38,944 nt of DNA from Limimaricola cinnabarinus LL-001 (GTDB taxonomy: Bacteria; Pseudomonadota; Alphaproteobacteria; Rhodobacterales; Rhodobacteraceae), in assembly GCF_000466965.1 (NCBI RefSeq), contig NZ_BATB01000035.1, positions 1-38,944 on the forward strand. Reading direction: 5' to 3'. The stretch's first letter is position 1. Each line of letters opens with the position of its first letter. Position numbers and translations under genes: made by a program. Shown here piece after piece: positions 1 to 38,944 of the stretch. Under the pieces are notes generated by a model that was not told where the DNA came from, ran no database searches, and worked only from the letters and a program-made list of their open reading frames with translations.

Positions 1-514
1 CGATATGTGCAACAGCGCCACGCCGAATCACAAATCACGCCGCGCTCCGCAAATTTTCCCAACAATCCGCCAGTTGCGCTGGTAATGTTGCCAAAATTCG
101 GGTGATTTTCCGCCGTTCCGCCTCTTGGACCATCATGCCGCCGCCGCATCACCATCTGTCTGCCCTCATGCTGCCCATATTCACGTCGCCGGGTGGCGCA
201 TTCGGAGCGCATTGATCTCTTAGGCATATGTACGGTTTCCGAACCGGTGCCAGTGCGGCACAACTGACCTTGCCGTTGCTCGACCATGTGCAACCCGGGC
301 GGATTTTCGCACGTGTTTGTGAATGGCGGCGCTGCCTCGGGGCCCGAAATCCGGCGAAATTGCGGCGATTTGCGGGCTGTCTCGGAGCGCGCGTCGAGGA
401 CCGCGCTTTGACCGGAATGGTGGGGGAGATAGGTTTGTTCTCAGGCGAAGTTCACGGGATCGGCCCGGACCGGTGGCCAGAGTGACCGCGATGCGCGAAA
501 GGGACGGGGATTCG
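1..514. promoter_or_regulatory. Leader region upstream of the exopolysaccharide operon
   Basis: No convincing gene is seen here. The first 130 bases or so are visibly poorer in GC than the rest and contain a nested imperfect inverted repeat: outer arms at 52-63 and 87-98 (10 of 12 positions complementary), and an inner CCAG/CTGG stem at 70-73 and 79-82. The start of the large plus-strand polysaccharide operon lies just downstream, so an operon promoter and operator probably fall in this stretch, but I cannot point to a credible -35/-10 pair. Short open frames between 220 and 606 resemble no known protein. Confidence 0.4.
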
Positions 515-1243
515 ATGATCAGAACCATGGCGATCGAAGGCGAGGTCGATGACCGCCGCGGCGAGGCGCGCCGCCCCGCGCTGGCGCGGGACCGCGCGGC
601 CGCCATGCCGGGGGGGCAGGGAGCGATCCGCTGGAACGGGTTCTATCGTCGCCATGCCAAGCGCGGTGTCGACCTGCTGGTCACATCGCTCGTGATCCTG
701 CCGATCACGCTCGTCGTGCTGCTGATCGCCCTCGTCGTCGCCGTCGATGGTGGCCGCCCCTTCTATTCGCAGCGCCGCGTAGGTTTGGGCGGGCGCAGTT
801 TCACCATGTTCAAGATCCGCACCATGGTGCCCGACGCCGAGGCCGTGCTTGAACGGCACCTCGCCACGAACCCGGCGGATCGGGCCGAATGGGAGCATCA
901 TCAGAAGCTGCGCCGCGACCCGAGGATCACGCGCGTCGGCCGTGCCCTGCGTCGCAGCTCGCTCGACGAACTGCCGCAATTTTTCAACGTGCTGCTCGGC
1001 GACATGACCCTCGTAGGGCCGCGACCCTTCCTGCCCTCGCAACGGAGCTATTACCCCGGCGCCGAATATTACGCGATGCGGCCCGGCATCACCGGTTTCT
1101 GGCAGACATCGGTGCGCAACGAGGCGAGCTTCGTGCAGCGTGCCGCCTATGATCGCAGCTATTATCATGCGCTGTCGCCGCTGACCGATCTGCGGGTGCT
1201 CGGCCGGACGCTTCGGGTGGTGATGCGCGGCACGGGGCTCTGA
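515..1243 (+). CDS. Initiating sugar-phosphate transferase (monotopic phosphoglycosyl transferase)
   Basis: This enzyme would transfer a sugar-1-phosphate from a nucleotide sugar to undecaprenyl phosphate, the first step of repeat-unit assembly at the cytoplasmic face of the inner membrane. The product is 242 residues, the size of the compact WcaJ/ExoY/PglC-type catalytic unit. A hydrophobic re-entrant segment (about residues 49-72) is followed by the family motifs KIRTM, SSLDELPQ with the catalytic Asp-Glu pair, LVGPRPF and RPGITG near the C-terminus. I chose the ATG at 515 because a purine-rich GGGGA lies just before it; ATGs at 323 and 491 in the same frame would add an unconserved arginine-rich leader. 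It is the first gene of the plus-strand run. The sugar cannot be read from the sequence. Confidence 0.9.
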   Translation: MIRTMAIEGEVDDRRGEARRPALARDRAAAMPGGQGAIRWNGFYRRHAKRGVDLLVTSLVILPITLVVLLIALVVAVDGGRPFYSQRRVGLGGRSFTMFKIRTMVPDAEAVLERHLATNPADRAEWEHHQKLRRDPRITRVGRALRRSSLDELPQFFNVLLGDMTLVGPRPFLPSQRSYYPGAEYYAMRPGITGFWQTSVRNEASFVQRAAYDRSYYHALSPLTDLRVLGRTLRVVMRGTGL

Positions 1244-1382
1244 CCCTGACGTCTCGGGGCTCACTTGCCGGGAGGCCGCGACACGGGGTATCCGGTTCAT
1301 GCCGGATCGTCGCCACCCGGCCGCCATCGCCTTGCCCCCTCAATGCGGCAGGGTGCGAAGCGAAACGCTGAACGGGGCCTCC

Positions 1383-2786
1383 ATGCCGAACGTCGTCGCC
1401 TCGATCGCCCTGCTGATCTGGCCCCTGGTCACGCTCGCGCTGTTCAGCCGGCTCAGCCCCGGGCGCGCGCTGTTGGCCAGCCTGCTGGCGGGTTACCTGC
1501 TGCTGCCGCCTTTGCCCGCCGAATTCGACCCGCCGCTTCTGCCCTCGCTCAACAAGGACACGATCCCCAGCCTGTCGGTGTTGTTCACGGCGCTGGCGCT
1601 GGGCCGTGTCCGCCTGTCGGAGCTGGTGCCGCGCCACCCGCTGATACGGATTGCACTGGTCGCGTTCCTGCTGTCGCCTCTGATGACGGTGCTCAGCAAC
1701 GACGACGCGCTGCGATACGGGCCAAGGCAGCTACCGGCGCTGCGACTGGCCGAGGTGCCGGGGCTGGTGATCCTGCAGGCTTTGCTCGTGGCGCCTTTTC
1801 TGCTGGCGCGGGTGTTCTTGCGCGAGGCTCGCGATCACCGGCTCTTGCTTTGGGCGATGGTGCTGGGCGCGCTGGCCTACACCTTGCCGATCCTGATCGA
1901 GATCCGCCTCAGCCCGCAGATCAACATCTGGGTCTATGGCTATTTTCAGCACAGTTTCAGCCAGATGGTGCGCGGTGACGGCTTTCGGCCCATCGTGTTC
2001 CTCTATCACGGGCTCTGGGTCGCGATCTTCGTGGCAATGGCCGTGCTCGCCGCCACGGGCCTCGCGCGGCAAGCGCGCGGCCGTGAGGCGGTCGGGCTCT
2101 GGGCCGTGACGGCGGGGCTCGGTGTCGTGCTGGTCCTGTGCAAGTCCCTCGCCGCGCTGCTCTATACCCTCGTGCTGGTGCCGGTTCTGGCGCTGACGCC
2201 GCGCCGGGTGCAGCTGTTCGGCGCGGCGGCGATGGCGGCGCTGGCGCTGGGTTATCCGCTGCTCAAGGGGGCGGAGCTGGTGCCGCAGGACGCGATCCTC
2301 GCCTGGGCCGAAAGTGTCGATCCCGATCGGGCGCAGTCGATGGGGTTTCGCTTCGACAACGAGGACGTATTGCTCGAACGGGCTTGGGAACGGCCGGTCT
2401 TCGGCTGGGGCATCTGGGGCCGCAACCAGATCTACGATCCGCAAAGCGGGCGCGAACTGACCGTCACCGACGGGCGCTGGCTGGTGGTGATCGGCACCTT
2501 CGGCTGGGTCGGTTTCCTCGCTGAATTCAGCCTGCTCGCCTTTCCGGTGTTGCTTTTGTGGTCCCGCTCCGGGCGCGCGCCACCGGCCCCCGTCAGCGTG
2601 ACGCTGGCGGTGATCCTCGGGATGAATCTCGTCGATCTTTTGCCCAACGCGACGCTGACGCCACTGACTTTCCTCGGGGCGGGGGCGGTGCTTGGGCTGA
2701 CGGAGATGCGCGGTGCGCGTCTCGAACGCTCCCGCCAGAGCGGTGGGCCGGCCATGGACACGGCCCCAATTCGGACGGTGCTGTGA
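1383..2786 (+). CDS. O-antigen polymerase/ligase-like membrane protein (Wzy type)
   Basis: A 467-residue polytopic membrane protein with about ten to twelve hydrophobic segments. A loop near residue 330 reads ERAWERPVFGWGIWG, which matches the Wzy_C/O-antigen ligase pattern of a basic residue and Trp before P-x-x-G-x-G. Such proteins join lipid-linked repeat units on the periplasmic side, so this is the likely polymerase of the locus. The ATG at 1383 (MPNVV) is chosen because it begins directly at the first membrane segment; an in-frame start at 1299 would add 28 polar residues. Its stop overlaps the GTG start of the next gene by four bases (GTGA), which implies translational coupling. Polymerase and ligase cannot be separated by sequence; the absence of LPS core genes favours polymerase. 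Confidence 0.82.
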   Translation: MPNVVASIALLIWPLVTLALFSRLSPGRALLASLLAGYLLLPPLPAEFDPPLLPSLNKDTIPSLSVLFTALALGRVRLSELVPRHPLIRIALVAFLLSPLMTVLSNDDALRYGPRQLPALRLAEVPGLVILQALLVAPFLLARVFLREARDHRLLLWAMVLGALAYTLPILIEIRLSPQINIWVYGYFQHSFSQMVRGDGFRPIVFLYHGLWVAIFVAMAVLAATGLARQARGREAVGLWAVTAGLGVVLVLCKSLAALLYTLVLVPVLALTPRRVQLFGAAAMAALALGYPLLKGAELVPQDAILAWAESVDPDRAQSMGFRFDNEDVLLERAWERPVFGWGIWGRNQIYDPQSGRELTVTDGRWLVVIGTFGWVGFLAEFSLLAFPVLLLWSRSGRAPPAPVSVTLAVILGMNLVDLLPNATLTPLTFLGAGAVLGLTEMRGARLERSRQSGGPAMDTAPIRTVL

Positions 2787-4719
2787 GCCGTGCGGTGCGC
2801 CCCCTCGGCCTGCGCCCCCTCGCTCTGGCGCTGATGCTCGTACTCTTGTCGGCCTTGTCCCGTCCGGCCGGGGCCGCGCCGGTGCTGGGGATGAACCTCG
2901 CCGGCATCTCCGACTGGTCGACCGAGCAGCCGTTTCTCGACCTGATGAAGACCTCGCGCCCATGGATCGGTCATCTGCCCGGCCGCTGGGGTGGGGTGGA
3001 GGCCGAGACGTTGCAGGCCGAAGACCATGTCGATGCCGGCGGCCACCTGCTGTCGCTCCCCGAGGCGGTCGATCGCGTCGGCACGCTGATCCTGACCGAT
3101 CAGCCCGAGGCCGCGATCTCGCTGGCCGGGCGCTACGTGTTGCGCCACGCCGGGAGCGGCCGGATCGCGGTCGGCGGGCGCGGGCGCGAGGTGTCGCGCG
3201 CGCGCGGCGAGATTCGCTTCGATTATGTCCCCGGTCCCGGGGCGGTGGAGATCGACGTCACCGGAATCGACCCTGCCGATCCGCTGCGCGACATCACCGT
3301 GGTGCGCGAGGACCGCCTGCCGCATGCCGCCGCGGGGGCGCTGTTCAACCCCGACTGGCTCGCGCGGGTCTCTGGGCTGCGGCTCTTGCGCTTCATGGAT
3401 TGGATGGAGACCAACGGCGCGGAGGCACGGCGCTGGTCCGAGAGGCCGCGCGAGGGCGATCAACGCTGGACCGAAGGCGTTCCCGCCGAAGTGCTCGCCC
3501 GGCTCTCGAACGAGATCGGCGCCGATCCCTGGGTGACGCTGCCGCATCTGGCCGAGGATGATTACGTGCGCGGCTTTGCCAGACTGATGCGCGACACGCT
3601 CGATCCGCGGCTCAGGGTTCATGCGGAGTGGTCGAACGAGCTGTGGAACTTCGGCTTCGAACAGGCGCGCTGGGCCGAGGCGCAGGCCCGCGCGCTGTGG
3701 GGCGATGCGGCGACAGAGGATGCGTGGATGCAGTTCGCCGGGCTGCGCGCGGCGCAGGTGGCCGACCTCTGGGCCGAGACCTTCGGTGCGCAGGCCGGGA
3801 CGCGGCTGGTGCGGGTGATCGGGGTGCAGACCGACTGGCCCGGCCTCGAGACAGCCGCGCTCGAGGCACCGCTCGCCGTGGCGCGGGCGCGCGGCCCCCG
3901 GCCGAGAGCTTCGATGCCTATGCGGTGACCGGCTATGTCGGGCACGACGTCGCCAGCGACGACAATCTGGAGGCGCTGCGCCGCGACATCGCGCGGGGCC
4001 GGGCGGAGGAGCGTGCGCTTGAGACGCTGCGCGCCGACGCCGCCGATCTGGTCGATCGACTCTGGCCGCATCACGCGCGGGTCGCGGCGCGGCACGGGCT
4101 ACGGCTGGTGATGTATGAGGGCGGGCCGCACATGGTCGCGGGCGCGGCGGGGCGCGAGGACGAGGCGATCACCGGGTTTCTCACGACAATGTCGCATGCG
4201 CCGCAGGTTGCCAAAATCGTCGGGACGTTGTTCGACGGGTGGGCCGGGGTCGGCGGCACGCAGGCCACCGCCTATCTCGACATCGCCGCCCCCTCGCGCT
4301 GGGGCAGCTGGGGCGCGCTGCGCCATCTCGACGACGCCACGCCGCGTTGGGATGCGCTGATGCGCTACAACGAGACGGGGCCGGATTGGGAACGCCGTGC
4401 GCCGGGCAGCTTCGATGACGGCGTGACCCTTGGGGGGGGTGAGGCCGCCGAGCGGTTGGTGGGTACGCCGGAGGAGGATCTGCTCTTGGGCGGCGGCGGT
4501 GACGACGAGATCCATGCCGGCCCCGGCGACCGGGTCGATGGCGGGCCGGGCCATGACCGCGCGGTGCTGCCCGAGGCGCTGCGCGGCGCGGCGATCGTGC
4601 CTGAGGGCGACCGGATCGCCATCGGCACGGGTGCCGCGCGGCTGCTGCTGGCCGGTATCGAGGAAATCGCCTATGGCACCGATGACCGGGCCCTGAACGT
4701 GACGGAGACGCTTCGATGA
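2783..4719 (+). CDS. Secreted clan GH-A-like glycoside hydrolase with RTX-like tail (frame break near 3897)
   Basis: After a GTG start overlapping the upstream stop comes a signal peptide: an arginine-rich N-terminus, a leucine-rich core and a cleavage site around PAGAAP at about residue 30. The middle contains EWSNELWN (Glu near residue 286) and later VMYEGG. These look like the acid/base and nucleophile glutamates of a clan GH-A TIM-barrel glycosidase. The C-terminus has a short glycine/aspartate stretch (GGGGDDEIHAGPGD, about 4490-4530) like an RTX calcium-binding repeat, often found in type I-secreted proteins. The frame shifts by -1 at a run of five C at 3895-3899; restoring one C gives a continuous 645-residue protein. 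A role in trimming or releasing the polysaccharide is inferred from context. The GH family is not assigned. Confidence 0.7.
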
Positions 4720-5573
4720 CAGGGCCAAGGCCGATGCAGATCCTGATCCCCGCCAGCAACGAGGCCGCTCTGATCGACGGCTGCCTTTCCGCGCTGCTTG
4801 TCGCCCTGACCCCCACGGGTGCGACGTCAAAGCAGGTGCCGGTCGGTGTCACCGTCATCGCCAATGGCTGCCGTGACGCCACGGCCGCCCGCGCCCGCGC
4901 CTTCGGAGAGGCCTTCGCGCGCAAGGGGTGGTCGCTGCGGGTGATCGAGCTGGCGCAGGGCTCCAAGATCGCGGCGCTCAACGCCGGGGAGGCGGATCTG
5001 CCGTCAGAGGCGATCCGGGTCTACCTCGATGCCGATGTCACCGTGTCGCCGCGACTGCTTGGCGGGCTGCACGCCGCGCTCGACGGGCCTGCGCCGCTCT
5101 ACGCCGGGGGACGGCCCCGCATCACCGGGCGGGGGGGTGTCGCGCGCGCCTATGCGCGGCTCTGGGCGCGGCTGCCCTTCATGACCCATGGCGTTCCGGG
5201 ATGCGGCGTCTTCGCGGTGAACCCGGCGGGCCGCGCCCGCTGGGGCCGGTTTCCCGATCTCATCTCGGATGACGGCTTCGTGCGGCTGCAATTCGCCCCG
5301 CAGGAGCGGATCGCCGTGCCGGAACCCTATGACTGGCCGGTGGCCGAGGGGCTGGCGGCGCTGGTGCGGGTACGCGGGCGGCAGGATGCCGGAATGCGCG
5401 AGATCGCGCGCCTGCACCCCGAACTGCTCGCGCGCGAGGGCAAGCCGCCCTTGGGCGCGCGCGGTGCCGCGCGGCTGGCCCTGCGCGATCCTTTGGGGTT
5501 CGCCGTCTACGGGACCGTGGCGCTGGGCGTGAGGTTGAGGCCCGCGCCCGACAGCTGGAGCCGCGGCCGATGA
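4716..5573 (+). CDS. Glycosyltransferase family 2
   Basis: A 285-residue GT-A fold enzyme. It opens with the typical ILIPASNEA strand, has the nucleotide-sugar/metal-binding acidic motif YLDADV near residue 108, and an acceptor-side acidic pair in SDDGF near residue 184. It would add one sugar to the lipid-linked repeat unit in the cytoplasm or at the membrane. Its ATG overlaps the preceding stop (ATGA), and its own stop overlaps the start of the flippase gene by four bases, so it sits in a translationally coupled set. Donor and linkage cannot be predicted. A hydrophobic stretch near the C-terminus suggests peripheral membrane contact. Confidence 0.85.
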   Translation: MTGPRPMQILIPASNEAALIDGCLSALLVALTPTGATSKQVPVGVTVIANGCRDATAARARAFGEAFARKGWSLRVIELAQGSKIAALNAGEADLPSEAIRVYLDADVTVSPRLLGGLHAALDGPAPLYAGGRPRITGRGGVARAYARLWARLPFMTHGVPGCGVFAVNPAGRARWGRFPDLISDDGFVRLQFAPQERIAVPEPYDWPVAEGLAALVRVRGRQDAGMREIARLHPELLAREGKPPLGARGAARLALRDPLGFAVYGTVALGVRLRPAPDSWSRGR

Positions 5574-6939
5574 CGGCGGCGCTGATGGGACGGCTGCGGT
5601 CCGACGGGATCGGCAGCAGGGCGCTGCGCTCGGCCGGGATCACCATCGCGGGCTTCGGTATGAGCCAGGTTCTGCGGCTCGGCTCGAACCTGCTGCTGAC
5701 GCGGCTGCTGTTTCCCGAGGCCTTCGGCGTCATGGCCATCGTCATGGTCGTGATGATGGGGCTCAACATGTTCTCCGACGTGGGCATCACACCCGCGATC
5801 ATGCAAAGCCGTCGCGGCGACGATCCGGCCTTTCTCGACACCGCCTGGACGATCCAGATCTGCCGGGGCTTCGGGCTCTGGCTCGTGGCGCTGGCGCTCG
5901 CGGGGCCGGCGGCGGTCTGGTACGATGAGCCTATGCTGACGCAATACCTGTCGGTGGCGGCCTTCTCGCTGGTTCTCAACGGGTTCAACCGACCCGGCTC
6001 GAGACGGCGCATCGGCATCTGCGCGCGGGCCGCGTCACGCTGATCGAGCTCGGCACCCAAGCCACGCAGCTCGTCTTCGGACTGGCGCTGGCCTGGGCCT
6101 GGGGGTCGATCTGGGCGCTCGTGGTGTCGGGCCTCTTGGGGGCGCTGGCGCAGCTCGTCTATCTCAACCTCTTCCTGCCAGGGCACCGCAACCGGCCGCG
6201 TTTCGAACCCGAGGCCGCGCGCGAGCTGGTGCAGTTCGGCAAATGGATCTTCCTGTCCACGGTCGCGGGCTTTGCCGCGGGCCAGAGCGACCGGCTGCTG
6301 ATCGGCGGCTACCTGTCGATGTCGGATTTCGGGGTCTACAACATCGGCCTGTTCCTCGCGACATTCCCGATTATGCTGGGCCAGATGGTAACGCGCCGGG
6401 TGCTGATCCCGGTCTATCGCGACAGCCCGCCCTTCGAAAGCCGGGCCAATTTCGTCCGTCTGCGGCGGCTGCGGTTGCTGGCCACGTCGGGGCTGCTGGC
6501 GGCAACGGCGGCGCTGGGGCTCATGGGCGACTGGCTCATTGGCATCATGTATGACGGTCGCTACGCGGCGGCGGGCGGCGTGGTGGTGCTGGTCACAGTG
6601 CTGCAGATCCCGGTGCTGATCGGGTTGACCTACGATCAGGCCGTGCTGGCCTCCGGGCGCACGCGCAACTTCTTCGCGCTTCAAGCTTCCCGCGCGGCGC
6701 TCACGGTGGCGGGGCTCGCGCTCGGGCTTGCTTGGGGTGGGCTGCTGGGGGGGATACTGGGGCAGGGGGTGGCGCAGCTGCTGGCGTATCCGATCCTCAT
6801 CGTGGTCGCGCGGCGCGAAAGGGCATGGGACCCCTTGCACGATCTCGTGTTCGCGGGCGCGGGGCTCCTTGTCACGGCGACCTGTCTGGCTATGAACTGG
6901 TCCGCGCTGATGATGCTCGGGGCCATCGGACCGGCTTGA
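5570..6939 (+). CDS. Wzx-type polysaccharide flippase (frame break near 5990)
   Basis: A polytopic oligosaccharide flippase (MATE-like/RfbX superfamily) that would move undecaprenyl-linked repeat units across the inner membrane. The N-terminal part (5570 to about 5990) has the family pattern GMSQVLRLGSNLLLTRLLFPEAFG. The second part continues one frame back (GRVTLIELGTQ, then several membrane segments and FGKWIFLSTVAGF) to a stop at 6937-6939. Restoring one base near 5990, for example turning AACCGACC into AACTCGACC, gives the expected FNSTRLETAHR and an uninterrupted protein of about 456 residues. I treat the break as a sequencing deletion. It lies between the GT2 gene and the PKS, with 89 bases before the PKS start. 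Confidence 0.85.
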
Positions 6940-7028
6940 TCGTGTTGCAGCAGTGCCGGGCCGGGGCCGAAAAACCGCCGCATTCCCCGGTTATTATGAA
7001 GGGCGGTGCGAGGCAGGCAGGGGGCGTC

Positions 7029-10000
7029 ATGACAGGGCCGAGCGAGCTTGGGGCAGGCGATATCGCCATCGTCGGCATGGCGGTGGACCTTTCCGGTGCG
7101 CCCGACCTCGACGCCTTTTGGGCCATGCTGTCCGAAGGGCGCACGGCGATCCGTCGCCTGACGCCCGAAGAACTGACGCGCGCCGGCGTGCCCGAGGATC
7201 TCGCGCGCAGGCCCGACTACGTGCCTTACGGCGCGCCGCTCCAGGGTCACGACCTGTTCGACGCGGGGTTCTTCGGACTGACGCCCAAGGAAGCGGCGAT
7301 CATGGACCCCCAGCATCGCCGTTTCATCCGCACGGCATGGGGCGCCTTCGAAAACGCGGGCCATCTGCCCGAGAGCTTCGATGGTGCCATCGGGGTCTAT
7401 GCCGGTTGCGGACCCAATGACTACTACATGCGCAACCTGATGGGGCATGCCGGGCTGGTCGAGGAGACCGGTGCCTTCCTGCTGCGCCACACCGGCAACG
7501 ACAAGGATTTCCTCGCCACGCGGCTGAGCCACATGCTCGACCTCACCGGCCCCGCGATCTCGGTGCAGACCGCCTGCTCGACCTCCCTCGTGGCGGTGCA
7601 CATGGCGGTGCAGGCGCTGCTGACCGGCGATTGCGATATGGCGCTCGCGGGGGGTGCCACCATCGAACAGCCGCAGGGGCAGGGCTATGCGTGGCGCGAG
7701 GGCGAGATCCTCGCGCGTGACGGCATGTGCCGCGCCTTCGATCATCGCGCCGGCGGCACGGTGTTCGGCTCGGGCGCCGCCGCGGTGGTGCTGCGGCGGC
7801 TCGAGGATGCGCTGGCTGCGGGGGATCACGTCTGGGCGGTGATCCGCGGCACGGCGATCAACAATGACGGCGCGCGCAAGGCGAGCTATCTGGCCCCATC
7901 GGTCGAGGGGCAGGCCGCGGCGGTGGCATCGGCGCTGCGCATGGCCGGCGTCGGGGCCGAGAGCGTCGGTTTCGTCGAATGCCACGGCACCGGCACCGCG
8001 CTGGGCGACCCGATCGAGGTCGCGGCCCTGACCCGGGCCTTCCGCGAGACCACGCAGGCGCGGGGGTTCTGCCGGATCGGATCGGTCAAGACCGGCATCG
8101 GTCACACCGATACCGCCGCGGGCGCCGCCTCGCTGATCAAGGCGGCGCTGGCGCTGCACCACCGCACGATCCCCGGCACACCCGGCTTCGAGGCCCCGAA
8201 CCCGGCGATCGCGTTCGAGGGATCGCCCTTCGAGGTCGCCGCGACCACAGCGCCCTGGCCGCATGGGGCTACGCCGCGCCGCGCCGGGGTGAACTCGCTC
8301 GGGGTCGGCGGCACCAACGCCCATGCGGTGCTCGAAGAGGCCCCCCCGCAGGCCGCCGCCGAAGCCGACTGGCCGTTCGAGGTGATCCGTGTCTCGGGCC
8401 GCTCGCGCGCCGCTCTCGATGCCAACGCCGCCGCTCTTGCCGCCCATCTGCGGTCGCATCCGGAGGTCCCGCTCGCCGACATCGCTTATACGCTGGCCCA
8501 AGGCCGCCGCGCCCAGCCGCATCGCCGGGTGCTTCTGGCCGAAAGCCATGCCGAGGCCGCCGATCTGCTCGATGGGCGTGACCCGTGCCGCGTCGCCACG
8601 CTTCAGGCCCAGCGCGACCCCGAGGTGGTGTTCCTGTTTCCGGGCGGCGGCGCGCAACAGCCCGGCATGGGCTGCGATCTCTACGAGACCGAGCCCGTGT
8701 TCCGCGACTGGATCGACCACGGCTTTGCCGCGATGGGGGTCGCCGGAAAAGATCTGCGCGCCCTCTGGAACCCGGCACCGGAGGACGAGGCGGACGCGGC
8801 CGCGAAACTGCGCCGCCCCTCGCTGCAGTTGCCCCTTCTGCTGATCATCGAGCATGCGTTGGCGCAGCTCTGGATCGGCTGGGGCGTGCGGCCCGCGCGG
8901 CTGATCGGGCATTCGATGGGCGAGAACGCCGCCGCGGTGCTGGCGGGGATCATGTCCTTCGAGGACGCGCTCGGGCTGGTGCGGCTGCGCGGCGAATTGT
9001 TCGAGCAGACCGCGCCCGGTGCGATGCTTTCGGTGGGGATGCCCGCCGATGCGCTGCGCGCCGAATTGGGCCGTGATCTCGACCTCGCGACGATCAACGC
9101 GCCCGAACTCTGCGTCGCCTCCGGCCCGGTCGAGGCGGTCGAGGCGCTGGCCGAGCGTCTCGCCGCGCGCGGCGTCGACAGCCGCCGCATTCCGATAGAG
9201 GTCGCCGCGCATAGCCGCCTGCTCGATCCGATCCTGCCGCGCTTTCTGTCGCATCTGCAAAACCTTCGCCTGTCACCGCCACGGATCCCGGTGGTGTCGA
9301 GCCGTAGCGGCCGCGAGCTCAGCGCCGCCGAGGCCACCGATCCGGGCTACTGGGCCGGGCATCTGCGCCATACGGTCGATTTCGATGCGGCGCTGCACGG
9401 GCTCGGAGCGGGGGCGCGGATCTTCGTGGAGATGGGGCCGGGCACCAGTCTCGGTTCCTTTGCGACACAGCAGCCCGGCATCGGACCGGGCCGTTCTCTG
9501 GCGGGGTTGCGGCCCGCAGCCGATCCGAACGACGACGACCGGCACATGATCATGGCGCTCGGACGGCTCTGGGCCATGGGCGGGCGGTTCGACGAGGCGC
9601 AGCTCTCGGGGGCAGGCCGCCGCAAGGTGCCGCTGCCGGGAACGGTTTTTGAGGAGTCGCGCCATTTCATCGCCCCTCCCCCACGCCGCGCCGCCGATCC
9701 GGCCCTGCTCGCTCCGCCCGAGCGCGAGGCGGACATCGCGCGCTGGGCCTGGCGGCCCGACTGGCCACGCCGCTATCCCGAAGGGACGTTCGAGGCCGGA
9801 GGCGATCTCGCGGCGCAGCCCGACGGAACCTGGCTCGTGTTCCGCGACGCGATGGGGCTCGGGGCCGCGCTGGTGGCGCGCCTGCGCGCGGCGGGCCATG
9901 CCGTGGCCACCGTGACCCCCGGCCCGCGCGAGGCGCAGACCGGCCCGGCGGACTGGACCATCCGGCCCGAGGCGGGCGAGGCGGCCCATGCATGGCTGCT

Positions 10001-13000
10001 GGAACAGCTGGCCGAGGCCGATCTGCTGCCCGAGCGCGCGATCCACCTGTGGACCGTGACCGCCGCCAGAGAGGCGCAGGCGGCGCATCACCTGCAAGCG
10101 ATGCTCGATCGCGGCTATCACAGCATCATGCATCTGGCGCGCGGCTGGCACGCGGCGCAGGGCGACCGGCCGCTGCGGCTTCTGGCGGTGAGCAGCGAGG
10201 CCCATGCAGTGCAACCGAAGGACCGGCCCGATCCGGCCAAGGCGACGCTTGACGGACCGGCCATGGTGATCCCGCGCGAGCTGCCCGGCATCGGCCTGTC
10301 GCGGCTCGACCTCGCCGCGCCGCGCCGCGCCGACCGCGCCGCGCAAGTCGAGGCGGTTCTGGAAGAGGCGCTTTCGCCACCCGATCCCGCCCCCGTGGCG
10401 TGGCGCGACGGGGTGCGGCGTCAGCGCGGCGTGCGGCGCGCGTCACTTCCCACCGCGCCGGACATGCCGCTGCGCCGGGGCGGGCCGGTCCTGATCACCG
10501 GGGGTCTTGGCGGCATCGGCCTGACGCTGGCCGAAACCTTGATCCGCGACTGGGGCGCCGTGGTGGCGCTGGTCTCGCGCCGGGCTCTGCCGCCGCGTGC
10601 CGACTGGCCGGGCCTCGTCGCCGCCGGTGGCGAGGACGGGTCCCTGCCGGTGCTGCGCGCGTTGTTGCGGCTTGAGGCTTTGGGGGGCCGGGTCATGGTG
10701 CTGCGCGCCGATGTGACCGACCCTGACCGGATGCGCGATGCCGTCGCCGCCGCCGAGGCCGAACTCGGTCCGCTCAGCGGCGTGATCCATGCCGCCGGAC
10801 GGCTCGACGACGCGCCGGTGCTGGGCCGCGATCCGCGCGCCGCCGAGGCGGTGATCGCGCCCAAGCTGCGCGGCCTGATGGTGCTCGACGCGCTGTTTCC
10901 TGACGGGCGGCTCGATTGGATGGCGCTTTGCGCGTCAAGTTCGGGCTGGACCACCCCCGCGGGGCAGGCCGATTACGTCGCCGCCAACGCGGCGCTCGAC
11001 GCCTATGCATGGTCGCGCAAGGGCGGGGCCACGCGGGTGGTGGCGATCGACTGGGGCATCTGGTCGAACACCGGCATGGCGGCCTCGACGGAGGGCGACG
11101 AAGCCGAGGAAGCAGAGGGGCAGGGCACCGAGCTGTCGCTGCCGATGCTCGATCGACGCTCCCAAGACGGCGCTACCGACGAAGCGGCGCTCTTCACCGC
11201 CCGCTGGTCCCCCGACGGGCGCTGGTTTCTCGACCAGCACCGCACGCGGGCGGGCGATGCGCTGCTGCCCGGCACAGGCTATGCCGAGATGATGGCCGAG
11301 ATCGCCGGGCCGAACGGCTTCGTGCCGTTCACGCTGCACGATCTGCGTTTTCTCGCGCCGCTGCATACCCCCGATGGCGGCACGACCCGTGTGCGGGCGC
11401 GGCTGGGGTCGGGTACGCCCTTCGGTCCGGTGGAGATCGAAGCCGCGCCGCCGGGCGCGGGTTTCGCGCCTGTCTCGACCTGTCGCCTCGGCTCCGCCCC
11501 CTTGGCGGCCCCGCCATTCGACCCGCAAGGCCTCATGGCCCGGCTGCCAGCGCCTGTGCCGCTGGTGTTGCCGCAGGCCGCGCATCTCGATTTCGGTGCG
11601 CAATGGCAGGTGACCGGCGAAAGCGACAGGGGGCGGGTGAGGGTCTGGCTCGGCTGCGCCTGCCCGCCGGCGCGCAGGGCGGCCTTGTGCTGCATCCCGG
11701 GTTACTCGACATCGCCACGGGCTGGGCCATCGGCTTGATCGAGGGATACGACCCGGTCCACCTGTGGGTGCCCGCAGGCTATGCGGAGCTGCGGATTCAT
11801 GCGCCTCTGCCCTCCGAGATCCTGAGCCATGCGCGGCTCGTGCGGCAGCAGAAAGGGGTCGCTTGGTTCGATCTGGTACTCTGCTCGCCCAAGGGTCAAA
11901 TCTGTGTCGAGGTCTCGGGTTTCGAGCTGCGCCTCCTGCCGCAGGGTATGGCGTTCGGCGCGCCCCCGCGCGGGACCGGGCAGGAGGGCCCGCCCGCCAC
12001 CGCGCAACAGGCACTGCTCCGGGAGACGCGCCGTCACGCATTCGCCGTACTGAGGGTGGGGCCGCCTTTCTCGCCGCGATGGGGGCGGGCCTGCCGCAGG
12101 TCGCGATGACGGCGCAGCCGCTGCCCGACCTGATTGCCGCGGCCGCCGCGATCCGCCCCGCCGCCCCGGTGGAAGCGACGCCCGCGGCCCCCGCCGAAGG
12201 GTTCGAGACCGCGACAGAGGCCTGGCTTGCCGGGCAATGGACCGCGCTGCTCGGTGTCGAAGGGGTCGGACCCGACGACAGCTTCTTCGATCTCGGGGGG
12301 CATTCGCTGATCGCGTTGCGGCTCTTCGCGGCGATCCGTCGCGAAACCGGCACGGCGCTGCCGATCTCGGTCCTGTTCGAACGGCCGACGATCCGCAGCC
12401 TCGCGGCGCGGCTAGACGCGAACCCCCCCGCAGGGGGCTCCGCGCCGCCGCCGAAGACGCCCTCCGAGCAGAACGCGCCCCATCTCGGTTCCACCGGTGA
12501 CGAACCGGTGCATCTCGTGCCACTAAGCGTCGGGGGCGCGGCGACGCCGCTCTTCATCGCGGCGGGCATGTTCGGCAATGTCATGAACCTGCGCCATCTG
12601 GCCGGGCATCTCGGCCGCGACCGGCCGGTCTGGGGGCTTCAGGCGCGGGGGCTGGCGGGTGGCGCGGCGCCGCACCAAGGCTTCGAGGAGGCCGCGCGCG
12701 ATAATCTCGCCGAGATGCGCCGCGTGCATCCGGGCGGGCCCTGGATGCTCGCGGGGTATTCCGGCGGCGGGCTCATCGCACTCGAAATGGCGCGGCAGCT
12801 CACGCAGGCCGGGGAGAAGGTGGCGAACCTGATGCTGCTCGACACGCCGCTGCCGGTGCGTCCGGCGCTGACCCGGCGCGACCGGCTGGCGATACAGGCG
12901 ATCGAGTTGCGCCGGGCCGGGCCGGGCTATCCGCTGCTCTGGCTCAAGCGGCGGCTGCGCTGGGAGATCGACCGCCGCCGCTATGGCCGCGCCGCGGCGC

Positions 13001-13347
13001 AGCCGACGGCGAACCCGGTGGACATCGTGATGGAAACCGCCTTCTACACGGCCTGCGCCACTTATGACCTGCGCCGCTGGTCAGGGCCGATGACGCTGTT
13101 CCGCCCGCCCCTCGAAGGGCGCTGGCGCCTTGCGAGCGGGCGGCTTGTCAATGAGGATCGGCATTACGTGTTCGAGGACAATGGCTGGCGCGCTTGGGCT
13201 CCTGCCATGGAGGTGGTCGAGGTGCCGGGCGATCACATCAGCATGGTGGAAAACCTCGAGGCCGAGACGCTGGCGGCGCGGATGCTGGCCCGGATCGAGG
13301 CGTTCGAAGCCGGGGTCGGGACGACGGAACTTCATGCCGCGGAGTGA
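7029..13347 (+). CDS. Type I polyketide synthase, KS-AT-KR-DH-carrier-TE (two frame breaks)
   Basis: A single-module synthase of about 2106 residues once two one-base losses (near 11640 and between 12016 and 12045) are restored. Ketosynthase: Cys183 in TACSTS, His319 in CHGTG and His359 in GIGHTD, with canonical spacing. Acyltransferase: FPGGGAQQPGMG, then GHSMGE with Ser629. The small residue after Ser favours malonyl over methylmalonyl, but the usual HAFH box reads VAAH. Ketoreductase: GGLGGIG near 1158 and Tyr1316. Dehydratase: His1404 before LLPGTGY, with its second half (HPGLLDIATG) after the first break. Carrier: LGGHSL, serine codon 12304-12306. Thioesterase: GYSGGG and a GDH histidine. 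KR precedes DH, which is not the usual order, and there is no enoylreductase. ATG 7029 follows a GGGGGCG ribosome-binding region. It could act once or iteratively. Confidence 0.9.
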
Positions 13348-13353
13348 ACACGC

Positions 13354-14334
13354 ATGAGCAGCCTGCTGACGGTGATCCTGAACTGGCGCACGCCGGAGAT
13401 GACGCTGCGCGCCACCCAAAGCGCCCTCGCGGCGATGCAGGGCATCGAGGGCGGCATCGTGGTCGTCGACAATGATTCCGGCGACGGCTCGGAGGCGATG
13501 CTGCGCGCGGCGGTGAAGGCGCAGGGCTGGGCGCCGCGCGTGCGGGTGATGCAGTCGGGGCACAATGGTGGCTTTGGCGCAGGCAACAACGTGGGCATCC
13601 GGGCCGGACTGCCGGGCGGCGGGCGCGCGGATTTCGTCTATGTTTTGAACTCCGACGCTTTTCCGGCACGGACCGCGATCACGGCCCTTCTGGCGCATAT
13701 GCAGGCGCATCCCGCCGCCGGTCTCGCCGGAAGCCTGATCGAGGATCTCGACGGGACGGAGCATATGGCGGCCTTCCGGTTTCCATCGCTTCTCTCCGAG
13801 ATCGAGGGGCCGATGCGTTTTGGTCCGGTGACGCGGCTGCTGTCGGACCACAGCGTCTGGATGGAGACGCCGGAGCGGACGGGACCGGTCGATTGGGTGA
13901 TCGGGGCGAGCCTGATGATCCGAGGCGAACTGCTCGACGCGATCGGCGGCTTCGACGAGACCTTCTTTCTCTATTTCGAGGAAACAGACCTGTGCCGCCG
14001 CGCCCGGCAGGCCGGGTCCGAGACGCATTTCGTGCGGGAGAGCGTGGTGCAGCACATTGGTTCGGTCTCGACCGGCATGGGCGAATGGCGCCGCGTGCCC
14101 GATTACTGGTACGCCTCGCGCCGCCACTACTTCCGCAAGCATTACGGCGCGCTGGGTGCTGCCACGGCGACGGCGCTGCATATGGGGGCGGGCGGGCTGC
14201 ACCGGCTGCGCTGCCTCGTCATGCGCCGCGCGCCGGGCGATCCGCCGCGCTTTCTGCGCGACATGGCGCGCTTTGAGCTGCGCCAGTACCGGCCATCACG
14301 CCTGGCGCGCCGCCCCAAGGGCCACACGGCATGA
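13354..14334 (+). CDS. Glycosyltransferase family 2 (rhamnosyltransferase-like)
   Basis: A 326-residue GT2 enzyme of the WbbL/rhamnosyltransferase-like group. Visible features are the opening strand VILNWRTPEMT, the nucleotide-binding VVDNDS, NGGFGAGNN, the metal-binding LNSDAF near residue 97, and the downstream motif FDETFFLYFEETDLCRR that carries the acidic acceptor-side residues. It begins seven bases after the PKS stop, and its stop overlaps the NRPS start by four bases (ATGA). Being locked between the two assembly-line genes is the strongest contextual hint that the PKS/NRPS product and the glycan belong to one pathway. The exact donor sugar is unknown. Confidence 0.88.
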   Translation: MSSLLTVILNWRTPEMTLRATQSALAAMQGIEGGIVVVDNDSGDGSEAMLRAAVKAQGWAPRVRVMQSGHNGGFGAGNNVGIRAGLPGGGRADFVYVLNSDAFPARTAITALLAHMQAHPAAGLAGSLIEDLDGTEHMAAFRFPSLLSEIEGPMRFGPVTRLLSDHSVWMETPERTGPVDWVIGASLMIRGELLDAIGGFDETFFLYFEETDLCRRARQAGSETHFVRESVVQHIGSVSTGMGEWRRVPDYWYASRRHYFRKHYGALGAATATALHMGAGGLHRLRCLVMRRAPGDPPRFLRDMARFELRQYRPSRLARRPKGHTA

Positions 14335-17300
14335 GCGTGACGCTCGCCTTGATCGGCGACAGCGCCCTGACGCTCGAGACGGCGCGCATGGCGCAGGAGG
14401 CGGGGCTGCGGTTGTCGCTGGTCGTCACCCGCTTTGCCCCGTTGCGCGCGCTTGCCGCCGAACAGGGCATCGCGCTACTCGAACCCGAACAGCTGTCTGA
14501 ACGGCTGTCCGACCTGCCCGGTGGGATCGACTGGCTCGTCAGCGCGGGCAATCTCGACCTGCTGCCCGCCGACCTGCTGGGGCGGTTCACGCGCGGGGCA
14601 ATCAACTTCCACGACGGACCGCTGCCCGACCGGGCGGGGCGCAACGCGCCGGTCTGGGCGCTGCTCGACGGGGCGCGCCGGCATGCCGTGACATGGCATC
14701 TGATGACGCCCGAGGTCGATGCGGGCGACATTCTCGTGCAGCGCGGGTTCGACATTCCGCCGGAGACGACCGCGCATGGCCTCAACGCGCTGTGCTTCGC
14801 CGCCGCGATCGACAGCCTGCCCGACCTGTTCGAGCAACTCCGAAGCGGGCTGCGCCGCCGTCCGCAGACGGGTGGGCCCGGACGATGCCACTTCGCCGCC
14901 GACCGGCCACCGGCAGATGCGCTGATCGACGGGCGCGGAACGATGGCGGCGGCCTTGCGGCTGGTGCGCGCGCTTGATCACGGGGCGCATCCCAACCCGA
15001 TGTGCTGCCCCAAGATCGCAGGCCCGCGCGGCCCCGTGCTGGTGACACGGGCCGACGCGCTGGAGGCGGCTCGGGTGTCCGAGATGTCCTCCGAGCCGCC
15101 GGGCACGTTGCGGGCGGTGTCACCCCAGGCCATCGACCTGGTATTCGAGGATGGGGTGTTGCGCCTGTCCGGCCTGCGCCGTCCCGATGGTTCGGCCTGC
15201 CCGCAGGAGGTTCTGCCCACGGCCGGAGAGCGGCTGCCAGAGACCGGCACGGCCGACGCTCTGACGCGGCGCATGGCGCAGACGGCGCGCGCCGAGCCCG
15301 CTTGGCGATCCCGGCTCGAGACACTGCGGCCGGTTCGGCTCGTGGGGCTGACCGGCGGGACCGGGCCGCAAGGCGGCGGGCCTGACGGCCCAGGCGACAG
15401 CCGCGCACTCAGGCCCGGATACGCGCCCGAACGCCGCATCGCCGCATGGGCGCTTCTGGCGGCGCGTCTGGCGGGTGGCGCGACAGATATCGCCCTCATG
15501 TTGCCGCGCGAGGCCGAACCCGCGGCCGGGCATCTGTCGGATTGGGTGCCGCTGCGCGTGGAAACTGATCCGCAAGAGGATCTGGCGGCGCTGGCGACCC
15601 GGATCGGCGCGCGTTGCGCAAAGCTGCGGGAGCAGGGCGGTTTTGCCGCCGATCTGCCCGCCCGGCTGGGGACCGCACCCCCCGCGATGCCTGCCTTGGC
15701 GCTGGGGTCCGCCTGTCCCCAAGGGGCCATGATCGCGCTCGACCCCGAGGCCGGACGGCTCATCGCCGCGCCTACGGGGCTGATGCCCGGCGCACTCGAT
15801 CTTCTGGCGGAGCGTCTCGACGCCCTCCTTGAGGCCGATGCGGCGCGGCCCGGCACGGCCCTGTCGGACCTTCCCGCGCTCGGCGCCGCCGAGCGGCATC
15901 TCGTGGTCGAAGCGTGGAACGCCACGGACGGCCCGACCCCCGAGGGCACCATCGACGCCGCCATCTCGCACCGAGCCGTGCGCGACCCCGACGCCACCGC
16001 CCTGATCTGGGGCGAAGAGCGCCTGAGCCATGCCGAACTTGACGCCCGTGCCAACCGCATGGCGCGGGTGCTGTGCGAAATGGGTGTCGGACCGGGTCAG
16101 CGCGTGGGCCTGCATCTGCGCCGCTCGGCGGGCATGATGGTCGCGGCCCTCGCGGTGCTCAAGGCCGGCGCGGCCTATGTGCCGCTCGACCCGTCCTATC
16201 CACCGGAACGGCTGGCGCTCTATCTCGAAGACAGCGGCGCAAGCCTCGTAATCAGCGACGGTGGGGGACCGGCGGGGGACGCACCTGTGATGCGGCTGGA
16301 CGATCCGCGCATCGCCCGCGCATCGCCTGCGCCTCTCGCCCCGCGCGCCGCGCCAGAGGATCTGGCCTATCTGATCTTCACCTCGGGCTCGACCGGCCGC
16401 CCCAAGGGGGTGATGATCGAGCATCGTCACGTGATGAACTTCTTCGCGGCGATGGATGCACGGGTGCCGCATGCCCCCGGCGACGTGCTGCTGGCGGTAA
16501 CGTCGATCTCCTTCGACATCTCGGCGCTCGAGCTGTTCTGGACCCTGTCGCGCGGGCTGACGGTGGTGATCCAGGGCGAGGCCGAGCGCCTGCTCACCTC
16601 CGCAGGCGCGCAGGCAACCGAGGCGGGCCCCGCGCTCAGCCTGTTCTACTGGGGTTGCGAGGACAGCGACATGGGCGATTATGGGCTGCTGACGGAGGGC
16701 GCGCGCTTTGCCGATGCGCATGGCTTCGAAGCGGTCTGGATGCCCGAGCGGCATTTCCACGGCTTCGGCGCGGCCTATCCCAACCCGGCCGTGACCGGGG
16801 CCGCCATCGCCGCCGTCACCTCGCGCGTGGCGATCCGGGCGGGAAGCTGCGTCGCGCCGCTGCATCATCCGGCGCGCATTGCCGAAGATTGGGCCGTGGT
16901 CGACCGGCTATCGGGCGGACGCGCGGGGCTGGCGATGGCAGCGGGCTGGCAGCCGGACGATTTCGTGCTGCGCCCCGAAAACGCGCCGCCCGACAACCGC
17001 GCCGCGCTGCGCGACGGCATCGACGCGGTGCGCAGGCTCTGGCGTGGCGAGGCCGTGGCGTTCCCGCGCACCGATGGCAGCCTGCAGCAGGTGATGACAC
17101 GGCCCCGCCCGGTGAGCGCGGAGCTGCCATTATGGCTCACCGTCGCGGGCAATCCCGAGAGCTGGCGCGAGGCGGGGCGCATCGGGGCCAACGTGCTGAC
17201 CCATCTTCTGGGGCAAAGCATCGAGGATCTGCGCGCCCGCATCGCCGGTTGGCGCGCGGCGCTGGTCGAGGCGGGGCACGATCCGGCGGCGTTCCGGGTG

Positions 17301-19676
17301 ACGGTGATGCTGCACGCCTATCTCGACGAGAGCCGCGAGGTCGCGCGCAAGATCGCACGCGGGCCAATGAAGGCTTATCTGCGCTCCGCCGCCGGCCTCA
17401 TCGCCGATCACGCGGCGACCTTTCCCGCGCTCGGGCGCGACGCCGAGGGGGCGGTCGACCCCGACGCGCTGACCCCCGAGGAGATGGAGGCGGTGCTCGA
17501 TCACGCCTTCGAACGTTACTTCGAGGCGCAGGGCCTGTTCGGCACGATCGACGACGGCGCGGCGCGGCTGGCGGAATTGCGCGCGGCGGGGGCTGACGAG
17601 ATCGCCTGCCTCATCGATTTCGGCATCGCACCCGAGGGCGTGCTGGCGGGGTTGCCGCGCTTGGCGGCGCTGGTTGATGCGCTGCCGGTCGCCCCCGCCG
17701 CCCCCGCCGCGGATGACGCCTCGATCGCGGCGCAGATCCGGCGCCACGGCGTGACGCATCTGCAATGCACCCCCTCAATGGCGCGGATGCTGGTGGCCGA
17801 TGAGGTCAGCCGCAAGGCGCTGGGCGGGCTGTCGCGGCTCATGCTGGGCGGAGAGGCTTTGCCTGCCGCGCTGGCCGAGGATCTGCGCGCCGCCGGTGTC
17901 GGCCATCTCGAGAACATGTACGGCCCGACCGAGACCACGATCTGGTCGACCACCCGGACGGTGACGTCTCACACCCCGGCGTCGGTGATCGGCACGCCGA
18001 TCCTCAACACCCGCACCTATGTGCTGGACAATGCGATGACGCCGCTTCCGGTGGGGGCCGAGGGCGAGCTGTGGATCGGCGGGGCAGGGGTGGCGCGCGG
18101 CTACTGGGCGCGGCCAGAGATGACGGCTGAGCGGTTTCTCCCCGATCCGTTCCGACAAGGCGACCGGATCTACCGCACCGGCGATCTCGCACGCTGGCGT
18201 GCGGATGGCATGCTCGAATATATCGGTCGCGCCGACGGGCAGGTGAAGCTGCGCGGCCACCGGATCGAGCTGGGCGAGATCGAAGCGGCGCTCGACGCGG
18301 TGTCGGGCCTCGGGCCTTGCGTGGTCACGCGGCGTGAGGACAGCCCCGGCGACGCGCGACTCGTGGCCTATCTCGAAACCGAAGCCCCGATCGACGAGGC
18401 GGCGCTGCGCGCGGCGCTGTCGGCGCGGCTGCCCGCGATCATGGTGCCCGCCCGGATCGTCGCGTTGTCGCGCTTTCCGCTGACCCCCAACCGCAAGACC
18501 GACCGCGCGGCGATGCCGCCGCCACCTGCGCGGCGCGGCGCGTCGGTCATGGCCCCGCGTGCGGAACCCGCTCCGGCGGCCCCCGTGGTTCCCGCCGGGG
18601 CTAGGGCCGGGGCCGGGACTGTGGCACCGGCCATCGTGGCGATCTGGCGCGAGCTTCTGGGTGCGCGGGAAATCGGTCCGGATGACAGCTTCTTCGATCT
18701 CGGCGGACACTCGCTCCTCGCGGTGCGCGCCCATCGCGAGATCCGCGACCGGCTCGGCGTCGCCGGGCTGCAGATCGCGGACATCTTCGGTTTGCCGCGC
18801 CTGTCCGACCTTGCGGCGCGGATCGAGGCCGAACTAAGACCGGAATCGGCGTCGGGGCCAGCCCCCATAGTGCCGCCCGCCGCCGCCGGGCCGCGCGACG
18901 AGATCATGGCACGCCGACGCGCCTGCGGGCCCGGCGCGGTGGCCATGTCTGAGATATCGGCCCGGATCGAGGCGCTGTGCGGGCCGGGCGTGGCGGTCTG
19001 CGCGGTGCCGATGGGGCAGGGCGGGCCGCTCGCAGCGGCAGAGCGCCCGGCCATGGCGCGCGCCGTCCCCGCGCGCCGCGCCGAGTTCGCCGCCGGGCGC
19101 GAGGCGGCGCGCAGGGCGATGCGCAGGCTGGGCCTGCCTGCCTGCGCCATCCCCATGCGGCCCGACCGCTCACCCCTCTGGCCCCACGGGCTCTCCGGCA
19201 GCATCAGCCATGACGCGACCCTCGCCGTCGCGGCGGTACGCCGCGGCGGCAGGGCGCTCGGCATCGACATCGCGTCCGCGACACCGCTCGAGTCCGCGAT
19301 CTGGGACGAGATCGCCGATGCGGATGAGATTGGCCAGCCTGTGCCGGGGTTCGATCAGGGCCGTGTCGCCGGGCTGGTTTTTGCCGCCAAGGAGGCCGCC
19401 TACAAGGCGCAGTTTCCGGCGACGGGCCGCGTGCTGGGGTTCGACGCCATGCGGATCGAAATTGCCGGGAACGACATCGCGGCGCGGTTGCGGCAGACCG
19501 TCGGGCCCTATGCAGTGGGCACTGTGCTGCGTGGACGCTGGGCCGTTATCGGCGCGCGTCTTGTCGTGGCGATCGACGCGCCGGACGTCCCTTGCGCCAC
19601 CGGTCCCGGTTTCAAGCCGCGCAACACTGAGTTGCCTGCCTCGACCGGCATGGTCAGCCGGTCCGGGATGCGCTAG
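14331..19676 (+). CDS. NRPS: formyltransferase / truncated C / A domain with inserted LLM / PCP / PPTase
   Basis: A 1781-residue multidomain enzyme in one frame. Residues about 1-310 resemble methionyl-tRNA formyltransferase, with Asn92, His94 and Asp130 at the same spacing as the E. coli N106-H108-D144 triad. About 360-540 look like the C-terminal half of a condensation domain and show no HHxxxDG. The adenylation domain (about 540-1395) keeps TSGSTGRPKG, YGPTETT, YRTGDL and the catalytic Lys1389. It is interrupted between motifs A4 and A5 by a luciferase-like monooxygenase domain (about 768-1116; MPERHFHGFG), as in the MupA/Atu3671 (TIGR04020) type. The pocket residues read D-I-L-Q-M-G-M-I-W-K, close to the glycine code DILQLGLIWK. 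The carrier serine is Ser1461. The C-terminal 190 residues or so form an EntD/Sfp-like phosphopantetheinyl transferase (GSISHD, GIDI, AAKEAAYK). Its start overlaps the upstream stop. Confidence 0.92.
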   Translation: MSVTLALIGDSALTLETARMAQEAGLRLSLVVTRFAPLRALAAEQGIALLEPEQLSERLSDLPGGIDWLVSAGNLDLLPADLLGRFTRGAINFHDGPLPDRAGRNAPVWALLDGARRHAVTWHLMTPEVDAGDILVQRGFDIPPETTAHGLNALCFAAAIDSLPDLFEQLRSGLRRRPQTGGPGRCHFAADRPPADALIDGRGTMAAALRLVRALDHGAHPNPMCCPKIAGPRGPVLVTRADALEAARVSEMSSEPPGTLRAVSPQAIDLVFEDGVLRLSGLRRPDGSACPQEVLPTAGERLPETGTADALTRRMAQTARAEPAWRSRLETLRPVRLVGLTGGTGPQGGGPDGPGDSRALRPGYAPERRIAAWALLAARLAGGATDIALMLPREAEPAAGHLSDWVPLRVETDPQEDLAALATRIGARCAKLREQGGFAADLPARLGTAPPAMPALALGSACPQGAMIALDPEAGRLIAAPTGLMPGALDLLAERLDALLEADAARPGTALSDLPALGAAERHLVVEAWNATDGPTPEGTIDAAISHRAVRDPDATALIWGEERLSHAELDARANRMARVLCEMGVGPGQRVGLHLRRSAGMMVAALAVLKAGAAYVPLDPSYPPERLALYLEDSGASLVISDGGGPAGDAPVMRLDDPRIARASPAPLAPRAAPEDLAYLIFTSGSTGRPKGVMIEHRHVMNFFAAMDARVPHAPGDVLLAVTSISFDISALELFWTLSRGLTVVIQGEAERLLTSAGAQATEAGPALSLFYWGCEDSDMGDYGLLTEGARFADAHGFEAVWMPERHFHGFGAAYPNPAVTGAAIAAVTSRVAIRAGSCVAPLHHPARIAEDWAVVDRLSGGRAGLAMAAGWQPDDFVLRPENAPPDNRAALRDGIDAVRRLWRGEAVAFPRTDGSLQQVMTRPRPVSAELPLWLTVAGNPESWREAGRIGANVLTHLLGQSIEDLRARIAGWRAALVEAGHDPAAFRVTVMLHAYLDESREVARKIARGPMKAYLRSAAGLIADHAATFPALGRDAEGAVDPDALTPEEMEAVLDHAFERYFEAQGLFGTIDDGAARLAELRAAGADEIACLIDFGIAPEGVLAGLPRLAALVDALPVAPAAPAADDASIAAQIRRHGVTHLQCTPSMARMLVADEVSRKALGGLSRLMLGGEALPAALAEDLRAAGVGHLENMYGPTETTIWSTTRTVTSHTPASVIGTPILNTRTYVLDNAMTPLPVGAEGELWIGGAGVARGYWARPEMTAERFLPDPFRQGDRIYRTGDLARWRADGMLEYIGRADGQVKLRGHRIELGEIEAALDAVSGLGPCVVTRREDSPGDARLVAYLETEAPIDEAALRAALSARLPAIMVPARIVALSRFPLTPNRKTDRAAMPPPPARRGASVMAPRAEPAPAAPVVPAGARAGAGTVAPAIVAIWRELLGAREIGPDDSFFDLGGHSLLAVRAHREIRDRLGVAGLQIADIFGLPRLSDLAARIEAELRPESASGPAPIVPPAAAGPRDEIMARRRACGPGAVAMSEISARIEALCGPGVAVCAVPMGQGGPLAAAERPAMARAVPARRAEFAAGREAARRAMRRLGLPACAIPMRPDRSPLWPHGLSGSISHDATLAVAAVRRGGRALGIDIASATPLESAIWDEIADADEIGQPVPGFDQGRVAGLVFAAKEAAYKAQFPATGRVLGFDAMRIEIAGNDIAARLRQTVGPYAVGTVLRGRWAVIGARLVVAIDAPDVPCATGPGFKPRNTELPASTGMVSRSGMR

Positions 19677-19750
19677 ATTATGGCGTGGGTGTGGCGGCGA
19701 TGGGACCGGCGCGGATGGCGGCGGCCACTGGCGCGCAACGGGAGTCGTTG

Positions 19751-21016
19751 ATGGAATATCTTTCCTCGCTGCGCGATCTGCGCGGGGCGCTGCGCCGCCG
19801 GGCTTGGGCCATCGTGCTGGTCTGCGCGCTCGGGATTCCCTTCGTGCTATGGTTCGCCCTGACCCGGCCACCCTCTTTCGAGGCGACGGCGGTGATCCAG
19901 ATCGAGACGCCGCTGGTCGATGCGGGCGGCGACGCCGCCGCGATCGCGGACACTCAGCTCGACCTCATCGAACAGAAGATCATGGCACGCGACCGGCTTC
20001 TGGCGCTGGCCGAGAGGTTCGGCCTGTTTGCCGAATTGCCGCCCTCCGAACGGCTGGCCCAGATGCGCGACGCGATCGAGATCACCAAGCTGGTCGATCC
20101 GGCGCTGGCCTGGCGGCCCGAAACCGTGCCGTCGGGGCTGTCGATCACCGTCGAGGTCGGTGAGCGGCAGGTCGCCGCCGATCTCGCCAACGCGCTTCTC
20201 GACGAAATCGTCACGGCGGCGCAAAGCCGCCGCGAGGGGCGCACCGAACGCACGCTGGCTTTCTTCGAGGCCGAGGAGTCGCGCCTCGAAGGCGAACTGT
20301 CCGCCTTGGAGGCCGAATTCGCGCGGTTTCAGGAGGAGAACTTCCAGTCGCTCCCCTCCAGCGTGGCGGTGCAGCGCGATCAACTGTCCCGGCTCGTGGC
20401 CCAGCGGATCGACCTCGAACAGCAGGTCATCGCCTTCGAGACCAGCTCGGACCGGTTGCGCGACGACGAGACGGCGCGGCGCCGGTCCCTGCTCGAACAG
20501 CAGCGGCAGCTGATCTCCGACAACATCCAGAGCATCGAGGCCGCGCTTGCCGCGGCACCCGAGACCGAGCGGCGCTACAACGAGTTCGCGCGCCGCCGCG
20601 ATCAGCTTCAGCAGGCGCTGGCGGCGGTGACGGACCGGCGCACGGAGGCGGCGATGGCACAGCTTCTCGAAAGCCGCGACGAGACCACGCGTTTCGAGAT
20701 CCTCGAAGAGGCGGTGCCGCCCGATTACGCCTCATCGTCGTCGCGCAGCAAGATCGCGGCGGCGGGCGGGCTGGGCGTGCTGCTCGCGGCTCTGGCTCTG
20801 GCGCTGTCACTCGAAGTGGTGAACCCGCAGATCCGCACCGCGGCGCAGCTCGAGCGAGCCTTGGGCGTGCGCGCGGTGGTGGTGATCCCCGAGATCGACC
20901 GTCGACAGGCGCGCCGTCGGGCGCGGCAGGCGCGACGCCGCGAGGCGCAGACCTTTTCGCGCCAGTGGGAGCGAGTGCGGCGGTTGCGCGGCTTTTGGCG
21001 GCGGCCCGCCGCCTGA
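19751..21016 (+). CDS. Wzz/Wzc-N-type polysaccharide chain-length determinant
   Basis: A 421-residue inner-membrane protein that would control polymer length and couple to export. It has an N-terminal membrane segment (about residues 16-38, WAIVLVCALGIPFVLW), a long periplasmic region rich in coiled-coil heptads (about 150-300, many Glu/Gln/Arg), and a second membrane segment near 335-355 (GGLGVLLAALALALSLEV). The family's PxxP-like stretch appears as EEAVPPDY just before the second segment. It lacks the kinase half of a full Wzc; that half may be supplied by the convergent gene ending at 21062. I chose ATG 19751 (MEYLSSL) over an in-frame start at 19685 because it gives the usual short cytoplasmic N-terminus, with GGGAG upstream. 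Confidence 0.85.
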   Translation: MEYLSSLRDLRGALRRRAWAIVLVCALGIPFVLWFALTRPPSFEATAVIQIETPLVDAGGDAAAIADTQLDLIEQKIMARDRLLALAERFGLFAELPPSERLAQMRDAIEITKLVDPALAWRPETVPSGLSITVEVGERQVAADLANALLDEIVTAAQSRREGRTERTLAFFEAEESRLEGELSALEAEFARFQEENFQSLPSSVAVQRDQLSRLVAQRIDLEQQVIAFETSSDRLRDDETARRRSLLEQQRQLISDNIQSIEAALAAAPETERRYNEFARRRDQLQQALAAVTDRRTEAAMAQLLESRDETTRFEILEEAVPPDYASSSSRSKIAAAGGLGVLLAALALALSLEVVNPQIRTAAQLERALGVRAVVVIPEIDRRQARRRARQARRREAQTFSRQWERVRRLRGFWRRPAA

Positions 21017-21061
21017 CCTGAACGTTCGGCCGAAAAGCCGGCCCCGCCTCGATCAAAGAAT

Positions 21062-22012
21062 TCAGCCGGTGCCCGTGGCGCGTTCTTCCTCGGCGCGATT
21101 GAGCACCATTCCGAGGATCGGCTTGTCGTCGCCGATGCGACGCACCGCCTCGCGGATCTGCTCGGCGCTGTTGCGCCCGCCGCCCACCACCATCAGCACG
21201 CAGTCGTAGCGGTCGCGAAATGCGGTGACATCGTCGTGGTTCAGTGCCGGGGGCAGGTCGAACAGCACCGCGTCGGGCGCCAGCTCCTCCTGCATCTGGT
21301 CCAGAACCATGCCGGCCTTGGGGTCCTGCAGAAGCTCGGCGGGATAAGTCTCGGCCCGGTCGTTGAGCCCGACCGCGAGGCCGCCGATGCCGAGCAGGTT
21401 CTGCCCGACCCGCTGCAGCTGCGTGCCGCTCGACGTGACGCCGCGCATCCAGTCGGAAATGGGGCCGGGGGCGGTCAGGCCCAGCACCTCCGCCAAGCCC
21501 GGCGCGCGCATGTCGAGATCGAGCAGTACGGTGCGCCGGTTCTCGTAGCGCGACAGCGCTATGGCGAGGTTGGCGGCAGTGAAGGTCTTGCCGCAGCCGC
21601 GCGTGGGCGAGGTGATCGCCACCCGCTTCCAGCCATGTTCGTCGAGCGCCTGCAGCAGCCGCGTGCGCAGCAGGTCGAAGGCGGCATGGGCGGGGTCGCG
21701 GCGGCTTGCCGTGATGACGAGGTTGCTCTCGAGCGCCGCCTCGTCGACCGGGACGCGGCGCAGGCTGCCCCACAAATCGTGTAACTGCGGCAGCAGCACC
21801 TCTTCGTTGCCGAGCACGGCGGCGCGCAGTGCGCGGGTCGTGGAATCGGGCTGCACCGGCTCAGGGGTCTGCTCGGTTCGTTGATCGGGCCCGGCCTTTT
21901 CTGGGCCTGGGGCCTTGGTCTGCGGCTCCAGCGCGGAGACCCGGTCGAGAATCGCGGCGCGGGCCCCCGCGTCGAGGCGTCTGCGCCCGTCCCGTCTGCT
22001 GCGTTCGCTCAT
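21062..22012 (-). CDS. BY-kinase/CpsD-like exopolysaccharide ATPase
   Basis: A 316-residue P-loop ATPase of the bacterial tyrosine kinase/CapB/ExoP cytosolic family. Walker A is SPTRGCGKT, Walker A' is LLDLDMRAPG and Walker B is AVLFDLPP. The first 100 residues or so are low-complexity and charged. The C-terminus (NRAEEERATGTG) has no tyrosine cluster, so classic cyclic autophosphorylation is doubtful. The start (MSERSRR) is chosen because an AGCGGAA purine stretch precedes it and the family homology begins downstream. In the sequence as given, the frame is also open upstream into the preceding glycosyltransferase, making an apparent fusion that is more likely a lost stop codon (see the findings). 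It is the last gene of the minus-strand run and converges on the chain-length gene. Confidence 0.8.
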   Translation of the reverse strand: MSERSRRDGRRRLDAGARAAILDRVSALEPQTKAPGPEKAGPDQRTEQTPEPVQPDSTTRALRAAVLGNEEVLLPQLHDLWGSLRRVPVDEAALESNLVITASRRDPAHAAFDLLRTRLLQALDEHGWKRVAITSPTRGCGKTFTAANLAIALSRYENRRTVLLDLDMRAPGLAEVLGLTAPGPISDWMRGVTSSGTQLQRVGQNLLGIGGLAVGLNDRAETYPAELLQDPKAGMVLDQMQEELAPDAVLFDLPPALNHDDVTAFRDRYDCVLMVVGGGRNSAEQIREAVRRIGDDKPILGMVLNRAEEERATGTG

Positions 22013-22106
22013 TTCCGCTCGTCCCGTCACACGCTCGATCAAGGCGAGGATAGCCCGGAAAGCGGGGCGAGAATAAGCCCCGATCGCAGTCCTTCCGAGC
22101 CGGGCG

Positions 22107-23079
22107 CACTTGTACTCGATCAGCCGCATCTCACGGCGGCGCAGGCGGCGCAGGCGATAGGTGATCATGCCTTGAGCGTTGGGCAGCTTGGACAAGGTCA
22201 GCAGCGCCGCCAGACCCGCCGCCCGTCGCGCGGGCTGCCCCTCGCCGCGCAGGCGGCGCGCGCTGCGCGCCCAGCTTGCGCCGTAGAGCAGCGCCACTGC
22301 CGATGGCAGGGCGGGGCCAAGCGCGATCCCGCCCAGGATCGCCCCGATCGGCAGCGCCATGCCCCAGAGCCGGACCCGGCGCCGTTCGCCTGCGAAATGG
22401 CCGGGGTGACGGTCGCCCACCTCGGCAAAGCCATGCCCCGCGCGGACCGAACGCCGCCACCATTGGTCCAGACGGGTCATCGCGATGTCATGGCGGGTCA
22501 TGGCGCGCGGCAGACGGTGCACCCGCAGGCCGGCGGCGCGCATCCGCAGGCACAGATCCTCGTCTTCCGAGCAGATGATCGCCCCGTCGAAGCCGCCCAG
22601 GGCGTCGAATTGCGCGGCCCGCAGCATCATATCACCGCCGCAGGCCGCGATGTCGCCCGGCGGCCGGTGCCACTCCCATTCGGCCATGGCGTTGTAAAGC
22701 GTGGCCTCCGGCGCAGTTTCGGTGCGCCAGCCGGTAACGATGCCGATGCCGGGATCGGCGGCCAACGCCGCCGCCCCGGCATCGAGCCAGCCGGGTTCGA
22801 GCGCGCAATCGCCGTCGATGAACTGCACCATGTCGGGCAGGCCCGCCTTCTTCAGGGCCGCGAACCCCGCATTGCGGGCCCGCGCGGCGGTGAAGGGGGC
22901 GTCGGTGTCCAGCTCGACGATCTCGCGCCCGCGGCGCGCGCGACGGCGAGGCTGTCATCGGTCGAACCCGAATCGACATAGACGACGCGCGCGCCCGAGC
23001 CTTCGAGCGAGGCCAGGCAATGCGCCAGCCGCGCGCCTTCGTTGCGGCCGATGGCGACGACGCCGATCCGCGCGCTCAT
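22107..23079 (-). CDS. Glycosyltransferase family 2 with C-terminal membrane segment (frame break near 22924)
   Basis: A GT2 enzyme of about 324 residues. The N-terminal part shows VVAIGRNEGARLAHCL and YVDSGSTDDS. After a -1 break near 22924 the other frame continues with AAR-RNAGF, the metal-binding FIDGDC and the acceptor motif CSEDEDLCLRM. Restoring one G gives AGAEIVELDTDAPFT across the break. The C-terminal portion is hydrophobic (LWGMALPIGAILGGIALG) and basic, ending in MRLIEYK, where a stop is expected near 22107. The given sequence instead has TGC there and reads on into the kinase-like gene. The start at 23079 overlaps the stop of the GT4 gene (ATGA). It likely adds a sugar in repeat-unit assembly. 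Confidence 0.78.
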
Positions 23080-24316
23080 GCGGCGGGCTCGGGGCGGATC
23101 GGCCCGCCGGAGCCGTGTCGCAGCAAGGTGAGCATCCGCCCGGCCTCCCGTTCCACGTCGAACTGCGCGATCACCATCGCGCGGCCCTGCGCCCCCATCT
23201 GCGCGCGCCGCGTCGCGTCACCCGCAAGCGCCGCGATCGCCTCTGCTAGTGGGGCTTCGGCCCCCGGCGGCACCAAGAGGCCCGACCGTTCGTCCTCGAC
23301 CAGCTCGGCCACGCCGCCGACCCGCGTGGCGATCACCGGCCGGGCGGTCGCCATCGCCTCCATCAACACCACCGGTACGCCTTCGGCAAAGGAGGGCAGC
23401 ACCAGAACGCCGGTTTCCTTGAGCATCCGCGCCACCTCGGCCTGGCCTGATAGCCGTGGAACCGCACCGCGTCGGCAAGGCCGAGGTCGCGCGCCAGCGC
23501 CTCGAGCGCGCCGCGCGCCTCGCCGTCGCCGATCAGGTCGAGGCCGAGGGCCGGGCGCGTCTTGCGTGCCTGCGCCAGCGCGTGAAGCAGCACGGCCACG
23601 CCCTTGACCGCCGAAAGGCGTCCCACGAAAAGCAGCCGGTCGTCGGGCGTGGACCGGGCCTTGGCATAGAGCGCGGGATCGACACCGCAATGCACCACGT
23701 GCAGCTTGTGCCAATGCGCGGGGTCCGAGAACAGCATCGCCTGCGATCGCGCGAAATCCGAGATGCAGGCGACGAAGCTGGCGCGGGCGATCTTTTCGCC
23801 CAAGGCCCAATGCTCGGGCGCGAAGAAGATGTCGGGGCCGTGCAGGGTGAAGCTGTGCGGCAGGTCCGCGATCTCGGCGGCGAGCATCGCGACCGTGCCC
23901 GACGACTTGGCTATGTGGTTGTGAAGATGGGTGATGCCGCGCGCCTTCATCCGATGCGCCAGCACCAGCGCCTCGCCGAAATAGACAAGGTTGTAGATGC
24001 GGCCCCTCAGGCCTTTGGGAGCCGTGCGCCACGCCAGCGCCAGCGCGCGGGCGAAGCGGTGCGGATGGCGCAGCGCCGAGAGTTTGGCACAGGTCATGCG
24101 CCACGGGTGGAGCGCGGTCTCCAGAAGGTGGAAGGTGGCGGCGGCCTCGGCGCGCTGCTCGGGGCCGACATGGTGCGACGGGTCGGTGCGCCGCACCGAG
24201 GCGGTCTCGACCGTCACGCCCAGTGCGCGCAGCGCTGCCACCTCGCGCTGGATGAAGGTGTCGGTGGCGCGGGGGTATTCACCAGTGAGCCACATCACCG
24301 GGCCGGGCGCGCTCAT
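23076..24316 (-). CDS. Glycosyltransferase family 4 (frame break near 23450)
   Basis: A GT-B fold glycosyltransferase of about 413 residues after restoring one base. The N-terminal half starts MSAPGPVMWLTGEYPRATDTFI and includes HLHNHIAKSS and FTLHGPDIFF. The linker to the C-terminal Rossmann domain reads LLFVGRLSAVKG, and the donor-binding EX7E region is SFAEGVPVVLMEAMA. The break near 23450 lies in GGCTATCAGGCCAGGCCGAG; one extra C would give GYQAQAEVARML, the expected run into the EX7E domain. The start overlaps the upstream epimerase stop (ATGA), and its own stop overlaps the next gene in the same way, so three minus-strand genes are translationally coupled. The sugar is unknown. Confidence 0.85.
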
Positions 24317-25241
24317 GCCGCGCCCCGCGCAGCCGCCATCGCCGCCTCGAACCCGGCTTCGGCCCGAAAGCCCAGCGCATGGGCGCGGGCGTTGGCATAG
24401 CGCAGCGGCATCAGCCGGGCGCGTAGGGTCTCGCGGCGCAGCAGGCCGGGCAGGCGGGGTCCGAGCGGCGTCAGCAGCCCGGCGGCCGCGTCGAAGCCGC
24501 GCCAGCCCAAGGGCAGGCCGCGCCGGCCCAGCGCCGCGAGATAGCGCGCCCGGTCGGGGCGGTCGTCGTCGAGCGCGTGGATCACCTCGACCGCCTCCGT
24601 CTGCGGCCTCGTCGCGGCGAGCACGAGGATCTGCGCCGCATGCGGCAGCCAGCAGAGCGGCAACTCGCCCGCGTGGCGCGGTCCGAAGGTCAGCGGTCCG
24701 AGCGATAGGCCCATATGCCCGTTCCACAGCCGTCCCGGCCCGAAGATCGCGCCGGGCCGCACGATCCGCAGCGGCACGCCGTGGCGCGCGGATATCTTAC
24801 GCGCATCGCGCTCCTGTGCGATCTTGGCGCGGGCATAGGCATCACGCGCCTCGGGGCGCGGCTCCGTTGGCGTGGTTTCGTCCACGAGATCGAAGGGCGC
24901 GAGAGCGTCGGTTCCCAGCACCGAGATCGAGCCGACCAGCACCAGCCGCGTCCCGGCCTGCGCGGCCTGCTCCAGCAGTGCAGCGCTCGGGGCCACGGTG
25001 TTGCGCATCTGCGCCGCGTCGTCGCCCTCCAGCCGCGCCGCCGCGTGGATCACGGCCCCGACCCCGTTGAGAGGGGGGATGTTCCGCGCGAGGTCGGTGC
25101 GGACCACCTCGATGCCGGGATCGGCGGCCCAGCCGATCGGGGCCGCGCCGCGCAGGATCGCGCGCACCGGATGGCCCTCCGCCCGCGCACGGTCCACCAC
25201 GCCCGGCCCAGAAACCCGGCCGCGCCGGTGACGGCGATCAC
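24313..25241 (-). CDS. NAD-dependent epimerase/dehydratase, extended SDR (frame break near 25199)
   Basis: An extended short-chain dehydrogenase of about 309 residues acting on nucleotide sugars or lipid-linked sugars. The N-terminal dinucleotide-binding motif is VTGAAGFLG. Further on come AVIHAAA, LVLVGSISVLG (the catalytic Ser/Thr region), the active-site DAYARAKIAQE (YxxxK), and RPGAIFGPG. The start is a GTG at 25241, placed so that it overlaps the stop of the upstream oxidoreductase (GTGA). The break near 25199 lies in GGGCGTGGTGG; restoring one G gives GFLGRAVVDRARAEG. The protein would supply or modify a precursor sugar for the polysaccharide. Epimerase and reductase activities cannot be told apart here. 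Confidence 0.8.
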
Positions 25242-26350
25242 ATCGCCCAAGGCATCGGCTCCATCGGGTCGCAGCGCGTCGTCATCTCGCGCACGGCCCC
25301 TTCCTGTATGGCCAGGGTCACCTCGGTCAGATGCAGCGCATAGGCCCCCGAAAGGCGGCTTTCGCGGCCCTGCGCGATCGCGTCGAGCATCTCGGCCGGG
25401 CCCAGCGCGAAATCCATCCGCGCGGCGCCGCGCCGACCGGGCTTGGGTTGAGGCGCGCCCTTGAGCGAAACGTCGCGGGCCAGCGGGCTTTCGAGCAGGC
25501 GGCGGCGCAGGCGCATCCGGCGGCGGTAGCGCACGGGGGCGTGGTTGTCCCATGCGCGGGCGACCTCGATCACGCCTTCATCCGCGATCACCCGCAGCCG
25601 GTGGTCGTGCGGGGCCGCGATCGAGCAGGTGAGCCGCGCCACGGGGCCGGTTTCGAAGAACAGCGCCGCCACCGAGAAATCCGGCGCCGCATGGCGCACC
25701 CCCGGCTTGTCTGGGATCACTTCGGCCGCTGCCGACACCACCCGCGCCACGGGGCCGAAATGCGCGATCAGCCATGACAGCCAGTACCCCGCATGTTCGA
25801 GCGTGCAGCCGGTTGCGAATTCGTCCTCGGCGGGCCATGGCGCGCCGCTTTCGCTGATCCAGTCCTGATAGGGGGCCTGCGGGATGAAGCCGTCGTCGAG
25901 CTCGGCATAGATCAGCCGCGGCGCGCCTCCCACACCCATGCGCAGCGCCCGCCCCAGCCCCTGCGCCGATTGCGACAGAACCGAGGAGGGGGCCGTGGCG
26001 AGTTGCAGGCCCCGCGCGCGGGCGAGGTCGTGCAGCTCGCGCGCGGTCTCCATGTCGGTGACCATCGGCTTTTCCGACCAGACATGGCGGCTTGCCCGCA
26101 GGCAGCCGCGGGTGATCGTGGCATGGCTGCGGGGGTTGGTGAGGTTGAGCACCAGCCCGTCATGCGGCAGGGCCGCGCAGGCGGCGGCCGCGTCAGGCAG
26201 CGGCGTCACGCCCCAATGCGCGCAGAATGCGGCCTGCCGCGCGGGGTCACGGTCATGGGCGCCCAGCACCCGGATGTCGGGGTGGGCCTTGAGGCTGCGC
26301 ATGTAGAGATCGGCGACATAGCCGCATCCGATCACCGTGACATCTTTCAT
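25238..26350 (-). CDS. Gfo/Idh/MocA-family oxidoreductase
   Basis: A 370-residue NAD(P)-dependent oxidoreductase. It has an N-terminal Rossmann fold (VTVIGCGYVADLY; variable GxGxxA) and the family signature SEKPM with the conserved Glu-Lys-Pro near residue 90. The C-terminal half is the alpha/beta dimer and substrate domain. Such enzymes oxidise or reduce a sugar hydroxyl or keto group, so it probably makes a modified sugar for the repeat unit. It is the first gene of the minus-strand run and is divergent from the WecG-type gene. ATG 26350 is chosen because it begins exactly at the Rossmann strand; an in-frame start at 26461 would add 37 unconserved residues. Confidence 0.85.
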   Translation of the reverse strand: MKDVTVIGCGYVADLYMRSLKAHPDIRVLGAHDRDPARQAAFCAHWGVTPLPDAAAACAALPHDGLVLNLTNPRSHATITRGCLRASRHVWSEKPMVTDMETARELHDLARARGLQLATAPSSVLSQSAQGLGRALRMGVGGAPRLIYAELDDGFIPQAPYQDWISESGAPWPAEDEFATGCTLEHAGYWLSWLIAHFGPVARVVSAAAEVIPDKPGVRHAAPDFSVAALFFETGPVARLTCSIAAPHDHRLRVIADEGVIEVARAWDNHAPVRYRRRMRLRRRLLESPLARDVSLKGAPQPKPGRRGAARMDFALGPAEMLDAIAQGRESRLSGAYALHLTEVTLAIQEGAVREMTTRCDPMEPMPWAM

Positions 26351-26517
26351 CGTGGCGCGGCTCCGTCCGGTCAATGAGACACCCGACCGCTTCCGGTCCG
26401 GCGCCGAGTGGTACAAAAGGGACGTGGCGGCAATGCGGCGGCCACGAGGTTCTTGGGGCATGGCTATTCCAGCCCGCGGCTCTCGCCAAGGGGCCGGTGC
26501 GACACGGGGAACGGAGA
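26351..26517. promoter_or_regulatory. Divergent intergenic region between the two polysaccharide runs
   Basis: This 167-base gap separates the minus-strand oxidoreductase start from the plus-strand WecG-type start, so it must hold the promoters for at least one and probably both transcripts. A perfect five-base inverted repeat (GACCG, four-base loop CTTC, CGGTC) lies at 26385-26398. I see no convincing sigma-70 -35/-10 pair. The placement is inferred from gene orientation only. Confidence 0.35.
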
Positions 26518-27267
26518 ATGGAGTTCGATCACGGAGCGGGCCGGGTGCGGGTCAACATGACCGATCGCGCGGCGCTCATCGCCGAAGTGGCGGCGCGGCA
26601 GCGACAGAGGAAGGGCTTCGCGCTGGCGACGCTCAATCTCGATCACCTCGTGAAGCTGCGTCACGACGCAGGGTTCCGCGCCGCCTATGAGGCGCAGGAT
26701 CTGGTGACCGCCGACGGCAACCCGGTGGTCTGGCTGTCGCGGCTGGCGGGCCGCGAGGTGGCGCTTCTGCCCGGCTCCGACCTCGTCGTGCCGCTGGCGC
26801 GCGAGGCGGCGGCGCAGGGCGTGGCGCTGGCCTTCATCGGCGGCACCGAGAACAGCCTCGCGCGCGCGGCCCATGCCCTGGAACGGCTCGTGCCGGGGCT
26901 TCGGGTCGTGGCGCGGATCGCGCCGCCGATGGGCTTCGACCCCGATGGCGCCGAGGCGCGCGCTGCCCTCGACGCCGTGGCCGAGAGCGGCGCGGGCCTC
27001 GTCTTTCTCGCGCTGGGCGCGCCCAAGCAGGAGCGGCTCGCCGCGCGGGGCCGGGCTCTGCAGCCCGAGCTGGGCTTCGTGTCGATCGGCGCGGGGCTCG
27101 ATTTCCTGGCGGGTACGCAGCAGCGTGCGCCGCGCCTCGTGCGCAGGCTGGCGCTCGAATGGCTGTGGCGTGCGGGTTCGGACCCCAGGCGTCTCGCCGG
27201 GCGCTACGCGCGCTGCGCCGCGATCCTGCCGGGCCATGCGCTTCGGGCGTGGCGGATGCGGAGCTGA
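26518..27267 (+). CDS. WecG/TagA/CpsF family glycosyltransferase
   Basis: A 249-residue GT26-type enzyme that adds the second sugar (for example ManNAcA, ManNAc or glucose) onto an undecaprenyl-diphosphate-linked first sugar. Family motifs are visible: [11 protein letters not shown] with the conserved Asn and Asp, TADGNPVVW (Asp-Gly), [16 protein letters not shown] (the G-x-P-x-Q/K-E hallmark) and [11 protein letters not shown]. It ends with the arginine-rich C-terminus that anchors such enzymes to the membrane. The ATG at 26518 has GGAGA directly upstream. It is divergent from the minus-strand run and completes the glycosyltransferase set of the locus. Confidence 0.88.
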
Positions 27268-27421
27268 TCGGTTCGCGGGATCGCCCCCGTGCATCCGGCC
27301 TGTGCAACCGCCCGGTGCAGCTGACCTGTGCAGTGACGCGCCAAGATCGCGGGGTGGGCGGGGTTTCGCGGAGGGCAGGCCACGGCTATCTTCGCCGCGA
27401 TCCCCAGCAAAGGCGCCCAAG

Positions 27422-28351
27422 ATGCCCCCCATCGTGTCGGTCCGTGACCTGACCAAGACCTATTCGGGCGGATTCACCGCCCTCGACCACGTGTCGCTCG
27501 ATATCGAGGAAGGCGAGATCATCGCGCTGCTCGGCCCCAACGGTGCCGGCAAGACCACGCTGATCTCCACCGTCTGCGGCATCACCATGCCATCTGGCGG
27601 CACGGTCGAGGTGGGCGGCCACGACGTGGTGCGCGACTGGCGCCGCGCCCGCGACATGATCGGCCTCGTGCCGCAGGAAATCTCGCTCGAACCTTTTTCG
27701 ACCGTGTGGAACAACGTGCGCTTTACTCGCGGGCTGTTCGACCGTCCCCGCGACGATGCCTATCTGGAGCGGCTGCTGCGCGACCTGTCGCTGTGGGAAA
27801 AGCGCGACGCCAAGGTGATGGAGCTCTCGGGCGGCATGAAGCGCCGGGTGCTGATCGCCAAAGCGCTGAGCCATGGCCCCCGCGTGCTGTTCCTCGACGA
27901 GCCGACGGCGGGCGTCGACGTGGAACTGCGCCGCGACATGTGGCGCGTGGTCGCGCGGCTGCGCGAGGAGGGGGTAACCATCATCCTCACCACGCATTAC
28001 ATCGAGGAGGCCGAAGCCATCGCCGACCGGATCGGCGTCATCTCCAAGGGCCGGATCATGCTGGTCGAGCGCACCGAGGACCTGATGGCCCGTCTCGGGC
28101 GCAAGGAACTTCGGATCGAGCTGACCGAACCCGTCTCGGAGCTGCCCGAATCGCTCAGGCGCGAGGGCCTTATGCGGGCCGAGGACGGATCGGCCTTGAT
28201 CTACACCTACGACACCCGCGCCGAGCGCACCGGCATCACCGCGCTTCTGGCCGATATCCACGCGGCTGGGCTGCAACTGGCGGACCTCTCCACCAGCAAT
28301 TCCAGTCTCGAGGAGATCTTCGTCGATCTCGTGAAGGAGGACGCGGCATGA
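27422..28351 (+). CDS. ABC-2 type transporter ATP-binding protein (YadG-like)
   Basis: A 309-residue ATPase: Walker [10 protein letters not shown]-loop LVPQEI, signature LSGGMKRR, Walker [13 protein letters not shown] and the H-loop TTHYIEEAE. The fold is followed by a C-terminal accessory region of about 80 residues. [15 protein letters not shown] and the overall length match the YadG/drug-exporter (ABC-2, DRA) group rather than Wzt polysaccharide exporters, which carry a different C-terminal domain. Its stop overlaps the ATG of the permease gene (ATGA), so the two form one exporter. The substrate is unknown. It starts 154 bases after the WecG-type gene and need not belong to the polysaccharide locus. 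Confidence 0.9.
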
Positions 28352-29109
28352 ACCTCGGCGCCATATCCGCGATCTACAAGGCCGAGATGGCCCGCTTCTT
28401 CCGCACCCTGCTGCAGAGCTTCATCTCGCCCGTCATCTCGACCTCGCTCTACTTCGTGGTCTTCGGCTCGGCCATCGGCAGCCGCATGGATCAGGTCGAG
28501 GGGGTGGATTACGCCGCCTTCATCATCCCTGGGCTGATCATGCTCTCGGTGATGACGCAGGCCACCTCGAACGCCAGCTTCGCGATCTATTTCCCGAAGT
28601 TCATCGGCACGATGTACGAATACCTCTCCGCACCGATCAGCTTTCTGGAGGTGACGCTCGGCTTCGTCGGGGCGGCGGCGACCAAGGCGCTGTTCATCGG
28701 CCTCGTGATCCTGGGCACCTCGTTCCTCTTCGTGGATTTCACGATACTGCACCCTCTGGCGATGCTGTCCTTCCTGCTGCTGACCTGCATCAGCTTCTCG
28801 CTTCTGGGCTTCATCATCGGCATCTGGGCCAAGAATTTCGAGCAGTTGCAGCTGATCCCGCTGCTAGTCATCACGCCGCTGGTGTTCTTGGGCGGCAGTT
28901 TCTACTCGATCTCTATGCTACCTCCGGCATGGCAGATCGTCACCCGGTTCAACCCGGTGGTGTATCTGATCTCGGGCTTCCGCTGGTCCTTCTTCGGGCA
29001 GGCCGACGTGTCGATCGGCGTGAGCCTCGCCGCGATCAGCCTGTTCACGGCGATCTGCCTCGGGATCATCTGGCTCATCTTCCGCACCGGCTGGCGCATC
29101 CGCTCCTGA
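28348..29109 (+). CDS. ABC-2 type transporter permease (YadH-like)
   Basis: A 253-residue integral membrane protein with about six hydrophobic segments. It carries the ABC-2 permease features of an N-terminal amphipathic stretch ([20 protein letters not shown]), an EYLSAPIS coupling region, and the late motif [23 protein letters not shown], typical of the YadH/NodJ-like family. It partners with the ATPase encoded immediately upstream, whose stop it overlaps. The complex would export a hydrophobic or lipid-linked compound across the inner membrane. The substrate cannot be inferred. Confidence 0.9.
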
Positions 29110-29137
29110 CCTTGTGATGGGATCGTGCGGGGCCTAG

Positions 29138-29941
29138 ATGTCAGCCATGATGAATTGGCTGCCGTTCCGCCCCAAGGGCCCCGTCGTTTCGGTCATCCGC
29201 CTGCAGGGCGCCATCGGCGCGGGCGGCCGCGGTCTCGATGATGCGGGCATCGCCGCGATGATCGAAAGAGCATTCAAGCGCGGCAAGCCCGCCGCCGTCG
29301 CCATCGAGATCAACTCGCCCGGCGGCTCGCCGGTGCAATCGGCGCTGATCGCCGCGCGCATCCGGCGGCTGTCGGAGGAAAAGAGCGTGCCCGTCATCGC
29401 CTTTGTCGAGGACGTGGCGGCGTCGGGCGGCTACTGGCTGGCCAGCGCCGCCGACGAGATCTTCGTCGATCGTGGCTCGATCATGGGCTCGATCGGCGTG
29501 ATCTCGGCTGGCTTCGGCGCGCATGTATTCCTCGAACGCCACGGCGTCGAGCGCCGCGTGCACACCGCCGGGAAATCCAAGAGTTTCCTCGACCCGTTCC
29601 GTCCCCAGAACCCGGAAGACGTGGCGCGGCTCGAACGCTGGCTCGGCGAGATGCACGACTACTTCATCGATCATGTGAAGAGCCGGCGCGGCGCGAAGCT
29701 CGCCGACGACCCGGACCTCTTCACCGGAGAGATCTGGATCGGCGCACGCGCGGTCGAAAAGGGCCTCGCCGACGGGATCGGGCATCTGGTGCCGGTGCTT
29801 GAGGCGCGTTTTGGCGACAAGATGCGCCTGCGACGCTATGCCAAGCGCCGGCCGCTGCTGAGCCGCATCGGCGCGGCTCTGGCGGGCGAGACGCTGGGGG
29901 CCATCGAAGAGCGCGCAAGCTTCGCCCGCTTCGGTCTTTGA
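29138..29941 (+). CDS. S49 family peptidase (SppA/SohB-like)
   Basis: A 267-residue signal-peptide-peptidase-like serine protease of the short bacterial class. It shows INSPGGSPVQS, the nucleophile motif VAASGGYWLAS (Ser near residue 97), GSIMGSIGVI and the candidate general-base lysine in TAGKSKSF near residue 146. The Ser-Lys dyad arrangement is that of clan SK peptidases that degrade leftover signal peptides or membrane protein fragments. No clear N-terminal membrane anchor is visible, only a short MNWLPF start, so it may be soluble or peripheral. It is followed after one base by a small zinc-ribbon gene and then by the antiporter, which suggests one transcript. Confidence 0.9.
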   Translation: MSAMMNWLPFRPKGPVVSVIRLQGAIGAGGRGLDDAGIAAMIERAFKRGKPAAVAIEINSPGGSPVQSALIAARIRRLSEEKSVPVIAFVEDVAASGGYWLASAADEIFVDRGSIMGSIGVISAGFGAHVFLERHGVERRVHTAGKSKSFLDPFRPQNPEDVARLERWLGEMHDYFIDHVKSRRGAKLADDPDLFTGEIWIGARAVEKGLADGIGHLVPVLEARFGDKMRLRRYAKRRPLLSRIGAALAGETLGAIEERASFARFGL

Positions 29942-29942
29942 G

Positions 29943-30122
29943 ATGCTGATCAAGATCGTCACCCTGTTTCTGGTGGGCATGGTCGTGCTTGCCATGTTCG
30001 GAAAACTGCGGCTTCCCAAGCCGGGCGGACCCAAGGGGCTGCTCGGCCGGGGCCGCTGCGTCGCCTGCGGGCGACCGAGGATAGGCAAGGGGCCGTGCCC
30101 CTGCGGAAAGGACAAGATCTAA
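29943..30122 (+). CDS. Small membrane-anchored zinc-ribbon protein
   Basis: A 59-residue protein that is easy to miss. The ATG comes one base after the S49 peptidase stop, and the TAA overlaps the antiporter ATG (TAATG). Residues 4-20 form one membrane segment (KIVTLFLVGMVVLAMFG), followed by a basic linker and then four cysteines arranged CVAC...CPC near the end (C39, C42, C52, C54), as in a small zinc ribbon. The tight spacing on both sides supports it being real. The function is unknown. It could tether or regulate a membrane partner. Confidence 0.7.
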   Translation: MLIKIVTLFLVGMVVLAMFGKLRLPKPGGPKGLLGRGRCVACGRPRIGKGPCPCGKDKI

Positions 30123-31065
30123 TGGACTGGCTGATGGTGGCGGCGGGGCTCGTGCTCCTCGTCTTCGCGGGGGATGCGCTGGTGAAGGGGGCGGTGAACC
30201 TCGCTCTGCGCCTGGGGATACCGGCGCTGATCGTGTCGCTCACGGTCGTGGCCTTCGGCACCTCCGCGCCCGAGCTTCTGGTCTCCATCGACGCGATCCT
30301 CAAGGGCACGCCGGGCATCGCGCTGGGCAACGTCGTCGCTCCAATGTCGCCAACGTGCTGCTGGTGTTGGGCATTCCCGCGCTGATCACCACGCTGCATG
30401 CGAGCGGTGGCGCGGACACGCGGTCGAGCTTTCTGCAGATGATGGGTGCGACGGTGCTGCTCATGGCGCTGGCCTTCACCGGGGTGCTGAGCTGGTGGGC
30501 CGGTCTGGTGCTGCTGGCGGCGCTGGCGGCGATGCTGATCCACGCCGCCCGCGCCGCTCGAAAGCACCGTAACGGCCGGTCCGACGAGGAGGAGGAGGTC
30601 GAGGGCGCCGACCCGCGCATGCGCGGCTGGAAGGTCGCGGCCTACCTGCTGGCCGGCATCATCGGACTGCCCGTGGGCGCCGACCTGCTGGTCAGCGGCG
30701 CGGTCTCGATCGCCGAGACCTACAACGTCTCCGACGAGGCGATCGGTCTCACTCTCGTGGCGATCGGCACCTCACTTCCCGAGCTTGCCACCACCGTCAT
30801 GGCCGCTATTCGTCGTCAGGCCGATGTGGCGATGGGCAACGTGATTGGATCGAACATGTTCAACCTTCTCGGAATTCTCGGAGTGGCGAGCCTCGTGGGG
30901 CCGATCCCCGTGGGCAGCGACTTTCTCGGCTTCGACCTGTGGGTGATGCTGGCGGCCTCGCTGCTGCTGGTGCCCTTCGTCTATTGGGGTCGCGACGTGA
31001 CGCGCGGCTGGGGCGTGGCGCTGACCGGGCTCTATGTCGCTTACGGCGTCTCGGTGCTGGCATGA
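30122..31065 (+). CDS. Calcium/sodium antiporter, CaCA family (frame break near 30338)
   Basis: A YrbG-like K+-independent Ca2+/Na+ exchanger of about 314 residues with ten membrane segments and two inverted alpha repeats. The repeat motifs are AFGTSAPELLVS in the first half and AIGTSLPELATT with GNVIGSNMFN in the second. The first half should also contain GNVVGSNVANVLL; the given sequence has GTCGTCGCTCCAATGTC, and restoring one G (GGCTCC) produces exactly that motif and joins the two frames. An acidic loop (DEEEEVEGAD) separates the halves. The start overlaps the small zinc-ribbon gene, and the stop overlaps the next gene (ATGA). Confidence 0.9.
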
Positions 31066-31843
31066 AGGCGCGGGCTCTCGTCACCGGGGCCGGCACGCGG
31101 CTGGGCCGCGCCATGGCGCTCGATCTGGGACGGCGCGGTTTCGACGTGATCGTGCATTACAACACCTCGCACGGCCCGGCCGAGGAGGTGGTGGCCGAGA
31201 TCCGCGCCATGGGTCGGGAGGCCCATGCGCTGGGCGCGGACCTGCTCGATGAGGCCGCGGTGCAGGGGCTGATCCCGCGCGCGGTCGAGGCGCTGGGCGG
31301 GCCGATCACCTGCTCGTTAACTCGGCCTCGATCTTCGAGTATGACAGCATCGAGAGCGGCACCCGCGAGAGCTGGGACCGCGCCATGGAAAGCAACCTGC
31401 GCGCCCCCGTGGTGCTGACGCAAAAGGTGGCCGAAGGCATCACAGCGCCCGCCCATGACGCGCGTGGCGAGCCCGTGGCCCAGGGGCTCGTGGTCAACAT
31501 CATCGACCAGAGGGTGCGCAAGCTCACGCCCGATTTCATGTCCTACACCATCGCCAAGATGGGGCTGTGGGCCTTTACCCGCACGGCGGCGCAGGCGCTG
31601 GCGCCACGGCTTCGGGTCAATGCCATCGGCCCCGGCCCGACGCTGCAGGGCGCGAACCAGTCCGACGCGCATTACGCGGCCCAGCGCGCCAACACGGTGT
31701 TGGAGCGCGGCTCCAACCCCGAGGATATCTGCGCGGCGCTGGGCTATTTCCTCGACGCGCCCGGCGTCACGGGGCAGCTTCTATGCGTCGATGGCGGCCA
31801 GCATCTGGGCTGGCAGACCCCGGATATCCAAGGCCACAACTGA
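31062..31843 (+). CDS. SDR oxidoreductase, FolM/pteridine reductase (PTR1)-like (frame break near 31310)
   Basis: A short-chain reductase of about 260 residues. The cofactor motif is TGAGTRLG (the TGxxxRxG form typical of pteridine reductases), followed by LVNSASIFE. The active site reads NIIDQRV, then Tyr 13 residues after the Asp and Lys four residues later (SYTIAK). This Asp-Tyr-Lys spacing matches Leishmania PTR1 (Asp181, Tyr194, Lys198) and E. coli FolM rather than the usual Ser-Tyr-Lys. It would reduce dihydropterins or dihydrofolate with NADPH. The break at CACCTGCTC (about 31310) is repaired by one C, giving ITLLVNSAS. The ATG overlaps the antiporter stop. Confidence 0.82.
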
Positions 31844-32135
31844 TTCCGCGCGCAGCTCGGGCACCGGCTCATCCACTCGATTGTCCACCGGGGCTGTGCG
31901 CAATCTGTCCCGGAGGAGCGCCGGGATGAAATCTTTGCGATCCGAGGCGGTTTGCGTAGGGAAAACAGGGGGATGGGATGTGCCTAAAAAGCGGGCAAAC
32001 TTATCAACCCGCTGACTATCCACAAGAAATCCCTGCCGTCCCGGCCCTGCCCACATCCTTATCCCCAGAAACGGTGGACAGCTTTGCATGAGGCGCGGGG
32101 ATAACTAGATTGCAGGGCCAGCGCCTGATCCCGAT
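31844..32135. promoter_or_regulatory. Intergenic region before uvrC with DnaA-box-like sequences
   Basis: This gap is locally poorer in GC than its neighbours (notably 31965-32065) and holds several near matches to the DnaA box TTATNCACA: TTGTCCACC at 31881, CTATCCACA at 32016, TTATCCCCA at 32059, and on the minus strand CTGTCCACC (32073-32081) and TTATCCCCG (32096-32104). None is a perfect match. The region presumably also holds the uvrC promoter. Whether DnaA binds here is unproven. Confidence 0.4.
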
Positions 32136-34019
32136 ATGGACCGCATGACCGACACCCAGACCGCCACGCCCGATGCCCCTCTCACCGGCCACGAGCTGAT
32201 CCGTTCGCAGCTGCGGCTGATCGACGGTTCGCCCGGGGTCTACCGGATGCTCGATGCCGAAAGCCGGGTGCTCTATGTCGGCAAGGCGCGCAACCTGCGC
32301 GCCCGGGTGTCGAGCTATGCCCGGCCCACGGGCCATTCGGGCCGGATCGCGCGGATGATCCGCGAAACCGCGTCGATGATGTTCCTCACCACGCGAACCG
32401 AGACCGAGGCGCTGCTTTTGGAGCAGAACCTCATCAAGCAGCTCAAGCCGCGCTACAACGTGCTTTTGCGCGACGACAAGTCCTTCCCGAACATCCACAT
32501 CTCGGCGCATGATTTCCCGCAGATCGGCAAGCATCGCGGCGCCCGCAAGGGCGAGGGGCAGTTCTTCGGCCCCTTCGCCAGCGCGGGCGCCGTGAACCGC
32601 ACGCTGAACCAGCTGCAGCGCGCGTTCCTGCTGCGCAACTGCACGGATTCGGTGTTCGAGGGCCGCACGCGTCCCTGCCTGTTGCACCAGATCAAGCGTT
32701 GCTCCGCGCCCTGCACCGGCGAGATCAGCCGCGAGGATTACGCGCGCTCGGTCGAGGACGCGGTGCGTTTTCTGTCGGGCAAGTCGACGCAGGTGCAGGA
32801 GGTGCTGGGCCGCCAGATGGCCGAGGCCAGCGAGGCGATGGAGTTCGAGCGCGCCGCCGCCTTGCGCGACCGGATCCGGGCGCTGACGCAGGTGCAGACC
32901 GCGCAGGGCATCAATCCGCGCGGCGTGTCGGAGGCCGACGTGATCGCGCTCCATGTCGAGGGCGGGCAGGCCTGCGTGCAGGTCTTCTTCATCCGCGGCA
33001 ACCAGAACTGGGGCAACCGCGACTATTATCCGCGCGTTTCGGGCGAGGAGGACCCCTCCGAGGTCATGCAGGCCTTCGTGGGCCAGTTCTACTCCGACCG
33101 CGAACCGCCGCGTCAGTTGATCCTGAGCCACGGGCTCGACGATCCCGAGCTGATGGCCACGGCGCTGTCGGACAAACTCGGCCGCAAGGTCAAGGTGATC
33201 GTGCCCCAGCGCGGCGAAAAGGCCGAGCTGGTCGAGGGCGCGCAACGCAACGCACGCGAGAGCCTGGCCCGCAAGATGAGCGAGACGGCAACCCAAGGAC
33301 GGCTGCTGCGCGGTCTGGCCGAAGCTTTCGGCCTCGACGAGGCGCCGCGCCGGATCGAAGTCTACGACAACTCCCACATCATGGGCACCGACGCGGTGGG
33401 CGGGATGATCGTCGCGGGGCCCGAGGGCTTCGAGAAGAGCCAGTACCGCAAGTTCAACATCAAGGGCACCGAGATCACGCCGGGCGACGATTTCGGCATG
33501 ATGAAGGAGGTGCTGACGCGCCGCTTCTCGCGGCTCCTCAAGGAGGATCCGAACCGCGAGAGCCCGTCCTGGCCCGATCTTCTGCTCATCGATGGCGGTG
33601 CGGGGCAGGTGAGCGCGGTGCAGGAGATTCTCGACGAACTGGGCGTCGACGACGTGGCGATGATCGGCGTCGCCAAGGGCGTCGACCGTGACCACGGTAA
33701 GGAGGAGTTCCACCGCACCGGCATGCGGCCCTTTGCACTGCCCAGAAACGACCCGGTGCTCTACTTCGTGCAGCGCCTGCGCGACGAGGCGCACCGTTTT
33801 GCCATCGGCACCCACCGCGCCAAGCGGTCCAAAGCCGTGGGTGCGACGCCGCTCGACGAGATCGCGGGCGTGGGTGCCACGCGCAAGCGCGCCCTTCTGG
33901 CACATTTCGGCTCGGCCAAGGCGGTGAGCCGCGCCAACCTTGCCGATCTCAAGGCCGTGCAGGGGATTTCCGAAAGCCTCGCCGAAAAGATCTACGGTCA
34001 CTTCCACGAACACGGCTGA
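32136..34019 (+). CDS. uvrC: Excinuclease ABC subunit C
   Basis: A full-length 627-residue UvrC, the dual endonuclease that incises DNA on both sides of lesions recognised by UvrA and UvrB. The N-terminal GIY-YIG nuclease reads GVYRML...[15 protein letters not shown] cysteine cluster lies near residues 180-195 ([15 protein letters not shown]). The UVR/UvrB-interaction segment ([15 protein letters not shown]) is near 230. The C-terminal RNase H-like nuclease has [17 protein letters not shown] and DEAHRFA. Tandem helix-hairpin-helix motifs ([30 protein letters not shown]) end the protein. ATG 32136 is used; ATG 32145 (MTDTQ) is an equally possible start three codons later. Confidence 0.97.
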
Positions 34020-34148
34020 GGCCGGGCGGGCCACTTTGCTCTGAAAACACTCCCGCCCGAGGCGGACCGCCGGTCGATGCGGGGTGGGCAGGGCGCAGGG
34101 TGGACGCTGGCTCTGGCAAGACCGGGGGCGCCGCGCTATCTCTGGTGC

Positions 34149-34844
34149 ATGACATGGACCTTGCCCAACATCCTCACCGTTCTTCGCCTCCTCGCCGCTC
34201 CCGGCGTCGCAGTGATGTTTTTGTTCTTTGCCCGACCATGGGCCGACTGGTTCGCGCTGGTGCTTTTCGTCACCGCCGCCGTGACCGATTTTCTCGACGG
34301 CTACCTCGCCCGCGCCTGGAAACAGGAATCGAAGTTCGGCGCGATGCTCGATCCGATCGCCGACAAGGCGATGGTGATCATCGCGCTTCTGGTCATTACC
34401 GGTTTCTCGGGCATGAATCCGTGGATCCTGTTGCCCGCCACGCTGATCCTGTTCCGCGAGGTCTTCGTTTCGGGTCTGCGCGAGTTCCTCGGAGCCAAGG
34501 CGGGGCTGTTGAAGGTGACCAAGCTCGCCAAGTGGAAGACCACGGCGCAGATGGTCGCCATCGCCGTGTTGTTTTCCACCGGGGCCTTCGAGCATTACTT
34601 CGTCATGGAGAGCTTCGGCATGGATGAGACCATGATCGATTCGGTTCTGTCGGGTGGCACGCCGGACGAGGTCGGACTTGTCTGGAAATACTGGGGAATG
34701 ATCATAAGCTGGTGGGCGGGGATCGTGCTTTTGTGGATCGCGGCGGTGCTGACCCTGATGACCGGGTGGGATTATTTCGCCAAGGCGCTGCCGTTCCTGC
34801 GCGAGGCGCCTGCACCTGCGCCGGGCCGGAGCCGTGCGCCATGA
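34149..34844 (+). CDS. pgsA: CDP-diacylglycerol-glycerol-3-phosphate 3-phosphatidyltransferase
   Basis: A 231-residue CDP-alcohol phosphatidyltransferase that makes phosphatidylglycerophosphate, the precursor of phosphatidylglycerol, at the inner membrane. The complete family signature D-x2-D-G-x2-A-R-x8-G-x3-D-x3-D is seen from DFLDG through to the second Asp pair (LDPIAD) near residues 58-83. Several membrane segments surround it. TLPNILTVLRLLAAP at the N-terminus is typical of PgsA. ATG 34149 is preferred because it begins directly at this segment; an in-frame upstream start at 34077 adds unconserved residues. Its stop overlaps the moaD start. Confidence 0.95.
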   Translation: MTWTLPNILTVLRLLAAPGVAVMFLFFARPWADWFALVLFVTAAVTDFLDGYLARAWKQESKFGAMLDPIADKAMVIIALLVITGFSGMNPWILLPATLILFREVFVSGLREFLGAKAGLLKVTKLAKWKTTAQMVAIAVLFSTGAFEHYFVMESFGMDETMIDSVLSGGTPDEVGLVWKYWGMIISWWAGIVLLWIAAVLTLMTGWDYFAKALPFLREAPAPAPGRSRAP

Positions 34845-35089
34845 TCGACATCGTCTATTTTGCCTGGGTGCGCGAGCGCATCGGCCTGCCCCGCGAGCGG
34901 ATCGAGACCGAGGCCGCCACCGTTGCCGATCTGGTCGAGGAGCTGTGCGCCCGCGAGGAGCGTTATGCTGCGGCGTTCTCGGATGTCGCGGCTTTGCGCG
35001 TGGCGCTCGATCAGGAACTGTCGGAGTTCGACGCGCCCCTCGCGGGCGTGCGCGAGGTCGCGTTCTTTCCGCCGATGACCGGGGGCTGA
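34841..35089 (+). CDS. moaD: Molybdopterin synthase small subunit
   Basis: An 82-residue ubiquitin-like sulfur carrier ending in the diagnostic Gly-Gly (PPMTGG), which is thiocarboxylated and inserted into MoaE to donate sulfur to precursor Z during molybdopterin formation. The N-terminal strand IVYFAWVRERIG and VAFFPPMTGG match MoaD. The ATG overlaps the pgsA stop by four bases, and moaE begins two bases after its stop, so moaD and moaE are co-translated. This length is normal for the family. Confidence 0.95.
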   Translation: MIDIVYFAWVRERIGLPRERIETEAATVADLVEELCAREERYAAAFSDVAALRVALDQELSEFDAPLAGVREVAFFPPMTGG

Positions 35090-35090
35090 G

Positions 35091-35530
35091 ATGCAGATTC
35101 GCGTGCAGGAAGGGCCGTTCGACGCGGGCGCCGAACTCGACGCCTTCAGCCATGGCCGTCACGAGGTCGGTGCAGTGGTGAGCTTTACCGGCATCGTGCG
35201 CGACCGCGAGGGGGGGCTGATCCGGATGGAGATCGAGCATTATCCCGGCATGACCGAATCCGCGATCACCGCGATTGCCGAGACGGCCAAGCGCGCTGGG
35301 GTCTTGCCGATCTCCTGGTGATCCACCGTCACGGCGCGCTGCCATTGGGTCAGCCGATCATGATGGTGGCCACCGCGGCCGCGCATCGCCGCGCCGCCTT
35401 CGAGGCGGCCGAATACCTGATGGACTACCTCAAGTCGCGCGCCCCCTTCTGGAAGAAGGAGGTGACGCGGTCGGGCGCGCATTGGGTCGAGGCGACACCC
35501 GAGGACGAGGACGCGCTATCGCGTTGGTAG
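35091..35530 (+). CDS. moaE: Molybdopterin synthase large subunit (frame break near 35293)
   Basis: The catalytic partner of MoaD, about 146 residues when one lost base is restored. The first frame gives VVSFTGIVRDREGG and MEIEHYPGMTE. The second gives HRHGALPLGQPIMMV, HRRAAFEA, YLMDYLKSRAPFWKKE with the active-site lysine region, and ends at a TAG at 35528-35530. At GCCAAGCGCGCTGGGG, one extra C gives AKRRWGLADLLVIHRHG, the conserved MoaE core. Because this is a conserved cofactor gene, the break is almost certainly a sequencing deletion. It lies directly after moaD. Confidence 0.93.
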
Positions 35531-35595
35531 GGGCATTCACCTCGTCTTAGGCGGGTGGCGCATGGTTGCGCGATCACCCTCAGACAGGGGTTTTC

Positions 35596-36402
35596 ATGCC
35601 GCCCGAGCCTGATCAACCGACCGATCCCTTTGCCCATGCACAGGCCCTCGACCTCGCCGATGCCCCCCGCCTCGTGCGCGAAGCCTTGGCCGAGCGGCGC
35701 ACCGAACTGGCCTATCAGCCTGTCATCGTGACCAGAACCGGTGACATCGCCTTTCACGAGGGGCTGATCCGACTGCGCGATCATGCCGGGCGGCGGCTCC
35801 CGGCGCGACACTTCCTGCCCGGCGTGGAGGACACGGCGCTGGGCCGCGAACTCGATCGCGCCTCATTGCGCGAAGGGCTCGAGGCGCTGCGCCGCAACCC
35901 CGCGCTCAGGCTTTCGATCAACATGTCGGCTCGATCGATCGGCGACGGGCGTTGGCGGCGCGCGCTCGAGGACGGGCTGGCGCGCGGACCCGGCATCGGG
36001 GAGCGACTGATCCTCGAAATCTCCGAAACCTCGGCGATGACGCTGCCCGAGGTGGTCTGCCGCTTCATGGCCGAGATGCGGCCGCGCGGGGTGGGATTCG
36101 CGCTCGATGAATTCGGCGCGGGACAGACCGCGTTCCGGTACCTGCGCGACTTTCTATTCGACCTCGTCAAGATCGATGCGCATTTCGTACGCGGCATCGA
36201 TGAAGATCCCGACAACCAAGTGCTCTGCGGCGCGCTGGTCGCCGTGGCACGGCAGTTCGGCATGGCGCATGTCGCCTGCGGGATCGAGACCGAGGCCGAG
36301 GCGAAGACGCTCGCTGGGCTCGGTGTGAATTGCCTGCAGGGCTATCTCTGGGGCCGCCCCGCCCGTGCGCCCGGACCAGCCGCTCGAATGCCGTTGCCCT
36401 GA
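35596..36402 (+). CDS. Degenerate EAL-domain protein
   Basis: A 268-residue protein made almost entirely of an EAL domain, with no sensory, GGDEF or membrane part visible. EAL landmarks in order: FHEGLIRL (EGL for EAL), NMSARS, LEISET, LDEFGAG where DDFGTG is expected, VKIDAHF, ACGIETE where AEGVET is expected, and QGYLWGRP. The Asp-to-Glu change in the DD pair and the Glu-to-Cys change at the position of the RocR general base (E352) argue against normal cyclic-di-GMP phosphodiesterase activity. It may bind c-di-GMP or act through protein contacts. ATG 35596 has AGGGG five bases upstream. Confidence 0.82.
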   Translation: MPPEPDQPTDPFAHAQALDLADAPRLVREALAERRTELAYQPVIVTRTGDIAFHEGLIRLRDHAGRRLPARHFLPGVEDTALGRELDRASLREGLEALRRNPALRLSINMSARSIGDGRWRRALEDGLARGPGIGERLILEISETSAMTLPEVVCRFMAEMRPRGVGFALDEFGAGQTAFRYLRDFLFDLVKIDAHFVRGIDEDPDNQVLCGALVAVARQFGMAHVACGIETEAEAKTLAGLGVNCLQGYLWGRPARAPGPAARMPLP

Positions 36403-36475
36403 CGGCAAAGGCTGGTAGGCTCACCCCCGATCCGGGGTTCCGGCGCGTGCCGCCCCCTTTGTCAGGGAGAGTTTC

Positions 36476-37651
36476 ATGACCAATGTCGTTATCGCCTCGG
36501 CCGCCCGCACCGCGGTGGGCAGCTTCGGCGGCGCCTTCGCCAACACCCCCGCGCATCAGCTTGGCGCAACCGTGCTCGAAGAGGTCGTCAGCCGCGCCGG
36601 TGTCGACAAGGCCGAGGTGAGCGAAACCATTCTGGGTCAGGTGCTGACCGCCGCACAGGGCCAGAACCCCGCCCGCCAAGCGCACATTATCGCGGGCCTG
36701 CCGCAGGAGGCCGCCGCCTGGGGCCTCAACCAGGTCTGCGGCTCGGGCCTGCGTGCCGTGGCGCTCGGCGCCCAGCATATCCAGCTCGGCGATGCCTCGA
36801 TCATCTGCGCCGGCGGTCAGGAGAGCATGTCTCTAGCCCCGCACGCCCAGACGCTGCGGCAGGGCCAGAAGATGGGCGACATCAAGCTCACCGACACGAT
36901 GATCAAGGACGGCCTGTGGGACGCGTTCAACGACTACCACATGGGCACCACCGCCGAGAACGTGGCGGGCCGTCACCAGATCACCCGTGAGATGCAGGAC
37001 GAGTTCGCCGTCGCATCGCAGAACAAGGCCGAGGAGGCCCAGAAGGCAGGTCGCTTCAAGGACGAGATCGTCCCCTTCACCGTCAAGACTCGCAAGGGCG
37101 ATATCGTCACCGACGCCGATGAATACATCCGCCACGGTGCCACCATCGACGCCATGGCCAAGCTGCGTCCGGCCTTCTCCAAGGATGGCACCGTGACGGC
37201 GGCCAACGCCTCGGGCCTCAACGATGGTGCCGCCGCGACGCTGCTGATGTCGGTCGATGAGGCGAACCGCCGGGGCATCACGCCGCTGGGCCGCATCGCT
37301 GCCTATGCCACCGCCGGTCTCGACCCGGCCTTCATGGGCGAAGGCCCGATCTATGCGTCGAAGAAGGCGCTTGAAAAGGCTGGCTGGTCGGTCGACGATC
37401 TGGACCTGATCGAGGCGAACGAGGCTTTCGCCGCGCAGGCGCTTGCGGTGAACAAGGAAATGGGCTGGGACCCGGCCAAGGTGAACGTGAACGGCGGCGC
37501 CATCGCCATCGGTCACCCGATCGGCGCCTCGGGCTGCCGCGTTCTCGTGACGCTGCTGCACGAGATGCAGCGCCGGGACGCAAAGAAGGGCCTTGCCACG
37601 CTGTGCATCGGTGGCGGCATGGGCGTCGCCCTGTGCATCGAGCGCGACTGA
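36476..37651 (+). CDS. phaA: Acetyl-CoA C-acetyltransferase (beta-ketothiolase)
   Basis: A complete 391-residue biosynthetic thiolase that condenses two acetyl-CoA to acetoacetyl-CoA, the first step of polyhydroxybutyrate synthesis. The acylated cysteine lies in [10 protein letters not shown] near residue 88, the His in [10 protein letters not shown] near 349 and the second catalytic Cys in LCIGGGMG near 379. It has the typical thiolase length. AGGGAG lies seven to eight bases before the ATG. The acetoacetyl-CoA reductase gene follows one gene later, as in many Rhodobacterales phaAB loci; the insert is a patatin-like hydrolase. Confidence 0.95.
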
Positions 37652-37652
37652 C

Positions 37653-38480
37653 GTGACCTGGACCGCCCCCCGACAACTCGTGTTTTCAGGGGGCGGTCTG
37701 CGCTGCTTCTGGCAAGGCGGCTTCATGGAGAGGCTCGGCCAGCGCGCCGAGATCGCGCCCGAACGCATCTGCGGCGTCTCGGGGGGGGCCTTGTCGGCCG
37801 CGGCCCATGTCGCGGACCGCGAACGCAAGCTGCTCGATGCGATGTGCGCGGCCTTCGAGGAGCAGGACAGCAACCTCTTCGACCGCGAGGCGGGCGATAT
37901 CAGCCCTCACCAACGGATCTATTGCAAGGTCGTCTCGAAGGTGCTCGACGAGGCGGCGGCCCGGGCCGTCGCGCATGGACCGCGAACCCAGATCCTGATC
38001 GCGCACCCGCCCGCCGGGGGTCTGCCCAAGATCAGCGGCGTCGCCGCGGCGCTGGCCTATGAGGCCGAATTGCACCTGATCAATTCGCCGCATTTCTTCT
38101 GGGCAAACAAGCTGGGTCTTGAGGTCAGCTTGGTGGATGCGAACGCCGCTGCGCGCGAGGGGCGGCTCGTCGATCTGGTCTGTGCCGCGGCGGTGATCCC
38201 CCCGGTGTTCGAGCCGCCCGATTGGGACGGGCGCCCGGTCGTCGACGGCGGCATGGCCGATCAGGCCCCGATGCCCGAGCCCGACGAGGGCGAAACCCTG
38301 GTGCTGCTCACCCGGCGCTACCGCAAGTTGCCGAATGTGCCGGGGCGGCGCTACGTGATGCCCTCTGAAGAAACTCCCGCCGACAAGATCGATTTCACCG
38401 ATCCGGGCAAGCTGCGCCGCACTTGGGAGCAGGGCGCACGCGACGCCGAGGCCTTTTGCGACGAGGTTGGGCTTGTTTGA
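37653..38480 (+). CDS. Patatin-like hydrolase between phaA and phaB
   Basis: A 275-residue patatin-fold esterase or phospholipase. The oxyanion hole is FSGGGLRC, the nucleophile is in GVSGGALSA (Ser near residue 49) and the dyad aspartate is in VDGGMADQ near 207. No signal peptide is seen, so it should act in the cytoplasm. The frame starts with GTG at 37653, one base after the phaA stop; no better start exists close to the conserved FSGGG. Its position between the two polyhydroxybutyrate genes suggests a link to granules or acyl-CoA/PHB turnover, but the substrate is unknown. A general phospholipase is the alternative. Confidence 0.82.
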   Translation: MTWTAPRQLVFSGGGLRCFWQGGFMERLGQRAEIAPERICGVSGGALSAAAHVADRERKLLDAMCAAFEEQDSNLFDREAGDISPHQRIYCKVVSKVLDEAAARAVAHGPRTQILIAHPPAGGLPKISGVAAALAYEAELHLINSPHFFWANKLGLEVSLVDANAAAREGRLVDLVCAAAVIPPVFEPPDWDGRPVVDGGMADQAPMPEPDEGETLVLLTRRYRKLPNVPGRRYVMPSEETPADKIDFTDPGKLRRTWEQGARDAEAFCDEVGLV

Positions 38481-38539
38481 CCCTGCGTGATGCGAGACTG
38501 TCAAGACAGGCTGAACTGCATGTGAGGGAGAGAGCAGAG

Positions 38540-38944
38540 ATGGCAAGAACGGCACTCGTGACGGGGGGCAGCCGCGGTATCGGCGCCGCCATTTCCAAGG
38601 CCCTAAAGGCGGAGGGCTACAGCGTCGTCGCAACCTATGCGGGCAACGACGAAAAGGCAGCGGCCTTTACCGATGAGACCGGCATCGCCACCTACAAGTG
38701 GGACGTGGGCGATTACGAGGCCTGCAAGGCGGGCATCACTCAGGTCGAAGCCGAGCATGGCCCGGTCGAGATCCTCGTGAACAACGCGGGCATCACCCGC
38801 GACGCGCCGTTCCACAAGATGACGCCGCAGCAGTGGCGCGAGGTGATCGATACCAACCTCACCGGGTTGTTCAACATGACGCATTGCGTCTGGCCCGGCC
38901 TACGCGAGCGCAAGTTCGGCCGTATCATCAACATCTCCTCGATC
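38540..38944 (+). CDS. phaB: Acetoacetyl-CoA reductase, 5' part only
   Basis: The gene runs off the end of the window after 135 codons. The start is well supported by a GAGGGAGAGAGCAG ribosome-binding region before ATG 38540. The protein begins with the SDR cofactor motif VTGGSRGIG, then VNNAGITRDAPFHKMT and NLTGLFNMTH, and stops at the active-site strand INISS. The THCVW segment and ITRDAPFHKM are typical of PhaB, which reduces acetoacetyl-CoA to (R)-3-hydroxybutyryl-CoA with NADPH. The closely related FabG is the alternative; the phaA neighbour favours PhaB. Confidence 0.9.
   Translation, partial: MARTALVTGGSRGIGAAISKALKAEGYSVVATYAGNDEKAAAFTDETGIATYKWDVGDYEACKAGITQVEAEHGPVEILVNNAGITRDAPFHKMTPQQWREVIDTNLTGLFNMTHCVWPGLRERKFGRIINISSI

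Follow-up and report, generated by a model that had tools for sequence, protein, structure and literature searches.

The PKS and NRPS genes that lie within a polysaccharide locus of Limimaricola cinnabarinus LL-001 probably encode a polysaccharide-decorating assembly line that places an acyl unit on a sugar of the repeat unit, a reading to which we assign a probability of roughly 55%. The genomic coupling of this assembly line to the polysaccharide locus is well supported. An NRPS with an inserted luciferase-like monooxygenase (LLM) is found in 70 of 198 family genomes, about one third (72 matching genomes minus G049 and G061, at 27% identity), and a homologue of the operon's Wzy is present in 66 of these 70 genomes versus 9 of the 128 others (odds ratio of 218, with kinship ignored). 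An earlier note on this DNA had held that Wzx/Wzy operons rarely carry complete assembly-line enzymes, a generalization that is off for a family in which about one third of the genomes carry the NRPS.

In the window, by which we mean the whole 38,944-nucleotide stretch of contig NZ_BATB01000035.1 that was analysed, genes for a flippase, a PKS, a GT2 glycosyltransferase (GT2b), an NRPS and a chain-length determinant follow one another on the plus strand from 5570 to 21016 (Table 1). The earlier note had described these five genes, their order and their strand correctly, including the start of GT2b seven bases after the PKS (13354 and 13347) and the overlap of the NRPS start with the GT2b stop (14331 and 14334). 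The operon is nevertheless longer than it had proposed, starting near 527: the flippase is preceded by genes for a sugar-phosphate transferase, a Wzy-like polymerase, a GH-like/RTX protein and a further GT2. The priming transferase, the Wzx flippase (split between frames) and the glycosyltransferases that mark a Wzx/Wzy locus were all identified by family matches (PF02397, PF13440, PF00535). The chain-length gene scored 24.5 bits against the Pfam Wzz model PF02706 (cut-off 25.5; E 3.5e-5) and 84.8 bits against TIGR03007 (cut-off 278.85; E 3.8e-24). We take the gene at 1383 to be wzy from the look of its sequence and its position, since a Pfam search with it, and an NCBIfam search with its ortholog from genome G107, each gave zero matches; the GH-like label of its neighbor is likewise our presumption, with no family match behind it.

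Table 1. Genes and domains of the window and the matches on which their names rest.
Feature	Position	Strand	Match or remark
Polyprenyl-phosphate sugar-phosphate transferase (priming enzyme, WbaP-like)	527..1243	+	PF02397, E 2.4e-53
Wzy-like polymerase	1383..2786	+	PKS neighbor in relatives; 19/21 regions
Probable secreted GH-like protein, C-terminal RTX repeat	2783..4719	+	PF00353 in second part
GT2 glycosyltransferase (GT2d)	4734..5573	+	PF00535, E 1.3e-7
Wzx-type flippase	5570..6939	+	PF13440 in each of two parts
PKS part 1: KS, AT, KR, start of DH	7029..11738	+	PF00109, PF00698, PF08659, PF21089
PKS part 2, other frame: remaining DH	11687..12109	+	PF14765, E 5.5e-12 in ORF 10916-12109
PKS part 3, third frame: ACP and thioesterase	12079..13347	+	PF00550, PF00975
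GT2b glycosyltransferase	13354..14334	+	PF00535, E 3.7e-11
NRPS formyltransferase domain	14331..15230 (end approximate)	+	PF00551
NRPS probable C-terminal half of condensation domain	15468..15950 (approximate)	+	without HHxxxD
NRPS adenylation domain, N-terminal part to motif A4	15969..16589	+	PF00501
NRPS luciferase-like monooxygenase (LLM), between A4 and A5	16635..17672	+	TIGR04020, PF00296
NRPS adenylation domain, C-terminal part	17688..18515	+	TIGR01733; code DILQ-M-G-M-I-W
NRPS peptidyl carrier domain	18630..18824	+	PF00550, E 1.2e-12
Sfp-type phosphopantetheinyl transferase (PPTase)	18945..19676	+	PF17837, PF01648
Wzz-type chain-length determinant	19685..21016	+	PF02706, TIGR03007, both below cut-off
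GT2 (GT2c-like) and CpsD-like kinase	21062..22831	-	PF13632, PF01656; one ORF here, two in G107
GT4 glycosyltransferase	23363..24316	-	gene cluster 9; PF00534 in cluster representative
WecG/TagA-type glycosyltransferase	26518..27267	+	PF03808, E 7.1e-44

Several genes of the window are broken between reading frames: the flippase into two (5570-6043 and 6121-6939), the PKS into three and the GH-like/RTX gene into two (2783-3928 and 3925-4719). The GH-like/RTX gene is a single ORF in relatives, as is the PKS, of about 2080-2170 amino acids, in 19 trio-bearing relatives. A split rpoB in this genome makes assembly indels the likely cause of the breaks in the PKS and the flippase. The PPTase, which here is read in frame with the NRPS, has an ORF of its own immediately downstream of the NRPS in 17 of 19 relatives, and because of this and the split rpoB we rejected a window-specific NRPS-PPTase fusion as a probable indel artefact.

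In 19 of 20 relatives the PKS, GT2b and NRPS genes of the trio are likewise adjacent to one another and transcribed in the same direction, indicating that the arrangement is not due to chance. Among Rhodobacterales loci of at least 20 kb, assigned to the order by taxonomy or record title (loci of this length were 63 of 80 overall), at least one of the polysaccharide markers Wzx, Wzy, Wzz, PHPT, CpsD and WecG was found nearby in 37 of 40, and at least two in 34 of 40, versus 1 and 0 of 20 controls, respectively; none of the six was found within the flanks of three loci (L101, L105, L175). Thus, the earlier view of the assembly line as part of a polysaccharide locus is upheld, and the trio mostly does not recur outside such loci. 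Outside Rhodobacterales only 9 of 23 loci had a marker, as scored with models built from Rhodobacteraceae, and in some Rhizobiales and deltaproteobacterial loci polysaccharide genes are found close to a similar NRPS-PKS pair. These neighbor surveys covered 64 of 88 and 78 of 100 genes run through Pfam, with the 14 neighbors of L151 among those omitted. A class-wide search gave an LLM match at E 1e-60 or better in 11 of 385 genomes, five of them in the window's own family.

In the 66 genomes with both NRPS and Wzy, the two genes are within 30 kb of each other in 51, further apart on one contig in three and on different contigs in 12, some of which may represent assembly breaks. Of the four LLM-NRPS genomes that lack a Wzy homologue, two are less than 86% complete, one is 6% contaminated and one (G144) has a different cluster. 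Conversely, seven genomes have the Wzy/glycosyltransferase locus and no LLM-NRPS match anywhere at E 1e-20, and six of these also have no similar PKS at E 1e-50. In the light of these genomes, the assembly line resembles an addition to a polysaccharide. An SGNH-type protein (DUF4886/carbohydrate-esterase-like model), which has neither a Pfam nor an NCBIfam match, is encoded close to the PPTase gene in 13 of 20 relatives and is counted in favor of decoration; none was found near the trio of the window itself.

The domains named in the earlier note (KS, AT, KR, DH, ACP and TE in the PKS; formyltransferase, A and PCP in the NRPS) were all right, but it missed the LLM in the NRPS, the apparent half condensation domain, the PPTase that follows and the frame splits of the PKS and flippase. 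Residues N92, H94 and D130 of the formyltransferase, presumably the catalytic Asn, His and Asp, are invariant in 21 of 21 sequences, and the adenylation code is one that we take to be glycine-type, so that the substrate and formylation previously predicted hold up (codes that a regular expression started at the wrong residue, e.g., L128, L137, L166 and L168, were left unused). Of the condensation domain, apparently only one half is present: no HHxxxD motif occurs in NRPS residues 281-545, before the A domain, and the likeness of the remaining segment to a C domain is our assumption. The best PDB match of the NRPS is LgrA (E 1.3e-194), and the protein lacks a TE, ending in the PCP with the PPTase following.

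The LLM scored 439.7 bits against TIGR04020 (cut-off 244.45; PF00296 E 3.1e-48). In myxothiazol-type modules, according to the part of PMC10204066 available to us, an LLM within the A domain hydroxylates the glycyl alpha carbon. The 4-formamido-crotonyl unit suggested earlier leaves this oxygenase out of account, and we rejected it as a general product, since 70 genomes have the LLM and trio loci without it were observed only in G085 and G097, where a simple product of this type would fit. A third GT2b genome without an LLM match, G155, has a contig that stops inside the NRPS.

In each of 19 relatives the KS, AT, KR, ACP and TE motifs are intact, with those of DH read in one reference only; the catalytic domains of a hybrid NRPS-PKS system are all present, and the PKS of the window itself is frame-split. 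Pairwise distances of PKS and NRPS are correlated at r = 0.94, a supportive value that has no genome-wide baseline. The earlier proposal that the NRPS primes and the PKS extends is no more than suggested by 12 distant loci that have the NRPS gene ahead of the PKS gene on the same strand (L139, L140, L143, L144, L147-L149, L153, L154, L156, L157, L172). The order in Rhodobacterales is the reverse, however, with the PKS gene leading, and seven other loci carry the two on opposite strands (L131, L137, L141, L145, L152, L168, L173). A PKS that works for several rounds, giving a polyene chain attached to or exported with the glycan, would be permitted by its domain set (KR and DH, with no ER domain found in the PKS), and sequence does not fix a single round; we consider it very improbable, given that the 12 distant loci place the PKS after the NRPS, as expected for a single module of a colinear line.

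The thioesterase is also where a different fate of the product has to be weighed, namely a free amide (a signal, antibiotic or metal ligand) released by the TE from genes that merely travel with the polysaccharide locus. Product release is usually the task of a terminal TE, and this one has its better PDB matches among the TEs of conventional NRPS systems (e.g., 4zxh, E 2e-22; 7crn, E 4e-17). It also aligns over its full length with the TE of Pks13 (E about 2e-7), a match weaker than several peptide-line TEs; a search of the KS against the PDB did not separate the hypotheses. Moreover, the PKS-NRPS pair is separated from the Wzy locus in some genomes (G185, G072, G088). Two orphan NRPS-like/T1PKS hybrid clusters of Roseobacter-group genomes are, in the portions of their papers available to us, described as secondary-metabolite genes: Roseibaca BMJDCPAI_00765/00767, which by sizes and spacing (PMC10584327), and Phaeobacter Inhi_1972/1974, which by gene numbers (PMC4062626), would correspond to the NRPS and PKS here, separated by a single gene. 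We infer from these descriptions, rather than from alignment, that both are the same NRPS-PKS system. The available main text of the Roseibaca paper mentions neither exopolysaccharide nor glycosyltransferase nor wzx (PMC10584327), and among the matches listed from the open-licence literature no paper dealt with an NRPS-PKS line located in a polysaccharide locus of this kind. Nevertheless, a Wzy homologue is missing from only 4 of 70 LLM-NRPS genomes, several loci in other orders and phyla are also flanked by polysaccharide genes, and among the most conserved neighbors in 21 regions Wzx is the sole exporter (an ABC-transporter cluster is present, at variable positions, in 10 of these regions), which makes a free metabolite unlikely.

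GT2b orthologs, defined by a match at E 1e-85 or better, are present in 67 of 198 family genomes, the window's included (67 of 105 matching genomes, with a 66%-identical fragment in G118 excluded). The gene lies between the synthase genes in 36 of the 40 Rhodobacterales loci, and its frame overlaps that of the NRPS in 13 of 19 relatives by automatic start calls; PKS and NRPS without an intervening GT2b occur in four of the 40 (L118, L122, L161, L169) and in G185 and G126. In a tree of 45 GT2b-type and six outgroup rows taken from a larger pool, 32 of 34 assembly-line rows, two deltaproteobacterial ones included, form one group apart from 11 homologues of loci without PKS and NRPS, with a support (85/95) below the starred level of the tool and a weak root (79/75). 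The two exceptions are L161, an assembly-line locus whose GT2b is of the other type, and L157, which is unplaced near the base. In addition, four of the 11 homologues come from genomes with an NRPS elsewhere (G118, G126, G147, G185), with the PKS of G126 about 9 kb away. Because of these cases the GT2b subtype does not correspond one-to-one to the assembly line; the GT2b of the trio appears to be mostly a specialised form, in a clade of its own with exceptions.

The separate clade favors the earlier suggestion that the intervening GT2 couples the unit to the glycan, but homologues near Wzy in loci that lack PKS and NRPS speak against it, and we did not accept GT2b as a proven coupling enzyme. 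Both its position between the synthase genes and its clade would also suit a glycosyltransferase that acts on the PKS-NRPS product, perhaps at the alpha-hydroxyl, to give a glycoside exported alone. We regard this as quite improbable, since GT2b homologues are found near Wzy in loci without PKS or NRPS, GT2b distances track those of NRPS and PKS only loosely (r 0.53-0.56, also with no genome-wide baseline) and the co-occurrence of NRPS and Wzy is too tight for a free glycoside.

For decoration of the repeat unit, we envisage that the NRPS would load and formylate glycine, which the inserted LLM would hydroxylate at the alpha carbon, and that the PKS would receive the N-formyl-(alpha-hydroxy)glycyl unit, add one two-carbon unit, reduce and dehydrate it, the PPTase having activated both carrier domains. 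The PKS thioesterase might then move the short, polar acyl group onto a repeat-unit sugar, most likely the residue added or accepted by GT2b, after which Wzx would flip the decorated unit and Wzy polymerise it, with Wzz and CpsD in control. The domains, the catalytic motifs in relatives, the synteny and the co-occurrence can be read directly from sequence; the order of steps, the single extension, the chemistry of the unit, its attachment to the glycan and the identity of the sugar that accepts it are what we infer from them, and acyl-to-sugar transfer by TE or GT2b is not evident from either sequence.

The same unit could instead cap or anchor the chain at one of its ends, a role like that proposed for RkpA in K antigens. 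PKS-like enzymes are known in capsule loci: RkpA, encoded among the Sinorhizobium K-antigen genes, is needed for capsular polysaccharide and has been proposed to make a lipid. Retention of Wzy in loci without the PKS, and of Wzx in several, would agree with this. The predicted unit is, however, short, polar and not lipid-like, unless the PKS works repeatedly, and a mostly specialised GT2b clade better suits a repeat-unit sugar, so that we hold a terminal cap to be improbable.

Repeat-unit decoration can be extended, tentatively and at less than even odds, to a phylum-spanning NRPS-PKS line whose TE would load an N-formyl-(alpha-hydroxy)glycine-derived acyl group onto the sugar of a dedicated GT2, yielding a reactive decoration of the carbinolamide or aldehyde type on a backbone that is made with or without it, with loss of the oxygenase switching the chemistry. 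If decoration is correct, an orphan cluster that is common in Rhodobacterales and is classed under "secondary metabolite" genes would in fact be a cell-surface gene set, the difficulty of naming a free product would be explained, and an unexpected polymer chemistry would be added that is testable in culturable environmental strains.

Each of the known systems shares part of this design. The start module of linear gramicidin synthetase LgrA has the layout FT-A-PCP, and the NRPS described here likewise has a formyltransferase fused to A and PCP as a start module; unlike LgrA, it has the LLM insertion and would hand over to a PKS rather than to a peptide chain. The terminal-module proteins of myxothiazol and melithiazol biosynthesis are MtaG and MelG. 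With these modules, as described in the available part of PMC10204066, the NRPS shares a glycine-type A domain with a flavin monooxygenase between A4 and A5. It differs in its formyltransferase and apparent half C domain at the start and carrier domain at the end, in place of the full C domain before and TE after that characterise amide release. Because a PKS is the next partner, the NRPS looks like a starter rather than an amide-releasing terminator. The Pks13 TE transfers an acyl group to trehalose and, like the TE here, terminates a PKS; the full-length similarity is weak, and acyl-to-sugar transfer in our system would be by analogy. RkpA also ties a PKS-like enzyme to a surface polysaccharide, but we know of no NRPS partner for it, whereas one is present here. 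Finally, DltA/DltC and AlmEFG pair an adenylating enzyme with a carrier protein to decorate a cell-envelope polymer or lipid, AlmE using glycine; a plain amino acid is attached there, whereas formylation, oxidation and polyketide extension are predicted here.

Across a family sample of 198 Rhodobacteraceae genomes (nearly one per genus, that of the window included), the NRPS with a luciferase-like monooxygenase (LLM) inserted in its adenylation (A) domain was found in 70, an ortholog of GT2b, the glycosyltransferase encoded between the PKS and the NRPS, in 67, and a Wzy homologue in 75; 63 genomes had all three and 118 had none. The LLM-NRPS lacked Wzy in four genomes (G022, 85% complete; G098, 84% complete; G158, 6% contaminated; and G144). 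Wzy occurred without the LLM in nine, two of which (G085 and G097) carry the PKS-GT2b-NRPS trio with an uninterrupted A domain. In each of the other seven, Wzy is accompanied by two or more of the genes for Wzx, GT4, GT2c, WecG and the GH-like protein; these genomes also encode a GT2b homologue, 35-41% identical, and the 20 kb fetched from them yielded neither a PKS nor an NRPS match. Genome-wide, the LLM-NRPS was found in 0 of these seven at E 1e-20 and a similar PKS was not found at E 1e-50 in six; the seventh, G104, has a PKS of 33% identity about 78 kb distant. Of the 66 genomes with both the NRPS and Wzy, 51 have them within 30 kb of each other, 3 have them at a greater distance on the same contig, and 12 have them on separate contigs, in some cases perhaps because of breaks in the assembly. 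These counts, which are uncorrected for phylogeny, therefore indicate that the association is not merely physical linkage.

The reading we favor, with a probability of roughly 0.55, is that the NRPS-PKS line would make a short N-formyl amide acyl group, which the thioesterase (TE) would transfer onto one of the repeat unit's sugars. The doubt mostly concerns attachment and exact chemistry; a product that serves as an end group or anchor is distinctly less probable.

Selected features of the window and of fetched loci
Sequence	Position	Strand	Feature
Window		+	Priming sugar-phosphate transferase
Window	1383-2786	+	Wzy-like gene
Window		+	GH-like gene with RTX repeat (2 frames)
Window		+	GT2
Window		+	Wzx-type flippase (2 frames)
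Window	7029-13347	+	PKS (3 frames)
Window	13354-14334	+	GT2b
Window	from 14331	+	NRPS, then phosphopantetheinyl transferase (PPTase)
Window		+	Wzz-type gene
Window			Downstream: GT2 and CpsD-like kinase, GT4, sugar epimerase/dehydrogenase-type genes, WecG-type GT
Window	30122-31843		Na/Ca exchanger and short-chain dehydrogenase gene
L042	19020-19955		SGNH-type protein
L083 (G097)	15207-18512		NRPS of LLM-less trio
L133	18416-20971		GH-like gene
L151	8381-12898		NRPS (FT-A-LLM-PCP), Myxococcota MAG

In the 40 kb surrounding the NRPS taken from 20 relatives, the trio is contiguous in 19, with Wzy immediately 5' of the PKS in 13/19, overlapping GT2b and NRPS reading frames in 13/19 and a PPTase ORF directly after the NRPS in 17/19. 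The exception, G144 (loci L055 and L075), has an FT-A-LLM NRPS flanked on both sides by very large PKS ORFs (3476 and 3068 aa); these loci gave neither a GT2b nor a Wzy match and show another use of the same start module. The window itself is an entire contig of 38944 bases from an assembly of 192 contigs, and its sole relative of the same genus within the family sample is G107. Because the PKS is a single ORF in all 19 trio-bearing relatives and the essential gene rpoB is also broken into two stretches in the window's genome, assembly indels are the simplest cause of the split frames, which in this one assembly may otherwise reflect decay of the locus. The Na/Ca exchanger and short-chain dehydrogenase gene likewise look frame-broken, as do several genes of the contig.

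The GT2b tree (51 rows) places 32 of the 34 assembly-line rows, the deltaproteobacterial L149 and L139 among them, in a single group (support 85/95, below the starred level), and the eleven homologues whose loci lack PKS and NRPS outside it, as two groups. L161 has the assembly line, yet its GT2b groups with the latter copies, and that of L157 (Sphingopyxis) branches near the base of the tree. Four of the eleven come from genomes with an NRPS elsewhere (G118, G126, G147 and G185), and in G126 a PKS lies about 9 kb away. This makes GT2b a polysaccharide enzyme, of a subtype that goes with the assembly line in most cases but not in all. Pairwise distances correlate at 0.94 between PKS and NRPS and at 0.53-0.56 between GT2b and either. 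We regard an exported glycoside as an improbable product.

In 13 of 20 relatives, a gene near the PPTase encodes a protein of about 310 aa whose N terminus has a hydrophobic segment; this gene is absent beside the window's trio. Searches of Pfam and NCBIfam with the L042 copy and its homologues gave zero matches. The predicted structure of the L125 homologue (mean pLDDT 95) had just two matches at E 0.001 or better, one to a DUF4886 structure and the other to a carbohydrate esterase of family 3; next, at E 1.8e-3, came the SGNH domain from an LPS acetyltransferase. An enzyme that moves or removes sugar acyl groups would fit decoration of the polysaccharide. The GH-like gene of L133 appears to bear an extra N-terminal SGNH-type domain.

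The PKS has the order KS-AT-KR-DH-ACP-TE; the KS, AT, KR, ACP and TE motifs are retained, with minor letter variants, in 19/19 relatives, and the His and Asp motifs of the DH were identified visually in a single reference sequence. An iterative polyene is a highly improbable product of this line. The NRPS comprises a formyltransferase, a stretch resembling the C-terminal half of a condensation domain in which the HHxxxD motif is absent, the A domain interrupted by the LLM between A4 and A5, and a PCP. Among solved structures, the whole protein is closest to LgrA and the LLM to PuwE. Most cleanly read LLM copies have the A-domain code DILQ-x-G-M-I/V-W, and the LLM-less copy of G085 has DILQLGLIW; we take the DILQ type to be a glycine code. 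The LLM-less loci of G097 and G085 (L085/L086) provide natural variants with which the oxygenase's role could be tested. The myxothiazol and melithiazol modules share a monooxygenase at the same place in the A domain; it hydroxylates glycine at the alpha carbon, and cleavage of the N-C bond follows, whereas hydroxyglycine is retained in solanimycin (PMC10204066; PMC11342130). Given a formylated nitrogen and a PKS as the expected next partner, the starter handed on would be N-formyl-alpha-hydroxyglycyl; alternatively, loss of formamide, leaving a glyoxylyl starter, is possible.

A scan of genome contigs gave at least 80 loci, and marker counts were restricted to those of at least 20 kb. Among the Rhodobacterales loci listed, 37/40 had at least one of six polysaccharide markers and 34/40 at least two, compared with 1/20 and 0/20 control regions from relatives; for non-Rhodobacterales loci listed, the counts were 9/23 and 4/23 with models trained on Rhodobacteraceae. 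A Pfam run on 64 neighbor proteins of eight loci (Aureimonas, Agrobacterium, Rhizobium, another Rhizobiales, Sphingopyxis and Deltaproteobacteria), partly chosen by marker matches and with no random control, identified 4 priming transferases, 4 flippase-family proteins, 3 Wzy_C and 2 export proteins. A second run, also with no random control, on 78 neighbors of ten loci from Gemmatimonadota, Chloroflexota, Acidobacteriota and others identified 8 GT2, 4 Polysacc_synt_2 and 3 polysaccharide deacetylases out of 141 families. Among the matches listed, 12 distant loci have the NRPS 5' of a PKS on its own strand, as would be expected of an NRPS that begins the chain. This order is only suggestive, because the two are on opposite strands in 7 other listed loci and the PKS is ahead of the NRPS in Rhodobacterales. 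At the Myxococcota locus L151, the NRPS and a PPTase adjoin GT4-type genes, and a PKS match is absent across its 22.8 kb.

The PKS and NRPS are already in print as an orphan cluster. A study on Roseibaca describes an NRPS-like/T1PKS hybrid in 18/37 species, with one gene number left out and a gap of about 990 bases between its synthases (PMC10584327), and another report lists Inhi_1972 and Inhi_1974 in Phaeobacter inhibens (PMC4062626). We infer that both pairs are the same trio; among the papers listed in literature searches, none tied it to a polysaccharide. A free metabolite as the product agrees with the orphan-cluster label and with the TE, but is at odds with the near-exclusive company of Wzy, and we consider it unlikely. 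The TE resembles that of Pks13 weakly and those of peptide lines more closely, so that its sequence is of little help for the transfer to a sugar that we favor. Carrier-protein systems that decorate envelope polymers are a known idea, of which the trio would be a variant.
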